NCBI RefSeq assembly: GCF_004362245.1
Contig: NZ_SNWM01000001.1
Location: 1,362,340-1,426,339 of the forward strand
Origin: Pedobacter duraquae
Lineage (GTDB): Bacteria > Bacteroidota > Bacteroidia > Sphingobacteriales > Sphingobacteriaceae
Length of the DNA: 64,000 nt
Reading direction: 5' to 3'
Part shown: positions 1 to 64,000 of the stretch, piece by piece
Layout of the letters: every line of letters begins with the position of its first letter
Position numbering within the stretch: the first letter of the stretch is position 1
Notes under the pieces: generated by a model
The model's database searches: none
Told to the model about the DNA's origin: nothing
What the model saw: only the letters and a program-made list of their open reading frames with translations
Position numbers and translations under genes: made by a program

Positions 1-2202
1 ACCCCAGTCTGTGTGCTTACGGCCCTGGCCAAGGCCGGTGTTGGCTTTAACGCAGATCAATTGAAATCCTTCCCAATCAAGGAACGTGAAATCCTGGATG
101 TGTATGTGAAAGACGAAGAGATCAACCGTGCAGTAGCACCTGAAAAAAATGGTTCAGCGCCAGAGAATAAGAGCACTGGAAATGCGCTTTACAAATATTG
201 TATAGACCGGTTGCAACTGGTTCGTGATGGTAAAACAGATGAAATCATTGGACGGGATAAAGAGACACGGATGATGATGGAAATTCTTTGTCGCAGAACC
301 AAACCAAACGTAATTCTGACTGGCGATGCCGGAGTGGGCAAAACAGCGCTTGTAGATGGATTCGCTATTGATGTAGTTAACCAGAATGTACCCGATAGCC
401 TTAAGGCTGTGCAGTTATTTGAGCTCGACATGGGATCTCTTATTGCTGGCGCATCTTATAAAGGAGAAATTGAAGACCGGCTCAAAAACATTATTAAAGA
501 GATCAAGCAATTTGAAAAAGCGGTACTTTTTATTGATGAAATCCATACCCTGCTCGATAGCAAAGGTCCCGTTGGTGCGGGCATCGGCAACCTGTTAAAA
601 CCAGAGCTCGCGCGCGGTGAGATCACTGTGATCGGTGCTACCACCATTGACGAATATCGGAAAATTATTGAGCCCGAACAGGCTTTTAGCAGACGTTTTG
701 AGGTATTGCAGGTCAATGAGCCTAATGAAGAAAGCACCATCAAAATGCTGCAGAAACTTGCAGTAAAATACGAAGCCCACCATGTACTTCAGGTTGATCC
801 GGAAGCGCTAACAGAATGTGTTCGCATGGCTAAGCGATATATGAAAGACAGGCGCTTACCAGATTCTGCATTTGATCTGCTTGATCGTACTATGGCTGCG
901 ATGAAAATGATGAACGATACTTCCGACAAAGTCATCCAGGGCTTGGAAGAAGATCTTGCTGCACTCAACGAGAATTCTGAATTGCCTGATATTGATAAGT
1001 TGGCCGATTACAAGTGGCAACTCTCTCTGCTTCAAAATAAATTAAGCCCGGTATTACTTGGCCGTTTAACAGATGAAACGCAGACAGACACCTTTGAAAC
1101 CGCAGCAGAGTTTAACGACTATCTCAGTCGTAGCCTCTCGGAACTTAAAACGTTTGCTGCAGAAAAAAGCGACCGGGTAACGAAACAGGATATCGCCGCT
1201 GTAGTATCTTATAAAACGGGCATTCCTATGGGCAAACTGCAGGCAGGCGAAAAAGAAAAACTCCTTAATATGGAGCAATACCTGAAAAAACGGGTAGTGG
1301 GTCAGGATCAGGCCTTAAAGGCTGTTTCGGACGCCATTCTTGAATCCCGCAGCGGACTCAACAAAAAGGGGCAGCCAATGGGATCGTTCTTTTTACTGGG
1401 GCCAACAGGAACAGGTAAAACAGAGCTCGCAAAATCCATTGCCGAATTCCTCTTTAACGATGAAAAAGCAATGATTAGGTTTGACATGTCCGAATTTAAG
1501 GAAGAACATAGTGCTGCCTTGCTTTACGGGGCGCCTCCCGGATATGTTGGCTACGAAGAAGGCGGTTTACTGGTGAATAAGATTCGTCAACAACCCTATT
1601 CAGTGTTGCTATTTGACGAAATAGAAAAGGCACATCCTTCTGTATTTGATACATTTTTACAGATTCTTGATGAGGGACATATGCATGACAGACTTGGAAA
1701 AGAAGGAGATTTCAGTAATTCGCTGATCCTTTTCACATCTAATATTGGTAGCGAATGGATTGCAGAGCAGATCAGTAAAGGTAGTATCCCGGTATCAAAT
1801 CAATTGATGGAGGTGATGGCTGGTCATTTTAGACCTGAATTTCTGGCTCGGATTTCAGAGATTGTCCCTTTTGCACCGATCAATGAAAGCAACGTAGTAC
1901 GCATTTTTGAAATCCAACTGAAGAGTCTGATCGAATCGTTAAACAAACAGGGCATCAGCTTTGAGATAGCAGAAGATGCAAAAAAAATGATTGCCCTGGA
2001 TGGTTTCACACCAAAGTATGGCGCGCGGCAGCTGTCGGCAGTCATTAGAAATCTATTACGCAGGCCCATCTCAAAGTATATCATTTCCGGCGAGCTGAAA
2101 AAAGGTTCAGGTGTACGTATTAGCAAACACCCCGACGAAGAAAAACTGGAATGGGAAATTGTACAAGCTAAAAGCCCTGCTTTGGAACAAAATTTGAATT
2201 AA
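1..2202 (+). CDS. tssH: T6SS AAA+ ATPase TssH/ClpV, 5' end outside the window
   Basis: Class I Clp-type double AAA+ ATPase. In type VI secretion, ClpV/TssH disassembles the contracted TssB/TssC sheath for recycling. The frame is open to base 1, so the start and most of the Clp N-domain lie upstream. The first AAA+ module has Walker A GDAGVGKT (bases about 322-345) and Walker B VLFIDE (about 523). The second has Walker A GPTGTGKTE (about 1399) and Walker B LLFDEIEKAH (about 1606), followed by a C-terminal small domain. The middle region between modules is short, which fits ClpV/ClpC-like proteins better than full ClpB. tssB follows 49 bases downstream and tssC after that, which decides TssH over a general ClpB chaperone. 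Family and context assignment are strong; substrate is inferred. Confidence 0.9.
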   Translation, partial: TPVCVLTALAKAGVGFNADQLKSFPIKEREILDVYVKDEEINRAVAPEKNGSAPENKSTGNALYKYCIDRLQLVRDGKTDEIIGRDKETRMMMEILCRRTKPNVILTGDAGVGKTALVDGFAIDVVNQNVPDSLKAVQLFELDMGSLIAGASYKGEIEDRLKNIIKEIKQFEKAVLFIDEIHTLLDSKGPVGAGIGNLLKPELARGEITVIGATTIDEYRKIIEPEQAFSRRFEVLQVNEPNEESTIKMLQKLAVKYEAHHVLQVDPEALTECVRMAKRYMKDRRLPDSAFDLLDRTMAAMKMMNDTSDKVIQGLEEDLAALNENSELPDIDKLADYKWQLSLLQNKLSPVLLGRLTDETQTDTFETAAEFNDYLSRSLSELKTFAAEKSDRVTKQDIAAVVSYKTGIPMGKLQAGEKEKLLNMEQYLKKRVVGQDQALKAVSDAILESRSGLNKKGQPMGSFFLLGPTGTGKTELAKSIAEFLFNDEKAMIRFDMSEFKEEHSAALLYGAPPGYVGYEEGGLLVNKIRQQPYSVLLFDEIEKAHPSVFDTFLQILDEGHMHDRLGKEGDFSNSLILFTSNIGSEWIAEQISKGSIPVSNQLMEVMAGHFRPEFLARISEIVPFAPINESNVVRIFEIQLKSLIESLNKQGISFEIAEDAKKMIALDGFTPKYGARQLSAVIRNLLRRPISKYIISGELKKGSGVRISKHPDEEKLEWEIVQAKSPALEQNLN

Positions 2203-2251
2203 AACGTTTACTATTAAATAAATACTAAATACACCCCTAAACCAACATACT

Positions 2252-2698
2252 ATGTTTAATTATGAAATTGGAGGTAACGAAAGAAAAGTAGATTCTTCGG
2301 AAGCCTTTGCAGAGATTGCTTTTAATAAGACTCTTTTTGTACAGAAATTAACAGATAACGAAGCAATTAAACCTGAAAAAGTAGAAGGCCTTAAAACAGT
2401 AGAAGAGGTTTTTGACCACTATAAGCCGAATGTGAGGGTATCTTTCGAAAAAGAAGATGGTTCTCCAGTATCTGAAAGTCTGCAATTCAGGAGTCTGGGT
2501 GATTTTGGTGTAAAAAGTATCATTGAGCAAAGCAACTATCTTACGGATATCAATATCGAGAGAGAGATGTCCTTAAATGTGATCAAGCAGCTTAAATCAA
2601 ACAAAACTTTAAAAACGACGCTTGATGATGCTGACACAAAGGCAGCGTTCATCAGTGCTTTGAAAAACTTTGTTGATGAACTTGAAGAAAACAAATAA
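2252..2698 (+). CDS. tssB: T6SS contractile sheath small subunit TssB (VipA)
   Basis: 148-residue protein that fits the small sheath subunit of the Bacteroidota T6SS (subtype iii). TssB pairs with TssC to form the contractile cytoplasmic tube. The C-terminal half (IEREMSLNVIKQL region followed by an acidic helix ending LEENK) resembles the TssB helix that the ClpV N-domain recognises in other systems, although I cannot show the contact from sequence. It sits between the ClpV gene and tssC with gaps of 49 and 29 bases and no terminator, so the three are likely one operon. No Shine-Dalgarno sequence is evident upstream of the ATG. Confidence 0.88.
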   Translation: MFNYEIGGNERKVDSSEAFAEIAFNKTLFVQKLTDNEAIKPEKVEGLKTVEEVFDHYKPNVRVSFEKEDGSPVSESLQFRSLGDFGVKSIIEQSNYLTDINIEREMSLNVIKQLKSNKTLKTTLDDADTKAAFISALKNFVDELEENK

Positions 2699-2727
2699 CA
2701 CTTAACGATCTTAACAAACCTATTACC

Positions 2728-4116
2728 ATGGCAACCCCACAGGAAGAAAAAACAGAACTAAATAATCCTCAGGCAGAATTTAAAACTGCCGAGTCCCGAA
2801 TAGCAGAAAAAACATCCTTAAAAGACAATCTTGATAAACTAGCTCGTGTTGGTGGCTTCGACCTTTTGGAAGCTACCGTCGATGGCTTACAAAACCTAAA
2901 CCCGGAAAGAAAAGCAAGAAAACAGATTTTCCTGACCGGCGATGAAAAGAAAAAAGAACGTGAAGAGTTACGTAAAAAAATCCAGTTATGGATTGATGTG
3001 CTTGAATCGTCTACTTCGGTAAGTGACATGGTTGAGCAGAGCACAGCTAAATTATCGGCAGCGGAAGAGAACTTGAATAAAAATATCGGTACAGCTCTGG
3101 AAAGCACCAGAGAGCTGGAGCAGGCATATCGTTCTGTACACTTGTTCTACAAAAATACCGAAGCGGACAAGTTGAAAAACGTTGTCTTATTAAATGCGTC
3201 AATGGATCAGATCAAAGATCTGGACAATCCACGCTTTATTGACTATGTGGACAATGAGATGAAGCAGAACTATGACCGTTTGGACCTTCGCCAAAACTAT
3301 TCTTTGATGGTGGTTCCGGGGTATATGGGATCTAATAAAGTATTGGAGCGTTGGGGAAAGATTGCCTATAACAACAAGGCGATGCTGGTTACTGACTTTG
3401 CAGATCTTGACCAACCGGATGACGTTATCGACTTATTTACTGCTGCAAATTTAACCGGTGCTGATGCTTTTCGTTCCAATGTAATCATGACCTGTAACTG
3501 GTTGGTTGGGCGCGGAAAAATTGCTGAAGTTGGTGAAGAAGATGACCTTACTGTTCCTGGATCAGCAGCATTGGCAGGCAAAATGTATTATACATTGATG
3601 TCGCAAGTTACAGCTGGTAAAAAACATGGTGCTATTAACGAGGTAGATGGTGTAAAATTTGACCTTAAGAAAAGTGAGATCTCGCACCTGGAACGTGTAG
3701 GCCTAGTACCAATGGTAAACGAATACGGTAAAGTGATGGCATTTTCTGCCAAAACACTTTTTAATGGAGACAACATTGGAATGCAGACCTACTCGGTAGT
3801 TCGTGTGTTTGACTATATCACCAAAGTATTGTTCGACTTCCTGAATAGAAGAGCTTTCGAGAACTGGACTTCTAAAACAGAGCAAGACTTGCGCGGACAA
3901 ATTGTGAAGTTTCTTGATGGCATTCAGGGTGCAGACAGGCTGATTGAACGTTTTAAGATCATGCGTTTTGAAAGAGATGAACAACAAAAAGACAGGATTC
4001 ACCTGGATATCCACATCACTCCCTATTTTCCTGCAAAAAGTTTCGTGGTTAAATTAGATGGCCATAAAGGAGAAGATGAAAGTACAACCTGGGCTTCAGA
4101 ATATAACCAGCAATAA
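2728..4116 (+). CDS. tssC: T6SS contractile sheath large subunit TssC (VipB)
   Basis: 462-residue large sheath subunit. An N-terminal helical segment of about 150 residues leads into the conserved core, with motifs such as DYVDNEM, LVVPGYMGS-like SLMVVPGYMG, and a C-terminal ITPYFPAKSFVVKLDGH segment typical of TssC ends. Length is close to the usual 450-500 residues. It follows tssB directly and is followed by a strong intrinsic terminator at 4143-4179, so it closes the tssH-tssB-tssC transcription unit. The protein is cytoplasmic and contracts to drive the Hcp tube outward. Assignment rests on motifs plus neighbours. Confidence 0.92.
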   Translation: MATPQEEKTELNNPQAEFKTAESRIAEKTSLKDNLDKLARVGGFDLLEATVDGLQNLNPERKARKQIFLTGDEKKKEREELRKKIQLWIDVLESSTSVSDMVEQSTAKLSAAEENLNKNIGTALESTRELEQAYRSVHLFYKNTEADKLKNVVLLNASMDQIKDLDNPRFIDYVDNEMKQNYDRLDLRQNYSLMVVPGYMGSNKVLERWGKIAYNNKAMLVTDFADLDQPDDVIDLFTAANLTGADAFRSNVIMTCNWLVGRGKIAEVGEEDDLTVPGSAALAGKMYYTLMSQVTAGKKHGAINEVDGVKFDLKKSEISHLERVGLVPMVNEYGKVMAFSAKTLFNGDNIGMQTYSVVRVFDYITKVLFDFLNRRAFENWTSKTEQDLRGQIVKFLDGIQGADRLIERFKIMRFERDEQQKDRIHLDIHITPYFPAKSFVVKLDGHKGEDESTTWASEYNQQ

Positions 4117-4142
4117 ACATTCACACATCCCCTATTTATACC

Positions 4143-4179
4143 AAAGCGACCGCAAAAAAACGGTCGCTTTTTCTTTTTT
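4143..4179 (+). terminator. intrinsic terminator after tssC
   Basis: A perfect 10-bp stem, AAAGCGACCG (4143-4152) with CGGTCGCTTT (4161-4170), has an 8-base A-rich loop and is followed by a T-rich run to 4179. It ends the tssH-tssB-tssC unit. Confidence 0.92.
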
Positions 4180-4255
4180 CAGCATTCTTACCTCAGTTAA
4201 CAAATTCTTTATAATTTTGTAACACGTCTCCCTGGATCGCAAACACAAATTATAC

Positions 4256-4825
4256 ATGAAACAAGTACTTATCCTTAATGGGGATATTGAGAAGACGGCA
4301 TCTACAGGTTTCCTGATTAACGCGTACAAAAGCGGGGCAGAACTCGCTGGCGCAACTGTACGCGAAATGGCGATTATTGATCTTATTTTTAATTCCAATA
4401 AGCTGTTCAATAACAGACAGATTGCTGAATTGGAACCTGATTTACAACGTGCGCTACAGGCCATCAAGCAAGCAAATCATATTGTATTGTTTTGCCCTGT
4501 CTATGCCGATCATATTCCTGCAAGGGTAAAGGGGTTCTTCGATCGTTTATTTATGCCTGATCAGATATTTGGTGTTCAGCAAAGTATCGATAATAATTTC
4601 AGTGGTAAATCGGCACGGATAGTATCCATCATGGATGAGCCTACCTTTAAGGATTGGAAAACAAATAAAAAAACAACTTACCTATCTATCAAAAAAGCCG
4701 TATTTGAAAAATGCCGGATAAACCCTGTGTTAACAAATACCATTGGGGAACTCCATTCACTGGAAAATCATTATAGCCAGAAATGGCTTTCAAAAATGGA
4801 GAAATTTGGCGTTCAACTAATCTAA
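4256..4825 (+). CDS. flavodoxin-fold NAD(P)H-dependent oxidoreductase
   Basis: 189-residue single-domain protein with a flavodoxin-like start (MKQVLILNGDIEKTASTG, residues 1-18, a phosphate-binding loop position) and the segment VLFCPVYADHIPARVKGFFDR (about residues 79-99), typical of FMN-dependent NAD(P)H:quinone/azo-reductase-like proteins where the W/Y-based loop holds the flavin. The true substrate is unknown. It lies between tssC and the tssD pair but has its own region after a terminator; nothing in it resembles a secretion component. It may be an unrelated insertion, or a cargo gene carried with the locus. Family call is good, function open. Confidence 0.72.
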   Translation: MKQVLILNGDIEKTASTGFLINAYKSGAELAGATVREMAIIDLIFNSNKLFNNRQIAELEPDLQRALQAIKQANHIVLFCPVYADHIPARVKGFFDRLFMPDQIFGVQQSIDNNFSGKSARIVSIMDEPTFKDWKTNKKTTYLSIKKAVFEKCRINPVLTNTIGELHSLENHYSQKWLSKMEKFGVQLI

Positions 4826-4978
4826 GTGCGCATATCCTGAGCTCTTTTTACCTGGTCTTTTGGAGTAAGCTTTAATTTTTCAAGCATATACTAAAAACAA
4901 TATACGTTACTTTTCGTTGTATAATGGTAACAGCAGGAAGCTGTTGGCCTATTTCATTCACCTTTAAATTTTAAAGCT

Positions 4979-5374
4979 ATGGCTTTCAAAGCTAGATTAA
5001 ATTTTTCAGGCAAGGAGTACGATGTGCTTCATTGTGCCTACGCGTTAAACCGTGATGTTGACGCCAAAGGGAGACCATCTTCCGGAGTTTACGGAGGAAC
5101 TATTGATGTTGAGATTGAGTCTACCGAAGACACCTCAATTATTGAAGCAATGGTTAACAACCAGTACAAACCCATTACAGGAACACTTCTGATCAAGAAA
5201 ACTGAAGAAGATGCCAAAATGAAAGAAGTTCATTTTGAGGACGGGTATATTGTAAAATATACTGAAGGGATTAACATTGTTGGCGACCATGCGATGACGC
5301 TTAAATTTCAAATTTCGGCAAGAAAGCTTAAATTAGGAAACGCAGAGCACCTCAACGATTGGCCGGTAGCGTAA
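4979..5374 (+). CDS. tssD: T6SS tube protein TssD (Hcp), copy 1
   Basis: 131-residue Hcp-like protein of the Bacteroidota TssD family, which forms the hexameric inner tube expelled by sheath contraction. Conserved stretches are NRDVDAKGRPSSGVYGGTI (residues 24-42), IESTEDTS, EAMVNNQYKP and SARKLKLGNAEH near the C-terminus. It has no signal peptide, as expected for an Hcp. Copy 2 starts 42 bases downstream. By hand count the two proteins match at 94 of 131 positions without gaps. A 6-bp hairpin (AACAGC 4929-4934 with GCTGTT 4940-4945) lies in the upstream region. Confidence 0.9.
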   Translation: MAFKARLNFSGKEYDVLHCAYALNRDVDAKGRPSSGVYGGTIDVEIESTEDTSIIEAMVNNQYKPITGTLLIKKTEEDAKMKEVHFEDGYIVKYTEGINIVGDHAMTLKFQISARKLKLGNAEHLNDWPVA

Positions 5375-5416
5375 TCACTTGAATTAAAACATCTTTTAAC
5401 ATTAAAACACACCATC

Positions 5417-5812
5417 ATGGCATTTAAAACCCGTTTAACTTTAGGATCAAAAGAATTTGATGTCCTTCAATGTAACTTTTCATTAAACCGCGATGTTGAC
5501 GCTAAAGGCCGTCCATCTTCAGGTGTTTATGGAGGTACAATCCACATAGAAATTGAGTCTACAGAAGATACCTCTGTGATTGAGGCAATGGTAAATAACC
5601 AGTATAAACCTCAGTCAGGAACTATTACCTTCAAAAAAGGTGAAGAAGATTCCAAAATGAAGGAGTTGACTTTCGAAGACGGATATATTATTCAATATAA
5701 CGAAGGTATTGCAGTAAATGACAATACACCTATGACTTTAAGCTTTGTGGTTTCAGCGAGAAAACTGAAGTTGGGCAACGCAGAACACGAGAACGACTGG
5801 CCTAAAGCGTAG
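5417..5812 (+). CDS. tssD: T6SS tube protein TssD (Hcp), copy 2
   Basis: Second 131-residue TssD/Hcp, colinear with copy 1 along its full length. Differences cluster at residues 8-11, 20-22, 66-72 and 99-105 (for example NIVGDHA in copy 1 against AVNDNTP here), while the 24-42 and 113-124 blocks are identical. The tandem layout suggests local duplication followed by divergence in surface loops. That could allow mixed tubes or different effector binding; this is inference. A long terminator follows at 5840-5888. The two copies probably share one transcript because nothing between them looks like a terminator. Confidence 0.9.
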   Translation: MAFKTRLTLGSKEFDVLQCNFSLNRDVDAKGRPSSGVYGGTIHIEIESTEDTSVIEAMVNNQYKPQSGTITFKKGEEDSKMKELTFEDGYIIQYNEGIAVNDNTPMTLSFVVSARKLKLGNAEHENDWPKA

Positions 5813-5839
5813 TATTTTCAACAATTAGATTGAAGGAAG

Positions 5840-5888
5840 AGCGGTTATGTGTTTGGCTAAAAAGCCAGCACATAACCGCTTCTTTTTT
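5840..5888 (+). terminator. intrinsic terminator after the tssD pair
   Basis: A 12-bp perfect stem, AGCGGTTATGTG (5840-5851) with CACATAACCGCT (5869-5880), holds a second inner stem TGGCT/AGCCA (5854-5858 with 5863-5867). TTCTTTTTT follows. It lies between convergent tssD and DUF1015 genes; it is clearly oriented for the plus strand. Confidence 0.93.
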
Positions 5889-5891
5889 AGA

Positions 5892-6953
5892 TTAAATTTT
5901 GATCTCCTGTGGAGATGGATCAACGGTTCCTGAAGTTCCGGCATCCATCAGCAACCCATCCGGAATCTTTGGTGTAATCCATGTAGATTTTGGAGGAAGC
6001 AATGTTCCGTGCCGGGCTGCATCGAGAAACTCGCTCACCAGCATAGGATACAAAGTAAATCCGATATTCATTGTGCTGTGGTCGAGCTCCAGGGTAAATT
6101 TATTCCATTCACTGTCTGGATAATTTTGTAGGCGGTTATCAAAATCTGGATTTCTAATGTCCAAGAGCGGTGCTAAAATAAGCTCTTGCAGCAGGCTAAC
6201 ATCCGGCTGGCTTGGGAGCTGTCTTCCCTCCCGTTTCAAATCTAGCTGATACCAATTACCTTGAAAAAACATGCCCATTCGATTGCGACGATCTGGACGA
6301 AAAGGTTCCTGCGAAATGCTCTTTGTTATGTCGTAATGCAGACTAAGGTTATCTAAGAATGTTGTGGGATTAAAAATATCTCTGAGCAGCTCAGCACTCG
6401 TCATCTTGTCCCGTTTGTCTAACTTTATAATCCGGTGGAAAGGATGGATTTCCAGTTCATCTGCTGACACGTATAGTGAAGATATTGACCTCCCCAGTTG
6501 TTTTGTAGCGGCAAGGCGATGGTGACCATCTGCTACATAGACTTCCTCAAGCTCAAGAAAAGCTTTTTGCAGGTCTGAGATCATTTTAGGATCTGACACG
6601 CACCAAAGATGATGGACTTCATTTGATGCACTACTAGTATGGGAAGTCTGTTGGGAGCAAATATCAGCAATAATGTTTGTAATTTGCTGATGCGGCTTAT
6701 AGGTCAATAACACCGGAGATCTGGTTACTTCATTCTTGTTCATATAAGATACCAGATGATCCAGCTTTTTTGGCAATACAGCTTCATGCGGCACAATCTT
6801 GCCTCTGGCCATATCAACAGGATCTGTTGCAGCCCATATTCCTGTCTGGGATCCCGTTGAATTAACACATCGGTAAACCCATATTGCCGCACCGGGAGAT
6901 AGATTTGGCAGGTAATGGTCCGTTATGGCATAAAGTGGTTTAATGTTAGCCAT
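5892..6953 (-). CDS. DUF1015 family protein, likely serine-metabolism partner
   Basis: About 353 residues. The motif ADGHHRLAA (mid-protein) and the near C-terminal PPKSTWITPK are signatures of the DUF1015 family. The GHHR motif recalls the ParB/sulfiredoxin-type fold in which free-serine kinases such as SerK and SbnI occur, but kinase activity is not shown here. I chose the start at 6953 (MANIKPL), which overlaps the end of serC by 8 bases, rather than the longer frame from 6980; family members usually begin with a short segment before IKP. It is translationally coupled to serC, so a role linked to serine or phosphoserine is likely. Family call firm, function inferred. Confidence 0.8.
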   Translation of the reverse strand: MANIKPLYAITDHYLPNLSPGAAIWVYRCVNSTGSQTGIWAATDPVDMARGKIVPHEAVLPKKLDHLVSYMNKNEVTRSPVLLTYKPHQQITNIIADICSQQTSHTSSASNEVHHLWCVSDPKMISDLQKAFLELEEVYVADGHHRLAATKQLGRSISSLYVSADELEIHPFHRIIKLDKRDKMTSAELLRDIFNPTTFLDNLSLHYDITKSISQEPFRPDRRNRMGMFFQGNWYQLDLKREGRQLPSQPDVSLLQELILAPLLDIRNPDFDNRLQNYPDSEWNKFTLELDHSTMNIGFTLYPMLVSEFLDAARHGTLLPPKSTWITPKIPDGLLMDAGTSGTVDPSPQEIKI

Positions 6954-8058
6954 TATTTGCAGAATTAACGTGTAATGCATCTAAATTAACGTAAATATGC
7001 TCAAAATCCCGCATGGCCTTAACTAATTCAATAACGCTTTCAATGGAAAGTGCATTATAAAGTGAAGCGCGGAATCCTCCAACAGTACGATAACCTCGAA
7101 TGCCCACGATTCCATATTGCTCAACAAAATCCAGAAAGCTGCTTTCCTGTTGTTGATTATACATGCTGAAGGTGACGTTCATCCTGGAGCGGTGCTTGCC
7201 CTGAGCCATGCCATAGAATAGTGAGTTGCGATCAATTTCGGTGTAAAGCATCTCAGCCTTTTCGATGTTTCGTTGTTCAATTACCGTCACCCCACCCTGA
7301 TCTTTCAGCCAGGTCATGTTTAGCATGGCGACATAGATAGAAAATACTGGCGGTGTGTTGTATAAACTTCCATGTTCTTTAAAAATTCTGTAATCAGACA
7401 TTGCAGGCAAAACCTGATCTATACGTTCCAAAAATTTGTCCTTTACAATAACAAGTGTCATTCCAGCGGGGCCCATGTTCTTTTGTGCCCCTGCGTAGAT
7501 AAGATCAAAATCCTCTACATTTATCACCCGGGAGAAAATATCAGAAGACATATCACATACCAGTGGAATACTGGTGTGCGGAAACTGAAACATCTCCGTG
7601 CCCTCAATTGTGTTGTTTGAAGTACAATGCAGATAAGCGGCATCTTTATCAACCAAATAATCTTCAGGAATATAGCTGTACGCTTTATCGGCAGAGCTAT
7701 TTACAATATTAGCCTCACCAAATAACAGGGCTTCGCGAATAGCTTTTTGAGCAAAAAAACCAGTGTCCAGATAGCATGCCTTACCCCTGCCTTTCAAAAA
7801 ATTCATTGGTAACATGGAAAATTGAGTACTTGCGCCACCTTGCATAAATAGGATACTATAATGATCAGGGACCTGCAGTAATTCCCTCACCAATAATTCT
7901 GTTTTTGAGATTACGTTTTCAAAATCTGAAGATCGGTGTGAAACTTCCAGGATAGATAGTCCGAGATTGTTCCAATTCAATACAGCGTTAGCTGCTTGTT
8001 GAAGTACACTTGCCGGGAGTACACAAGGACCTGCTCCAAAATTGTGTTTAGTATTCAT
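6946..8058 (-). CDS. serC: phosphoserine aminotransferase SerC
   Basis: 370-residue class V aminotransferase that makes 3-phosphoserine from 3-phosphohydroxypyruvate and glutamate in serine synthesis, and can serve PLP synthesis. N-terminal NFGAGPCVLPASV, the QGGASTQF segment, and AGAQKNMGP containing the PLP lysine (about K193) are all present; length matches the family. The C-terminal GIRGYRTVGGFRASLYNA block is the usual substrate-binding end. It overlaps the DUF1015 gene downstream. No serA (phosphoglycerate dehydrogenase) lies next to it, although that gene commonly sits with serC in this phylum. An Lrp/AsnC regulator is divergently placed 301 bases away. Confidence 0.96.
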   Translation of the reverse strand: MNTKHNFGAGPCVLPASVLQQAANAVLNWNNLGLSILEVSHRSSDFENVISKTELLVRELLQVPDHYSILFMQGGASTQFSMLPMNFLKGRGKACYLDTGFFAQKAIREALLFGEANIVNSSADKAYSYIPEDYLVDKDAAYLHCTSNNTIEGTEMFQFPHTSIPLVCDMSSDIFSRVINVEDFDLIYAGAQKNMGPAGMTLVIVKDKFLERIDQVLPAMSDYRIFKEHGSLYNTPPVFSIYVAMLNMTWLKDQGGVTVIEQRNIEKAEMLYTEIDRNSLFYGMAQGKHRSRMNVTFSMYNQQQESSFLDFVEQYGIVGIRGYRTVGGFRASLYNALSIESVIELVKAMRDFEHIYVNLDALHVNSANNG

Positions 8059-8359
8059 AGTTTTCGGATTATTGGTGTTTTAAGAGTTGACCAAATTTCC
8101 GGACCTTTTTCATGTTCCCAAAAACAACCACAGAAATCCGTAAAAATATTTTTTTCAGAGGGTGTTCACCTCTTGTTTATTTGGTTCGGACTGAAACTGA
8201 AAGTTTATACAAAATTTAATTGCAGCGTGAACTAAAACAGCAATAGTTTTGTGTTTGAAACACACTAAGGGTTACAAAATTTTGCCTAAGTGATTTATAT
8301 TTAGATATTATTAATACTTTTATCCGTAACAAAAACATCAACCAAATTAACAATCGCAG
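8059..8359. promoter_or_regulatory. divergent serC / Lrp-type regulator control region
   Basis: 301 bases without a gene. It holds the 5' regions of serC (leftward) and the Lrp-family gene (rightward). TAGTTTTG at 8244-8251 fits the Bacteroidota -7 consensus TANNTTTG on the plus strand, but I see no good -33 TTTG at the right distance. No matching box is evident for serC. Lrp-family regulators often bind such shared regions; no clear palindromic operator was found by eye. Confidence 0.4.
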
Positions 8360-8827
8360 ATGAGGGCACGTGAATTGGATGAAATCGACATTGAAATATT
8401 AAGAATGTTGCAACGGGATGGCAGCATGACCTATAAAGAGATAGCTTACAGTCTTAAAAAAAGCATGAGCCTGATCGCAGACCGCATCCGCTTGTTAAAA
8501 ATGAATGGCTTTATCAAAGCAACGGTTGCCCTGGTAGATATTAACAAAGTTAAGTCTCTTTTTGTGGCATTTCCCCATGTGCAACTCAATAATCATGGAG
8601 AAGATACACTAAATCAATTTCAAAATGAAATGATGCAATACGAGGAGGTTATGGAATGTTATCACCTAACGGGGCATTTCGACTTTATGCTCAAGATTGT
8701 GATGCCCGATATGAACAGTTATAATACGTTTCTAAGAGAAAATATTGGCAGGCTACCGTATGTTGGAAGTATCCAAAGTTTTCTGATGTTATCAGAAAGC
8801 AAGCATTCTACGGCTTATAAGCTTTGA
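8360..8827 (+). CDS. Lrp/AsnC family transcriptional regulator
   Basis: 155 residues, the normal length for the family. The N-terminal winged helix-turn-helix begins with LDEIDIEILRMLQRDGSMTY (residues about 5-24) and contains the recognition helix region KKSMSLIADRIRLLKMNGFI. The C-terminal half (from about residue 65) is a RAM/ligand-binding domain with the pattern VMECYHLTGHFDFMLKI. Members respond to amino acids such as leucine, asparagine or lysine. Divergent placement against serC suggests it may control serine synthesis genes. The ligand cannot be read from sequence. Confidence 0.88.
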   Translation: MRARELDEIDIEILRMLQRDGSMTYKEIAYSLKKSMSLIADRIRLLKMNGFIKATVALVDINKVKSLFVAFPHVQLNNHGEDTLNQFQNEMMQYEEVMECYHLTGHFDFMLKIVMPDMNSYNTFLRENIGRLPYVGSIQSFLMLSESKHSTAYKL

Positions 8828-9036
8828 TATTGAGGATAGATTCAACAAAATTAAATGATAGGTGAGCTTTTGAGCCCGTCCAAATTAAATATTATAACCA
8901 TCACTTACGGAAAACCGTATAAAAGGCTCTATTCCTTACCATATATTTATTAATTAGTTCAGAAAACGAAAAACCAGTAAAACTGCGCCAAACCGGGAAA
9001 TAGTAGCTATATATCCCTAAATTTACAAAAAAGATA

Positions 9037-9504
9037 ATGTCTCTCAAATTCAATAAAAACGAACTCAGCTTACTGCTCGGTTACGCTATGCGAACCCAAT
9101 TCCGATTGAGAAACAGCACCCATGAAAAAGATTTTAGCGAAAAATACAGCTATAGGCAGGTCCTTTTATATATGAATTTCTTTAGAATTTTACTATTCGC
9201 TGGATTTACAGGCGTGATTTCTTCTATAGTGCTTTGGGAAACCCTTCGTCTCTATAGTATTCCGATTACCTTAGGAATAATGGGAGGTGTTGCTATTTTG
9301 GCATTTTACACAAATCCGTACTCCAAAAAATATCCTTTTAAAATATATCAACGGATTACGGGATTACAGCTTAAACTTTCGGAGCCTGTCAAACTCCAAA
9401 TCGTTAAAAGGACGACAGCTTTTCTTATATTTCAACTGATATTCTTTATGTTATTTGAATTACCACTTTCGCTTTTTGGCGTTAAACTATTAATGCACGT
9501 TTAA
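9037..9504 (+). CDS. unrecognised small integral membrane protein
   Basis: 155 residues, no family recognised. The N-terminal 40 residues are polar and basic. Three hydrophobic segments follow: about 46-66 (NFFRILLFAGFTGVISSIVLW), about 73-93 (IPITLGIMGGVAILAFY) and about 128-150 near the C-terminus. A TAAATTTA box at 9018-9025 is one base from the -7 consensus. The stop codon overlaps that of the convergent acetyltransferase gene. It stands alone on its strand, so context gives no role. Confidence 0.6.
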   Translation: MSLKFNKNELSLLLGYAMRTQFRLRNSTHEKDFSEKYSYRQVLLYMNFFRILLFAGFTGVISSIVLWETLRLYSIPITLGIMGGVAILAFYTNPYSKKYPFKIYQRITGLQLKLSEPVKLQIVKRTTAFLIFQLIFFMLFELPLSLFGVKLLMHV

Positions 9505-9983
9505 CCGATTTTTCTCCATTGCAATTGAACTGCTGACAAGTGCGGCGATTCTAATCTTTTTTCCGGAAGGACGATAAATCCATTTTTGAGATAAAACCCG
9601 ATAGGTGATTGATACGGTTTTCCATTAGCACGCAGGTAGGTATTATGTTCGACTACCCATCCGTTCAATAATTCCTCGTCAACTTTCAGTTCGTCTAACA
9701 ATGCAGATCCAAATCCGCGACCGTGGATCTTACTGTCCAAGATGACAGCGATCCAAGTCGCCTCGTCGCGCTTAAATTTAAATGCCCAACCTAATATAAC
9801 GCCATCTTCCATCAGAAAAAAGTGGGCAGGCTCTATTAATTCTGACAGGTAGATTTCAAAATCTTCCATACAGCTATACCTCAGGTTTTTTGGATATTCC
9901 TGATTCCACAGTTTATAAACCCCTTCTTTTTCCCGCTCACTGATACGTCTTGTCGGATTGATTTTGATCATCGTCGTTGTCAA
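9501..9983 (-). CDS. GNAT family N-acetyltransferase
   Basis: 160 residues with the GNAT core. Motif A is AVILDSKIHGRGFGSALLDEL, where the GRGFGS segment matches the acetyl-CoA pyrophosphate loop Q/R-x-x-G-x-G/A. A C-terminal SPIGFYLKNGFIVLPEKR segment fits motif B (Y-x-x-x-G-F). Such enzymes move an acetyl group from acetyl-CoA to an amine; the acceptor is unknown. Its stop codon shares the TTAA at 9501-9504 with the stop of the convergent membrane protein gene. No signal peptide, so it should be cytoplasmic. Confidence 0.82.
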   Translation of the reverse strand: MTTTMIKINPTRRISEREKEGVYKLWNQEYPKNLRYSCMEDFEIYLSELIEPAHFFLMEDGVILGWAFKFKRDEATWIAVILDSKIHGRGFGSALLDELKVDEELLNGWVVEHNTYLRANGKPYQSPIGFYLKNGFIVLPEKRLESPHLSAVQLQWRKIG

Positions 9984-10045
9984 TTAAATATCTAGTAAAG
10001 ATAATAAAATCAACAAATTATAAAAGGTGATAATCTGAAATCAAA

Positions 10046-10474
10046 CTACTGCTTCACGTAGTGAGACTCAAAACCATCCGCAGCAATGACGCCAGTAAAA
10101 GTGACAAGTGCTTTACTGGACAGGTTGATAGGTTCTTTACTCATAGCGCTGGCAAAAGTCAATTGTTCGCCGCGGTTATACGTAATTGTAAAGTTAGATT
10201 CAGAATTATTGATTTTCTGCTTTTCCCGCTCTATTTTAAATGTTCCCCGATCAACGACTTTTCCTTCAACATAACGTTCATAATTTGCGCCACTAAATTT
10301 GAGTATATTGCCGTTACCTGCCGCGTAATCACTTTTGAGTCCCGCAATATTGCCACCATCTACACGACGCAGCTCCCAACTTCCTTCCAAAGTTGATTCA
10401 TTAGCTTCTTTTTTACAGCTTGAAACTGAGATTAGCAGGAACATGCTCAGCGATAGGATAAATAGGTTCTTCAT
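10046..10474 (-). CDS. small lipocalin-like lipoprotein, function unknown
   Basis: 142 residues with a lipoprotein signal sequence: MKNLFILSLSMFLLISVSSC, with the lipobox VSSC putting the lipidated cysteine at residue 20. The mature part begins KKEANESTLEGSWELRRVDG, where the GSWEL segment is typical of small lipocalin-like or META-type Bacteroidota lipoproteins that start with 'L-x-G-x-W'. Beta-strand-rich sequence follows. It is likely anchored in the outer membrane facing either side. No operon partner is obvious: the flanking genes are 62 and 149 bases away. Confidence 0.7.
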   Translation of the reverse strand: MKNLFILSLSMFLLISVSSCKKEANESTLEGSWELRRVDGGNIAGLKSDYAAGNGNILKFSGANYERYVEGKVVDRGTFKIEREKQKINNSESNFTITYNRGEQLTFASAMSKEPINLSSKALVTFTGVIAADGFESHYVKQ

Positions 10475-10623
10475 GGTTTTGAGTTTAATTTAAATCTGGT
10501 TTTCTAATTAAACGATCGAGACCTGACAAATGCTACAACGAAACGTAAATAATAATTTACTCAAAAGACACAGTAATGCATTGCTGTAAAACAACAAGCG
10601 CGAAAGGATGAACATGGATATTA

Positions 10624-11301
10624 TTAGGCTTCTACAGGTGTGCCACGTTGTGCTTTCAGGTTTCTGAACTGATAACCGGAAATAAGGTGTTTCTTCTCGT
10701 TAAATTGCATCAATCCAAAAGCTTCATCAGTTTCAAAAGTAGCAATAGCAGCCCTTGCTTTATCATAAGAACAACGGTATACCTCTGCAGCATTTTGTGT
10801 TTTAGCTATTTTTTCATGTGGATAGGCAGCCTTAAACTCATTCAATTCACCTTGAACCAATCTCTCCAATTTACCCATGGCTGTTGATTTAACGTCGAAT
10901 AACAGTTCCCAATCATCAAAGCCAGCTGAGCGTGACGCAGGCAAATTTAGTCCCTTGATACTGTTGTGCTTATCATTTGCTGAACCAACTTTAATCAATC
11001 CGCCTTTTCTAGAGCCAGCCAGGTAGATATAACCAGTAATATTTTCTCTAAGTGCTATTGCCAGTTTTGAAGGGTCGGCCTGCAGCCAATCTCCGCCTAT
11101 TGTTTGAAAGTTAAAACTTTCATCTTCACTGTAACCTGAAGCATTATAGGCGACTACTTTATTATTTTCAGACATTTCAGCTTTAAGCTCGTCTGAAAGC
11201 ACATTTCCTTGTGCATCGAATAACAAATCCTTTGCGATTTTGTGCTTTTTTATAAAGTCTTCCTGCTCTTTAGTTAGTGGGTTGTCAATAGTCATGGACA
11301 A
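10624..11301 (-). CDS. GIY-YIG (T5orf172-like) domain protein, possibly inactive
   Basis: 225 residues. The centre carries a GIY-YIG-type pattern: GYIYLAGSRKGGLIKVGSAN (residues 90-109), which aligns with the G-Y-x-Y ... G-x-x-K-I-G core of T5orf172/MUG113 proteins, then LPASRSAGFDDWELLFDV and a later KLERLVQGELNEF helix that could supply the family's glutamate. The catalytic arginine usually found about ten residues after the second core strand is not obvious (NDKHNSIKGLN here), so nuclease activity is uncertain. The first 80 residues match nothing I know. It lies alone next to a GC-rich structured gap. Family call moderate; function unknown. Confidence 0.55.
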   Translation of the reverse strand: MSMTIDNPLTKEQEDFIKKHKIAKDLLFDAQGNVLSDELKAEMSENNKVVAYNASGYSEDESFNFQTIGGDWLQADPSKLAIALRENITGYIYLAGSRKGGLIKVGSANDKHNSIKGLNLPASRSAGFDDWELLFDVKSTAMGKLERLVQGELNEFKAAYPHEKIAKTQNAAEVYRCSYDKARAAIATFETDEAFGLMQFNEKKHLISGYQFRNLKAQRGTPVEA

Positions 11302-11610
11302 TATTAGTCATATTTATTGGCTTTAGCCTGTTCTTAAGGGAAATATGGCTGAAAGAAAACATAACACCACATCAGATTCAAAACCAACATCACAAATAAT
11401 GACACGAAGGGAGGTCAAGCAAAACCAGGAAAATAAAATTTGTCTGTCAAGTGATTTTAGGAAATTAAAAAACCAATGACAAGTTAAAACAGTAAAATAA
11501 AAAAATAACACGCTAAACACGTCAAGTAAAACCAGTACAAGACAGTATAGAACACCCTCTAAGATGGGTCTGACCGAGTTTTTAAAGCACTATCAACAAC
11601 TCATAGGCAA

Positions 11611-11725
11611 ACGGGGCACACACGGGGGGTTGACGCGCCCTTGACGCGGCCTTACCCCGGCTAAAGGGCGCGTTAAGGCCGTACCGACCCCGTATCGGCC
11701 ATGCATGTGGGGACCGTCAACTAAC
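11611..11725. repeat. GC-rich cluster of overlapping inverted repeats
   Basis: By hand count 74 of the 110 bases 11611-11720 are G or C, far above the flanks. Arms seen: ACGCGCCCTT (11633-11642) with AAGGGCGCGT (11664-11673), 10 bp; CGGCCTTA (11647-11654) with TAAGGCCG (11674-11681), 8 bp; GTTGACG (11629-11635) with CGTCAAC (11715-11721), 7 bp; ACGGGG (11611-11616) with CCCCGT (11688-11693), 6 bp. A near-direct repeat TTGACGCG[C/G]CC occurs at 11630-11640 and 11641-11651, and the palindrome CATGCATG at 11700-11707. It could be a dispersed palindromic repeat, a structured RNA, or a protein-binding or recombination site. Confidence 0.6.
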
Positions 11726-11824
11726 AAAATAGTTAATATTTGCCTGGAATTCCCTCCAAATCTGCTCTAGCGATACTAGAATGAATGATTTGGGAAAGAT
11801 TAACCCATTTGAAGCGGTAGTATA

Positions 11825-11851
11825 AAAGCAAAAACCCGGTAGAATACCGGG
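11825..11851 (-). terminator. intrinsic terminator of the Crp/Fnr gene
   Basis: On the minus strand CCCGGT (11851-11846) pairs with ACCGGG (11840-11835) around a 5-base loop, and is followed by TTTTTGCTTTTA. It lies 47 bases beyond the stop codon of the regulator at 11899. Confidence 0.88.
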
Positions 11852-11898
11852 CCCTTTGTAATAACTATGTTTTGTATGTTTTAGAATTAACCAAACGA

Positions 11899-12492
11899 TC
11901 ATCTGCGCCCCATGCGCTTCCGGATGCGGCTTAGTGAAGGTCCCTCAATGCCAAGGTAGGATGCGATATGGTACAATTGAACCGATTGAAGAATATCTGG
12001 GTGTTGTTGCAGCATATCAACGTACCGCTCTTCTGCCGTCTTGAATAAAAGTAGTTCCGTATTATGCATAACAGCATGCAGAACAGTCTCAGCAAAGATC
12101 CGCCCAAAATGCTCCCAGGCCGGCGATGTCTTATACAGGTATTGAAGATCATCGTAATGTATATACAAAATCTCCGAGTTGGTCATAGATTCCGTATAAT
12201 ATGCACAGCTGGTCTGGCTGAGGAAACTCTTGTATGAGCTCATGAACTGATCATTTGAAAAAAACAGAATGTTTCTTTCCGAATTTGTCTGCTCATCGTA
12301 TTTGTATATCCTAAAAACACCTGATATTACAAAACCCAAATATTTACATACATTTTTGTATTCGTTGTAAAATTCGCCCTTTTTATAATCTTTTTCATAC
12401 CAGAAGGATTTCGACAATTCGAAGTCTTTTAACGACATACCAGAAATTTCTCTGATCACATTTTCCAGTCGCTCAATTTTTTTTATTTCCAT
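11899..12492 (-). CDS. Crp/Fnr family transcriptional regulator
   Basis: 197 residues, the size of small Bacteroidota Crp-like regulators. Residues about 30-120 form a cyclic-nucleotide-binding-type beta-barrel (GEFYNEYKNVCKYLGFVISG then RIYKYDEQTNSERNILFFSNDQF). The C-terminal helix-turn-helix is short but clear: LYHIASYLGIEGPSLSRIRKRM, with recognition helix GPSLSRIRKR; the protein ends at GRR directly after it. The barrel lacks the arginine-serine phosphate cassette of true CRP, so cAMP binding is doubtful. It has its own terminator downstream and is divergent from a small acidic protein gene, a possible target. Confidence 0.85.
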   Translation of the reverse strand: MEIKKIERLENVIREISGMSLKDFELSKSFWYEKDYKKGEFYNEYKNVCKYLGFVISGVFRIYKYDEQTNSERNILFFSNDQFMSSYKSFLSQTSCAYYTESMTNSEILYIHYDDLQYLYKTSPAWEHFGRIFAETVLHAVMHNTELLLFKTAEERYVDMLQQHPDILQSVQLYHIASYLGIEGPSLSRIRKRMGRR

Positions 12493-12607
12493 CGTAGAAT
12501 ATTGGGTTCATACATCTGACTTATAGCCTGCTGCAAGTTAAGATATAGTATTTAGGGTTGAAACCTAATCATTTAATTTAGCGCGTATAAAATCGCATAT
12601 TTGCAAA

Positions 12608-12955
12608 ATGGAATTTCTAGATTTTACACTGCCTGAATTCGCCTTCCTGGATGGAAGTGATCATGAGCCAAATAATGTCACCGCAACACGGAATATCATT
12701 CAACACAATCCAACGCACACTGTTTTGGAAGTTCTGGACATGCAGGAGCCATTAGAGTTTAAGCTGAATGCAAGTGTACAAACTTTTGATTTTATTTATC
12801 ACAATACTTTTGGAGAAAAAGAAAACCACAAGCTCGCTGTGCATTTTACGATGGCTGAGGAAAAAGAACTGAAAGAAGTTTTCCTTAAAGCAGCCAAGTG
12901 GTATTCAGATTACCTGACTTGGGAAGACGGCAATATTCAGGACGAAGAGGTGTAA
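12608..12955 (+). CDS. unrecognised small acidic protein
   Basis: 115 residues, no family recognised. It is acidic, rich in His and Asp/Glu, without a signal peptide or membrane segment, and ends WEDGNIQDEEV. Predicted strands in the middle (VLEVLDMQEPLEFKLN, FDFIYHNTFGEK) and a C-terminal helix (EEKELKEVFLKAAKWYSDYL) suggest a compact cytoplasmic fold. CATATTTG at 12596-12603 is one base from the -7 consensus and ends only 4 bases before the ATG, so the transcript may be nearly leaderless. It is divergent from the Crp/Fnr regulator. Confidence 0.65.
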   Translation: MEFLDFTLPEFAFLDGSDHEPNNVTATRNIIQHNPTHTVLEVLDMQEPLEFKLNASVQTFDFIYHNTFGEKENHKLAVHFTMAEEKELKEVFLKAAKWYSDYLTWEDGNIQDEEV

Positions 12956-13079
12956 AAACCATTTAATTTCTGAATCACGGAGATCCGGAAATAGTTTAAC
13001 GGAAGCATTAAATTCCTGAAATCATACTTTAAACGTTTTAAACCATGATTTTATAAAAAAAACTTAAAAAGTGCCTCAG

Positions 13080-13110
13080 TTTGTTTATTTGGGGCATTTT
13101 GGTACATTTG
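13080..13110 (+). promoter_or_regulatory. consensus Bacteroidota promoter for lat
   Basis: TTTG (13080-13083), a 19-base spacer, then TACATTTG (13103-13110). This matches the known -33/-7 consensus TTTG-N19-21-TANNTTTG exactly. Transcription should start about 4-7 bases later, leaving a leader of roughly 15 bases before the ATG at 13132. Confidence 0.8.
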
Positions 13111-13131
13111 GAATGAACCAAATCAGCAGAT

Positions 13132-14463
13132 ATGTACCAATTAACCGTAACTCCAGAACAGGTAAACGAGACTTTAAGCAAACACATCCTTGCAGATGGT
13201 TTCGACCTAACGTATGATATGGAGTTGAGCCACGGCAGCTATATTTACGATTCTAAATACAAACGCACCTTACTGGATTTCTTTACTTGTTTTGCCTCAG
13301 TACCACTGGGATACAATCATCCAAAGATGACAGACGATGAAGAATTTAAACGGAATCTGTTAAATGCGGCGATGTCTAACCCCTCCAATTCAGACGTGTA
13401 TACCCAACAGTATGCGCAATTTGTAGAAACATTTGGTAAAATTGGTATTCCCGATTATCTCCCTCATGCGTTTTTTATTGCTGGCGGGGGCCTGGCAGTA
13501 GAAAATGCTATTAAAGTGGCTATGGATTGGAAAGTACAAAAAAACTTTGCCAAAGGGTATTCTTCTGAAAAAGGGTTTAAGGTACTTCACTTTGAAAAAG
13601 CATTTCACGGACGTACTGGTTACACGCTGAGTCTTACTAATACCATCCCGGAAAAAACGAAGTGGTTTGCCAAATTTGACTGGCCACGTGTTTCGGTACC
13701 CGTAATCCGTTTTCCTTTAGAGGGTCAAAATCTGGAAACGGCAGTATCTACAGAGGAAGTATCCATACAACAAGTTAAAAAGGCTTTTGCAGATTTTAAA
13801 GACGAGATCTGTGCAATCATTATTGAGCCTATACAAAGTGAAGGTGGAGATAACCATCTCCGGGAAGAATTTCTGATTCAGCTGAAAGCGATTGCCGATG
13901 AAAATGATGCTTTTCTTATTTATGATGAAGTGCAGACAGGCGTTGGTCTTACAGGCAGATTCTGGTGCCACCAGCATTACAGTGAGCAGGCAAGGCCTGA
14001 TATTGTTGCATTTGGTAAGAAAATGCAGGTTTGTGGAATCCTTGTGGGCGATAAGGTAGATCAGGTGGAAAATAATGTTTTTCATGTGCCCTCCAGGATT
14101 AACTCTACCTGGGGCGGTAACTTAGTGGATATGGTGCGTGCCACGCAGATCCTTCAGATTATAGAAGAAGATCAGCTTTGCCAAAATGCAGCTACAGTAG
14201 GTGCATATCTGCAGCAAAATCTGCTTACACTTTCGGGTAAATACAGTAGCATGCAAAATGTACGTGGTAAAGGGTTGCTGTGTGCATTCGACTTTGAGCA
14301 TACCGAACAAAGAAATGCATTTATCAAAAAAGGATTGGAGAAAAATGTGATGTTCCTTGGCTGTGGCCCTAAAACCATCCGTTTTCGGCCAGCACTATGT
14401 ATGGAACAAAAACATATCGATGAAGGATTGGATGTAATGGAGCAGATTTTACCGGGATTGTAG
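13132..14463 (+). CDS. lat: L-lysine 6-aminotransferase
   Basis: 443-residue class III PLP aminotransferase that moves the epsilon-amino group of lysine to 2-oxoglutarate, giving 2-aminoadipate 6-semialdehyde. Features: LDFFTCFASVPLGYNHPKM near residue 50, AGGGLAVENAIKVAMDW, the AFHGRTGYTLS segment, IIIEPIQSEGGDNH, and the PLP-lysine region VAFGKKMQVCG (lysines 296/297). The FFTCFASVPLGYNHPK and FGKKMQVCG blocks distinguish lysine 6-aminotransferases from ornithine or GABA transaminases. It has a consensus promoter and is followed after one base by a small membrane-anchored protein gene. Confidence 0.9.
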   Translation: MYQLTVTPEQVNETLSKHILADGFDLTYDMELSHGSYIYDSKYKRTLLDFFTCFASVPLGYNHPKMTDDEEFKRNLLNAAMSNPSNSDVYTQQYAQFVETFGKIGIPDYLPHAFFIAGGGLAVENAIKVAMDWKVQKNFAKGYSSEKGFKVLHFEKAFHGRTGYTLSLTNTIPEKTKWFAKFDWPRVSVPVIRFPLEGQNLETAVSTEEVSIQQVKKAFADFKDEICAIIIEPIQSEGGDNHLREEFLIQLKAIADENDAFLIYDEVQTGVGLTGRFWCHQHYSEQARPDIVAFGKKMQVCGILVGDKVDQVENNVFHVPSRINSTWGGNLVDMVRATQILQIIEEDQLCQNAATVGAYLQQNLLTLSGKYSSMQNVRGKGLLCAFDFEHTEQRNAFIKKGLEKNVMFLGCGPKTIRFRPALCMEQKHIDEGLDVMEQILPGL

Positions 14464-14464
14464 T

Positions 14465-14866
14465 ATGAAGAATAAAAAAATCAATATTTTTTTAAGTGTT
14501 TTAGTAGTGATCCTAATAGGTTGGATGCTGAAGGGCACTTTCGGTCAGCCTGGCATTGAGGATATGAAAAGTGGCTTTAAAGAGGTCGCTAAATATAGAA
14601 ACGACAACAACACCGGACCGATACAATATGTCTTTGCAGTAACGGTAAAAGACACCATCTGGAATGAAATGATAGCATACGGTAATTTTAAGCCACACCA
14701 TAAAGGTGGAAACACCAAGGTTTATTATTTTATGGAAGGGAGCAAAGTTCCTGCACAGGTAGGTGCCGGTACAGTAAACTTTGATCCCGTATTTAATTCA
14801 AGCTGTGTTGGTTTGTATGAGAAGTCGGCCATGGGCAATGTCAGCATGACCAAGACCCCGTTTTAG
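14465..14866 (+). CDS. unrecognised membrane-anchored small protein
   Basis: 133 residues, no family recognised. A short basic start (MKNKKIN) leads into one hydrophobic segment, residues about 8-24, then a polar domain of about 105 residues that would lie outside the cytoplasmic membrane. The segment could also be an uncleaved or cleaved signal sequence. The ATG comes one base after the lat stop codon (TAG-T-ATG), so translation coupling with lat is likely. Its stop codon directly touches the stop codon of the convergent TlpA-like gene. Role unknown; coupling alone hints at a link with lysine metabolism. Confidence 0.65.
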   Translation: MKNKKINIFLSVLVVILIGWMLKGTFGQPGIEDMKSGFKEVAKYRNDNNTGPIQYVFAVTVKDTIWNEMIAYGNFKPHHKGGNTKVYYFMEGSKVPAQVGAGTVNFDPVFNSSCVGLYEKSAMGNVSMTKTPF

Positions 14867-16060
14867 CTATCGAAAGATCAGCACGTCAATTTCCCGTTCT
14901 GATTTCACCAGGTCCAGACCAAGTTTATGGAGTTCTTCCAGATAGTCCCCTTTTTTTTCAGGCATAAAATTGAAACTGATATCATACCGCTTACTGTCCT
15001 TAGTCTCATCAATTACAGGAATGTTTGTTACGCCGAAGTCTTCCAGATAATTTGCAATCGTAGCAAAAGTAACGCCTTCGCCATTAAACGCAGCTCCACT
15101 GGCGTTAAGCTGCTGCTCTTTTAATTTTGACAACTCAATTTTAGCTACAAGCTTAGGATCAGCAACTTTGAGGATATAAGCTACTTTTAGTCGTTTTTCC
15201 ACACTGGCATTCAAATCGAACCGACTCTTAAGTTCTGCCCTTAGCGTAGCCAGCAATTCTGCCTCTCTACCTTTAGGAACGATAAAATCCACACAATACA
15301 TCTTTTCATTGTCCTTTTTGTCTTCCCTAGGGATGAGATCGATAGTTCTACCATAAGGAAGATCGCCATAGGCTATCCGGTACATTCCTTCGACCGTCAT
15401 ATTCAAGAAACTAATCCTACGGCCGTTAAAATCCGTAGCTTTAGTATAGTGCTTTACTCCGGTACTTGCTCCTTGTATTTTAGGCTGTATCAGGAATCTA
15501 CTTTCTACACTGGGGTCAGCTTTGAAGTAAGTATTCCATGGATCCATATTCATATTGTCTTCCTTAAATGGAAGGTTGATCTTCTTTCCCGCCACCACAT
15601 CCGCAATAACACTTTCAGTAATATTTACCGGCTCTGTAATCGCTGCAATTACGCCTTGCTGATCAATCAAAATACTATGCGGAATGGTATGATAGGGAAA
15701 ATCCTTACGAAAGGCATCGGCACTATCAATAGCAAACCATAGATTAGACGGCCTGTTTTGCAAAAATTGCTTGATGCGCTTTTCCTTTTCGGTGCTTACC
15801 GTTATAATCTGCAATTTGTTTCCAAATTGCTTTTGAAGAGCCTGCAGATGGGGCATAGCATCTACGCATGGGCCGCACCAGGTGGCCCAGAATTCCAGGA
15901 GCACGACTTTGCCACGTTGACTGCTTAAATCAGTTTTTTTAATGGGTGCATTAAGCAAACTAACAATTGGAACATTCCCAATAGATTCACCTATTTTTAT
16001 TTGCGCGGTAGCAGTTAGTGTTAGACAACCTAATAAGGTCAATAAAAAAATACGTTTCAT
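14867..16060 (-). CDS. secreted TlpA-like thioredoxin with DUF3738-like C-terminal domain
   Basis: 397 residues from the ATG at 16060; a longer frame reaching 16240 would overlap the upstream protease gene and places a good signal peptide (MKRIFLLTLLGCLTLTATAQ) internally, so the shorter start is chosen. A TlpA/ResA-type thioredoxin domain follows, with VVLLEFWATWCGPCVDAMPH and active site WCGPC. The C-terminal half (from about residue 200, with MYRIAYGDLPYGR and a repeated strand pattern) resembles the DUF3738 'soil-associated' domain. It should reduce or shuffle disulfides in the periplasm. It lies 10 bases after the S1 protease gene, so they form an operon. Confidence 0.82.
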   Translation of the reverse strand: MKRIFLLTLLGCLTLTATAQIKIGESIGNVPIVSLLNAPIKKTDLSSQRGKVVLLEFWATWCGPCVDAMPHLQALQKQFGNKLQIITVSTEKEKRIKQFLQNRPSNLWFAIDSADAFRKDFPYHTIPHSILIDQQGVIAAITEPVNITESVIADVVAGKKINLPFKEDNMNMDPWNTYFKADPSVESRFLIQPKIQGASTGVKHYTKATDFNGRRISFLNMTVEGMYRIAYGDLPYGRTIDLIPREDKKDNEKMYCVDFIVPKGREAELLATLRAELKSRFDLNASVEKRLKVAYILKVADPKLVAKIELSKLKEQQLNASGAAFNGEGVTFATIANYLEDFGVTNIPVIDETKDSKRYDISFNFMPEKKGDYLEELHKLGLDLVKSEREIDVLIFR

Positions 16061-16070
16061 ATATATAAAG

Positions 16071-16952
16071 TTAAGTTGTAACAGATTTAATCCAGTTTCG
16101 AAATACAGAAATACGCATCCATTCCATAAGCAGCCCGTAATAACCATTTGTGATGAAAGTATCCATACCTGCTTCTGTATTATGGCAAATACCAATAAGC
16201 TCCCACTGTCCATTTTTCTTTCTGAACATTCCCCCTCCACTGTCTCCTCCGGTAGATGAATATTCTAAACCAAGGGGCTCTGCACTGCCAATTCTGTTAA
16301 GTTCTGGCCTTGCCTTACTATCGAAGTCGCAGATCAATGTAGTAGACAATTCGTTCATCAATTTACCCCCAAGGCTGTCAATACTATTCTCGCCTGCAAT
16401 TTTTTGGTTTTTACTACGCACTGTTTTAACTTGCATACCAAATCCCGATGCCCCAAATCCTACCCCCACTCCTGTGGTGCCCTTCTCATCAAAAGTCATA
16501 TTTAACGTCGCTGGCACCACTGAATTCACCGTATTTTCAAGATCTATAAGCACCAAATCCGATTTGTTATCTTTCATGCTATAACCAGGGAAAAAATGTA
16601 AAGCTTTTCCAGTGTAGGATTTGCCTATAAAAATAAAAGCACATTTTGTGGCATCAACCGGAGATGCACTTGTTGGGATATTAACAGCTACTTTCTGACC
16701 ACCTACCAAAAGCGTATCCTGCCGGGTTTGGTAACGCATAAATACATGTGCCGCAGAAAGCACAAAACGATTGGAGATCAACACGCAGGAGCCGGCAGGC
16801 TTACCCCCGATCAATACCTGTCCTACACAATCAAATTGCTTCTGGTTAGCCAGAGCTGTATATTTACTTTCGGCAACGTCATCACGCATTATTCCGGCAA
16901 AGAGCAAGAGAAAAACAAGAGCCGATAAAGGAACTAATTTTGAATGTTTCAT
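16071..16952 (-). CDS. secreted trypsin-like (S1) serine protease
   Basis: 293 residues with a signal peptide (hydrophobic segment residues about 8-22). The catalytic triad is visible: His in VLSAAHV, Asp in KSDLVLIDLE, and Ser in TGGDSGGGMF. The segment ICHNTEAGMDT after the serine is the usual S1 substrate-pocket strand. No PDZ domain is present, so it is not a DegP-type enzyme. A TAGTTTTG -7 box on the minus strand (16979-16972) lies 20 bases before the start. The TlpA-like gene is downstream in the same operon and a sensor kinase is divergent, so the protease may be under that kinase's control. Confidence 0.88.
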   Translation of the reverse strand: MKHSKLVPLSALVFLLLFAGIMRDDVAESKYTALANQKQFDCVGQVLIGGKPAGSCVLISNRFVLSAAHVFMRYQTRQDTLLVGGQKVAVNIPTSASPVDATKCAFIFIGKSYTGKALHFFPGYSMKDNKSDLVLIDLENTVNSVVPATLNMTFDEKGTTGVGVGFGASGFGMQVKTVRSKNQKIAGENSIDSLGGKLMNELSTTLICDFDSKARPELNRIGSAEPLGLEYSSTGGDSGGGMFRKKNGQWELIGICHNTEAGMDTFITNGYYGLLMEWMRISVFRNWIKSVTT

Positions 16953-17078
16953 ATTGTTGAATTAACTGAGACAAAACTATTTGTTACCTGGCACCTGCGG
17001 TGCAAATAGCTGTTAATCTCTGTTAATTAGTGTTAACGTTTTTGAGATTTGCGTATCAACTTGTGTAATTTGCAACTA
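16953..17078. promoter_or_regulatory. divergent promoter region, S1 protease / sensor kinase
   Basis: Minus strand: TAGTTTTG at 16979-16972 fits TANNTTTG, with a TTTG-type -33 (CAAA on plus at 17003-17006) at a slightly long 23-base spacing. Plus strand: TTGAG at 17042-17046 and TAATTTG at 17066-17072, a near match that ends 6 bases before the kinase ATG. Confidence 0.45.
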
Positions 17079-18572
17079 ATGAAATACAAGGTCAATCTTA
17101 TTATTGCGCTAATGACTGCCTGTACCACGCTGATCCTGGGTTTGCAATTGTATTGGAACTATCAAGCCTATAAAAGTAGTGTACGTGTTTTTAAGAGTGA
17201 CATCAACGATGTTCTGGAAAAATCGATAAACCGGATGGAGGATTTCCGGAGGGATGAATTTGCTACTCAATATAAAAAATGGTTAGCTGATACCAATCTT
17301 ATTGTAGTGAGCGCAAAATATAGCGCCGGCGTGAAAAGCACAATTTACAGCATCCGCGATAAACATCAGGGCGCTGTTAAACGTCCGCCGTTTACAATTA
17401 GCTTTAAGGATCTGCCACGCATCGACAGTATATCGCCAGCCGCAAAAGTTAACTTCATCAATATGTTTGCTAAAAATGTACTGTATCACGATCTACGTGG
17501 TGGATCCACCTATTATTATACCGATACACTCGGTGACCTTATGTCGGCAGCATTACAAAAAGACCTTCCGGACACGGCAAGGTTAAGAAACATTTACATG
17601 AAAGAACTTGCAAAAAGAAATATCGATAATGACTTTCAGTTGGTGCAAGCTAAGTACACCTTTAAAGGTTTTGCAGCAGATAATCAAGAAACTAATCAGG
17701 AGCTCTATAGTACCCGCAGCTTCAAATATGCCTTTGGACATCCTGCGCAGCAAATAGCAGCATTATTCCCAAACCCTAATTTGGTGTTACTACGTAGTAT
17801 GAAATGGGTGTTGTTGAACGGTCTTTTATTGTTCGCATTAACTATCGGATGTTTTATCTACACGATAAAGACTATTAGATCACAACAAACAATAACGCTG
17901 TTGAAAGATGATTTTGTAAATAATATGACGCATGAGCTAAAAACCCCTGTAGCTACAATTGGGATTGCCGCCGAAGCAATTCAGGATTTTAAACTCAGTG
18001 AAAAAGCGACTTCTGAATATCTCGGGATCATCCGCCAGCAATCCAGTCACCTGACAAATCTTATTGACCAAATTCTTAAAAGCGGAACAGGAGCACTGCG
18101 GGAGCACACATTGGATCTCAAAAATTTAAGCGTTTCTGAACTTGTAGCTGAAAGCATAAAACAATTTGAGCCCCAACTATCCGAGCGCAATGCCAAGATC
18201 AACCTCCTTATCGATCCCTCAGAGCTTTTTGTAATGGGCGATGAATCACATTTAAGCAATGTCTTGATCAACATCCTGGATAACGCCGTAAAATACGGTT
18301 CGCACCCATTAGAAATCAACCTGAATTACCGTCGCGCAAACAACAACCTGATTATCAGGGTCAGCAATAACGGCAGCAGCATCCCACCAGAATTCAAGGA
18401 GAAGATCTTTGAACGTTTTTTCAGGATACCTACAGGAAATCTGCACAATGTTAAGGGCTATGGACTCGGACTGAGCTATTCCAGGGACATTATCAAAAAA
18501 CATAAAGGTACACTGACACTTAGTACCGCAGAACAATTAACTACATTTACCATTCAACTGCCATTAAGCTGA
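17079..18572 (+). CDS. membrane sensor histidine kinase
   Basis: About 497 residues from the ATG at 17079; a TTG at 17049 is possible but lies inside the promoter. Transmembrane segments at about 6-26 and 242-264 enclose a periplasmic sensor domain of about 210 residues with no recognised fold. The HisKA domain carries NNMTHELKTPVA with the phosphorylated histidine at about H285. The ATPase domain has the N box NILDNAVKYG and G box GYGLGLSYS. The gene is one base before a response regulator gene, giving a complete two-component pair. Both are divergent from the secreted protease-TlpA operon. Confidence 0.92.
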   Translation: MKYKVNLIIALMTACTTLILGLQLYWNYQAYKSSVRVFKSDINDVLEKSINRMEDFRRDEFATQYKKWLADTNLIVVSAKYSAGVKSTIYSIRDKHQGAVKRPPFTISFKDLPRIDSISPAAKVNFINMFAKNVLYHDLRGGSTYYYTDTLGDLMSAALQKDLPDTARLRNIYMKELAKRNIDNDFQLVQAKYTFKGFAADNQETNQELYSTRSFKYAFGHPAQQIAALFPNPNLVLLRSMKWVLLNGLLLFALTIGCFIYTIKTIRSQQTITLLKDDFVNNMTHELKTPVATIGIAAEAIQDFKLSEKATSEYLGIIRQQSSHLTNLIDQILKSGTGALREHTLDLKNLSVSELVAESIKQFEPQLSERNAKINLLIDPSELFVMGDESHLSNVLINILDNAVKYGSHPLEINLNYRRANNNLIIRVSNNGSSIPPEFKEKIFERFFRIPTGNLHNVKGYGLGLSYSRDIIKKHKGTLTLSTAEQLTTFTIQLPLS

Positions 18573-18573
18573 C

Positions 18574-19257
18574 ATGAGAACCCCTGAATTGCTTTTTCTC
18601 GAAGATGATCCGCAACTGTCTAAAATTGTTTCCGAAACACTCAGGAGTAGGGGGTTTGCAGTTACACATTTGATTAACGGAGAACAGGGCCTTGAAGCTT
18701 TTGCTGCGTCGACTTTTGATCTCTGCATTGTAGATGTAATGATGCCTTTCATGGACGGATTTAGCTTCGTAAAAACTTTAAGAGCTTCAGGAAACACAAT
18801 TCCTGTATTATTTTTGACTGCACGATCCCAGGACAAAGATGTGGCTGAAGGCTACCAAAGTGGCGGCAATGACTATCTCCGCAAACCCTTCAGTCTGGAA
18901 GAGCTGATTTTCCGAATCAATGAGTTGCTAAAACGAAGCCCGCAATTGAAAACCCGAACAACGCAACCATTAAGTGTTGGTGGCTTCCAGTTTTTTGCCG
19001 AACGGCAAGAACTCGTGTACCTTGGTAGATCCATCAGGTTATCTCATAAAGAATCAGAATTGCTATCCCTCTTAGTCGAGTGTAAATATCAACTATTGGA
19101 CAGAAAAACGACATTAATCAAATTATGGGGCAACGACAGTCCTTTCCATGCCCGCACCATGGACGTGTTTATCAGTAAACTCCGTAAACACCTCCAGGCT
19201 GATCAAAACATCGAAATCATTAACGTCCGTGGCTTAGGCTACAAACTCATCGACTGA
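18574..19257 (+). CDS. OmpR-type response regulator
   Basis: 227 residues. The receiver domain has acidic residues LEDD (10-12), phosphorylated aspartate D54 in IVDVMMP, and K104 in LRKPF. The C-terminal winged helix ends with MDVFISKLRKHLQ ... VRGLGYKL, the standard OmpR/PhoB DNA-binding wing. It starts one base after the kinase stop and is the obvious partner. Its stop codon directly abuts the stop codon of the convergent acyl-CoA dehydrogenase gene, with no intergenic base. Target genes are not known; the divergent protease operon is the first candidate. Confidence 0.94.
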   Translation: MRTPELLFLEDDPQLSKIVSETLRSRGFAVTHLINGEQGLEAFAASTFDLCIVDVMMPFMDGFSFVKTLRASGNTIPVLFLTARSQDKDVAEGYQSGGNDYLRKPFSLEELIFRINELLKRSPQLKTRTTQPLSVGGFQFFAERQELVYLGRSIRLSHKESELLSLLVECKYQLLDRKTTLIKLWGNDSPFHARTMDVFISKLRKHLQADQNIEIINVRGLGYKLID

Positions 19258-20616
19258 TTATACAAATGCTGAAAAGCCGGTAATGGCACGACCAACAATC
19301 AGTGAATTGATCTCTTTTGTTCCTTCATAAGAATAGATTGCTTCGGCATCGGCCACAAACCTGGCCACATTGTACTCCAGTAAAATACCGTTACCTCCCA
19401 TTACTTCCCTGGCTTTACTTACTACGTCACGGGTTCTTAGTGAACAGAATACCTTTGCCAGTGAAGCGTGTTCATCCTTGAGCAAATTCTGGTCCTGCAG
19501 TTGTGACAGTCTGAAACACAGGGTCTGCATCGCAGTAAGGTTCGATAACATTTCTACAAGATGATTTTGAACGAGCTGGAATGAGGCAATTGGTTTACCG
19601 AATTGTTTGCGGGTCTGTGTATAGGCAAGCGCATTTTCATAGGCTCCACGTGCACATCCCACCGCCTGCCAGGCCACACCAGCCCTGGTCATCCGCAATA
19701 CCTTTGCTGTGTCTTTAAAAGAATTGGCATTTTGAAGTCTATCAGATTCATGAACGGTGCAGTTGGTTAAGGTGATTAGCCCATTTTGCACAATTCGCAG
19801 TGCCATTTTATCCTGCATCTTCTCTACCGAAATTCCAGGTGTTCCTTTACGCACTAAAAAACCTTTCACCTCATTATCATCCACGTCACGCGCCCATATA
19901 ATCGTCACATCCGAAAAAGTCGCATTACCAATCCATTTCTTCTGCCCATTAATTACCCAGGTATCGCCAGTACGTTTCGCCGTAGTGGTAAGCCCCCCTG
20001 CAGCGGCTGACCCGACCTCAGGCTCGGTAAGCCCAAATGCACCGATAATTTTAAATTGCTGCATACCAGGAAGCCACTCCTGTTTCTGTTCCTCAGATCC
20101 TAAGAGGTAAATGGATCCCATTGCAAGTCCACTTTGTACACCAAAAAAAGTAGAAATAGAAGTGTCTACACGAGCCATTTCCATAGCCAGAATCCCTTCC
20201 ATGAGATTTGATTTACCCGGACATCCATAGCCCTGATAGGTAAGTCCACAGATATTGAGTTCAGCTAGTTTGGGGATGAGCTCGAAAGGAAATTCTGCCC
20301 TATTCCAATATTCATTGACAATAGGTTGCACTTCCTTTTCCATAAAAGCACGAACCTTTAGTTGCAAGGCCCGGTCTTCATCTTTCAAAGCTTCATCGCC
20401 GAGGTGGTAGAAATCACCTTCAATAGCTGGAAGTTCTTTATGCTTACGTGGCTCAACCATTTTCATTAGTCCTTGCAACTGATTTTCGTCGAGCGCAGAA
20501 AATGAGGCCATTACTTTTGGCAGGTCAACTTTTTTCGATAAAGCATCGAGCTGCGCGAGATCGACACTTTTAAATAAGGTATAGGCTCTTTTAATAGAAG
20601 AAAATATATTCGACAT
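19258..20616 (-). CDS. acyl-CoA dehydrogenase, glutaryl-CoA dehydrogenase-like
   Basis: 452-residue flavoprotein of the acyl-CoA dehydrogenase family. Visible are GAFGLTEPEVGSAAAG (FAD/substrate loop), WVINGQKKWIGN, the ARGAYENALAYTQTRKQFGKPI segment, MGGNGILLEYNVAR, and the catalytic glutamate in IYSYEGTKEIN. Those last two blocks are close to glutaryl-CoA dehydrogenase-type enzymes, but the substrate is not certain. It has about 55 extra N-terminal residues compared with typical members, of unknown role. It is last in a leftward operon after bshB1, and a hairpin sits directly against its start codon. Confidence 0.87.
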   Translation of the reverse strand: MSNIFSSIKRAYTLFKSVDLAQLDALSKKVDLPKVMASFSALDENQLQGLMKMVEPRKHKELPAIEGDFYHLGDEALKDEDRALQLKVRAFMEKEVQPIVNEYWNRAEFPFELIPKLAELNICGLTYQGYGCPGKSNLMEGILAMEMARVDTSISTFFGVQSGLAMGSIYLLGSEEQKQEWLPGMQQFKIIGAFGLTEPEVGSAAAGGLTTTAKRTGDTWVINGQKKWIGNATFSDVTIIWARDVDDNEVKGFLVRKGTPGISVEKMQDKMALRIVQNGLITLTNCTVHESDRLQNANSFKDTAKVLRMTRAGVAWQAVGCARGAYENALAYTQTRKQFGKPIASFQLVQNHLVEMLSNLTAMQTLCFRLSQLQDQNLLKDEHASLAKVFCSLRTRDVVSKAREVMGGNGILLEYNVARFVADAEAIYSYEGTKEINSLIVGRAITGFSAFV

Positions 20617-20617
20617 A

Positions 20618-20641
20618 CAACTGTTTAGAGTTTAACAGTTG
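20618..20641 (-). promoter_or_regulatory. hairpin touching the acyl-CoA dehydrogenase start codon
   Basis: On the minus-strand RNA CAACTGTT pairs with AACAGTTG (8 bp, 8-base loop). One base then separates the stem from the ATG at 20616. It occupies most of the 42-base gap after bshB1. There is no run of T, so it is not a plain terminator; it could block or tune translation, or mark an mRNA processing site. Confidence 0.55.
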
Positions 20642-20658
20642 AGCCTATCCTTTTGTTG

Positions 20659-21375
20659 CTACCTGAGTTGAAATATATCTTCTATACCTAGTAGCTTACG
20701 CGATGTAAAACCTTCTCCAAACGTTGCACCTATCGATTTACCAAACTCGCGGGCTCTGCCAAGCACGCTTTCAAAAAATTCCGGAGATGAAATATAAGTC
20801 TCTGCTTCATGGTGGTCCGGATTATAAAACTGTGTTTTAAAAGCCTGAATTGCCTTGATCTTGATTTCTATATAGGGTGTGATATCAACGATAATATCGG
20901 GGCGGATATAATGATCCTGAATGTATTGCAATACTAACCTTGGACGCCAGGCAGCTTGTTCTTCTCCACCTTCCTCCGTACTGATCTTTGCCAGGCCCGC
21001 AAGAAAACAGGAATCATTTGCGAGGTCTCCTGCCCTGCCATGATCGGGATGGCGATCCTGCAGGGCATTGCTCAATACGATCTCGGGTTGATACTTCCGG
21101 ATCATCCGGATCACTTCCATCCTATGGCTTTCATCATTCTGAAAAAAAGCATCCTTGAAGCGCAGATTTTCACGAGCGTGGAGGCCCAGGATCTTTGCTG
21201 AGTCCGCCGCTTCTTCGTCACGTGTCTCTGCTGTACCGCGGGTACCAAGTTCACCTCTGGTAAAATCAACAATACCTACTTTTTTTCCTTCAGCAATGTA
21301 TTTGGCAATTGTACCTGAGCAGCCCAACTCTGCATCATCAGGATGTACAGCGAGTACTAATATGTCTAATTTCAT
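20659..21375 (-). CDS. bshB1: bacillithiol biosynthesis deacetylase BshB1
   Basis: 238-residue LmbE-like zinc deacetylase. It removes the acetyl group from N-acetylglucosaminyl-malate in bacillithiol synthesis. Zinc-site motifs are AVHPDDAELGCSG (residues about 9-21) and RHPDHGRAG (about 109-117), and DFTRGELGTRGT is typical of the BshB1 subgroup. It lies 24 bases after the glutathione peroxidase gene and before an acyl-CoA dehydrogenase in one leftward operon. The pairing with a thiol peroxidase supports a role in thiol redox defence. Confidence 0.93.
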   Translation of the reverse strand: MKLDILVLAVHPDDAELGCSGTIAKYIAEGKKVGIVDFTRGELGTRGTAETRDEEAADSAKILGLHARENLRFKDAFFQNDESHRMEVIRMIRKYQPEIVLSNALQDRHPDHGRAGDLANDSCFLAGLAKISTEEGGEEQAAWRPRLVLQYIQDHYIRPDIIVDITPYIEIKIKAIQAFKTQFYNPDHHEAETYISSPEFFESVLGRAREFGKSIGATFGEGFTSRKLLGIEDIFQLR

Positions 21376-21399
21376 GTATATTTTGAATAATCAGCGCTG

Positions 21400-21897
21400 T
21401 TAAAGGAGTCGCTGGATTTTTTTCTTAACTTTTGAGGAAAGGGGTTTGGTAAACGGAAAGAAATAATCTATCACCTTACCTTCTTTATTTATTAAATATT
21501 TGTGGAAGTTCCAGCGTGGAGTAGAGTTAAGTTCACCATTGTATTTTTTATCCGCCAAAAACTGATAAAGCGGATGTGCATGCTCACCACGAACCATAAT
21601 TTTATCAAATACAGGAAAGTCAACACCATGATTTACCTGACAGTATTGGCTGATGGCTTCACCTTCAAGCGGCTCCTGCCTGCCGAAATCATTGGATGGA
21701 AAGCCGAGGACTTCGAAGTCCTGACCTTTAAATTCTTCACGAAGGGCCTGTAATTCGGTCAGTTGAGGTGCAAAACCACATCCTGAAGCTATGTTGACGA
21801 TCAATAGGACTTTATTCTTGTAATCCGAGAGGTTCTTTTCAGTACCATTGATAAATTTCACCTTAAATTGGTGTACACTTTTAGTTGTATCCGTCAT
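21400..21897 (-). CDS. glutathione peroxidase family thiol peroxidase, 2-Cys type
   Basis: 165 residues. The peroxidatic cysteine is C40 in NIASGCGF, with Q74 in FGRQEP and W129-N130 in RWNFHKYL completing the active site; selenocysteine is not used. A second cysteine, C86 in SQYCQVNHGVDFP, is at the position of the resolving cysteine in thioredoxin-dependent members. It is therefore probably reduced by thioredoxin, or possibly bacillithiol-linked redoxins, rather than glutathione. It reduces hydrogen or organic peroxides in the cytoplasm. It sits 5 bases after the DUF4294 gene and 24 before bshB1. Confidence 0.9.
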   Translation of the reverse strand: MTDTTKSVHQFKVKFINGTEKNLSDYKNKVLLIVNIASGCGFAPQLTELQALREEFKGQDFEVLGFPSNDFGRQEPLEGEAISQYCQVNHGVDFPVFDKIMVRGEHAHPLYQFLADKKYNGELNSTPRWNFHKYLINKEGKVIDYFFPFTKPLSSKVKKKIQRLL

Positions 21898-21902
21898 GCT
21901 TA

Positions 21903-22520
21903 TTATTGATAGAATCCCGAAGAAGTGATAATGGATTCAATATCCCTATCTTCAACAGGATCATAAGTACTCTTCAGGTTGTGACCAACAACCCGGGCTA
22001 CCGATTGGTAAAGAAATGCCGTTAAGCCCCCCTTGGTTTGTTTGACAATATCGTACGTAGTTCGTCCAAGCTCCCGGTCTATCAGTTTGGTTAAAATCTG
22101 ACCCTGCGTAATTGTCAATTCTTTAATCTCCTTATTGAACATCTGCTTAATCTCCTGATCGCAGGCCTTGATCAGCTTCTTTTGTTCCTTTTTATCTGGT
22201 TGCACAGCAAGATCGGTCTCCAACTGCTGATACCTCCGCTTAGCGAAAAGCGCATAGGGCATTACTTTGAGCACATTATAGCGCAACCTATAAAATGCTG
22301 CCTGCTCTGCGGGGGATTTAAAAATCCGCGTTCCGTTAATGACGACTTCGTTAAGACCAATCCACGGAATCATTAATCCATCTACGTTTGTAGCAGCCAC
22401 TTTGATGGTGTCATTTTTTCCCATGGGCGGATATTTGACATCAATAGGCTTCACCGTCACCTGCGCATAGGCGCCGGTAATAATGACATTGAGCAGAAGA
22501 ATCAACCTATAAAATTTCAT
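21903..22520 (-). CDS. exported DUF4294 family protein
   Basis: 205 residues with an N-terminal signal peptide (MKFYRLILLLNVIITGAYAQ). The mature protein has a strand-rich start and a helical, basic-acidic middle (FAKRRYQQLETDLAVQPDKK), then LDRELG-like IDRELGRTTYDIVKQ and a C-terminal RDIESII segment, as in DUF4294 proteins of Bacteroidota. Function is unknown; it should be periplasmic. It is the first gene of the leftward operon with gpx, bshB1 and the acyl-CoA dehydrogenase. A perfect TANNTTTG box on the minus strand (TAACTTTG, 22543-22536) lies 16 bases upstream of the ATG. Confidence 0.78.
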   Translation of the reverse strand: MKFYRLILLLNVIITGAYAQVTVKPIDVKYPPMGKNDTIKVAATNVDGLMIPWIGLNEVVINGTRIFKSPAEQAAFYRLRYNVLKVMPYALFAKRRYQQLETDLAVQPDKKEQKKLIKACDQEIKQMFNKEIKELTITQGQILTKLIDRELGRTTYDIVKQTKGGLTAFLYQSVARVVGHNLKSTYDPVEDRDIESIITSSGFYQ

Positions 22521-22535
22521 AAATTTATAATCCTA

Positions 22536-22587
22536 CAAAGTTAAACCTAAATTTATATATTAGGTTTCAGATGAACACTTAAATTTG
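22536..22587. promoter_or_regulatory. divergent DUF4294 / rel promoter region with inverted repeat
   Basis: TAACTTTG on the minus strand (22543-22536) serves DUF4294, and TAAATTTG on the plus strand (22580-22587) may serve rel. Between them AAACCTAA (22543-22550) and TTAGGTTT (22560-22567) form a perfect 8-bp inverted repeat with a 9-base spacer, a candidate operator that overlaps the leftward -7 box. Confidence 0.5.
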
Positions 22588-22666
22588 TTGATTGTTTGTC
22601 AGATAGCAGTCAATAGTGTTATCTCCAATACAACCAAAAGCTAATCAATATACGAATAAACTGCAA

Positions 22667-24874
22667 ATGAAGAATACCCTGGTGATAGATTTAGAGGCTG
22701 AGAAACAAGAGATCCTGAAACGGTACCGTGCATTATTGCGTGCATGTAAGTCGACCTTGCAGAAAGGTGATAAGAAAGAGATCCGGAAAGCATTTGATAT
22801 GGCGTTGGAAAGTCATAAGAACATGCGCAGAAAATCCGGCGAACCTTATATTTATCATCCCATTGCAGTGGCACAAATTGCGGCCGAAGAAATTGGGCTG
22901 GGTACTACATCTATTGTCTGTGCACTATTACATGATGTAGTAGAGGACACGGATATTACACTGGAAGATATTGAGCGCGAGTTTGGCAAAAAAACAGCAA
23001 AAATCATTGATGGCCTGACTAAAATATCCGGCGTATTTGACTACAACAGTTCCCTGCAGGCAGAAAACTTCAGGAAAATGTTACTCACGCTGGCCGATGA
23101 TGTCAGGGTAATCCTGATTAAGCTTGCTGACAGGCTGCACAACATGCGAACAATGGATTTTATGCCCAGACAGAAGCAGTTGAAGATTGCCTCCGAGACT
23201 ATTTATTTGTATGCTCCTCTGGCCCATCGTTTAGGTTTGTATGCGATCAAATCTGAACTCGAAGATTTATCCATGAAATATCTGGAACCAGATACCTATA
23301 AATATATTGCAACACAACTGAATGAGAAAAAAGCTGAACGAAACCTTTTTATAAAACGTTTTGTTGAGCCTATCAATGAAATCCTGGCCGAGCAGGGCCT
23401 TTCAGCAGATATTTTCGGAAGACCTAAATCTATCCATTCCATCTGGAATAAGATGAAGAAAAAGAATATACCTTTCGAGGAAGTATATGATCTTTTTGCT
23501 ATCCGAATTATTTTGGACAGTGTTCCTGAACAGGAAAAGGCAGATTGCTGGAAAGCTTATTCTATTGTAACCGACTTATACCGGCCTAATCCTGATCGTT
23601 TGCGCGACTGGGTATCCTCGCCTAAAGGAAACGGCTATGAATCTTTGCATACTACAGTAATGGGTCCGAAAGGACAATGGGTGGAAGTGCAAATCCGTAC
23701 ACAACGGATGAATGAAATTGCAGAAAAGGGTTTTGCTGCGCACTGGAAATACAAGGAGTCCAGCAATGATAATGGCCTGGATCAGTGGATCATGAAAGTG
23801 CGTGAGATGTTGAACAATCCAGAAGCCAATGCCCTTGACTTCCTGGATGATTTTAAAATGAATTTGTTCTCGGATGAGATCTTCATTTTCACACCCAAAG
23901 GTGCATTGATTCAACTTCCCCTCGGTGCCACTGCACTTGACTTTGCCTTTGAGATCCATACCGATGTGGGTGCTAAATGTATCGGCGCCAAGGTAAATCA
24001 CAAACTGGTACCCTTGTCCTACAAGCTACAAAATGGTGATCAGGTTGAAATTATCACGTCAGGTAAACAAGTACCCAAAGAAGACTGGCTCAACATTGTT
24101 TGTACCGCTAAGGCAAAATCGAAAATCAAATCTTCCTTAAAAGAAGAAAAAAGAAAGATAGCAGAACAGGGAAAGGAAACACTTGAACGGAAACTGAAAT
24201 CGCTGAAGATTACCTACAATACTGACAACCTGAATAAACTCAGTTATTTCTTTAAACTCGCCTCAACACAAGATCTTTTTATTGGCGTAGCTCAAGGCAG
24301 GATAGAACTTAAAGACCTGAAAGACTATCTGGCAAGTGAAAAGGAAATAGAAAATAGAGGATCTGGTCAGAATGATCATCAGCAAATCGAAGCTTTACTA
24401 AATAAGGTTAAAGGGCCCGAATCCGACATACTCCTCATTGGAGAGGATATGCAACGGATCGACTATACACTTGCCGCTTGCTGTAATCCGATCCCGGGAG
24501 ATGATGTTTTCGGTTTTGTGACCGTGAGCGAGGGTATCAAGATCCACCGGACAAACTGCCCTAATGCTGCACAGCTTATGGCAAACTATGGCTATAGAAT
24601 TGTAAAGGCAAAATGGAATAAACAAAAGGAGCTAACATTCCTGACCGGCCTGCACATCATCGGAATTGATGATGTAGGGCTGATAAACAATATTACTAAA
24701 GTAATCTCTGGTGATTTTAAGGTGAATATGCGTTCTATTACTGTAGACACCGATAATGGAATTTTTGATGGTTCAATCATGATCTATGTAAACGACAAAG
24801 AACATCTGGACATGCTGATTGAAAATCTGTTAGAGGTAAAAGGTGTGACGGGCGTGACACGCTTTGACGCCTAA
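22667..24874 (+). CDS. rel: bifunctional (p)ppGpp synthetase/hydrolase Rel
   Basis: 735 residues from the ATG at 22667; a GTG at 22616 would add 17 residues with no family support. Domains in order: HD hydrolase with LLHDVVEDTD (H89-D90), synthetase with YDLFAIRIIL and the RLRDWVSSPKGNGYESLHT substrate region, TGS domain starting DEIFIFTPKG, a cysteine-containing CCNPIPGDDVFGFV segment, and a C-terminal ACT domain. Intact HD and synthetase motifs suggest that both activities are present. It controls the stringent response to amino-acid starvation. fur and purA follow on the same strand. Confidence 0.93.
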   Translation: MKNTLVIDLEAEKQEILKRYRALLRACKSTLQKGDKKEIRKAFDMALESHKNMRRKSGEPYIYHPIAVAQIAAEEIGLGTTSIVCALLHDVVEDTDITLEDIEREFGKKTAKIIDGLTKISGVFDYNSSLQAENFRKMLLTLADDVRVILIKLADRLHNMRTMDFMPRQKQLKIASETIYLYAPLAHRLGLYAIKSELEDLSMKYLEPDTYKYIATQLNEKKAERNLFIKRFVEPINEILAEQGLSADIFGRPKSIHSIWNKMKKKNIPFEEVYDLFAIRIILDSVPEQEKADCWKAYSIVTDLYRPNPDRLRDWVSSPKGNGYESLHTTVMGPKGQWVEVQIRTQRMNEIAEKGFAAHWKYKESSNDNGLDQWIMKVREMLNNPEANALDFLDDFKMNLFSDEIFIFTPKGALIQLPLGATALDFAFEIHTDVGAKCIGAKVNHKLVPLSYKLQNGDQVEIITSGKQVPKEDWLNIVCTAKAKSKIKSSLKEEKRKIAEQGKETLERKLKSLKITYNTDNLNKLSYFFKLASTQDLFIGVAQGRIELKDLKDYLASEKEIENRGSGQNDHQQIEALLNKVKGPESDILLIGEDMQRIDYTLAACCNPIPGDDVFGFVTVSEGIKIHRTNCPNAAQLMANYGYRIVKAKWNKQKELTFLTGLHIIGIDDVGLINNITKVISGDFKVNMRSITVDTDNGIFDGSIMIYVNDKEHLDMLIENLLEVKGVTGVTRFDA

Positions 24875-24912
24875 ATAGCGGAATAAATCCTAGAGTTTAA
24901 CTTAAAAATTGA

Positions 24913-24927
24913 TACCTTTGAAAGGAG
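24913..24927 (+). promoter_or_regulatory. fur promoter -7 box and Shine-Dalgarno-like site
   Basis: TACCTTTG (24913-24920) matches TANNTTTG. AAGGAG follows at 24922-24927, 10 bases before the ATG, an uncommon clear Shine-Dalgarno-like sequence in this window. Confidence 0.6.
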
Positions 24928-24937
24928 TTTAAAAACT

Positions 24938-25429
24938 ATGTCTACAAACCACAACAGCGAGTTAGTTAGAAAGATATTCGAAGCTTACCTCGAAAATAAA
25001 AGTCTGAGAAAGACACCAGAACGTTTTGCCATACTCGAAGAAATCTATTCAAGAGATGACCATTTCGATGTAGAAACCCTCTACATCCATATGAAAAACC
25101 AAAAATACAGGGTTAGTCGTGCTACAGTATACAACACACTCGAACTATTGGTAAGCTGTGATCTTGTAACCAAGCACCAGTTTGGTAAAAATATGGCCCA
25201 GTTTGAAAAGTCATACGGCTACCATCAGCATGACCATATAATCTGCATTGATTGCGGTAAGGTAGTGGAATTCTGCGACCCACGTATTCATCAGATTCAG
25301 AGCATGGTGGGTGATTTACTGAAGTTTGACATCAAACATCACTCTCTTAATTTATACGGCGTGTGCTTCGACTGTAAAGAAAAGGCTACTCCTGCAGTTG
25401 AAAAAGCTGTAGCAGAACATGCAAACTAA
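24938..25429 (+). CDS. Fur family transcriptional regulator
   Basis: 163 residues. The N-terminal winged helix includes LRKTPERFAILEEIY and YRVSRATVYNTLELL (recognition helix). The metal-binding half holds YGYHQHDHIICIDCGKVVEF and a second pair CFDC, giving the CxxC-CxxC structural zinc site. The family includes iron (Fur), zinc (Zur) and peroxide (PerR) sensors; with HQHDH and both CxxC pairs it fits Fur or PerR, and I cannot separate them. It lies between rel and purA. It could control the iron-uptake genes at 39.7-43.4 kb. Confidence 0.9.
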   Translation: MSTNHNSELVRKIFEAYLENKSLRKTPERFAILEEIYSRDDHFDVETLYIHMKNQKYRVSRATVYNTLELLVSCDLVTKHQFGKNMAQFEKSYGYHQHDHIICIDCGKVVEFCDPRIHQIQSMVGDLLKFDIKHHSLNLYGVCFDCKEKATPAVEKAVAEHAN

Positions 25430-25461
25430 AGAATGAATATTCCAATTATAATCTTTTCTAA

Positions 25462-26748
<1,287 letters not shown>

Positions 26749-26771
26749 AAAATCACATTACATAATAGAAG

Positions 26772-26799
26772 AGGATGGCCACAAACCATCCTTTTTTTG
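26772..26799 (+). terminator. intrinsic terminator after purA
   Basis: AGGATGG (26772-26778) pairs with CCATCCT (26786-26792) around a 7-base loop, followed by T7 and G. Confidence 0.9.
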
Positions 26800-26802
26800 T
26801 TT

Positions 26803-26810
26803 TAACTTTG
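26803..26810 (+). promoter_or_regulatory. pabB -7 promoter box close to the start codon
   Basis: TAACTTTG fits TANNTTTG and ends 5 bases before the ATG at 26816. Transcription would then begin almost at the start codon. No good -33 TTTG was seen at the expected distance, where the purA terminator lies. Confidence 0.5.
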
Positions 26811-26815
26811 TTGGG

Positions 26816-28072
26816 ATGACTACGCAGGAATTGACTAAACAAAAAGCATTGTTGTGGGCAGCGCAATTTGAAAATTGTTGCTTTTTGGATTCTAACCACT
26901 ATACAGATCACTATAGCAGCTACGAGGTATTGATAGCGGCCGGCAGTAAGCAGGTTCTTAGTACTTCTGAAGGAAATGCTTTCGCCGAACTAAAGTCATT
27001 CTATGATGCCAATCAAAGTTGGATGTTCGGGCTCTTGGGCTATGACTTAAAAAATGAGATAGAATTGCTCAATTCGAGTCAGCCAGATGAACTTGGATTT
27101 CCCGACCTGTTTTTCTTTATTCCAGAGTATGTAATAGGGATCAAAAACGACGCTATCGAAATCATTCTGGGTAACTCTGATATACTTGAACAAATCAGTC
27201 AATTAGAGATTAAACAGCAAGCATGGTCTAATACAGAACTCCAGATTGAACAGAAACTGGAAAAAGAGCAATACCTGAATGTTATAGATGAAATCCGCAG
27301 TCACATTAACCGCGGCGACATCTACGAAGTTACATTTTGCCAGGAATTTTTTGCCAGAAATGCCCGAATCGATCCGTTGCTTACATTTCAACGCCTGTCT
27401 GAGGTATCCCCTACACCATTTTCTGGCTTCATGAAAATTGCTGAACGATATATTCTTTCAGCCAGCCCTGAACGATTTCTGTGCAAACGCGATAATACCC
27501 TCATTTCTCAGCCAATTAAAGGCACCGCAGGCCGGGGGAAAGACAATGCAGAAGACGAATTGATCAAGGCGCAGCTAAGGGGAGATCAAAAAGAGCAGGC
27601 AGAAAACGTGATGATTGTTGATCTGGTGAGAAACGACCTAACTAAAAGTGCTGTTGCAGGAAGTGTACAGGTAACCGAATTATTTGGTATTTATAGCTTT
27701 ACTCAGGTTCATCAAATGATCTCTACAATTACCTGTGAATTAAGACCTGATATACATTTTATAGATGCCATAAAAAACACTTTTCCAATGGGATCTATGA
27801 CTGGCGCACCTAAGATAAGGGCTATGGGATTGATTGATCAATTTGAAAAGTCGCGCAGGGGCGCATTTTCCGGAGCCCTCGGCTATATTACACCTGACGG
27901 TAATTTTGACTTCAATGTCATCATCAGGAGTATTCTATATAATGCAGCAAACAACTATATGTCTTTTCAGGTTGGAGGAGCTATCACATTTGCCTCAGAT
28001 CCTCTTCAAGAATATGAGGAATGCATGATCAAAGCGTCAGCATTGATGGAAACGTTAAAAGGACCGCTTTGA
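26816..28072 (+). CDS. pabB: aminodeoxychorismate synthase component I
   Basis: 418-residue chorismate-binding enzyme. It makes 4-amino-4-deoxychorismate for folate. The ASPERFLC segment, QPIKGTAGRG, ENVMIVDLVRNDL, MGSMTGAPKIRAM and a C-terminal VGGAITFASDPLQEYEE are the chorismate-site motifs. The lysine in PIKGT is the residue that marks aminodeoxychorismate synthases (anthranilate synthases have alanine there), which decides PabB over TrpE. No pabA amidotransferase gene is adjacent. Its stop codon lies inside the terminator hairpin at 28058-28081. Confidence 0.9.
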   Translation: MTTQELTKQKALLWAAQFENCCFLDSNHYTDHYSSYEVLIAAGSKQVLSTSEGNAFAELKSFYDANQSWMFGLLGYDLKNEIELLNSSQPDELGFPDLFFFIPEYVIGIKNDAIEIILGNSDILEQISQLEIKQQAWSNTELQIEQKLEKEQYLNVIDEIRSHINRGDIYEVTFCQEFFARNARIDPLLTFQRLSEVSPTPFSGFMKIAERYILSASPERFLCKRDNTLISQPIKGTAGRGKDNAEDELIKAQLRGDQKEQAENVMIVDLVRNDLTKSAVAGSVQVTELFGIYSFTQVHQMISTITCELRPDIHFIDAIKNTFPMGSMTGAPKIRAMGLIDQFEKSRRGAFSGALGYITPDGNFDFNVIIRSILYNAANNYMSFQVGGAITFASDPLQEYEECMIKASALMETLKGPL

Positions 28073-28081
28073 CGGTCCTTT
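28058..28081. terminator. hairpin between convergent pabB and M48 peptidase genes
   Basis: AAAGGACCG (28058-28066) pairs with CGGTCCTTT (28073-28081), 9 bp with a 6-base loop. The left arm and loop include the pabB stop codon. The T-run is short on both sides, so it may act in both directions but weakly. Confidence 0.65.
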
Positions 28082-28089
28082 AAGTGATA

Positions 28090-28920
28090 TTATCTTACCG
28101 GTTTCCCGCTCGTAGAGTTGTAGTAACGTTGTGCCTCTGGCAAATCCTTTTGAATTTGTGCAATTCTTGTTGCATCGGCAGGGTGTGTACTTAAAAATTC
28201 AGGTGGTTTTTGTGAACTTGCACTGGATTGTGCCATCCGTTGCCAGAAACTTACCGCACTGCTTGGATTATAACCAGCCATAGACATGAAAATCAGTCCC
28301 AGGTGATCTGCTTCCAGTTCTTGTGTACGAGAATTTGGTAACAGATATCCGGCTTGGGCACCTACACCGTAAAGTGAGCTAATCACCTGTTGGGTAGCAG
28401 CAGATTGCCCACCGGTTGCAGCGCCGATCAGCCCACCTACCCCTTGAGCAACGGCAGCTTTGGATGCACGCTCCGAAGAATGTTGCGCAACAGCATGGGC
28501 AATCTCATGTCCCATCACCGTAGCAAGTCCGGCATCGTCTGCAGCCACTGGCAAAATACCTGAATACACCGCAACTTTACCTCCTGGCATACACCAGGCA
28601 TTCACTTCCTTACTATCGATCAGATTGAACTCCCAATTGAACCCTTGAATTTGTGCAGCATAGCCGTTGGCATTCATGTATTGTGTTACTGCAGTAGCAA
28701 TCTTTTGTCCTATACGCTTTACCCTTGCAGCATCAGCGTTATTAAGCACTTTAGTTTGAGGATCTTTGAGCAGCGTAGTATAACTTGCTGCTGCAGCAGT
28801 CTGCATTTCGCTTTCACTTACGAAACTAATTCTGTTCCGGCCTGATAATGGCACTGTTGAGCAGGAGTTGGCCATCAGAAGTAAGGCTAATGCCATACCC
28901 GTTAATTTGATCTTTTTCAT
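28090..28920 (-). CDS. M48 family metallopeptidase lipoprotein
   Basis: 276 residues. A lipoprotein signal places the lipidated cysteine at C20 (MANSC). The zinc motif is HEIAHAVAQH with the third ligand in LEADHLGL. It resembles BepA/LoiP-type peptidases: a single soluble M48 domain, no TPR repeats, and CSTVPLSGR right after the cysteine as in the family. It should sit at the inner face of the outer membrane or in the periplasm and process or degrade misfolded envelope proteins. It is the first gene met on the minus strand after the convergent pabB. Confidence 0.92.
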   Translation of the reverse strand: MKKIKLTGMALALLLMANSCSTVPLSGRNRISFVSESEMQTAAAASYTTLLKDPQTKVLNNADAARVKRIGQKIATAVTQYMNANGYAAQIQGFNWEFNLIDSKEVNAWCMPGGKVAVYSGILPVAADDAGLATVMGHEIAHAVAQHSSERASKAAVAQGVGGLIGAATGGQSAATQQVISSLYGVGAQAGYLLPNSRTQELEADHLGLIFMSMAGYNPSSAVSFWQRMAQSSASSQKPPEFLSTHPADATRIAQIQKDLPEAQRYYNSTSGKPVR

Positions 28921-28968
28921 TATTTGGTTTTTTTAGTATGCAGCTCATCTACTGCATAGAATCCGTTT

Positions 28969-29616
28969 TTAGTTGTTTTTGCTTCTGAACAAATACACTT
29001 TGGATTCTTTGCCTTTAAGCAGTCTTTCTAGATTTTTCTGATGAGTAACCAGAATAAGGATACAAACGCACATACCATATAGCACCTCCGATTTGATCGA
29101 TGAATGGAATACGAAAATTATGCCTAAGGGGAAGGTAAAACCTGCACATATAGAACTTAAAGAAACGTATTTAGTAATCAGTAAAACTGCAACAAAAACA
29201 AGAACGCAAAGCATAGCTGCCGGGAAGTTAACTGCCAAAATCATTCCAAAAAGTGTAGCTACTCCCTTTCCACCCCTGAACCCGGCAAAAATAGGGAACA
29301 GGTGTCCCATTACAGCTGTTACACCCAGCGCCAGCTCGTAGTTTACAAATTGAGATGAGTTGTGCGGGCCTGTCACAGAAAGACCTATAAAATAGGCAAG
29401 TTTGGTGGCCGTATATCCTTTAGCAATGTCAATCGTCATTACAGCAATGCCCGCCTTTTTGCCAAGCACACGAAAAGTATTGGTTGCTCCGGCATTTCCA
29501 CTGCCATATTCCCGCACGTCAACGCCATAAAAAGCCCCGCCAAGCCAAACGGCTGTTGGAATGGAGCCACATAGATAGGCTAAAATGACCGCCGAAATTG
29601 AATAGATGGATACCAT
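28969..29616 (-). CDS. plsY: acyl-phosphate glycerol-3-phosphate acyltransferase PlsY
   Basis: 215-residue inner membrane protein with about five hydrophobic segments. PlsY moves an acyl chain from acyl-phosphate to glycerol-3-phosphate, the first step of phospholipid synthesis. Motifs are GSIPTAVWLG, GSGNAGATNTFRVLG (substrate loop), GHLFPIFAGFRGGKGVAT. The length and motif order match PlsY. Its start is 2 bases after the nadC stop, so they are coupled. Confidence 0.95.
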   Translation of the reverse strand: MVSIYSISAVILAYLCGSIPTAVWLGGAFYGVDVREYGSGNAGATNTFRVLGKKAGIAVMTIDIAKGYTATKLAYFIGLSVTGPHNSSQFVNYELALGVTAVMGHLFPIFAGFRGGKGVATLFGMILAVNFPAAMLCVLVFVAVLLITKYVSLSSICAGFTFPLGIIFVFHSSIKSEVLYGMCVCILILVTHQKNLERLLKGKESKVYLFRSKNN

Positions 29617-29618
29617 AC

Positions 29619-30461
29619 CTAAAAGGCTTTTAAGCTCATGTCTAAACTTCTTACAGAATGAGTAAGCGCTCCCATAGAGATAAAATCTACCCCGGTAGCA
29701 GCATAACCCGCAAGCGTTTCTAATGTTATACCACCAGATGCTTCGGTACTATATTTGTGATCTATGCGGCGCACAGCCTCTTTAAGATCGGTAAGGTTGA
29801 AATTATCTAGCATGATGCGCTGGATACCGCCGCGTTGAAGCACCTGCTCTAATTCTTCCAGATTCCTGACTTCAATTTCTATATCAAGTTCTTTCCCTGT
29901 CCGCTCAAGATAGGCATTTGATGCATCTATAGCTTTTAAAATTCCACCAGCATAATCAACATGGTTATCTTTAATCAGGATCATATCATACAAACCAATT
30001 CTATGATTTACCCCTCCGCCAATTCTTACTGCCCATTTTTCCAGATAACGCAGTCCGGGAGTAGTTTTACGTGTGTCCAGAATCTTGCAGGATGTACCTT
30101 CTAATAAGGTCACTATACTATGCGTCTTTGTAGCAATGCCACTCATTCGTTGCATGCAGTTAAGAACAAGTCTTTCTGCCAACAGGATCGAATGCACGTT
30201 GCCGCTTACATGAAAGGCCACATCTCCATACTTAACAGCATCACCATCATTCAAAAATACTTGTGTTTTTAAATCTTTATTGATATAGTGGAAGATATGT
30301 AGGGCAAGTTCAACGCCTGCCAGTATTCCCTCCTCTTTAATGATCAGTTTGGCCTTGCCCTGAGCATCAGCAGGAATGGTAGATAGTGAGGTATGATCGC
30401 CATCGCCAAGGTCTTCAGCGAGTGCATTTTTTATGAAACGGTCTATTACTTGTTTATCCAA
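29619..30461 (-). CDS. nadC: nicotinate-nucleotide pyrophosphorylase (carboxylating)
   Basis: 280 residues. It makes nicotinate mononucleotide from quinolinate and PRPP in NAD synthesis. Seen are DLGDGDHTS near residue 18, LNCMQRMSGIAT, the DTRKTTPGLRYLEKWAVRIGGG block (substrate binding), HRIGLYDMILIKDNH, and EASGGITLE. nadC, plsY and a DUF4783 gene lie in the same order in many Bacteroidota. It is the middle gene of that leftward operon. Confidence 0.96.
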   Translation of the reverse strand: MDKQVIDRFIKNALAEDLGDGDHTSLSTIPADAQGKAKLIIKEEGILAGVELALHIFHYINKDLKTQVFLNDGDAVKYGDVAFHVSGNVHSILLAERLVLNCMQRMSGIATKTHSIVTLLEGTSCKILDTRKTTPGLRYLEKWAVRIGGGVNHRIGLYDMILIKDNHVDYAGGILKAIDASNAYLERTGKELDIEIEVRNLEELEQVLQRGGIQRIMLDNFNLTDLKEAVRRIDHKYSTEASGGITLETLAGYAATGVDFISMGALTHSVRSLDMSLKAF

Positions 30462-30509
30462 AACACGAATTTTATCCCAAAAATAGCATTTTTACGTAAA
30501 ATTTTTAGA

Positions 30510-30905
30510 TTATTTATCCGCTTCTATCTTCAGTTCAGTTATGTAAAAAGTTCCGGATGTCTTTTTATAGCTGATTGTTGTTCTGAATTTACCACTCTTG
30601 GTGGCCAGAGCAACAATACCAACCTGATAGTTAGGATTTGTATCTATGACATGAACTACAGTTGCATTGACTGGGATATGTTTGGAAAAAAAATCTCTTA
30701 AAATCTGCTCTGCTTGTGCTTTGGAATACACATCAGAATCGCTTAGGATGCCCAATTCGACAGATGGCGCAAAATTTTTCGCTATATCTTTCGCATTTCC
30801 ATTCTTAAAATAAGGTAGCACATCGTTGACCAGGTCACCTTGAAATAACATGGATGGCAACAAGCTCGTGATAAAAAATAGGATCGGCACTAACGTTTTG
30901 GTCAT
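30510..30905 (-). CDS. exported DUF4783 family protein
   Basis: 131 residues from the ATG at 30905 (MTKTLVP); the longer frame to 30935 adds ten residues before a clear signal peptide (MTKTLVPILFFITSLLPSML). The mature domain (about 105 residues, AKDIAKNFAPSVELGI ... VNATVVHVID ... SGKFRTTISY) looks like the small alpha/beta cone fold of DUF4783. Function is unknown. It sits 48 bases before nadC, as is common in this phylum. Confidence 0.78.
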   Translation of the reverse strand: MTKTLVPILFFITSLLPSMLFQGDLVNDVLPYFKNGNAKDIAKNFAPSVELGILSDSDVYSKAQAEQILRDFFSKHIPVNATVVHVIDTNPNYQVGIVALATKSGKFRTTISYKKTSGTFYITELKIEADK

Positions 30906-30996
30906 CTTAATGTAGCTTATATAATTTTCGCACACAAATTATGCCACGAATGTATTACTAATTCTAAGATTGTTACCTTAAAAAGTTCAATAGACT

Positions 30997-31004
30997 TATA
31001 TTTG
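30997..31004 (+). promoter_or_regulatory. gpmI -7 promoter box
   Basis: TATATTTG matches TANNTTTG and lies 41 bases before the gpmI ATG. No ideal -33 element at 19-21 bases was seen (a TTG lies 24 bases upstream). Confidence 0.5.
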
Positions 31005-31045
31005 TTTTATTATATGCTCCACTCAATTTAAACTCTATTTCAAGC

Positions 31046-32566
31046 ATGAATACAAAAAAAGTGATGCTCCTGATCCTTGACGGTTGGGGCTACGGCAAAA
31101 AAGATAAATCAGATGCAGCGTATGCAGCAAATACCCCCTTCTTTGATTCGATCATTAAAAAATATCCAAACAGCAAACTTGAAGCTTCGGGTGAAGCTGT
31201 TGGCTTACCTGCCGGACAAATGGGAAATTCCGAAGTGGGTCATATGAACCTGGGCGCTGGAAGGGTAGTTTATCAGGAACTTGGCCGCATTAATAAAGCT
31301 ATTTCCGATCGCTCTTTATTCAGTAACGAAACGTTAGTAAAAGCTTTCCAATATGCTAAAACAGAGCACAAAGCAGTTCATTTTATTGGTTTGTTGTCTA
31401 ATGGTGGTGTGCATGCGCATATTAATCATCTAAAGGCGTTATGCGATGCCGCTCAAGAACAGGGTTTGACAGATGTATTTATTCATGCATTTCTAGATGG
31501 AAGAGATACAGATCCCAACTCTGGTTTAGGCTTTGTAAAGGACCTGGAAGCTCACCTCAAACATTCTGCGGGAAAAATAGCAAGCTTGATCGGCAGGTAC
31601 TATGCGATGGACCGTGATTCAAGATGGGAAAGAGTTAAGCAGGCGTACGATCTGTTAACAAAAGGAATAGGTACAGCGACTACAGATGTGGAAGGCGCAA
31701 TAGCACAGTCTTATGCAGATGGTATTACCGACGAATTTATCAAACCTATCGTAGTTACTGCTGCTGACGGTAAACCAACAGCAACCATACAGGAGGGGGA
31801 TGTAGTAATCTGCTTTAACTACCGTACTGACAGAGGACGTGAAATCACTTCTGCGTTAAGTCAGGTTGACTACCCTGATTTTGATATGCACAAATTGAAA
31901 TTATACTATGTAACAATGACTACTTACGACGAGAACTTCTCTGATGTGAAAGTTGTATTTACAAAAGATGATCTTAGTGAAACACTGGGTGAAGTTCTTG
32001 AAGCGCATCATAAGAATCAAATCCGTATTGCCGAAACAGAAAAATATCCACATGTTACTTTCTTCTTTTCGGGTGGTAGAGAGCAAGTTTTCGATAACGA
32101 AAAACGCATCATGATTCCATCACCAAAAGTTGCTACATACGATCTGCAACCTGAAATGAGTGCACAAGGCATTACAGATGCTATTTTACCAGAGCTTGAG
32201 CGCGGATGGGCAGATTTTATTTGCCTAAACTTTGCAAATCCGGATATGGTTGGGCATACAGGTGTATTTGAAGCTGTTGTAAAAGCAGTGGAAACGGCTG
32301 ACCGTTGTGCAGAAGCTGTAGTAACCAAGGGATTAGAAAACGGATATGCTTTTATCATACTGGCTGATCACGGCAACTCAGAGTTTATGATTAATGGAGA
32401 CGGATCGGTAAATACCGCGCATACTACAAACCTTGTTCCATGCGTATTGATCGGTACCGAATACACACATATTGCCGATGGCAAGCTTGGAGATGTTGCA
32501 CCGACAATCTTAAAATTGATGGGTATTGAAAAACCAGCCATCATGAGCGGAAACGTATTGATCTAA
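31046..32566 (+). CDS. gpmI: 2,3-bisphosphoglycerate-independent phosphoglycerate mutase
   Basis: 506 residues, standard length, manganese-dependent alkaline-phosphatase-superfamily enzyme of glycolysis. LLILDGWGYG (metal site), MGNSEVGHMNLGAGR with the phosphorylated serine, FLDGRDT, RYYAMDRDSRW, NYRTDRGREIT, FANPDMVGHTG and ILADHGNSE are all present. The stop overlaps the start of the downstream lipoprotein gene by one base (TAATG). Confidence 0.97.
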   Translation: MNTKKVMLLILDGWGYGKKDKSDAAYAANTPFFDSIIKKYPNSKLEASGEAVGLPAGQMGNSEVGHMNLGAGRVVYQELGRINKAISDRSLFSNETLVKAFQYAKTEHKAVHFIGLLSNGGVHAHINHLKALCDAAQEQGLTDVFIHAFLDGRDTDPNSGLGFVKDLEAHLKHSAGKIASLIGRYYAMDRDSRWERVKQAYDLLTKGIGTATTDVEGAIAQSYADGITDEFIKPIVVTAADGKPTATIQEGDVVICFNYRTDRGREITSALSQVDYPDFDMHKLKLYYVTMTTYDENFSDVKVVFTKDDLSETLGEVLEAHHKNQIRIAETEKYPHVTFFFSGGREQVFDNEKRIMIPSPKVATYDLQPEMSAQGITDAILPELERGWADFICLNFANPDMVGHTGVFEAVVKAVETADRCAEAVVTKGLENGYAFIILADHGNSEFMINGDGSVNTAHTTNLVPCVLIGTEYTHIADGKLGDVAPTILKLMGIEKPAIMSGNVLI

Positions 32567-33087
32567 TGAGAAAATACTTTGCAATCCTACTGTTTAGTTT
32601 AGCAGCTTGCAATAACCCGCAGGATGTTAAACCTGTAGCTGGAGCTAAAAATTTTGATCTCGTCGGTTATTTTGACGCTGAGGCGAAAAGATTAGATGTT
32701 AGAAGCCCTGTTATTTTAAAATCCGTCTGGATTAACGGCAAGCAAGAAACTAAATCTATTAAAATAAAAGATTGGAAAAAAGAACTCTCAATTTTCACTG
32801 ACGCAGATATTAATAAAAGAGCCTGGGATGGTGAATTTAAAAAATCCGAATCAGCGACATTCGAACAGTATAGTACAGAAAACGAAAAAATCCCGGTTAA
32901 GAAAGTTTTAATCTGGAAAAAATCAGAAAAAATCTGTGGCCTCAAAATCCTGATCAGAAATAGCAACTACTTATACACCTCGACAGATACACTCTCCTAT
33001 TATCCCGATAGCTTGTATCAAATTAAAAAGATGCAACAAATAAGATTTATGAAAAGTAAACATTATCAGATTTTGGGAAGGTTTTAA
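32566..33087 (+). CDS. lipoprotein of unknown function, coupled to gpmI
   Basis: 173 residues. Lipobox SLAAC puts the lipidated cysteine at C15. The mature protein is basic and contains WINGKQETKSIKI, WKKELSIFTDADINKRAW and ESATFEQYS segments, a pattern seen in hypothetical Bacteroidota lipoproteins but with no function known to me. Its ATG overlaps the gpmI stop codon, so it is translated from the same mRNA. A strong terminator closes the operon at 33089. Confidence 0.72.
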   Translation: MRKYFAILLFSLAACNNPQDVKPVAGAKNFDLVGYFDAEAKRLDVRSPVILKSVWINGKQETKSIKIKDWKKELSIFTDADINKRAWDGEFKKSESATFEQYSTENEKIPVKKVLIWKKSEKICGLKILIRNSNYLYTSTDTLSYYPDSLYQIKKMQQIRFMKSKHYQILGRF

Positions 33088-33088
33088 T

Positions 33089-33116
33089 AAAGGCCGGGAA
33101 ATAACCCGGCCTTTTA
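33089..33116 (+). terminator. intrinsic terminator after gpmI-lipoprotein operon
   Basis: A perfect 10-bp stem, AAAGGCCGGG (33089-33098) with CCCGGCCTTT (33105-33114), has a 6-base loop and is followed by TATATT. Confidence 0.92.
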
Positions 33117-33343
33117 TATTTACAATATTGCAAAGACATCTCATTTTTATTACCGTCTTACATACCTCAGACTAATTAAAATGACAAATCCACATCGATT
33201 TTCTCAGCAAAACAATCACTTTGCGTATTTTCAACACATGTACTTTTTGGGAATTATTTTCACATCAAAGAGAAACTCTGCGTGGTTGACTGTTTGAGTT
33301 TTATATTTACACGCTCTCAACAGTACAATATTAACCTCTACAC

Positions 33344-33643
33344 ATGAAAATAGGACACGTCCTTAAACATTTACGCCTGATAAAGGGAGCCACTCAGGAT
33401 GAAACTGCAGCTATGTTAAATATAACAAGGACTTCATATTCTAAGTGGGAAAACGATAAGGTGGATTTAACAATTAGTCAGGCCACTAAGGTCGCCGCCG
33501 CTTATGGTCTAAAATTATCGTTTCTGGTCTCCATATTCGAGACTGGCTTTATTATCGCCCCAGACGTGCTTGCAAATTACATCCACGCCTCAAAATTCCA
33601 CGACCCACTACGCTTTCAAAGAAAAAGTCCCGGAACCCACTAA
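33344..33643 (+). CDS. small XRE-type helix-turn-helix regulator 1
   Basis: 99 residues. A single HTH_3 domain covers residues 1-65: IGHVLKHLRLIKGATQDETAAML, then recognition helix region TRTSYSKWENDKVDLTISQA. The tail (about residues 65-99) is unlike that of copy 2. The gene stands alone, with 256 bases upstream and its own terminator whose hairpin contains the stop codon. The core TRTxYxKWENDKVDLTISQA is nearly identical to copy 2, so the two are recent paralogues. No toxin or phage gene is adjacent. The role is likely local regulation. Confidence 0.8.
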   Translation: MKIGHVLKHLRLIKGATQDETAAMLNITRTSYSKWENDKVDLTISQATKVAAAYGLKLSFLVSIFETGFIIAPDVLANYIHASKFHDPLRFQRKSPGTH

Positions 33644-33655
33644 GGCCGGGACTTT
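33624..33655 (+). terminator. intrinsic terminator overlapping the XRE 1 stop codon
   Basis: AAAGTCCCGG (33624-33633) pairs with CCGGGACTTT (33646-33655), 10 bp with a 12-base loop that contains the stop codon (33641-33643). TATATAAA follows. Confidence 0.8.
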
Positions 33656-33683
33656 ATATAAAAGTTCAGTACTACCGAGCAGG

Positions 33684-33711
33684 ATTGATCAGTAACAACT
33701 TTATGATCAAT
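33684..33711. promoter_or_regulatory. palindromic site between the two XRE genes
   Basis: ATTGATCA (33684-33691) and TGATCAAT (33704-33711) form an 8-bp inverted repeat with a 12-base spacer; each arm contains TGATCA, centred 18 bases apart. It lies 89 bases upstream of XRE 2 and is a candidate operator for either regulator. Confidence 0.5.
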
Positions 33712-33799
33712 TCAACATTTATAAACCGAAAAAATTTTAAGTCTATAGGTTTGTCTATGTTTGCTAACTGTTTATTGTTAATGAATCAATACTTCTCCA

Positions 33800-34042
33800 A
33801 TGAAAAAAGGAAAAATTTTAAAGGACCTCCGCAGAAAGAAAGGAATCACCCAAGAGGAGATTTCAGGTCTTCTTGAAGTAACCAGAACTACTTACTGCAA
33901 ATGGGAAAATGACAAAGTTGATCTGACCATAAGCCAGGCCGTGAAACTCGCAGCAGCATATGGATTAAAGGCTTCTATATTAGTTCAAATGTTCGAAGCA
34001 GAATCCACAACAACGGAGTTTATTAAAAACTTCTTACTTTAA
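33800..34042 (+). CDS. small XRE-type helix-turn-helix regulator 2
   Basis: 80 residues, almost entirely one HTH_3 domain: KILKDLRRKKGITQEEISGLL, then TRTTYCKWENDKVDLTISQAVKLAAAYGLK. It is a close paralogue of the gene 156 bases upstream, with a shorter C-terminus (EAESTTTEFIKNFLL). There is no terminator clearly of its own, and its last 9 bases overlap the end of a convergent TPR gene. The two may heterodimerise or compete for the same operator; that is inference. Confidence 0.8.
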   Translation: MKKGKILKDLRRKKGITQEEISGLLEVTRTTYCKWENDKVDLTISQAVKLAAAYGLKASILVQMFEAESTTTEFIKNFLL

Positions 34043-34654
34043 ACTGGCAATTTGCGCCTTCACGTAGTCAACCAGATTCAGAATATCTTTACGCTGTGGC
34101 TGAATAATTAATATTTTTTGAAAATCTGAAATTGAATTATTGAAAAGCGCTATAACGGCAGTCTTTTCTACAGCCTTTTTTACTTTATAAGATTTGAAGA
34201 TTGCATAATCCTTATAAGTGATGCCTCTGTTTTGCAACAACTGGGAATCTTCTTCCCCATTGATTTCTATTGCTTTCGTGAAATCTTTGATGGCGGACAG
34301 ATAAAAATTTTCGCGCATTGTATTTAGCGATTCTTTAGGGTCATTAGCGATGTTCTGCCTACCTTTACCTCTGTAATAATAGGCCGAATAATCCGTTGGC
34401 TTTAATGCAATCACACGTGTATAAGTAGCGATAGAATTCTCATAGTCACCACATTGAAAATACGCATACGCTAATAAATTAAGAACCTTTAAGTTGTTGG
34501 GTGTTTTAGCATCGGCTTTTTCCAACTGGCCTACAGCCCCTTTAAAGTCCCCCTTCATCATAGTCTGCATGCCTACATTATAGCTTTGGGCATAACTTGT
34601 TGCAGAAGAAAAAACGAAGAGCAATAACACAGCTTGTTTAAGGTAAGTCATCAA
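34034..34654 (-). CDS. exported TPR-repeat protein
   Basis: 206 residues with a signal peptide (MMTYLKQAVLLLFVFSSATSYAQ). At least four TPR-like helical pairs follow, including MMKGDFKGAVGQLEKADAKTPNNL, LLAYAYFQCGDYENSIATYTRV, and a long AYYYRGKGRQNI region with ITYKDYAIF. It probably acts as a periplasmic scaffold. Its 3' end overlaps the convergent XRE gene by 9 bases. The divergent neighbour is lon, 264 bases away. No partner can be named. Confidence 0.78.
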   Translation of the reverse strand: MMTYLKQAVLLLFVFSSATSYAQSYNVGMQTMMKGDFKGAVGQLEKADAKTPNNLKVLNLLAYAYFQCGDYENSIATYTRVIALKPTDYSAYYYRGKGRQNIANDPKESLNTMRENFYLSAIKDFTKAIEINGEEDSQLLQNRGITYKDYAIFKSYKVKKAVEKTAVIALFNNSISDFQKILIIQPQRKDILNLVDYVKAQIASLK

Positions 34655-34806
34655 AGATTCTATTTAAATAAGGAATAAAGATATAAAACAAAGTTTCATT
34701 CATGGCAACTATTGTACCATTAACAAATATTAAAGTAAACGCTAAATAATTTAAAATATGTTAAGCCCACAAATATATTTATAATTCGGACACTTTAACA
34801 GGCTGT

Positions 34807-34903
34807 AACCCCTATTCTTCTTTTGGCATAGGAGTTGAAAATAGACTTAGATAATATAATTTTATATTTTTGTAAACGACATGCTGTCAAATTGTCGTTT
34901 TTT
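34807..34903 (+). promoter_or_regulatory. lon leader: inverted repeat, -7 box and hairpin with T-run
   Basis: AACCCCTAT (34807-34815) and ATAGGAGTT (34828-34836) form an imperfect 9-base inverted repeat (one mismatch, 12-base spacer). TATTTTTG (34865-34872) fits TANNTTTG. Just after it AAACGACA (34874-34881) pairs with TGTCGTTT (34893-34900), ending in six T (34898-34903). The hairpin lies 15 bases before the lon ATG and looks like a terminator or attenuator in the leader. Confidence 0.5.
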
Positions 34904-34918
34904 AAGAAAGGCCGATTA

Positions 34919-37387
34919 ATGAGTATAAAAGATCAATTTGACTTTAGCAATGCACTCCCAATTATAAATGAGGATACTGAATTCTTTCCTTTAATGTCTC
35001 AGCAGGATGAGGACGATATGAATGGTGAAGAAACACCTGAAGTCCTGGCGATTTTACCCCTAAGAAATACTGTTCTTTTTCCAGGAGTGGTAATTCCGAT
35101 TACCGTTGGCAGGGATAAATCCATCAAGCTAATTAAAGAAGCGTATAAAGGCAATAAAATCATCGGCGTAGTATCTCAACGTGATGTAAATATTGAAGAC
35201 CCTACCTTTGATGAGCTAAATAGCGTAGGGACTGTTGCCCATATCATTAAGATGTTGCAGATGCCAGATGGCAACACAACAGTGATCATTCAGGGTAAGC
35301 AGCGCTTCCGCTTGATCGAAGAGATTCAGTCAGAACCTTACATCAAGGTTAAGATCAGTAAATTTGTAGAAAGTAAATACAAAACAGATAAAGAGTTTAA
35401 AGCACTGGTTGCCTCTATTCGAGAAATGTCTTCTCAGATCATCCAACTTTCACCAAATATCCCAAGTGAAGCGGGGATGGCACTTAAGAACATAGAAAGC
35501 ACGTCATTTCTGATCAACTTCATTTCCTCAAACATGAACGCTGATGTTTCTGACAAGCAAAAAATGCTTGAAATGGAGAACTTACGTGCACGTGCGGAAA
35601 TGGTGATGGAGTTGTTGACGCTTGAACTACAAATGCTGGAGCTGAAAAACCAGATCCAATCTAAAGTCCGCACCGACCTCGACAAGCAACAACGCGACTA
35701 TTTCTTAAATCAACAGCTTAAAACCATTCAGGAAGAATTAGGTGGTAACTCTTCAGATATGGAGCTTACCGCACTTGAACTCCGTGCAAAAAAGAAAAAA
35801 TGGGAAGCCCCGGTTAAAGAACACTTCCATAAGGAATTGGAAAAACTTGGGCGGATGAATCCGGCAGCACCTGACTATTCTGTGCAGATTAACTATCTGG
35901 AACTCTTGCTTGATCTCCCCTGGAACGAATTCACCAAAGATAACTTTGACTTAAAACGTGCACAGCGGGTTTTGGACAAGGATCATTTTGGACTTGAAAA
36001 AGTTAAACAGCGTATCATAGAGTATTTGGCCGTGCTTAAACTCAAGAGAGACATGAAAGCGCCGATCATTTGTCTTGTCGGCCCTCCGGGAGTAGGAAAA
36101 ACTTCGCTTGGTAAATCTATTGCGAAAGCACTGAATAGGAAATATGTGAGGATAGCCCTTGGCGGTATCAGGGATGAAGCCGAAATTCGCGGACACCGTA
36201 AAACGTATATTGGCGCCATGCCGGGGAGAATCATTTCTTCTTTGAAAAAAGCCGGCGCTGCCAATCCTGTATTTGTATTGGATGAAATAGATAAAGTTGG
36301 TTCTGACCAACGCGGAGATCCTTCATCAGCTTTGCTGGAAGTATTGGATCCTGAGCAAAACAGCGCCTTTAATGACCATTACGTGGAGGCTGATTACGAC
36401 CTGTCAAACGTCCTGTTCATTGCAACGGCAAATTCCTTAAGTACAATACAGCCTGCACTTTTAGACAGGATGGAAATCATTGAGGTTAATGGATATACCA
36501 TTGAAGAAAAAATAGAGATTGCAAAAAAATATCTGCTTCCTAAACAAAAGGCGCAACACGGCATTAACACAAAAGATATTGTCTTAAAAAACAGCCTTGT
36601 TGAAAAGGTGATAGAAGACTATACACGTGAGTCGGGTGTCCGTACTCTTGAAAAAAGAATTGGATCATTGGTACGCGGTGTAGCCACAAAAATTGCGATG
36701 GAAGAACCTTACGATCCGACACTGAGTGTAGCGGATGTGGAACGGATTCTTGGTGCACCGATGTATGATAAAGATCTTTATGAAGGTAATGAGGTTGCTG
36801 GCGTTGTTACTGGATTAGCCTGGACCTCTGTGGGTGGTGATATTCTTTTTATTGAAGCAAGTCTGAGTCCTGGGAAAGGAAAACTGACCCTAACAGGAAA
36901 CCTTGGTGATGTAATGAAAGAATCTGCTGTTATCGCTTTAGCATACCTGAGAGCTCACGCAGACTTATTTGGCATTGACTACCAGCTTTTCGACCATTTC
37001 GACATTCACGTTCACGTCCCTGCAGGTGCTACACCTAAGGATGGTCCTTCCGCAGGTATTACAATGCTAACGGCACTCACTTCTGCTTTTACACAACGTA
37101 AGGTACGTTCTAATCTGGCAATGACAGGTGAAATCACATTAAGAGGAAAAGTACTACCGGTAGGTGGAATTAAAGAAAAGATATTAGCTGCTAAACGTGC
37201 AAATATAAAAGATATCATCCTTTCGCAATCCAACAAGAAAGACATCCTGGAAATTAAGGAAAGTTATGTTAAAGATTTGAGATTCCATTATGTGGCAGAG
37301 ATGCGTGAGGTAATAGACCTCGCTTTAACGAAAGATAAAGTATCAAACGCACAAGATCTGACGATCAAAAATTCCACTATTAAATAA
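34919..37387 (+). CDS. lon: ATP-dependent Lon protease
   Basis: 822 residues from the ATG at 34919; the longer frame to 34835 crosses the promoter and hairpin and is unlikely. N-terminal LON domain ([15 protein letters not shown], about residues 40-55), helical region, AAA+ module with GPPGVGKTS (about 388-396) and [11 protein letters not shown], then the S16 protease domain with DGPSAG (catalytic Ser about 711) and GGIKEK (catalytic Lys about 752). The enzyme degrades misfolded and regulatory proteins in the cytoplasm. It has its own terminator. Confidence 0.96.
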
Positions 37388-37391
37388 TACG

Positions 37392-37415
37392 AAACCGGCT
37401 TAGGCCGGTTTTATT
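37392..37415 (+). terminator. intrinsic terminator after lon
   Basis: AAACCGGC (37392-37399) pairs with GCCGGTTT (37404-37411) around a 4-base loop, followed by TATTTTG. Confidence 0.9.
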
Positions 37416-37426
37416 TTGATCTATCT

Positions 37427-38377
37427 ATGAGTAAAAAATTTTTACCTGCTTTATTTCTGATTTCTTTTCTTTGGTTAAACAGCACCGCACAGAACTACCA
37501 CGAATTCGGTTTCCAAAGTGACAACGATTCTTACCTCGGTCAGGGATCCGATCGATATTACACTAACGGTCTTTTCCTAAACTTCCGCTTTGCTACGAAC
37601 CAGGCTAAGTTGAAAACTGGAACTGAAAAAAAGATTTGGGAAATTTCTGCAGGCCAGAAGATGTACAACCCGTATTCTGGTTTCGCACCCGATCCTGCTC
37701 GACAAGATCGGCCTTTTGCTGGTTATTTATATGCTGGCGCAGCATTGCATGTATTCCGCAGCAATGAGAGCAGTTTAAAAACAAGTATCGAACTTGGAAC
37801 AACCGGGCCGAACTCAATTGCAGAGGATGCTCAGGAACTGTTGCACCGTAATTTCGGATTTTATGATCTCGATGGATGGCAGTATCAGATTAAAAATGCT
37901 GCGCAGGTAAATCTTTCTGCCCAATACACACGCCTGCTTTTTCGTAACAAAGCCAATTCTCTTGATTTTTCTTTTGAAGGGTATACTAACCTGGGCACCA
38001 CGTTTAGTGGAGCTGGTGCCGCGATTCTATTCCGGACAGGAAACATCAACCAGCTCTTCAACTCAGCTTATGAACATGCCGTTATCGGAAAAAATGCAAA
38101 GACTAAAGCGCTTGTAAAACGTGAATTCTTCCTGTATGCAAAACCCCAGTTAAATTATGTGGCTTATGACGCTACAATTTCAGGAAGCATCTTTAACAAC
38201 AATAGTCCAGTTACCTTTGATACACACCCCGTCGTTTTTGCACAACAGATTGGCGCCAATTACAGTTCTCAACGCTTTACATTCGACTTCGGCGTCTTGT
38301 TCAAGACGAAGGAAGTTAAAAGTACCGCCAAAGCCCATCAATACGGCTCAATAAGCATGTTTTATAGATTTAATTAA
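37427..38377 (+). CDS. LpxR-like lipid A deacylase family outer-membrane protein
   Basis: 316 residues with a signal peptide (MSKKFLPALFLISFLWLNSTAQ). Early motif FGFQSDNDSYLGQGSDRYYTNG corresponds to the N-D / D-x-Y-T-x-G active-site region of DUF2219/LpxR proteins, and DRPFAGYLYAG with GTTGPNS are family blocks. Strand-rich sequence ends in phenylalanine-asparagine (FYRFN), as in barrels. LpxR removes the 3'-acyloxyacyl group of lipid A from the outer leaflet; here activity is presumed. Its stop codon lies 2 bases from that of the convergent arfB gene. Confidence 0.85.
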   Translation: MSKKFLPALFLISFLWLNSTAQNYHEFGFQSDNDSYLGQGSDRYYTNGLFLNFRFATNQAKLKTGTEKKIWEISAGQKMYNPYSGFAPDPARQDRPFAGYLYAGAALHVFRSNESSLKTSIELGTTGPNSIAEDAQELLHRNFGFYDLDGWQYQIKNAAQVNLSAQYTRLLFRNKANSLDFSFEGYTNLGTTFSGAGAAILFRTGNINQLFNSAYEHAVIGKNAKTKALVKREFFLYAKPQLNYVAYDATISGSIFNNNSPVTFDTHPVVFAQQIGANYSSQRFTFDFGVLFKTKEVKSTAKAHQYGSISMFYRFN

Positions 38378-38379
38378 TG

Positions 38380-38790
38380 CTAATCTATATCCGGACGCCT
38401 ACGACTCTGCTTCCTGGTTGCCACAAACAACTTATCGGTAAGTCTTTTCCTTACTACCCCCTTAGGTATTTTAGTAGGCTTTCTCGCCTTAGCAACATGG
38501 AGGGATAACTTAAGTAATTCCTCCAACTTTACCAAAGTACGTTGCTTATTCACGAGCTGGCTACGATCTTCCTGAGAAACGATATGCAGATTGCCTTCCT
38601 GATCTAATCTATTACCCAATCGTACCTTTAGCAGCGCTTTTTGTTCGTCAGAGAAAAAAGACAACTCGTCAGGATTACAGATGAGTTCCACCTTACTGGA
38701 AACCTTGTTTACATTTTGGCCGCCCTTACCCCCACTTCTGGATGTTTTAAACGAGACATATCTTATCAACTCTTCTTTGACCGGTATCAT
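38380..38790 (-). CDS. arfB: peptidyl-tRNA hydrolase ArfB (release factor-like)
   Basis: 136 residues. The GGQ motif in SRSGGKGGQNVNKVSS (residues about 17-32) is the catalytic loop. The protein lacks the stop-codon-reading domain of full release factors and ends in a basic tail (ARKPTKIPKGVVRKRL ... RKQSRRRPDID), the feature that enters the empty mRNA channel of stalled ribosomes. These features fit ArfB rather than PrfH. A TAATTTTG box on the minus strand (38802-38795) ends 4 bases before the ATG. It is divergent from cmk. Confidence 0.9.
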   Translation of the reverse strand: MIPVKEELIRYVSFKTSRSGGKGGQNVNKVSSKVELICNPDELSFFSDEQKALLKVRLGNRLDQEGNLHIVSQEDRSQLVNKQRTLVKLEELLKLSLHVAKARKPTKIPKGVVRKRLTDKLFVATRKQSRRRPDID

Positions 38791-38794
38791 CTTC

Positions 38795-38852
38795 CAAAAT
38801 TAAAGTTTTATTGCGCAATAGTTTCTACGCATTCCCGAAAACATTAACTTTG
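38795..38852. promoter_or_regulatory. divergent arfB / cmk promoters touching start codons
   Basis: Minus strand: TAATTTTG (38802-38795), 4 bases before the arfB ATG. Plus strand: TAACTTTG (38845-38852), 6 bases before the cmk ATG, with GTTTC at 38821-38825 near the -33 position. Both fit TANNTTTG and predict leaders of 0-3 bases. Confidence 0.55.
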
Positions 38853-38858
38853 CCCCCG

Positions 38859-39539
38859 ATGAGAAAAAATGTGGTTGTAGCCATCGACGGGTACTCTTCT
38901 TGTGGAAAAAGTACGCTCGCAAAAGCATTAGCAAAAAAACTTGGTTTTATCTATATCGATAGCGGAGCCATGTATAGGGCAGTTACCCTCTATTTTATTC
39001 GCAATCAGGTAGACATGACAGACCAATCTGCCATTGCAGATGCCCTTCAACACATTGAACTCAATTTTCATTCGCGCGATTACCAATCACACATCACGCT
39101 AAATGGCGAAGAGGTTTCTGATGAAATCCGTCTGATGCCCGTTTCTGAAAATGTAAGCGAAGTATCTGCGATAAAATTGGTCCGCGTAGAAATGGTTAAA
39201 CAACAGCAACGCATGGGCAAGTCCAAAAATATTGTTATGGATGGTCGTGATATCGGCACCGCGGTATTTGAGGATGCACAAGTAAAATTTTTCATGACTG
39301 CTGATCCTAAAATCAGGGCCGAACGCCGGTTTAAAGAATTGGAGCGTAAAGGAAATAATCAAGTTACACTGGAGGAAGTCTTTGAGAACCTCGCTCATCG
39401 TGATTATGCCGATACCACACGTAAAGAAAGTCCGCTTATAAGGGCTGAAGATGCAATTATTCTTGATAATACAGACATCACCGAACAGGAACAATTAGAT
39501 TTTGCATTGGATAAGGTCACTCCATTTCTTCACGCATAA
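38859..39539 (+). CDS. cmk: cytidylate kinase
   Basis: 226 residues from the ATG at 38859; a longer frame to 38811 crosses the promoter and adds no family-like sequence. It phosphorylates CMP and dCMP. The P-loop GYSSCGKST (residues 11-19), DSGAMYRAVTLY, the inserted NMP-binding region and VMDGRDIGTAVF are all intact, as are the lid residues FFMTADPKIRAERR. Start and length match CMP kinases. A terminator lies 12 bases after the stop. Confidence 0.95.
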   Translation: MRKNVVVAIDGYSSCGKSTLAKALAKKLGFIYIDSGAMYRAVTLYFIRNQVDMTDQSAIADALQHIELNFHSRDYQSHITLNGEEVSDEIRLMPVSENVSEVSAIKLVRVEMVKQQQRMGKSKNIVMDGRDIGTAVFEDAQVKFFMTADPKIRAERRFKELERKGNNQVTLEEVFENLAHRDYADTTRKESPLIRAEDAIILDNTDITEQEQLDFALDKVTPFLHA

Positions 39540-39551
39540 TACTTTATGCAG

Positions 39552-39575
39552 GCAGCCGATGGCTGCATTTTTTTT
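39552..39575 (+). terminator. intrinsic terminator after cmk
   Basis: GCAGCC (39552-39557) pairs with GGCTGC (39561-39566), with a 3-base loop, followed by A and eight T. Confidence 0.82.
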
Positions 39576-39591
39576 GCCCCAGATCACTATG

Positions 39592-39667
39592 TAGATTAAT
39601 TCTAAATAAATTTGGAATAACCGTACGAGGTGCTTTACTTTGCCTCAATTTAAAATTATTCTAAATA
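39592..39667 (+). promoter_or_regulatory. candidate iron-responsive control region of the TonB receptor
   Basis: The 10-base ATTCTAAATA occurs twice, at 39599-39608 and 39658-39667. The first copy lies in an imperfect dyad TAGA-TTAAT-TCTA (39592-39604) and also in ATTCTAAAT-AA-ATTTGGAAT (39599-39618, one mismatch). Between the copies TTACTTTG (39634-39641) is one base from the -7 consensus. AT-rich dyads of this sort would suit a Fur-type repressor, but this was not tested. Confidence 0.5.
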
Positions 39668-39676
39668 GATATAGCA

Positions 39677-42118
39677 ATGAAAAGATTTCTACGATTAATC
39701 ATCATCGTTCTTTCAATCGCCCCCCTTTGTCTACGGGCACAAAATACATCCGGTCAACTGAGCGGAAATGTAACCACCAATGATGGATTGGTAGCCGGAA
39801 ACATTAATATTCAACTCCGTGGATCAGGACAGAACACCCTGACCAATGCACAGGGCTTTTTCTCATTTCCGAAGGTTAAACCCGGAACATATATTTTAAC
39901 CGCGTCATCTGTAGGATTAAAAAAACTGGAAAAACAGGTCGTTATCATGGCAGGGCAAACTAGCACGACTGATCTTGTTTTACAGGAAAATGCTGCTCAG
40001 CTTAATGAAATCGTAATCTCAAGCGCAAAAATCAATAAATTTAGTCGTAAAAAGAGTGATTATGTAGGCAAAATGGAACTTGGAAATCTCGAAAATGCCC
40101 AAGTTTACACAACTATCCCTAAAGAACTCTTAAACGATCAGCTGATATTTTCAGTAGACGACGCCACTAAAAATGTACCTGGACTTCAAATGATGTGGCA
40201 GGCAACTGGTCGCGGTGGCGACGGGGGTGCTTTTTACAGTTCCAGAGGATTCACTTTGCAAAGTGGATTAAGAAACGGTGTCGCCGGAAATGTAACCAGC
40301 AGGATTGATGCCGCCAACCTTGAAAGTATTGAAGTGATCAAAGGCCCATCGGCCACCCTTTTTGGGAGTACCTTAACGTCCTACGGAGGTCTAATCAACA
40401 GAGTAACAAAAAAGCCTTATGAAAAATTTGGCGGTGAGGTAGCCTACTCTTCAGGAAGTTACGGTTTTAATAGAATAAGTGCAGACATTAACGCGCCATT
40501 AGATAGTGCTAAAAATGTACTGTTCCGCTTAAATACAGCATATAATTACCAAGGATCGTTTCAGGACAATGGCTTTAACAAAACATTGGCAATTGCACCC
40601 AGCTTAACTTATAAAGTTAATGATAGATTGACTTTTAATCTGGATGCCGAATTATATAGCGGTACAAATATGGCGGAAAATGCATTTTTCTTCTACTTTC
40701 CCGTTGCTCAGCTCGGGGCAGACCGTGCCGATAAACTCGGCCTCGATTATAAACGTTCTTACCATGGCAGCGATTTGACCCAATCAAGTGCCAGTAATAA
40801 CTTTTTCGGACAGATGACCTATAAACTTTCCGATCAATGGACATCACAAACAAATTATACCAGTAGCTATAGCTATTCTAACGGCAGACAACCTTACTAC
40901 TTTTTAGTACCAAATTACGTTGCATTACAAAATCCGAACGCGGCACCGGGAGCTGATTTCATTTCCAGAGGCGATCAGTCTACAGCCGATAGCAGGGTTA
41001 ATATCACAGAAATTCAACAGAATTTCAATGGGACTTTTAATTTGGGCAACATGAAAAACAGAGTAGTAATTGGTCTCGACTATTTAAGACAAAATTCTGA
41101 TCAGCATTATTATTCTATTGATACGTTTGACCTCATTCCCAAGAATGGGAATATCCCAACTTACGAAGACTTTAATGAAACCAATCTGAATAAGCTTTAT
41201 GGAACAAAAAATTTCTCAGACATCAGCTACCCGATAGTTTCTCTTTCAAACACGTATAGCGCGTATGTTTCTGATGTGATAAACTTTACGGACAATTTGA
41301 TCGGTTCTGCCGGTCTTCGTGTCGATCGTTTTGATAATAAAGGTAGCTTCGACTCTACAACCGGCACCTATTCCGGAGCCTATAAACAAACGGTTTTTTC
41401 ACCTAGATTCGGTTTAATTTTTCAGCCAATTAAGGATCAGGTATCAATATTTGCTAACTATCAAAACGGCTTTACGAATAAGGTTGGAGTAGATTACCAA
41501 CAACGTACCTTCAAACCCGAGCATGCAAATCAGATCGAAGGTGGTGTAAAAATTAATGCCTTCGGAGGAAAGTTGAGCAGTACACTTTCATACTACAACA
41601 TCAAAGTAGAAGATATCGTACGTGCCTATACCTTTGATCCTGCACAGCCAAATGCCAGTATCCAGGACGGAACAAAAGTGAGTAAAGGTTTTGAAGCAGA
41701 AGTAGTAGCTAATCCAATTGAAGGTTTCAATATTATTGCCGGCTTCGCATACAACGACAACAAATACACAAAATCAGATGCCGATGTGGAAGGCCGCAGG
41801 GACGCATATTCCATGTCTCCTTATTCAGCTAACCTTTGGGCGAGTTATAAGATAAGTCACGGTACGCTACAGGGCATAGGAATCGGCTTTGGCGGAAACT
41901 ATGCGAGCGACAACAAAATAGTGAATAGCGTATCAAACGGTGTCTTTACCTTACCAAGGTATACCATTTTGAACGCATCAGCATTCTATGATCAGCCAAA
42001 GTATAGAATCGGCTTAAAAGTAAACAACCTCACCAACAAACAATATTGGATCGGTTATGGAACTATGAACCCACAACAACTCCGAGCAGTGGTTGGTAGT
42101 GTGTCCTTCAAATTTTAA
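39677..42118 (+). CDS. TonB-dependent siderophore receptor
   Basis: 813 residues. Signal peptide (first about 21 residues), then a carboxypeptidase-D-like beta-sandwich (SGNVTTNDGLVAGNINIQL, about 30-110) common in Bacteroidota receptors. The plug domain includes NVPGLQMMWQAT and IEVIKGPSATLFG (TonB-receptor plug motif), and the barrel runs to the C-terminal aromatic residue F in VGSVSFKF. The siderophore-type plug and the following PepSY gene point to ferric siderophore import. Control by an iron repressor is likely from the repeats upstream. Confidence 0.9.
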   Translation: MKRFLRLIIIVLSIAPLCLRAQNTSGQLSGNVTTNDGLVAGNINIQLRGSGQNTLTNAQGFFSFPKVKPGTYILTASSVGLKKLEKQVVIMAGQTSTTDLVLQENAAQLNEIVISSAKINKFSRKKSDYVGKMELGNLENAQVYTTIPKELLNDQLIFSVDDATKNVPGLQMMWQATGRGGDGGAFYSSRGFTLQSGLRNGVAGNVTSRIDAANLESIEVIKGPSATLFGSTLTSYGGLINRVTKKPYEKFGGEVAYSSGSYGFNRISADINAPLDSAKNVLFRLNTAYNYQGSFQDNGFNKTLAIAPSLTYKVNDRLTFNLDAELYSGTNMAENAFFFYFPVAQLGADRADKLGLDYKRSYHGSDLTQSSASNNFFGQMTYKLSDQWTSQTNYTSSYSYSNGRQPYYFLVPNYVALQNPNAAPGADFISRGDQSTADSRVNITEIQQNFNGTFNLGNMKNRVVIGLDYLRQNSDQHYYSIDTFDLIPKNGNIPTYEDFNETNLNKLYGTKNFSDISYPIVSLSNTYSAYVSDVINFTDNLIGSAGLRVDRFDNKGSFDSTTGTYSGAYKQTVFSPRFGLIFQPIKDQVSIFANYQNGFTNKVGVDYQQRTFKPEHANQIEGGVKINAFGGKLSSTLSYYNIKVEDIVRAYTFDPAQPNASIQDGTKVSKGFEAEVVANPIEGFNIIAGFAYNDNKYTKSDADVEGRRDAYSMSPYSANLWASYKISHGTLQGIGIGFGGNYASDNKIVNSVSNGVFTLPRYTILNASAFYDQPKYRIGLKVNNLTNKQYWIGYGTMNPQQLRAVVGSVSFKF

Positions 42119-42148
42119 GTTCTTCAACACTATATATAATATACATTT

Positions 42149-42181
42149 ACCAACCGGTCTGAAAAGACCGGTTGGTTTTTT
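42149..42181 (+). terminator. terminator between TonB receptor and PepSY gene
   Basis: A perfect 12-bp stem, ACCAACCGGTCT (42149-42160) with AGACCGGTTGGT (42165-42176), closes a GAAA tetraloop and is followed by T5. The PepSY ATG comes only 9 bases after the T-run, so read-through probably supplies that gene. Confidence 0.93.
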
Positions 42182-42189
42182 CATAAAAT

Positions 42190-43419
42190 ATGCCACAGCA
42201 AAACAATAAGCCAGTCAGACCTAAAAAGCAAACTAAGTCACGCTTCAGACGTATTACCGACTGGATGCATCTTTGGCTAGGGATGGTTTCGGGCATTATC
42301 GTATTTGTTGTTGCCGTTACTGGTTGCTTATTCGCTTTCCAGGTAGAAATCACCAATTGGATTGACAGGGATAAACTATATGTAGAGACAACAGAAACAT
42401 CACACGCGCTTCCGTTGACGGTGATTCAGAAAAACGCACAGGCGGCGCTCGCACCAGGCAGGCAGATTGATGCAATCACTACTTATGCCGATAAGAATCG
42501 TGCATGGGAAGCCATAACCTATAAGGCAGGCAACCCTAAGGGTTTATTTTATTTTGACACAATAGCTTATTACGACCTTTTGTTAATCAATCCATACACG
42601 GGAAAGGTTGTCAGCATAGAAGATTATAAATACAACTTTTTCAACATCGTCAAAGCTGTCCATTGGAGCTTGTTATTGAATGATACCTATGGTCAACAGA
42701 TTGTGGGATACTCCACCCTAATCTTTGTAGTGCTCCTCATTACCGGAATGATTATGTGGTGGCCAAAAAAATGGAACAAGGCTAACAGGGATAAAAGTTT
42801 CAAGATCAAATGGAATGCGAAATTCAAAAGGGTAAATTATGATCTGCACAACGTTGCTGGATTCTACGCCCTGCTCATTACACTTGTTCTTTCTCTCACT
42901 GGTCTGGTCTGGGCATTCGAATGGTTTCAGAAAGGTGTGTATATCGTGGCGTCCCAGAGCACTACGCCACTGGAATATAAAAACATGACATCCGACAGTA
43001 CCCAAACAGCAATACCTAACGACCCACTTGAGCTGGCCTTCCGGGAAACAAAACGCCTCATTCCCAACGCGATCAGATACAGTATATCGCCAGCACAAGG
43101 AAATACCGGTGTAATCTATGCAACTGCTTATCATGGAAAAGAAATTTACTATGATTTTGACGGCTTACAGTTCGACAGATATACCGGCAAATTGCTTTAT
43201 CGAAAAAACAACGCTGAAAAAAATGCGGGAGAAAAACTCATTGGAATGAATTACGACATCCATGTTGGTGCAATCCTTGGATTACCAGGCAAGATTCTCG
43301 CCTTTCTGGGCAGTTTAATCGCTGCTTCATTGCCGGTAACAGGATTTTTAATCTGGCTTGGCAAAAAGAAGAAGCCTAAAAAGCAGGGCAAAAACAGACA
43401 AACTGTTCAAAATCAATAA
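42190..43419 (+). CDS. PepSY-associated membrane protein, iron-uptake partner
   Basis: 409 residues with about four membrane segments: 30-52 (GMVSGIIVFVVAVTGCLFAF), about 170-190 (TLIFVVLLITGMIMWW), about 220-245 (FYALLITLVLSLTGLVWAF) and about 365-390 (LAFLGSLIAASLPVTGFLIW). Each helix region begins near a histidine (DWMHLWLG, AVHWSLL, DLHNVAGF, DIHVGAILG), a layout that could bind haem or act as ferric reductase. The C-terminal tail is strongly basic. Its ATG lies just after the receptor terminator. Probable role: release or reduction of siderophore iron; inference from neighbours. Confidence 0.82.
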   Translation: MPQQNNKPVRPKKQTKSRFRRITDWMHLWLGMVSGIIVFVVAVTGCLFAFQVEITNWIDRDKLYVETTETSHALPLTVIQKNAQAALAPGRQIDAITTYADKNRAWEAITYKAGNPKGLFYFDTIAYYDLLLINPYTGKVVSIEDYKYNFFNIVKAVHWSLLLNDTYGQQIVGYSTLIFVVLLITGMIMWWPKKWNKANRDKSFKIKWNAKFKRVNYDLHNVAGFYALLITLVLSLTGLVWAFEWFQKGVYIVASQSTTPLEYKNMTSDSTQTAIPNDPLELAFRETKRLIPNAIRYSISPAQGNTGVIYATAYHGKEIYYDFDGLQFDRYTGKLLYRKNNAEKNAGEKLIGMNYDIHVGAILGLPGKILAFLGSLIAASLPVTGFLIWLGKKKKPKKQGKNRQTVQNQ

Positions 43420-43437
43420 CATTTATCAAATATTCTT

Positions 43438-43489
43438 TTTCTTTAAAAATATTAATTCTTACCTTTGCAGTCCCTCACGGGAAAAGGAG
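43438..43489 (+). promoter_or_regulatory. rpsA promoter and Shine-Dalgarno-like site
   Basis: TTT (43438-43440), 19-base spacer, TACCTTTG (43460-43467), matching TANNTTTG. AAGGAG (43484-43489) lies 12 bases before the ATG at 43502. Confidence 0.6.
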
Positions 43490-43501
43490 ATTAAATTTTT
43501 A

Positions 43502-45436
43502 ATGGCAAAAAAACAAGTAGCAGAAAAAGAACTAGAGGCTAAAACAGCCGAATTGCAAGGTTCAGACGCACGTCTGACCGAGAAAGAAACCATTGAATCA
43601 GAAGCTGATACAATGTCGATCGAAGAGATCAAATCATCATTAGCAACTCCAGATCAAGATTTTGACTGGGATGCAGACGACAAAGCGTTCGGAAATTACA
43701 GTGACGAAGACCGTAAAAAGTTTGAAGACATGTATACCGATACTTTCAATCAAATCAACCAAGGTGAAATCATCAGCGGTATCGTTGTTTCTATCAACAA
43801 CAAAGATGTAGTATTAAACGTAGGATTTAAATCTGACGGTCTGGTATCTACTTCTGAGTTCCGTGATACACCGGATCTTAAAATTGGCGACACAGTTGAC
43901 GTTTTCGTGGAAGCTCCTGAAGATGCAAATGGCCAGTTAATCTTATCTCGTAAAAGAGCTAAAACCCAAAGATCATGGGAGTCTATTAATGAGGCTCTTG
44001 AAAACGACAGAATCATCAACGGTTTCGTTAAAAGCCGTACTAAAGGTGGTCTTATCGTTGACATCATGGGTGTTGAAGCTTTCTTACCTGGTTCTCAAAT
44101 TGACATTAAACCTATCCGCGATTACGATGTATACGTGGGTAAAACAATGGAATTCAAAGTTGTTAAGATCAACCACGAGTTTAAAAACGTAGTTGTATCT
44201 CATAAAATCTTAATTGAAGACGACTTAGAAAGCCAAAAAGTTGAAATCGTATCTAAACTTGAAAAAGGTCAGGTATTGGAAGGAACTGTTAAAAACATTA
44301 CAGATTTCGGTGTATTCATCGACTTAGGTGGTGTTGACGGTTTACTACACATTACTGATATTTCTTGGGGCCGCATAGAGCATCCAAAAGAAGTATTGAG
44401 CTTAGATGAGAAAATCAACGTGGTTGTTCTTGACTTCGATGACGAGAAAAAACGTATTGCTTTAGGCTTAAAACAATTAACTCCGCATCCTTGGGAAAGC
44501 CTGGATCCGAACTTAGCTGTTGGATCTAAAGTTAAAGGTAAAATTGTTACTGTAGCTGACTACGGTGCATTCCTTGAAATTATCCCTGGTGTTGAAGGTT
44601 TGATCCACGTGTCAGAAATGTCATGGTCTCAAAACCTGCGCAGCCCTCAGGAATTCCTGAAAGTTAGCGATGAAATCGAAGCTGAAGTATTGACTTTAGA
44701 CCGCGACGAACGCAAAATGAGCTTAGGTATTAAGCAATTAACTCAGGATCCTTGGCAAAATGTTGCTGAGAGATATCCTATCGGAAGCAAACATACTGCT
44801 GTAGTTAAAAACATGACTAACTTCGGTGTATTTGTTGAAATTGAAGAAGGTATCGATGGATTAATCCATATCTCTGATCTTTCATGGTCTAAAAAAGTAA
44901 ACCACCCTAACGAATTCACCAAAGTAGGTGATACTTTAGATGTTGTTGTTCTTGAATTAGATGTTGAAAGCCGCAAATTAAGCTTAGGCCATAAACAATT
45001 GGAAGAAAACCCTTGGGATACTTTCGAAACTATCTTCACGGTAGATTCAATCCACCAGGGTACTGTTGTTAAAGTAACTGATAAAGGCGCTGTTATTGCT
45101 TTACCTTATGGTGTTGAAGGTTTCGTACCTACAAAACATATGGCTAAAGAAGATGGTGGTACCATTAAAGCTGAAGAAACCAATGATTTCAAAATCATTG
45201 AATTCAACAAAGATGCTAAACGTATCGTTGTGTCTCACGCCCGTATCTGGGAAGAGGCTAAAGCTGAAGCTGTTGCAGAAGAACGCGCTTCTAAGAAAAA
45301 AGAAGCTAAAGCATCTAACAGTGCAGTGAAAAAAGTTAAGGATTCTGTTGAGAAATCAACTTTAGGAGACCTTGACGTGTTGGCTCAATTGAAACAACAA
45401 ATGGAAGGTGAAGAAAGCAAAAACAACGCTAAATAA
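43502..45436 (+). CDS. rpsA: 30S ribosomal protein S1
   Basis: 644 residues from the ATG at 43502; an upstream in-frame extension into the PepSY gene is rejected. Six S1-type OB repeats are recognisable, from GEIISGIVVSINNKDVVLNVG (about residue 95) to the last repeat with GTVVKVTDKGAVIALPYGVEG, and the middle ones carry FGVFIDLGGVDGLLHITDI-type cores with the Trp in DISWG / EMSWS / DLSWS. An acidic N-terminal tail precedes the first repeat, and a Lys/Glu-rich helix ends the protein. It binds mRNA at the ribosome. Confidence 0.97.
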   Translation: MAKKQVAEKELEAKTAELQGSDARLTEKETIESEADTMSIEEIKSSLATPDQDFDWDADDKAFGNYSDEDRKKFEDMYTDTFNQINQGEIISGIVVSINNKDVVLNVGFKSDGLVSTSEFRDTPDLKIGDTVDVFVEAPEDANGQLILSRKRAKTQRSWESINEALENDRIINGFVKSRTKGGLIVDIMGVEAFLPGSQIDIKPIRDYDVYVGKTMEFKVVKINHEFKNVVVSHKILIEDDLESQKVEIVSKLEKGQVLEGTVKNITDFGVFIDLGGVDGLLHITDISWGRIEHPKEVLSLDEKINVVVLDFDDEKKRIALGLKQLTPHPWESLDPNLAVGSKVKGKIVTVADYGAFLEIIPGVEGLIHVSEMSWSQNLRSPQEFLKVSDEIEAEVLTLDRDERKMSLGIKQLTQDPWQNVAERYPIGSKHTAVVKNMTNFGVFVEIEEGIDGLIHISDLSWSKKVNHPNEFTKVGDTLDVVVLELDVESRKLSLGHKQLEENPWDTFETIFTVDSIHQGTVVKVTDKGAVIALPYGVEGFVPTKHMAKEDGGTIKAEETNDFKIIEFNKDAKRIVVSHARIWEEAKAEAVAEERASKKKEAKASNSAVKKVKDSVEKSTLGDLDVLAQLKQQMEGEESKNNAK

Positions 45437-45456
45437 GCTTTAATCCATTATTATAT

Positions 45457-45488
45457 AAAAAGGGTATCTCAAAAGGATACCCTTTTTT
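45457..45488 (+). terminator. intrinsic terminator after rpsA
   Basis: AAAAAGGGTATC (45457-45468) pairs with GATACCCTTTTT (45476-45487), 12 bp with a 7-base loop, and the T-run continues to 45488. It lies just before the convergent DCC gene end and could serve both. Confidence 0.93.
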
Positions 45489-45491
45489 ATG

Positions 45492-45893
45492 CTAAAGGAA
45501 TTTGCTTTTTAATTCAGGTGTAGGCACCATACAACTTTCTGTTTTACCCCAGATGCTATACCTCCTGCCTGCAATCCACCGATAAATATAATTGCGGATA
45601 AATGGAGGCACAATGATAAAGCCATACAACAACGGCCATAAACCAGAAAGTTTGCGTGCAATCCTTAACGCAGCGGTAGACTCAGTATACACATGCTCAT
45701 TTTCTATTAAAATGACGCTATCTGGTCGGTCATTAAAACCTTCAGCAGCCGGTAAATGAGACATAGCATAGTCGCCCTGCAGAGGCGAAAAACGAAATCG
45801 ATCATTAAGATCCCGTTTAATAACAAACAGAACACTTTGATTGCATAGATTGCAAACGCCGTCAAATAAAATTACTGAATGTTCCATGCTCAA
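45492..45893 (-). CDS. DCC family (DUF393) thiol-disulfide oxidoreductase-like protein
   Basis: 133 residues. The eponymous start FDGVCNLCNQSV (residues 9-20) has the DxxCxxC motif; RFSPLQGDYA and IARKLSGLWPLLYGF are further family blocks. A membrane-associated C-terminal hydrophobic part (PLLYGFIIVPPFI) is usual. The family is predicted to have a thioredoxin-like fold; no substrate is known. It is convergent with rpsA and divergent from pyrR, with no operon partner. Confidence 0.85.
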   Translation of the reverse strand: MSMEHSVILFDGVCNLCNQSVLFVIKRDLNDRFRFSPLQGDYAMSHLPAAEGFNDRPDSVILIENEHVYTESTAALRIARKLSGLWPLLYGFIIVPPFIRNYIYRWIAGRRYSIWGKTESCMVPTPELKSKFL

Positions 45894-45982
45894 AGTTAGG
45901 CAATTAGCCTTATATTCTCCAGAATCGGCAGTCCCGAATTCAGAATTATCAAAAAGCCTACCCGATTTCCAGTTCGATTTTT

Positions 45983-45990
45983 TATATTTG
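45983..45990 (+). promoter_or_regulatory. pyrR -7 promoter box
   Basis: TATATTTG fits TANNTTTG and ends 15 bases before the pyrR ATG. The predicted leader is only about 12 bases, too short for a classic PyrR-bound attenuator. Confidence 0.6.
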
Positions 45991-46005
45991 CCTAATCCTT
46001 AGTCA

Positions 46006-46554
46006 ATGCAAAAACGAACGCTGCTAGACGGTCCTAAATTCCAAATCACAATCAAGCGACTTTGTCACCAGCTGATTGAGAACCATACCGATTTTAAGAA
46101 TACTGTGTTAATTGGCATCCAGCCTCGTGGAAGTTATTTCGCCGATCGTGTACAACAAGAGCTTGCTGTATTTTTACCTAAAAGCAAAATTCTTAAGGGA
46201 AATCTTGACATTACCTTCTTCAGAGATGATTTCAGACGAAAGGACGGACTGGTTTCTGCGAGCTCAAATACTATTGATTTTATCATTGAAGGTAAAAATG
46301 TAATCCTTATTGACGATGTATTGTGGACAGGTAGAACCATCCGTGCAGCATTAGATGCCTTACTCGCTTTTGGCAGACCTGCCAAAGTTGAACTGATGGT
46401 ATTGATTGATCGTCGGTTCTCCAGACATGTACCCATTGAGCCCGATTATATTGGACAACAGGTTGACAGCCTAGACTCACAACTAGTTAAAGTAAGCTGG
46501 AAGGAAACTGAAGGTGAAGACAAAGTAATATTATTATCAGAAAGAAATAAGTAA
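46006..46554 (+). CDS. pyrR: PyrR bifunctional pyrimidine regulator / uracil phosphoribosyltransferase
   Basis: 182 residues, type I phosphoribosyltransferase fold. The PRPP-binding motif is VILIDDVLWTGRTIRAALDAL (about residues 100-120), and DITFFRDDFRRKD with RGSYFADR match PyrR. Its gene precedes pyrB with one base between. In Bacillus PyrR binds pyr mRNA leaders to cause termination; here the leader is too short, so the regulatory role is not supported by the local sequence. The enzymatic role (UMP from uracil) remains. Confidence 0.92.
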   Translation: MQKRTLLDGPKFQITIKRLCHQLIENHTDFKNTVLIGIQPRGSYFADRVQQELAVFLPKSKILKGNLDITFFRDDFRRKDGLVSASSNTIDFIIEGKNVILIDDVLWTGRTIRAALDALLAFGRPAKVELMVLIDRRFSRHVPIEPDYIGQQVDSLDSQLVKVSWKETEGEDKVILLSERNK

Positions 46555-46555
46555 A

Positions 46556-47488
46556 ATGGCAGCAGAAAAACTATCAACCCGTCATCTTTTAGGAATCAAA
46601 GATATTAACCGGAATGATATTGAATTAATTTTCGAAACTGCAGAAAACTTTAAGGGAGTGATCAACCGTCCGATTAAAAAAGTTCCTTCCCTGAGAGATA
46701 TTACCATTGCCAATATTTTCTTCGAAAATTCTACCAGAACCAAACTTTCCTTTGAACTTGCCGAAAAAAGGTTATCAGCAGATGTAGTTAATTTTGCCGC
46801 ATCTTCATCCTCTGTAAGTAAGGGAGAGACATTAATCGATACAGTTAACAATATCCTGGCCATGAAAGTAGACATGGTGGTGATGCGGCACCCCTACGCT
46901 GGCGCAGGCGTATTTCTAAGCAGGCATATTGACGCCCAGATTGTAAACGCCGGTGATGGTGCTCATGAACACCCCACTCAGGCATTATTGGATGCGTTCT
47001 CTATTCGTCAGAAGTTAGGAAGTATTGAAGGCAAAAAGGTAGTCATCGTCGGCGATATTCTCCACTCCAGAGTTGCTATCTCAAATATACTTTGTTTGCA
47101 GCAACTTGGTGCTGAAGTAATGGTTTGCGGCCCAACCACACTGATCCCAAAATATATGAAGGATCTCGGTGTAAAAGTAGAACATAACCTCATCAAAGCA
47201 CTTAACTGGTGTGACGTAGCAAATATGCTGCGCATACAGTTGGAACGTCAGGACATCAAGTATTTTCCGTCTCTACGAGAGTACGCTATGATGTATGGAC
47301 TTAACAAACAAATTCTTGACAACCTGGATAAAGAAATCATAGTTATGCACCCCGGCCCTATCAACCGCGGAGTAGAGATCACCAGTGACGTTGCTGACAG
47401 CAAACAATCTATCATTCTTGATCAGGTTGAGAATGGCGTAGCTGTCAGGATGGCAGTACTTTACCTCCTGGCCTCTCAGCGAGATTAA
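46556..47488 (+). CDS. pyrB: aspartate carbamoyltransferase catalytic chain
   Basis: 310 residues. It joins carbamoyl phosphate and aspartate in pyrimidine synthesis. Carbamoyl-phosphate motif FENSTRTK (S59-T60-R61-T62), MRHPYAGAG, HEHPTQALLDAFSI, and MHPGPINRGVEI are present. The length is typical of the catalytic chain. No pyrI regulatory chain is adjacent, so it may be a simple trimer. It follows pyrR as a two-gene operon. Confidence 0.97.
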   Translation: MAAEKLSTRHLLGIKDINRNDIELIFETAENFKGVINRPIKKVPSLRDITIANIFFENSTRTKLSFELAEKRLSADVVNFAASSSSVSKGETLIDTVNNILAMKVDMVVMRHPYAGAGVFLSRHIDAQIVNAGDGAHEHPTQALLDAFSIRQKLGSIEGKKVVIVGDILHSRVAISNILCLQQLGAEVMVCGPTTLIPKYMKDLGVKVEHNLIKALNWCDVANMLRIQLERQDIKYFPSLREYAMMYGLNKQILDNLDKEIIVMHPGPINRGVEITSDVADSKQSIILDQVENGVAVRMAVLYLLASQRD

Positions 47489-47620
47489 TTTCCGCCTAAT
47501 CTATACATACCATTTCCAGGATCTTTTCGTTAAACCTGTGTTATCAACACATGTTAACTTCTTATGTTAATAAGCCCAAAAGCTATAATTATATTCGTAC
47601 CAACCATACTTGAAATCCAA

Positions 47621-50600
47621 ATGCAAAAAAAATACCTCTTTATTCCGCTTTTATTAGCAGGCAGCATCACTGCCGGCTATGCTCAGATAAGTGCGGTAGT
47701 GAATTTAAATAAAAACTATCAAACCGGACTTGAATTACTTCACAACGAAAAATTCGGCGCAGCTGCTCAGCAATTTAAACTTGTAGAACAAAGTAGAGAA
47801 AAACCAGGTAGTCAACAAGAAAGTAATGCTGAACTTTCGCTCCTTAAGGAGAATGCGAAATTTTACGCCGCAGTATGTGCATTGGAATTAGGAAATAGTG
47901 ATGCAGAATCGCTCTTCATGAACTTTATTAAAGACTATCCCCTAAATCCAAATACAAAACTAGCCTATTTCCATGTCGGCAAATCTTATTTTGCCCAGAA
48001 AAACTACACTAAAACACTGGAATGGTTCGAGAAAACAGATCCTTCTGTACTCTCTAAAAAAGAGCGTGTCGAGTACCAGTTCAAACAGGGATATGCTTAT
48101 TTTTCATTAAAAAATAATGAAAAGGCAGAGCCACTTTTTGAAGCTGTCAAAAAAGAAAATTCCCAATATCAAGAAAGCGCCACTTATTACTTCGCTTATA
48201 TTAATTACCTCAACAAGGAATATAAAACTGCCCTTGCTAACTTTGAGAAACTTAAAGGATCAAAAACCTACGAGGCCAGCTATCCTTATTACATCACCTC
48301 TATGTATTATCTTGACGAAAGATATGACGATGTAATTGCGTATGCAGTACCTGTACTCAACAGTTCAAAACAACAGTTTGAGGCCGAAATGCAAAGCCTG
48401 ATTGCCGCCTCGTATTTTGCGAAGTCGGACTATAAGAATGCAGAAACATATTTTAGAAGCTATTACGCTAAAGATGCCAGTGCCACTAAAAACAATCTGT
48501 TCATTTATCAGTATGGCTATACACTATTTCAATTAAAGAAATACAGTGAGTCTGTTCCAGTATTAGAACAACTGAATACAGACGACGTATATCTCCAAAG
48601 TGGGATGTACACATTAGGCCGTTCGTTCCTTCAATTAAAAAATAAAGAAAAAGCACGAAGTGCTTTCTTCAGAGCTTCCCGTCTGGAATTTGACAAAAAT
48701 ATCCAGGAAGAGGCATGGCTCAACTATGCCCGTCTGAGCTATGAGCTGGAATTTAACCAGCAGGCACTCGATGCCACCCAGAATTTCCTGAAGCAATTTC
48801 CAAAGTCCAGAAAGCTTAATGAAGCAAAGACTTTACTTGGAGAAATCCTGCTAAGCAGTAAAAACTATCAGGCTGCAATTGATATTTTGGAAACAATAGA
48901 TGTTAAATCGCCGGAAGCCAAAGAAGCATATCAAAAGGTTACTTATTTCAGAGGCCTTGAGTTTTATAACGAGCGCGCCTTCCCGAATGCACTTTCTATG
49001 TTCCTGCGATCACAGAATTTTACTGAGGACGGTGAGATAACTGCATTAAGTACTTATTGGATGGCTGAAGCAGGCTATGAATTACGCAAGTTTGGCGAAT
49101 CGGTAAAAAACTTTGAAAGGTTTCTTAGCCTTCCCGAAGCCAGTAAAACTAAAGTATATAATTTTGCCAATTACGCCTTGGCATATGCCGCTTTTGAAGA
49201 TGAAAAATATCCGAAGGCCGCCACTTACTTCGAACGTTTCCTAAATGGTAATGATAAAGATCAAAAAACGATCAATGATGCCACAATCCGATTGGCTGAT
49301 GCCTATTTTGTTAGTAAAAGCTATCAGAATGCTTTGCTGAACTATAATAAAATCATCAGCAATAAATCGACTGGCGAGGACTATGCCCTTTTCCAACGCG
49401 GCATGATTCAGGGACTACAGGGTCAGGATGATGCGAAAATTAACACCATGCAAAGCTTGCTAAAACAATTCCCAACGTCGAACTATGCCGACGACGCAGG
49501 ATTTGAAACCGCATATACCTATTTCAACAAAGGTGACCTCGACAAATCTAAAACCGATCTCATTAATCTTGTAAGCCAATATCCGAGAAGTAGCTATGTA
49601 CCCAGAGCGCTGGTGACGATCGGATTGGTCCAATATAACCAAGACCAGGATGATGCCGCATTAGAGTCATTTAAGAAAGTTATCCGTGACTACGGAAGTA
49701 CTGAAGAAGCTAAACAGGCATTGGAGTCCATCAAAAACATTTATGTTGACAAAGGCGATTCCAATGGATTTATGACTTACGCAAGCAGCACACCAATAGG
49801 AAATTATTCCGTTGCGGAGCAGGACAACATCGTATTCCAGGCAGCAAATGCACGCTATTTAAAAGGCGATGCTCAAGGGACTGTTGAGGCCGTAAATGCT
49901 TATTTTGATAAATTCAAAAAACCTATACATGATAAGGAAGGTAAATTTATCCGAGCCGAATCATTGGTAAAATTGAATCGTTCTGCAGATGCAATTCCTG
50001 ACTATGAGTATATCCTGAACGATTGGACCAGCGATTATACCGAGCGTTCGCTTACCAGTATTTCTCAACTGTTCCTCAATGAAAAGAAGTATAATGAGGC
50101 CGTTGTTTATCTGAAAAGATTAGAAACTACCGCTGATTATAAATCGCACTATACCTATTCAATTAATAATCTACTGAAAGCCTACAGCGCATTGAACATG
50201 CCTGATGACATGTTAAAATATGTACAGCTGATTAAGGACTCCGACAAATCATCGGAGGAAGAGAAGAATAGTTCAGACCTCTACGCGGGTAAGGCTTACC
50301 TATTAAAATCAGATACCACAATGGCTGTTAAGGCTTTCGGCGCAGTGGTATCCAAAACTAAAACCCTCGCAGCTGCAGAATCAAAATACAACCTTGCAGC
50401 TATACAATATGCGAAAAGGGATTATAAGGCCTCCCTTAAGACGTGCTTTGATCTTATTAACAACATGCCATCTTATGACTATTGGGTAGCGAAATCTTTC
50501 CTACTACTAGCCGACAACTATATCGCGACCAAAGATCTGCTGCAAGCAAAAAGCACCTTGCTAAGTCTGATAGACAACTATGATGGCAAAGACGATATCG

Positions 50601-50638
50601 TGCCTGCAGCCAAAGAAAAATTAGAAAAAATTAAATAA
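47621..50638 (+). CDS. long exported TPR-repeat protein of the envelope cluster
   Basis: 1005 residues from the ATG at 47621, where a signal peptide begins (MQKKYLFIPLLLAGSITAGYAQ); the longer frame adds 19 residues before it. The rest is tetratricopeptide-like helical repeats over nearly the full length, for example YPLNPNTKLAYFHVGKSYF, FPKSRKLNEAKTLLGEIL and FPTSNYADDAGFETAYTYF. The 'hydrophobic-P-x-S-x-x-A' pattern resembles the CpoB/YbgF TPRs linked to the Tol-Pal system. It should be a periplasmic or outer-membrane scaffold. The barrel gene follows by 10 bases. Confidence 0.82.
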   Translation: MQKKYLFIPLLLAGSITAGYAQISAVVNLNKNYQTGLELLHNEKFGAAAQQFKLVEQSREKPGSQQESNAELSLLKENAKFYAAVCALELGNSDAESLFMNFIKDYPLNPNTKLAYFHVGKSYFAQKNYTKTLEWFEKTDPSVLSKKERVEYQFKQGYAYFSLKNNEKAEPLFEAVKKENSQYQESATYYFAYINYLNKEYKTALANFEKLKGSKTYEASYPYYITSMYYLDERYDDVIAYAVPVLNSSKQQFEAEMQSLIAASYFAKSDYKNAETYFRSYYAKDASATKNNLFIYQYGYTLFQLKKYSESVPVLEQLNTDDVYLQSGMYTLGRSFLQLKNKEKARSAFFRASRLEFDKNIQEEAWLNYARLSYELEFNQQALDATQNFLKQFPKSRKLNEAKTLLGEILLSSKNYQAAIDILETIDVKSPEAKEAYQKVTYFRGLEFYNERAFPNALSMFLRSQNFTEDGEITALSTYWMAEAGYELRKFGESVKNFERFLSLPEASKTKVYNFANYALAYAAFEDEKYPKAATYFERFLNGNDKDQKTINDATIRLADAYFVSKSYQNALLNYNKIISNKSTGEDYALFQRGMIQGLQGQDDAKINTMQSLLKQFPTSNYADDAGFETAYTYFNKGDLDKSKTDLINLVSQYPRSSYVPRALVTIGLVQYNQDQDDAALESFKKVIRDYGSTEEAKQALESIKNIYVDKGDSNGFMTYASSTPIGNYSVAEQDNIVFQAANARYLKGDAQGTVEAVNAYFDKFKKPIHDKEGKFIRAESLVKLNRSADAIPDYEYILNDWTSDYTERSLTSISQLFLNEKKYNEAVVYLKRLETTADYKSHYTYSINNLLKAYSALNMPDDMLKYVQLIKDSDKSSEEEKNSSDLYAGKAYLLKSDTTMAVKAFGAVVSKTKTLAAAESKYNLAAIQYAKRDYKASLKTCFDLINNMPSYDYWVAKSFLLLADNYIATKDLLQAKSTLLSLIDNYDGKDDIVPAAKEKLEKIK

Positions 50639-50648
50639 GATCCTGAAC

Positions 50649-52349
50649 ATGAGATTAAGTAACCTATTATATACTACCCTGATTTTATCTGCCACCGCAC
50701 TGACTACACAGGCACAGGATACAAAACCGACTGAAAAAAAGAAGGAAGAAAAGACGATTAATGAAGAGATCGAAGTAGTAAGACCGTATAAACCTGTACT
50801 CGCTGAAGCCGTAAAACTCAGACGTAGTCCAGATTTGAACGACAATAAAACCTATAAGGCAAAATTCAACTACACATTGACCGAACGTAAACTGGAGTTG
50901 AATTCTGACATCAATAAACTACAAGCCCAGCAGCTTACTGATGAGCAACGTGCAGAATTGATTAACAACTACCTTAAAGCAGGATTTGGTTCTGCAACAA
51001 CAACTTTAGCAGAAGGTTATTTCAGCACAGGTAATGACGAAGCTCTGCAAGCCGGAGCATATTTTAAACATTTCGGTCAGGAAGGCAAGCTTATCGGACA
51101 AAAGTATAATCAGCAACAACTAAGTGTCTTCGGAAGAAGTATTGGTGATCAGGCTACTTTTAGCGGCAAATTAAATTATCAGCGTAATGGTCTCTACTTC
51201 TATGGCCTTGATCAGAATAATCTCCCCGTAAACTTCAATCCCGAAAAACAAAGCTTCAATTTTATCGAAGCAGAGGGCGAGGTGGTTAATAAATTTAGTC
51301 CTGATGCAGATGCACTCAGCTATGCTGCTAAAGTAAATGGCTATTTATGGAATGATAAATTTAGCGCCAAGGAAAATGCGATAACGATCAACGGATACCT
51401 GAACAAGCGAATCAGTACGTTTAACCTCGGACTGGCTGCAGGAGTCGACTTTGGATCAACCAAAGATGCGCTACGCAGTGTCAGCAACAATATCTTGCGC
51501 CTAAATCCTTACATCCGCCTGCAAACCAACGGTATTAATATCACCGCCGGGATTAACTTCGTTCAGGAATTCGGGACAGCGTCAACAAGTAGGATCTTCC
51601 CTGCAGTTACCGCAGACTTTACTGTCATTCCAGATTACTTACAATTATTTGGCGAAGTTAAGGGTGACGTAAACCGGAATTCATTAAAACAGTTGACTGA
51701 CGATAATCCGTTTCTTAACAATAACATCGAAATAAGGAATTCAGTTGAAAAATTGAGCATTAGCGCCGGCATTAAAGGAACTGGTGGGCCTGGTTTTGGA
51801 TACAAGATAAAAGTATATCACAAAGAGATTACCGACATGCCTCTATTCGTAAACAACTTCTCCAGCGCAAATAAATTTGATGTGATTTACGACTTTGGGA
51901 CCATGAAACTTACTGGAATAGAGGGTCAAATTTCCGTACAAGTAAGTGATGATCTGAACTGGACCGGTAACCTGATTCTGGAGCAGTATAAGCCGGCCGC
52001 CGAAACAGAAAGCTGGTACAAGCCTCAGGCACGCTTAAACTCTAATTTACGCTATAACTTTAATAAACAACTAAGCTTTGACGCCGCGGTAGCGCTACAG
52101 GGACAAAGTAAAGCGAAGATATATACTTCTTCACCAGCTAGTCCTTATATACTGCCAAATACAGCAATAGAACGGGTTGTTAACGTTAAAGGTTTTGTCG
52201 ATTTAGGTGTAGGTGCAAATTACCAGATCAATCAGAAATTCTCTGTGTTTTTAAAGGCCAATAACTTGCTGAATACCGAAAATTCAAGATATCTTTATTA
52301 TCAGCCAATTGGCGTCAATGTTTTCGGCGGCTTAACCTATTCGTTCTAG
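50649..52349 (+). CDS. outer-membrane beta-barrel protein of the envelope cluster
   Basis: 566 residues with a signal peptide (first about 22 residues), a Lys/Glu-rich linker, then EEIEVVRPYKPVLAEAVKLRRSP. Alternating strands follow from about residue 100, ending in GGLTYSF, where the terminal aromatic residue is the usual outer-membrane assembly signal. It resembles the barrel part of TonB-dependent receptors but no plug domain is seen, so transport of a substrate is doubtful. It sits between the TPR protein and the HU/SPOR protein genes. It likely anchors the machine in the outer membrane. Confidence 0.75.
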   Translation: MRLSNLLYTTLILSATALTTQAQDTKPTEKKKEEKTINEEIEVVRPYKPVLAEAVKLRRSPDLNDNKTYKAKFNYTLTERKLELNSDINKLQAQQLTDEQRAELINNYLKAGFGSATTTLAEGYFSTGNDEALQAGAYFKHFGQEGKLIGQKYNQQQLSVFGRSIGDQATFSGKLNYQRNGLYFYGLDQNNLPVNFNPEKQSFNFIEAEGEVVNKFSPDADALSYAAKVNGYLWNDKFSAKENAITINGYLNKRISTFNLGLAAGVDFGSTKDALRSVSNNILRLNPYIRLQTNGINITAGINFVQEFGTASTSRIFPAVTADFTVIPDYLQLFGEVKGDVNRNSLKQLTDDNPFLNNNIEIRNSVEKLSISAGIKGTGGPGFGYKIKVYHKEITDMPLFVNNFSSANKFDVIYDFGTMKLTGIEGQISVQVSDDLNWTGNLILEQYKPAAETESWYKPQARLNSNLRYNFNKQLSFDAAVALQGQSKAKIYTSSPASPYILPNTAIERVVNVKGFVDLGVGANYQINQKFSVFLKANNLLNTENSRYLYYQPIGVNVFGGLTYSF

Positions 52350-52402
52350 CCCTTTTGCATTATTAATTGCTTGGTAAAGAATTAAAATTTATTTTTACCA
52401 GA

Positions 52403-54193
52403 ATGGAGATATTATCATATGTGGCCGAACTGATTCAATCCAGGAAAGAGATTGGCATTTTTGGACTGGGAACAATTTATAAAAAAAAATCTCCCGGAAG
52501 GTATGATACCGCCACACATACGTTTCTGCCCCCATGTTTTCAGATTGCCTTCAAACAAGAGCAATCTGAAAATGACCTATTAGCACGATTTATCTCAGCA
52601 CAAAGAAATATTTCACGCGAATCCGCTGATTATTTCATCAGTGTTTTTGTTAAAGACATTAATGATCAACTGTCAAACTTGGGTAACGCCGATCTGAGTC
52701 CTTTAGGGACGCTGACGGCTACCGAAGAATTGTTGAGGTTTGATCCAAATCCTGATTTTAAAACCGGCTTCGAGTTTTTTGGTTTACCTGCGGTGAAAAA
52801 CTCCACACCGACAGCTACGGAAAATGGACCTGCTCCATTACCTCTTCAAATAGAAACGGTTGAAAATATTACCGAGGAAGAATTAGCTGAAACTGATATC
52901 GCTGCTGAAAATCCGAATGATCAACCGGAGGAAATTACCATGCCTGAGGATGTTATCGAAGAAGTTCAGGAACCGGAAACCTCAATAGAGGACGAGCATA
53001 GTAATGCTGAGCCAATTGATATTCATGCATTGGAACAGATTGAAACTCCGGAATCAGAACTACTGCCAGAATCAGAGGAGGAAACCAATGTTGATCAAGA
53101 GCAAATAGAAATGCTTGAACAGGAATCTGAAACAAATGAATTTGTAACTGATAACGAGCCTAATCTTTTTGTAGAACCTGAAGCTGAAATTATTACTTCA
53201 GAAACAACTAAAGAAGAGGAGATCCAGCTAGAAAACCTTCAGGAGGAAGAAAATCCCGGACAGGATAGTCAAGAAGAGATATTTACTCCTTCAGATATTA
53301 CCTCAGAAACAACCACAGAAGAGAAGATCCAGCTGGAAAACCTTCAGGAAGAAGAAAATCCCGGACAGGATAGTCAAGAAGAAACATTCACATCTTCGGA
53401 AGTTAAGGAAACTTCAAAAGAAGATGATGAAATTTATGAGGAAATATCAGAGAATCCGATAGCTTACCAACCGGAAAACCAGGAACACGTCATTTCTGAA
53501 ATTCCGTTATTGATTGAGCAGGAAGAAACCATAGCTGAGGAAGAGTTTGCAGAACCCCTAGCGGAGTCTGTTCAGGTTCCACCGTCATTCTATGCAAGTA
53601 ATGGACCCATTCCTTCAGAAAGTACAATACAGTATACGATACAGGAAAATACGCAAAATACTGGAACTCCAACCTATGTAAAGGTACTAATCTGGATTAC
53701 GTCTGCGCTGATTCTCATTATGGTAGCCTATTTAGTTATTCCAATGCTTCCTGAATCATTTAGGAAACCTGCAATAACGGTTGATAGCACAAAGAAAAAA
53801 GCAACAGTAATAAAAACTCCTGTAATAGCTGATACTGTGACTGATAAAGATTCAATTACAGAAGCAGCCTCTGCTCCTGTAACAGTACCTGCCAAAAAGG
53901 AGGTACCGGTGAAACAAGCTGTTCCTGTGCAAACAAAAGTAAAGCTGGATACTGTCACTACCTATGAGATTATTGGTGCTTCTGTTGCCAACGAAAAAGA
54001 AGCGAACCAGTTTATCGCGCAAATGAAAAAAAGCGGTGTTAATGCTAAAGTTGTGACAAACTCCCCTGGTAAAAGACTAAAAATGAGTATTGCAACGTTT
54101 AAAGACCAGAAAGAAGCTGCTTTAGAACGTACGCGTCTCGAGAAAAAATTGAAAATTGACGGCATTTACATTTATATAAACAAACCAAAATAA
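52403..54193 (+). CDS. HU-CCDC81/SPOR membrane protein
   Basis: 596 residues from the ATG at 52403. Residues about 1-130 (MEILSYVAELIQSRKEIGIF start, GLGTIYKKKSPGRY) match HU-CCDC81-type domains, HU-like folds known to occur in Bacteroidota fused to SPOR. A Glu/Asp-rich linker (about 135-420) includes a 35-residue tandem repeat. One transmembrane helix is at about 427-449 (VLIWITSALILIMVAYLVIP). The C-terminus (about 515-596) is a SPOR domain, which binds denuded septal peptidoglycan. So the acidic and HU parts should be cytoplasmic and SPOR periplasmic. The exbB gene starts one base later. Confidence 0.85.
   Translation: MEILSYVAELIQSRKEIGIFGLGTIYKKKSPGRYDTATHTFLPPCFQIAFKQEQSENDLLARFISAQRNISRESADYFISVFVKDINDQLSNLGNADLSPLGTLTATEELLRFDPNPDFKTGFEFFGLPAVKNSTPTATENGPAPLPLQIETVENITEEELAETDIAAENPNDQPEEITMPEDVIEEVQEPETSIEDEHSNAEPIDIHALEQIETPESELLPESEEETNVDQEQIEMLEQESETNEFVTDNEPNLFVEPEAEIITSETTKEEEIQLENLQEEENPGQDSQEEIFTPSDITSETTTEEKIQLENLQEEENPGQDSQEETFTSSEVKETSKEDDEIYEEISENPIAYQPENQEHVISEIPLLIEQEETIAEEEFAEPLAESVQVPPSFYASNGPIPSESTIQYTIQENTQNTGTPTYVKVLIWITSALILIMVAYLVIPMLPESFRKPAITVDSTKKKATVIKTPVIADTVTDKDSITEAASAPVTVPAKKEVPVKQAVPVQTKVKLDTVTTYEIIGASVANEKEANQFIAQMKKSGVNAKVVTNSPGKRLKMSIATFKDQKEAALERTRLEKKLKIDGIYIYINKPK
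53192..53401 (+). repeat. 105-base tandem repeat inside the SPOR protein linker
   Basis: Two copies (53192-53296 and 53297-53401) in frame, each coding 35 residues that begin ITSETT and include ENLQEEENPGQDSQEE. The second copy differs by scattered substitutions only. Being a multiple of three, it lengthens the acidic linker without breaking the frame. Confidence 0.88.
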
Positions 54194-54194
54194 T

Positions 54195-54905
54195 ATGATC
54201 ACATTGCTTCAAGGTGCAGTAGATACAACAAAACAAATTATTGATACCGCAAATGCTGTAAAACAGGCGGTAGCAACTGCCCCTCCTGAATTACATTTTA
54301 TCGATTTGCTGTTTAAAGGTGGATGGGTAATGATTCCACTGGCATTTTTGGCTTTTCTTGGTTTGGTTATTTTTACAGAGCGTTACATCACGATCAGAAA
54401 ATCGTCGAAGATAGAATCTAACCTCATGCTTCAAATCAAGCAGTATATCCACGAGGGAAAACTCGATCATGCGATCACTGTCTGCCGGAACAACAATTCC
54501 CCATTAGGAAGAATGCTTGAAAAAGGGTTACGCAGAATCGGCCGGCCGATCAAGGATATTGAAGGTGCGATAGAAAATGTTGGTAAATTGGAAGTTTCGA
54601 AAATTGAAAAAAACATTGGTATCCTCGGCATCATCGCCGGTATAGCACCAATGCTTGGATTCGTTGGTACCATTGTCGGCGTAATCACGATATTTCATGA
54701 CGTGTCCATTAAAGGTGCCATTGAAATAGGTACAATTTCTGGTGGTCTTTATACTAAAATGATTACCTCTGCAACCGGCCTGATTGTAGGGATCATCGCC
54801 TACATTCTGTACCATATTCTAAATATGATGGTAGAACGGATTATTCTGAGAATGGAAACCGATGCAATCGAATTTATAGACTTATTGGAGGAACCAGGTA
54901 AATAA
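54195..54905 (+). CDS. ExbB/TolQ-type proton channel protein
   Basis: 236 residues, MotA/TolQ/ExbB family. A membrane segment at about residues 38-58 (GGWVMIPLAFLAFLGLVIF), a cytoplasmic loop, and two C-terminal segments (GIIAGIAPMLGFVGTIVGVI and TKMITSATGLIVGIIAYILYHIL) match the three-helix topology; the GIAPMLGFVGTIVG motif with its proline and glycines is diagnostic. It forms the pentameric stator with ExbD/TolR. It follows the SPOR gene by one base and overlaps exbD by one, so the block is tightly coupled. Confidence 0.92.
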   Translation: MITLLQGAVDTTKQIIDTANAVKQAVATAPPELHFIDLLFKGGWVMIPLAFLAFLGLVIFTERYITIRKSSKIESNLMLQIKQYIHEGKLDHAITVCRNNNSPLGRMLEKGLRRIGRPIKDIEGAIENVGKLEVSKIEKNIGILGIIAGIAPMLGFVGTIVGVITIFHDVSIKGAIEIGTISGGLYTKMITSATGLIVGIIAYILYHILNMMVERIILRMETDAIEFIDLLEEPGK

Positions 54906-55306
54906 TGAATTTACGCAAACGACAAAAAGCCACCGTTGAAGTTCATACTTCAGCATTGAATGATATCATGTTCTTCCTGATGTTGTTCTTCCTGCTTGCC
55001 TCTGCCGTGGTCAATCCTCAGGTAGTGAAACTACTTTTGCCGCGCTCAGAGTCAGGCCAGCAGTCTACCGCACAAAAGACAGTAACAGTTTCTATCACTG
55101 AGAACCTGGAGTATCTGGTAGAAAAACAGAAGGTAACCTTGGAAAGCATGAAGCAAACGATTGAGACTTATCAAAAAGCCTCTCCTGATCTTACCCTTGT
55201 ATTGTATGTAGCCCGCGGAGTATCTATTGAAAATACAATGGCCGTTTTTGATGTAGCAAACCAATTGAAATTAAAGGTTGTTTTAGCTGTAGAACCTAAA
55301 AAATAA
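54905..55306 (+). CDS. ExbD/TolR-type proton channel protein
   Basis: 133 residues, one membrane helix near the N-terminus (LNDIMFFLMLFFLLASAVV, about residues 18-36). The conserved proton-carrying aspartate is the D of LNDIMFFL. The remainder is periplasmic. It overlaps the stop of exbB and the start of the TonB gene by one base each (TAATG), so the motor proteins are translated in fixed order. Confidence 0.92.
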   Translation: MNLRKRQKATVEVHTSALNDIMFFLMLFFLLASAVVNPQVVKLLLPRSESGQQSTAQKTVTVSITENLEYLVEKQKVTLESMKQTIETYQKASPDLTLVLYVARGVSIENTMAVFDVANQLKLKVVLAVEPKK

Positions 55307-56121
55307 TGACTTACCCTAACGAAGAAAATAATTATCCGAAGGCACTGGCCATATCCTCTGCCATTATGATTCTTCTGGTCGCCCTAAGCTTTTTTATTGC
55401 TATAGGTAGCTTCCAGCCAGAAGAAACTCCGGGTATGGGCGGCATTGTCGTCAATTATGGAACTTCTGTAACGGGCATGGGAACAGATTACACAAGTATC
55501 GAAGAGCCTTCTGCCGATCCCAACGCTAATCAAAAGATGCCAGACAAGGTAGTTCCGGTTCCTCAGAACACACAAACATCTACCCCTCAAACCTCTAACC
55601 AGGATATTCAGACACAGAATTCTGAAGATGCAGTGAGCATAAATACTAAAAAATCGACTACTAAGACCACGCCGAACGCAGCCGTAGACCAAAAGCCTGC
55701 TGCTCCTGCAATCAATCAAAATGCACTTTATAAAGGCAAAGCAAACTCAGGCACCGGGGGCGGTGATGGAACAGGAACAACTCCAGGAAACCAGGGAAGT
55801 GTGAATGGGGATCCCCTATCCAATAACTATGGCGAGGGTGGATCCGGTTTTGGTGATAAGCCTATTGAACTTAGAAAATTCACAAACCTGATAACGCCAA
55901 GAGATGATGGTCAGAAAACAGGCAAAATAGCTGTCCGTATTACATTCAATAAAGAAGGTGTGGTTATTAATGCAACACCAGGAGTTAAGGGAACAACGCT
56001 TAGCGACCGTGATCTTTGGCAGAAATGTAAAGATGCGGTAATGGGCGCCCGACTCAGTGAATCAAGCGCAGGGCCTGATGTTCAGAATGGCGTAGTTGTT
56101 TTCAACTTTAAAGTTAAATAG
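55306..56121 (+). CDS. TonB/TolA-like energy transducer
   Basis: 271 residues. One membrane helix at about 12-32 (ALAISSAIMILLVALSFFIAI), then a long Gln/Thr/Pro/Ala-rich periplasmic linker, a Gly-rich stretch (about 145-185), and a C-terminal fold (about 190-271) with FTNLITPRDDGQKTGKIAVRI and FNKEGVVINATPG. The C-terminus resembles TonB/TolA carboxy domains. It should link the motor to the outer membrane, most likely to the barrel or TPR protein of this cluster. No terminator follows before folC. Confidence 0.82.
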   Translation: MTYPNEENNYPKALAISSAIMILLVALSFFIAIGSFQPEETPGMGGIVVNYGTSVTGMGTDYTSIEEPSADPNANQKMPDKVVPVPQNTQTSTPQTSNQDIQTQNSEDAVSINTKKSTTKTTPNAAVDQKPAAPAINQNALYKGKANSGTGGGDGTGTTPGNQGSVNGDPLSNNYGEGGSGFGDKPIELRKFTNLITPRDDGQKTGKIAVRITFNKEGVVINATPGVKGTTLSDRDLWQKCKDAVMGARLSESSAGPDVQNGVVVFNFKVK

Positions 56122-56135
56122 TCGCTAGGCTTTGA

Positions 56136-56143
56136 TACTTTTG
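56136..56143 (+). promoter_or_regulatory. folC -7 promoter box
   Basis: TACTTTTG fits TANNTTTG, 20 bases before the folC ATG. It allows folC to be expressed apart from the envelope cluster. Confidence 0.5.
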
Positions 56144-56163
56144 CAGGGCATTATCATGAGGAA

Positions 56164-57453
56164 ATGAATTATCAAGAAACCCTGGACTACCTCTACAGTA
56201 AACTTCCAATGTTTACCAGAATCGGAGAAGCCGCATTAAAAAAAGATTTACATAACACGATCGCACTTTGTGCACAACTGGGTAATCCCCAGGATCATTT
56301 CAAAACAATCCACATTGGCGGAACTAATGGAAAAGGTTCTACCTCTCATATGTTGTCGGCAATTCTGCAGGAAGCTGGATATAAAACCGGACTGTACACA
56401 TCCCCTCATCTTAAAGACTTCCGGGAACGCATAAAAATCAATGGGGCAATGGTCCCCGAATCTTTTGTCACTGATTTCGTAGAGACGCAAAATCAATTCA
56501 TTACTGAACTGCAGCCTTCTTTCTTTGAAGTTACTGTGGGTTTGGCTTTCTCCTATTTTGCTGCCGAAAAAGTCGATGTCGCTATCATCGAAGTAGGGCT
56601 GGGCGGTCGTCTGGATTCCACAAATATCATCCATCCAGACCTATCTGTAATTACAAATATCAGTCTTGATCACACCAATATCCTTGGTAACACGATAGCA
56701 GAAATTGCTTATGAGAAAGCAGGGATTATTAAATCTGGCATACCAGCAGTTATCGGAGAAAGAGTTGAAAACTCCGCTGATGTGTTTATCAATAAAGCAG
56801 CGGAAGTAGGCGCAGAATTACATTTTGCATCTGAAGATATCCGTTTAATCGATAGCAACAAAACGGGTGAAATGTTGCAGTTAACGTTAACGGATCGCGA
56901 CCACAACGAGCTATACAAAAATCTCGAACTCGATCTGACAGGCATGTATCAACTAAAAAATGTCCGGACTGTAGTTGCTGCCGTAATCGAATTAAGGAAA
57001 ATTGGATATCGTATTTCCGACAAACATGTGTATGCTGCCTTAAAAGAAGTAAAGACACTTACAGGTCTGCAAGGTAGATGGCAACAGCTAGGTACAAATC
57101 CAACGGTAATCTGTGATACTGGTCATAATGTTGCCGGCATCCAGGAGATATTACAAAATATCAACCAGACACCACATCAGCACTTGCACATGGTTATCGG
57201 CTTTGTAAAGGATAAAGATATCAGCAGTATTCTTGCTATGCTTCCTAAAGATGCGATTTATTATTTCACCGAACCACAACTTGAACGCGCACTCCCGGCG
57301 GCTGAGTTAGCAGAAAGATCTGCAGAGTTTGGGCTTCAGGGCCAAACGATAATCAATGTACTTGATGCGTTGGAAACAGCCAAAACCGGAGCCGCTCAAT
57401 CAGACCTTATTTTTGTAGGTGGAAGTACCTTCGTTGTAGCGGAAGTTTTATAA
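56164..57453 (+). CDS. folC: dihydrofolate / folylpolyglutamate synthase FolC
   Basis: 429 residues, Mur-ligase-type fold. ATP loop IGGTNGKGSTSHM (about 51-63), SPHLKDFRERI, EVGLGGRLDSTNI, ITNISLDHTNILG and a C-terminal domain with CDTGHNVAG are intact. It adds glutamate to dihydropteroate and folates. With pabB elsewhere in the window, two steps of folate synthesis are present. It has its own -7 box, 42 bases after the TonB gene. Confidence 0.95.
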   Translation: MNYQETLDYLYSKLPMFTRIGEAALKKDLHNTIALCAQLGNPQDHFKTIHIGGTNGKGSTSHMLSAILQEAGYKTGLYTSPHLKDFRERIKINGAMVPESFVTDFVETQNQFITELQPSFFEVTVGLAFSYFAAEKVDVAIIEVGLGGRLDSTNIIHPDLSVITNISLDHTNILGNTIAEIAYEKAGIIKSGIPAVIGERVENSADVFINKAAEVGAELHFASEDIRLIDSNKTGEMLQLTLTDRDHNELYKNLELDLTGMYQLKNVRTVVAAVIELRKIGYRISDKHVYAALKEVKTLTGLQGRWQQLGTNPTVICDTGHNVAGIQEILQNINQTPHQHLHMVIGFVKDKDISSILAMLPKDAIYYFTEPQLERALPAAELAERSAEFGLQGQTIINVLDALETAKTGAAQSDLIFVGGSTFVVAEVL

Positions 57454-57521
57454 TTTTTTTACATAGCAGGTCTTTTTTCCTTTAACAGAGTATATACCTT
57501 TACATGACTTAATTTTTAATA

Positions 57522-59189
57522 ATGAAAAGAGTATATGCACTGGCTGCCGCCCTGCTTTTGTTTAGTCCTATCGGCTTTGCGCAAAAGAAAACGGTTAAAA
57601 CAGCCGCCCAAAAATCATTTCCGGCAGAGATAAGCCGCCCTAAATTAGTGGTTGGTCTGGTAGTAGATCAAATGCGTTGGGATTACTTGTATCGCTACTA
57701 TAACAGATACGTAAATGGCGGTTTTAAGAGACTGATCAACGAAGGTTTCTCTGTAGAAAATACAATGATCCCTTACACTCCGACCTATACCGCGCCCGGG
57801 CATACTTGTATATATACAGGTTCAGTACCCGCAGTTCATGGAATTATTGCCAACAACTGGTATGACCCTGAGTTGGGTATAGATATGTATTGTACAGATG
57901 ATAAAACGGTACAAACAGTTGGAAGCACCTCGGCAGCAGGGCTAATGTCGCCGAAAAATATGCTGACAACTACCATAACTGATGAATTACGTTTAGCTAC
58001 CAACTTCAAAAGTAAAGTTATCGGGATTTCATTGAAAGATCGTGGGTCTATCCTACCTGCCGGACATTCGGCAAATGCTGCGTATTGGTATGATGGTATC
58101 AGTGGAAATTGGATAACCAGTACTTACTACATGAAACAGCTACCAGCCTGGGTTGATGCTTACAACAAGCAAAAGATGCCAGATCTGTATTATGCTAAAG
58201 AATGGAATACACTATATCCGTTAACAAGTTATTCTCAAAGTACAGCTGATAGCAAAGCTTATGAAGGTGCTTTTAGAGGCGAGACCGCACCAGTATTCCC
58301 TCATAAACTAAGTGATGCAGTGGGCAAAAATTTTGAGTTGATCAGAAGCACTCCTTATGGAAATAGCATGACCTTGGATTTAGCAGAAAAAGCAATTGCT
58401 GCTGAAGGATTAGGTAAAGGTACAGCCACAGATTTTCTCGCGGTGAGCTGCTCATCGACAGATTATGTAGGCCATCAGTTTGGTCCAAATTCCATTGAGG
58501 CAGAAGATACCTACTTACGTCTGGATAAAGATTTGGAAACTTTTTTCGCTTATCTGGATAAAAGTGTAGGTAAAGGAAACTACCTGTTATTTTTGAGTGC
58601 TGATCACGGAGCAGCCCACGTCCCTGGCTTTATGGCAGAAAATAAAATGCCTTCAGGCCTCGTAAATACGAGAAAATTAACAACTGAACTGAACACACTG
58701 ATCGAGAAAGACTTTAAAGTTAAAAAAAGTGTGCTTACCGTGATGAACAATCAGATCATATACAACAAATCTGAAATCACAGAAAGTAAAGCTGATTTTG
58801 AAGCAATCAAAAAGCGAACGATCGCCTACCTCAGACTTCAGGATGGTATTCAGGACGCTGTAGATAACACAAAATTAAGTGAATCTACGCTTCCTGCAGA
58901 AATAAAGGAAAGGATCGCCAATGGTTACAACGCACGCAGAAGTGGTGATGTATATTTCTTGTTAAAGCCAAATTGGTTTGATGGTGGCGTTACCGGGACC
59001 ACACATGGTGCCTGGTACCCGTATGATTCACATATTCCCCTGGTATTTATGGGTTGGAACGTTAAACCTGGAAAAACCAATAAAACACATTATATGACTG
59101 ATATTTCTGCAACACTGGCTGCTATGCTCCGCATACAGATGCCGAGTGGCTGCATCGGTGAACCCATTACCGAATTAACCAATCAGTAA
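57522..59189 (+). CDS. pafA: PafA-like periplasmic alkaline phosphatase
   Basis: 555 residues with a signal peptide (first about 20 residues). It belongs to the alkaline phosphatase superfamily; calcium- or zinc-type PafA enzymes of Bacteroidota use a threonine nucleophile. The nucleophile is likely T90 in PTYTAPGHT, with N-N-W-Y-D-P after it and the SLKDRGSIL segment carrying the PafA-typical Lys/Arg pair. Metal motifs SADHGAA and GTTHGAWYPYDSHIP are intact. It hydrolyses phosphomonoesters in the periplasm. A terminator follows at 59194. Confidence 0.88.
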   Translation: MKRVYALAAALLLFSPIGFAQKKTVKTAAQKSFPAEISRPKLVVGLVVDQMRWDYLYRYYNRYVNGGFKRLINEGFSVENTMIPYTPTYTAPGHTCIYTGSVPAVHGIIANNWYDPELGIDMYCTDDKTVQTVGSTSAAGLMSPKNMLTTTITDELRLATNFKSKVIGISLKDRGSILPAGHSANAAYWYDGISGNWITSTYYMKQLPAWVDAYNKQKMPDLYYAKEWNTLYPLTSYSQSTADSKAYEGAFRGETAPVFPHKLSDAVGKNFELIRSTPYGNSMTLDLAEKAIAAEGLGKGTATDFLAVSCSSTDYVGHQFGPNSIEAEDTYLRLDKDLETFFAYLDKSVGKGNYLLFLSADHGAAHVPGFMAENKMPSGLVNTRKLTTELNTLIEKDFKVKKSVLTVMNNQIIYNKSEITESKADFEAIKKRTIAYLRLQDGIQDAVDNTKLSESTLPAEIKERIANGYNARRSGDVYFLLKPNWFDGGVTGTTHGAWYPYDSHIPLVFMGWNVKPGKTNKTHYMTDISATLAAMLRIQMPSGCIGEPITELTNQ

Positions 59190-59193
59190 ACTT

Positions 59194-59226
59194 ATAAAAG
59201 CCGCATAACCTGCGGCTTTTATTTTT
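59194..59226 (+). terminator. intrinsic terminator after pafA
   Basis: ATAAAAGCCGCA (59194-59205 region) pairs with TGCGGCTTTTAT (59211-59222) around a 5-base loop, followed by T-run to 59226. Confidence 0.92.
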
Positions 59227-59228
59227 AC

Positions 59229-59236
59229 TACCTTTG
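59229..59236 (+). promoter_or_regulatory. icmF -7 promoter box
   Basis: TACCTTTG fits TANNTTTG, 23 bases before the ATG and just after the pafA terminator. Confidence 0.6.
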
Positions 59237-59259
59237 TTGACCAAATATAAATCCGATTT

Positions 59260-62200
59260 ATGGAGTCAATAAAAATCTATAAACCAAAACATAAAATACG
59301 TTTTGTAACTGCTGCTGCTTTATTCGACGGTCACGATGCAACAATAAACATCATGCGCCGGATTTTGCAATCCTCAGGAGCCGAAGTTATTCATCTCGGC
59401 CATAACCGTTCGGTAGAAGAAGTTGTGAACTGTGCGATTCAAGAAGATGTGCAGGGCATTGCTATGACCTCCTACCAGGGTGGTCACCTGGAATACTTCA
59501 AATATATGTTCGACCTTTTGAAAGAAAGAGGCGCAGCACATATCAAAATATTCGGAGGTGGCGGTGGCGTAATCCTCCCAACAGAAATCGCGGAGCTGCA
59601 GGCTTACGGAATCACCAGAATTTATTCACCGGATGACGGTCGTAAAATGGGCCTCCAGGGGATGATCAATAACATGTTGGAACAAACCGATTATGTAACC
59701 ACTTCAGCCATCACAAATCAGTTAACAGAGATTCCACAGCAAAATGTTCAGAGCATTGCTACAGCCATCACTGTAGCAGAAAATGATCCTGTCGGCGCAC
59801 AGCATTTTGTCGATGAGCTTAAGAATTTAACACAAAGTAATCAGGCCCCGGTACTAGGGATCACTGGAACCGGCGGATCAGGGAAATCCTCGCTTGTTGA
59901 CGAACTCGTAAGAAGATTCCTGGTCGAAGTAAAGGACAAAACGCTTGCCATTATATCCGTGGATCCATCCAAACGTAAAACAGGAGGTGCTCTGCTTGGT
60001 GATCGGATCCGGATGAACGCCATTAATAATCCGAGAGTATATATGCGCTCTTTAGCTACAAGACAGGCTAATCTCGCACTTTCAAAAAACGTACAGGAAA
60101 GCATTGATATTTGTAAAGCTGCCGGATATGACCTTATTATTGTTGAAACTTCGGGTATCGGACAAAGTGATACTGAAATTACCGAGCATTGCGATGTTTC
60201 CCTCTATGTGATGACCCCGGAATTTGGTGCAGCATCGCAATTGGAGAAAATAGACATGCTGGATTTCGCCGACCTGGTTGCCATCAACAAATTTGATAAA
60301 CGTGGCGCTTTAGATGCCCTCCGGGATGTTCGGAAGCAGTACAAAAGAAACCATAACCTTTTTGATGCAGCAGATGACACTATTCCCGTTTATGGTACCA
60401 TGGCAGCCCAGTTTAATGATCCGGGGATGAACAACCTGTTTACATCGCTGATGGACACTATCAGGGAGAAAACTGGCGTCGACTTCCACGCACAGATGGG
60501 CATGACCTCAGCACAATCAGAGAAAATATATATCATCCCACCTGATCGGATCCGTTACCTTGCTGAAATAGCGGAATCCAGTACCACCTACAATGAATGG
60601 GTTAACCAGCAAAGCGAAATTGCCCGTAAACTCTATCAATTGCAAGGTGTAATTAAGTTTACTGAAGGTAGTGATGATAAAGGCATTACTGAATCTCTTC
60701 AGCATGTATACACACATCTGGAAGAACAACTAGACGGGAATTGTAAAAGACTACTGAGGGAATGGCCAGACACTATTATAAAATACCAACAAGAAAACTT
60801 CATCTATAAGGTTAGAGATAAGGAGATCAAACTCCCGCTCTTTTACGAATCCTTATCTAAACTTAAAATACCTAAAGTTTCATTACCACGATACAAGGAT
60901 TGGGGTGACATCCTTCGCTGGCTGCTTACCGAAAATGTACCTGGTGAATTTCCATTCGCCGCAGGTGTTTTTCCGCTGAAACGGGAAGGGGAAGATCCAA
61001 CGCGGATGTTTGCAGGGGAAGGTGGTCCTGAACGTACAAATAAACGCTTTCATTATGTATCGCTTGGTCAACCGGCACATAGGCTGTCTACAGCTTTCGA
61101 CTCTGTAACCCTTTATGGAGAGGATCCGCATATTCGCCCTGATATCTATGGTAAGATTGGTAATTCAGGTGTGAGTATCGCGACGATTGATGATGCTAAA
61201 AAACTATACTCTGGATTTGACCTTTGTGCACCAAGCACATCTGTATCAATGACTATCAATGGCCCAGCTCCAATGCTTCTTGGTTTTTTCATGAATGCTG
61301 CCATTGATCAGCAATGTGAAAAATATATCATAGAACACAACCTAGAAGAAGAAATAAAGGCTAAAATTGATGTCATATATACCAGCAAAGGTCTAATCAG
61401 ACCAAGCTACCAAGGTACCCTCCCGGAAGGAAACAATGGTCTCGGCTTGATGTTACTGGGTGTTACTGGTGATCAGGTATTGCCTGCCGATGTATATGCC
61501 AGAATTAAGGCTTATGCGATCAGTTCGGTAAGAGGGACAGTGCAGGCAGATATACTTAAAGAAGACCAGGCACAGAATACCTGCATTTTCTCTACGGAAT
61601 ACGCTTTACGGATGATGGGTGACATTCAGAAGTATTTCATCGATCAGAAAGTCCGAAATTTTTATTCAGTATCTATCTCTGGTTACCACATTGCTGAGGC
61701 AGGTGCCAACCCAATCTCTCAGCTTGCGTTTACCCTCAGTAACGGCTTTACCTTTGTAGAGTACTACTTAAGTAGAGGAATGCATATCGACGACTTCGCA
61801 CCTAACCTTTCCTTTTTCTTCTCTAACGGAATAGACCCTGAATATGCAGTTATTGGTCGTGTAGCAAGAAGAATCTGGGCTAAGGCCATTAAAAACAAGT
61901 ACAAAGGAAATGTACGTTCGCAGATGCTCAAATATCACATACAGACTTCAGGACGTTCACTACATGCACAGGAAATAGATTTTAATGATATTCGCACAAC
62001 ACTGCAAGCTTTGTACGCTATTTACGACAACTGTAATTCTCTGCATACAAACGCATATGATGAGGCTATCACCACGCCGACTGAAGAATCTGTGCGTAGG
62101 GCAATGGCAATACAATTGATTATTAATAGAGAGCTAGGTTTGGCGAAAAACGAAAATCCCTTACAAGGTGCCTTTATTATCGAAGACCTAACAGACCTAG

Positions 62201-62631
62201 TTGAGGAAGCTGTGTTGTTAGAATTTAAGCGTATCAATGACCGTGGAGGTGTTCTCGGCGCCATGGAAACAATGTACCAGCGGGGAAAAATACAGGAAGA
62301 AAGTCTTTATTATGAGACCCTTAAACATAATGGAGGTTACCCGATTGTTGGTGTGAACACCTTCCTAAATAAAAATGGATCCCCAACCATAGTTCCTTCA
62401 GAAGTAATCAGGGCAACGGAAGAAGAAAAACAATTCCAGATTGAGGCGTTAAAATCATTTCAGGACCGAAATGCGGATCTTACAGAAACCGCGCTCAAGA
62501 ATCTACAGCTCGCTGCAGTACAGGGTGAAAACATCTTCGAACATCTTATGGAAGCTTGCAAGATATGCTCATTGGGTCAGATCTCAAATGCCATGTATGA
62601 AGTAGGCGGTCAATACCGTCGGAATATGTAA
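59260..62631 (+). CDS. icmF: fused coenzyme B12-dependent acyl-CoA mutase, IcmF type
   Basis: 1123 residues with the IcmF domain order: B12-binding domain first (DGHD with H25 as lower axial ligand and GGGGGV), then a MeaB-like G-protein chaperone (P-loop GTGGSGKSS at 203-211, NKFDKRGA), then the mutase barrel. IcmF exchanges isobutyryl-CoA and butyryl-CoA, and isovaleryl-CoA and pivalyl-CoA. Methylmalonyl-CoA mutase has Tyr and Arg where this protein has F571 (FAAGVF) and Q772 ([10 protein letters not shown]), which favours the IcmF substrate class. Databases often label such proteins methylmalonyl-CoA mutase. It stands alone with a terminator at each side. Confidence 0.9.
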
Positions 62632-62645
62632 AAGTAATAAAATGC

Positions 62646-62675
62646 AAAACGCCCGGGAGGGACCCGGGCGTTTTT
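62646..62675 (+). terminator. intrinsic terminator after icmF
   Basis: AAAACGCCCGGG (62646-62657) pairs with CCCGGGCGTTTT (62663-62674), 12 bp with a 5-base loop, T-run at 62671-62675. The arms are self-symmetric in sequence, so it may also serve the convergent desaturase gene. Confidence 0.93.
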
Positions 62676-62706
62676 ATAATATCATATTTAGAATTCGATA
62701 AGCTAT

Positions 62707-63687
62707 TTAAGCATGAATCCAGCTGAATTTGTAATCGATCGTTGGGTTTTTCATACGATCAGCTACCCGGAGTAAACGATTCGGCAAAGCCATAATATAA
62801 TCTCTTGCTTTCTCACCAGCTTCATTCAAATCACGCATACCTTCAAGCTTCCACTCGTCAATCAATTGCTGCATAATTTCGACGTAATCTACCGCAGTAT
62901 AAACGCCCAAACGCTGCGCTGCGTCAGTAAAATGTCCAAAAGTTTGTCCTATCTTCAAGCCCATCTCTCTAAGGAAATGCGCTGGCATCACGATCTTTTG
63001 ACGCATCATATCTTCGAATGCAATCATAGCTTCATTGGGATCAACTTCAAAAATTTTAGACATAAAATCTTTGTAAGCTTTAGCATGACGAGCTTCATCA
63101 GAGGCAATCACTCCACACATTTTTGACAACGAAGTATCGCCATCCTGTTTAGCTAACGAAGCTACCCTGCGATGCGAAATATTAGTTGCAAGTTCCTGGA
63201 AACTTGTATAAATAAAGTTGCGATATGGATCATGGCCAGTACCAATATCAAAACCATCAGCAATCAGATATTGCGTAGAAATCTCCATTTGACGCATGTC
63301 AACACGTCCGGATAAATATAGATACTTATTTAAAAGATCACCATGACGATTTTCTTCTGCTGTCCAGTGTCTCACCCATCTCATCCAGCCACCTTGTTCG
63401 TTACGGTCTATACCATCAACCATAGCAAGCCATGACTCATAGGTAGGTAAGGCCTCTTCTGTGATCGTATCCCCGATAAGAACAGCAACAAGATCATAGG
63501 AAAGATCGTTCGCTTTTTCTCTAAGCAATTTAATATCCTGATAGAAAGTTTCACTGGTAGAATCGGGAAGGAAATCAGAGGGTTGCCAATTGGTATCAAT
63601 AGGCTTAAGATAGGTATCCATCATCTCGAGCATATATTTCTCGATATGTAACATCACTTCCCTTCTTCTTTCTGCAAAAAAACTCAT
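62707..63687 (-). CDS. acyl-ACP desaturase (ferritin-like di-iron)
   Basis: 326 residues. Di-iron motifs EENRHG (E..H) and SDEARH are present, with WTAEENRHGDLLNKYLYLSG close to plant-type soluble stearoyl-ACP desaturases. The protein is soluble, without membrane helices, unlike membrane fatty acid desaturases. It places a double bond in acyl chains on ACP. It has a TATATTTG -7 box on the minus strand (63720-63713), 26 bases before its ATG. It is convergent with icmF and followed on the other side by the rRNA gene. Confidence 0.9.
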   Translation of the reverse strand: MSFFAERRREVMLHIEKYMLEMMDTYLKPIDTNWQPSDFLPDSTSETFYQDIKLLREKANDLSYDLVAVLIGDTITEEALPTYESWLAMVDGIDRNEQGGWMRWVRHWTAEENRHGDLLNKYLYLSGRVDMRQMEISTQYLIADGFDIGTGHDPYRNFIYTSFQELATNISHRRVASLAKQDGDTSLSKMCGVIASDEARHAKAYKDFMSKIFEVDPNEAMIAFEDMMRQKIVMPAHFLREMGLKIGQTFGHFTDAAQRLGVYTAVDYVEIMQQLIDEWKLEGMRDLNEAGEKARDYIMALPNRLLRVADRMKNPTIDYKFSWIHA

Positions 63688-63712
63688 TCTTGTGGTGTGT
63701 TTAGTTTAAGCC

Positions 63713-63720
63713 CAAATATA
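63713..63720 (-). promoter_or_regulatory. desaturase -7 promoter box
   Basis: TATATTTG on the minus strand matches TANNTTTG. The -33 region is weak. Confidence 0.5.
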
Positions 63721-63886
63721 ACCAAAATATCTCATAAAGGACTAAGCTACATCTACAATCTTAAACGAAAATAAAGACGATAACGCTTATGAGCAAGCAA
63801 ATATATTTTGGATTAGCATACAAGCCGTTTTGGGATGGGTAAAGAACTCTTTGTACTTACAAATCCTAAGAAACCTAGAAATGTTA

Positions 63887-63922
63887 TAAAACAAGAAAAC
63901 CCTGCAGTTTTCACTACAGGGT
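63887..63922 (-). terminator. intrinsic terminator of the rRNA operon
   Basis: On the minus strand ACCCTG (63922-63917) pairs with CAGGGT (63904-63899); two further pairs follow after one mismatch. TTTTCTTGTTTT comes after it (63898-63887). It lies about 10 bases past the 5S 3' end. Confidence 0.85.
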
Positions 63923-63932
63923 CTCTTTAAGA

Positions 63933-64000
63933 TTTGGCACCGACCTACTCTCCCACGTGTTACCGCAGTACCATCGGCTCTGGTGGGCTTAACTTCTCTG
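63933..64000 (-). rRNA. rrf: 5S ribosomal RNA, 3' part
   Basis: Minus-strand sequence ends with GGGAGAGTAGGTCGGTGCCA, the 3' end of a Bacteroidota 5S rRNA, and contains AGAAGTTAAGCCCACCAGAG and CGATGGTACTGCGG of its loop regions. About 68 bases of about 110 are inside the window; the 5' part, and presumably 23S and 16S, lie to the right. Confidence 0.93.

Follow-up and report, generated by a model that had tools for sequence, protein, structure and literature searches.

Organization of the locus

The stretch of DNA analysed here (the window; 64,000 nucleotides from Pedobacter duraquae) carries six open reading frames on the plus strand between positions 47621 and 56121 (Table 1). An ORF check finds them where the first-pass annotation had put them, with gaps of exactly 10, 53, 1, -1 and -1 bases, and the six-gene cluster that it had claimed is real. 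Two of the starts allow an alternative. The TPR frame is open upstream to an ATG at 47564, which makes 47621 one of two candidates, and for the HU-SPOR protein a TTG at 52367 is an alternative in the open frame. The closeness of folC, and its frequency in this place (46 of the 65 loci with enough sequence have it no more than 800 bases downstream), mean that the unit may have seven genes. Nevertheless, folC is probably a plain neighbour, outside the machine discussed below. A scan for terminator-like sites gave none at the gene junctions, and the whole scan was at chance level (12 versus 9.2 +- 2.7).

Table 1. Features of the cluster and its downstream neighbour (positions within the window)
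Feature	Position	Strand	Basis or remark
TPR protein, 1005 aa	47621..50638	+	Pfam TPR repeats
Outer-membrane beta-barrel of TonB-receptor type, predicted without plug, 566 aa	50649..52349	+	AF2, Foldseek, profile
TonB-box-like segment of barrel tail, residues 38-53 (NEEIEVVRPYKPVLAE)	50760..50807	+	conservation
HU-SPOR membrane protein, 596 aa	52403..54193	+	Pfam; putative topology
ExbB/TolQ-type motor protein, 236 aa	54195..54905	+	PF01618 (MotA_ExbB) over cut-off
ExbD/TolR-type motor protein, 133 aa, membrane aspartate D20	54905..55306	+	PF02472 over cut-off
TonB-like force arm, 271 aa	55306..56121	+	AF2, Foldseek, TonB_C of relatives
folC	56164..57453	+	downstream neighbour, gap 42 bases

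The TPR protein is probably periplasmic, its N-terminus being signal-peptide-like as judged by eye; no lipobox cysteine was seen in it. Its repeat pattern had been likened to CpoB. It does pass TIGR02795 (YbgF/CpoB) with 161.3 bits against a cut-off of 90.1, spread over seven stretches, but this is unspecific: the BamD model TIGR03302 is passed too (86.7 bits, cut-off 81.4), and the CpoB model PRK10803 stays far below its cut-off (47 bits versus 383). Shared TPR repeats are the likely cause of the CpoB and BamD matches. The match to PorW/SprE is weak (43.8 of 250 bits).

The barrel and its tail

Pfam assigns no family to the second protein. In its AF2 model (mean pLDDT 79.6) the barrel comprises residues 107-566, and the tail in front of it is predicted to be disordered, with pLDDT under 50 at residues 16-42 and 49-105. 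The best 50 rows of a Foldseek search with this model are all TonB-dependent receptors; the partners include BtuB, FepA and PfeA, and TM by query is about 0.5-0.6. A profile search matches receptor barrels as well, and several relatives are annotated 'TonB-dependent receptor' at source, some of them carrying PF00593 or PF28590. No plug family was found at E 0.1 in any of the 16 aligned barrel proteins scanned, and we predict a barrel without the usual plug. A literature search on plugless TonB receptors gave nothing relevant.

The TonB-box-like segment of the tail lies in or beside the stretches of pLDDT below 50. Among 52 aligned barrel proteins, position 41 is I, V, F or L in 51 and position 43 is V or I in 50. 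The mean information of the alignment is 2.24 bits at residues 34-60, compared to 1.64 at residues 61-105 and 1.87 in the barrel. The reading as a TonB box combines this conservation with a pattern judged by eye, and binding through it is putative. The strand is missing from the barrel of locus L210.

At E 1e-40 the barrel is found in 247 genomes from 40 families, and it is a single match in 246 of them, with three candidates scored per genome. Nutrient receptors are present in many copies per genome.

The motor and the arm

The membrane aspartate D20 is present in all 115 ExbD-type proteins gathered from the loci. Searched against NCBIfam, the ExbB of the cluster passes no cut-off, the best model being TolQ (62.8 of 221 bits), with exbB at 34.9 of 206. 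In a tree of 67 sequences, the ExbB from clusters and from motor trios fall on one side of a branch with support 91/86, apart from the TolQ of E. coli and of Chlorobiaceae; the deep joins of this tree are unsure, its branches are long and E. coli TolQ is joined with E. coli ExbB. From this tree we predict that the cluster ExbB is a clade distinct from both the ordinary Ton ExbB of Bacteroidota and TolQ. The genome has a second motor set, ExbB-ExbD-ExbD-TonB, on contig C5 (L112), which looks like an ordinary Ton system. Because of this typical set, the cluster is not the genome's ordinary Ton system; the second set and the separate ExbB clade support a motor different from the ordinary one.

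The sixth protein itself has no Pfam or NCBIfam match at E 0.1, which raised the possibility that it is not TonB at all. This was ruled out by its model together with its relatives: TonB_C is found in 8 of 12 aligned arm proteins, the window's own not among them. The AF2 model has a membrane helix at residues 10-34, a disordered linker and a folded C-terminal domain at about 190-271. The top Foldseek rows for the C-terminus are TonB C-terminal domains (best E 5.7e-3, with none at E 0.001 or better). By its model, the C-terminus is of TonB-type fold.

The HU-SPOR protein

The third protein carries SPOR (PF05036) at residues 521-590 with 24.9 bits against a cut-off of 21. Its HU-like N-terminus, compared with the HU-CCDC81 profiles, passes HU-CCDC81_bac_2 (36.5 bits, cut-off 35) but stays just under the cut-off of HU-CCDC81_bac_1 (24.7 versus 26). 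These domains were reportedly the subject of earlier work by Burroughs, Aravind and colleagues in 2017; among titles and abstract starts, our literature search on HU-CCDC81 found nothing relevant. With one membrane helix, near residues 428-446, the two HU-CCDC81 domains would lie inside and SPOR outside. The profile of the HU-SPOR protein matches the solved SPOR of FtsN (1uta). According to the available part of one report, SPOR domains bind the denuded glycan of the septum (PMC6895207). A search for literature on SPOR in Bacteroidota division gave nothing relevant.

All 21 aligned HU-SPOR proteins have HU-family domains in Pfam, and SPOR is found by Pfam in 16 of them. The third gene of five further loci (L205-L209) has the SPOR side and no Pfam HU match, with SPOR below the cut-off of 21 in L207 (18.3) and L208 (20.9). 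The steady partner in the cluster is the SPOR part; HU is missing in several families.

Distribution

We surveyed the 80 nearest of 577 loci. The order TPR, barrel, HU-SPOR, ExbB, ExbD, TonB is present in 33 of these 80, and it occurs in Pedobacter, Mucilaginibacter, Sphingobacterium, Hymenobacter and Rufibacter. Six genes in order are also found in genomes of families f8, f12 and f14 (L207, L206 and L204), where the third gene is called as SPOR without HU over the Pfam cut-off. Barrel, SPOR protein and ExbB occur together in at least 40 of 118 genomes of the phylum and in at least 12 families, counts that are lower bounds because they rest on the matches listed, with the weakest left aside. 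Among the matches listed, this three-profile linkage was not seen in f3-f7, f10, f13, f15, f20, f22, f25, f26 and f30. The HU-SPOR profile used (A2) also matches plain SPOR or HU proteins, in 118 of 118 genomes; hence the linked match in f8, f12, f14, f27 and f28 is chiefly to the SPOR side. Family f16 was scored as unlinked, yet a local profile finds a SPOR gene in its locus L205. In f21, a TPR gene was not found adjoining the barrel.

In f4 and other families the units are scattered with the parts kept. Among 49 more distant loci (L145-L193), 41 keep ExbB, ExbD and TonB, and only 7 keep TPR and barrel. The order recurs in several families whose sampled genomes have no TolB or Pal over the curated cut-offs, as the first-pass annotation had envisaged, but the parts are split in others; separation of the genes, which it had named as evidence to the contrary, is true of some families and untrue of others.

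Over the cut-offs, Pal is found in 26 and TolB in 24 of 118 genomes, all of family f15. This family resembles Chlorobiaceae (88% identity between its TolB and one from Chlorobaculum), and its locus L211 combines the motor and arm genes with those for TolB, Pal and a TPR protein. With TolB at E 1e-70 and the barrel at E 1e-40, 81 of 395 genomes have TolB, all of them f15; 247 have the barrel, none of them f15; and, by subtraction, 67 have neither at these thresholds. A single clade carries this contrast, which may therefore be a matter of descent alone. In the window's genome the best TolB match has E 4.0e-22, under the curated cut-off, and there is none at E 1e-70. The search for Pal gave 14 matches weaker than the cut-off, the best to TIGR02802 with 85.3 bits versus 125.35, in a 459-aa open frame. 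As TolB and Pal are missing, we rejected the cluster as a member of Tol-Pal.

Possible function

The first-pass annotation saw in the six genes a Tol-Pal-like trans-envelope device. Its outline stands in part: the barrel, the TonB-like arm and the SPOR protein form a coherent force-transducing set, but the TolB and Pal of such a device are missing. We put it at about an even chance that the six genes encode one proton-driven, Tol-Pal-like machine that spans the envelope, is placed by SPOR and pulls a plugless barrel. In favour of this reading are the recurrence of the order, the predicted separate clade of the motor, the receptor-type barrel with its conserved strand and no recognised plug, the TonB-type fold of the arm and the complementary distribution of TolB and barrel. 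Several suggestions can be made regarding how it might work. The TPR protein may be its periplasmic scaffold. The ExbB-ExbD motor would likely pull the barrel tail via the TonB-like arm, which may bind that tail. If there is no plug to displace, the force would be borne by the barrel, and hence by the membrane. The machine is likely positioned at the division septum by its SPOR protein, which would guide the complex to septal wall that has lost its stem peptides. The machine would then likely pull the outer membrane inward during division, which elsewhere is the job of Tol-Pal. In Bacteroidota proper it might stand in for Tol-Pal, possibly with PorE supplying the lipoprotein that binds the wall.

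A broader and more tentative proposal, to which we give somewhat less than an even chance, is that Bacteroidota replaced Tol-Pal in this way: a nutrient receptor minus its plug became a force handle, with a private TonB motor and with SPOR to aim it at the septum. If correct, outer-membrane constriction in this phylum relies on components of Ton type rather than of Tol type. Bacteroidota include major gut and soil bacteria, and the cluster is a testable candidate for constriction without recognisable Tol-Pal, one in which handle, arm, motor and wall sensor can each be named. Such a class of barrels would also separate force from transport within the Ton family.

Other roles can be considered. 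The cluster might encode a dedicated Ton-type transporter, with an open or gated pore for import or export and a second motor, which the SPOR and TPR proteins only position. This seems to us unlikely, since there is no plug to gate a pore, a SPOR protein is frequently alongside and the barrel is single in nearly every genome that has it, unlike the multi-copy nutrient receptors. The receptor type of the barrel and the annotations of its relatives would nevertheless suit a transporter, as would the precedent of Oar, a TonB-dependent transporter that is required for PopC secretion in Myxococcus, according to the accessible part of the report (PMC6434023).

Still less probable is that TPR-barrel, SPOR protein and motor trio are three separate envelope units whose genes sit together in an ancient operon. 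Their scattering in f4 and other families, the distant loci in which the trio mostly persists and TPR with barrel rarely does, and the presence of folC as a plain neighbour agree with it. But distant families share the order, and a barrel with a TonB-box-like strand is paired with a TonB-like arm of its own.

The HU part had been suggested to touch DNA. If so, it could link chromosome and envelope and tie nucleoid clearance to constriction. HU domains are constant in the alignment, and two proteins outside it, those of L204 and L210, have basic HU parts (net +5 and +4; pI 9.9 and 9.6). The L210 cluster even holds an extra free HU gene, with an HU match at residues 1-85 of 90, arm region included, but its product has a net charge of -6. 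The HU part has a net charge of -3 in the window and is negative in 20 of the 21 aligned sequences (pI 4.1-6.5 in these 20). Against HU chains of solved structure, its match runs no further than residue 51-59 (leaving out three chains that are numbered differently) and stops before the DNA-clasping arm, which we take to lie beyond. Because of this charge, the early end of the match and the lack of a Pfam HU match in L205-L209, we regard a chromosome link as improbable; where HU domains are present, docking of a protein would be likelier than clamping of DNA.

We give least credence to the idea that PorE alone does the Pal-like job while the cluster serves, for example, type 9 secretion or gliding support, for although this CpoB-TolB-Pal-like fusion has been proposed for the role and the TPR protein has its weak PorW/SprE match, PorE is, in the available text, a lipoprotein without a motor, and the PorE and cluster ideas are compatible (PMC12204202).

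Comparison with known systems

Among titles and abstract starts, with few subscription papers covered, we found no description of the six-gene locus. PorE, a putative CpoB-TolB-Pal fusion of Bacteroidetes, has likewise been put forward as a substitute for Tol-Pal in this phylum, but it lies outside the cluster; the part of that paper available has no mention of the locus, and the word SPOR is absent from its main text (PMC12204202).

The machine that we favour shares with Tol-Pal a proton motor of the ExbB/TolQ and ExbD/TolR families (TolQ being the best NCBIfam model of its ExbB, far under the cut-off), a one-helix periplasmic arm, a TPR protein in the operon and a part of wall-binding type. 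It differs in having no TolB propeller and no Pal over cut-off. Its outer-membrane part is an integral barrel of receptor type, a SPOR domain carried by an inner-membrane protein would do the wall binding, the arm is of TonB type by fold, and the motor stands apart from the TolQ of E. coli and Chlorobiaceae, as far as the unsure deep joins allow. Compared to SPOR proteins of the FtsN type, the cluster protein has HU-CCDC81 domains, putatively inside, and adjoining motor genes. With the Ton system and its TonB-dependent receptors the cluster shares the ExbB-ExbD-TonB trio, the receptor-type barrel and the TonB-box-like strand. In contrast to that system, its barrel is predicted to be plugless, SPOR and TPR proteins are often alongside, and an ordinary-looking Ton set is found elsewhere in the same genome.

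The six-gene unit

The cluster runs from a TPR protein through the barrel, the HU-SPOR protein, ExbB and ExbD to a TonB-like arm, with intergenic gaps of 10, 53, 1, -1 and -1 bases. These gaps match the first-pass annotation, and the gene families named there were borne out, save for refinements to the barrel and the last protein. Taken alone, the barrel matches no Pfam family and the sixth protein no family in Pfam or NCBIfam. The ExbB shares up to 86% identity with that of Pedobacter cryoconitis, and the organism names shown for the barrel's near relatives are all Pedobacter, except one compost metagenome. As a side observation, folC lies at most 800 bases 3' of the TonB-like gene in 46 of the 65 named loci (L114-L193) with enough sequence, for no obvious reason.

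Positions of the cluster and of related features (-like and -type gene names assigned by eye)
Locus	Position	Feature
Window	47621-56121, + strand	Six-gene cluster
Window	56164-57453	folC
L035 (f4)	8379-10688	Lone HU-SPOR gene adjoining dprA-like gene
L038 (f4)	8452-11181	Lone HU-SPOR gene adjoining dprA-like gene
L050 (f2)	8250-9260	PorP/SprF-like gene after TPR-barrel-HU-SPOR group
L052 (f21)	3800-7952	ftsK-like, lolA-like and lysylphosphatidylglycerol-synthase-type membrane protein genes directly upstream of barrel
L112 (contig C5, same genome as window)	7355-13185	Second motor: ExbB-ExbD-ExbD-TonB, then phosphate-binding-type protein and TPR protein (names by eye)
L113	4543-4980	Second, short SPOR protein (145 aa) directly downstream of secA-like gene
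L171	about 10001-12400	Bacteroidales ExbB-ExbD-TonB trio with two consecutive ExbD genes
L210 (f17)	8921-12211	Extra free HU-family gene (93 aa) between barrel and SPOR gene, making an HU pair in the cluster

Barrel and arm

In an AlphaFold2 model built on 52 sequences (mean pLDDT 79.6) the barrel occupies residues 107-566, and residues 16-42 and 49-105 fall below pLDDT 50. In Foldseek its top 50 rows all belong to TonB-dependent receptors, with a TM by query of about 0.5-0.6. Among 16 aligned barrel proteins no plug family was found at E 0.1, and there was one weak receptor-barrel match. The loose tail is best conserved at residues 39-53, where position 41 is hydrophobic in 51 and position 43 is valine or isoleucine in 50 of the 52 aligned proteins; examples are EEIEVVRPY, EEIVVTTAY, DSIDIVRDY, QDIEIRSEF and LPEFVITGT. 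The L210 tail does not match this motif and that of L199 matches poorly. Judged by eye, this stretch resembles TonB boxes.

The sixth protein is modelled as a helix (10-34), a linker (57-184, mostly pLDDT <50) and a confidently predicted C-terminal domain. Foldseek gave no match at E 0.001; TonB C-terminal domains came top (6i97_D, E 5.7e-3), with TolA domains below. According to PMC12204202, TolA and TonB are inseparable by sequence and predicted structure alone, so "TonB-like" here denotes a fold, not a task.

Recurrence of the order

Profiles of the barrel, the HU-SPOR protein (A2) and ExbB were searched in 118 genomes of the phylum from 30 families. At least 48 genomes have barrel and ExbB on the same strand no more than 3.5 kb apart, and at least 48 have barrel and A2 match within 1.5 kb. 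A2 match and ExbB are linked in at least 43, and all three stand together in at least 40, from 12 families. Among the matches listed, none of the three pairwise linkages occurs in f3-f7, f10, f13, f15, f20, f22, f25, f26 or f30. Separation of the genes, which the first-pass annotation would take as a refutation, is seen in some families but not in others. The complete order is present in 33 of 80 named loci, which are the best of 577 confirmed and so biased to near relatives, but its parts are split in f4 (probably Flavobacteriaceae) and linkage was unseen in other families. Both f4 genomes inspected (G029, G103) carry TPR-barrel, HU-SPOR and ExbB-ExbD-TonB-folC at three separate sites. Three Pedobacter loci (L119, L121, L127) lack the TPR and barrel genes on the cluster strand. 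ExbB and ExbD persist in all 49 more distant loci (L145-L193), TonB in 41, the SPOR protein in eight, and TPR and barrel in seven.

Among the neighbours, a hotdog-type thioesterase gene (named by eye) also stands beside the lone HU-SPOR gene in several f4 genomes, and the L050 group has no motor beside it; in that genome the motor sits on a different contig (L200).

A midpoint-rooted maximum-likelihood phylogeny of 67 ExbB/TolQ proteins groups 24 ExbB from clusters and 24 from trios on one side of a branch (support 91/86). Outside it fall 15 other Bacteroidota ExbB, one Chlorobiaceae ExbB, Chlorobiaceae TolQ, and both ExbB and TolQ of E. coli. The deep joins are unsure, because the tree tool flagged long branches and E. 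coli ExbB was joined to TolQ. Clusters are spread over several branches of the motor clade, for which an ancestral order with subsequent losses would be the simpler account. The genome's second motor (L112) has the look of an ordinary Ton set.

TolB and Pal

Curated TolB and Pal exceed their cut-offs in 24 and 26 of the 118 genomes, all in the Chlorobiaceae-like family f15, which supplies 26 of the sample; sub-cut-off matches are common at E 0.001 (Pal model 115/118, TolB model 118/118). The order does occur in genomes with no Pal above the cut-off, Pal at that level being confined to f15. A set of 395 genomes yielded TolB (E 1e-70 or lower) in 81, all from f15 and 74 of them over the cut-off. 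The barrel (E 1e-40 or lower) turned up in 247, from 40 families by our count and never in f15; by subtraction at these thresholds, 67 have neither. TolB of f15 shares 88% identity with its Chlorobaculum counterpart, and in one f15 genome (G106) motor, arm and TPR gene, found with the same profiles, share a locus with TolB and Pal (L211). This contrast sets one clade against the rest, and therefore fits replacement of Tol-Pal by the barrel cluster but is no proof of it.

The third gene

Judged by sequence, SPOR is kept more steadily than HU. Pfam finds HU-CCDC81_bac_2 in all 21 A2 proteins, SPOR in 16 and HU-CCDC81_bac_1 in 13, in a set gathered via the HU domain. By Pfam, the third genes of L205-L209 (f16, f12, f8, f27, f12) carry SPOR but not HU, with SPOR under its cut-off in L207 and L208; those of L204 (f14) and L210 have SPOR plus a sub-cut-off HU match. 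A simple hydropathy scan gives a single membrane helix in 17 of the 21, and the A2 profile aligns with SPOR structures already solved for FtsN and a sporulation-specific amidase.

Contact of the HU part with DNA, raised in the first-pass annotation, fares unevenly: the part carries a net negative charge in 20 of the 21 A2 proteins, but is basic in L204 (+5) and L210 (+4). The free HU of L210 is acidic (-6), in contrast to the SPOR gene's own basic HU part. HU would more likely be a docking part, though it may bind DNA.

Proposed working and known systems

The best fit is a proton-driven puller on the outer membrane. The proton motor would pull the barrel via the TonB-like arm, the SPOR part would set the machine's place, and the TPR protein would serve as scaffold. 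The barrel is predicted to have no gate to open, and the pull would therefore pass to the outer membrane. PMC12204202 proposes PorE as a Tol-Pal stand-in for this phylum; PorE and the cluster may be partners. Tol-Pal is unmentioned in the passages of PMC12045153 consulted, and further related literature includes PMC5891637, PMC6895207 and PMC6434023. The cluster is not a member of the Tol-Pal system, but its proposed working is similar to that of Tol-Pal.
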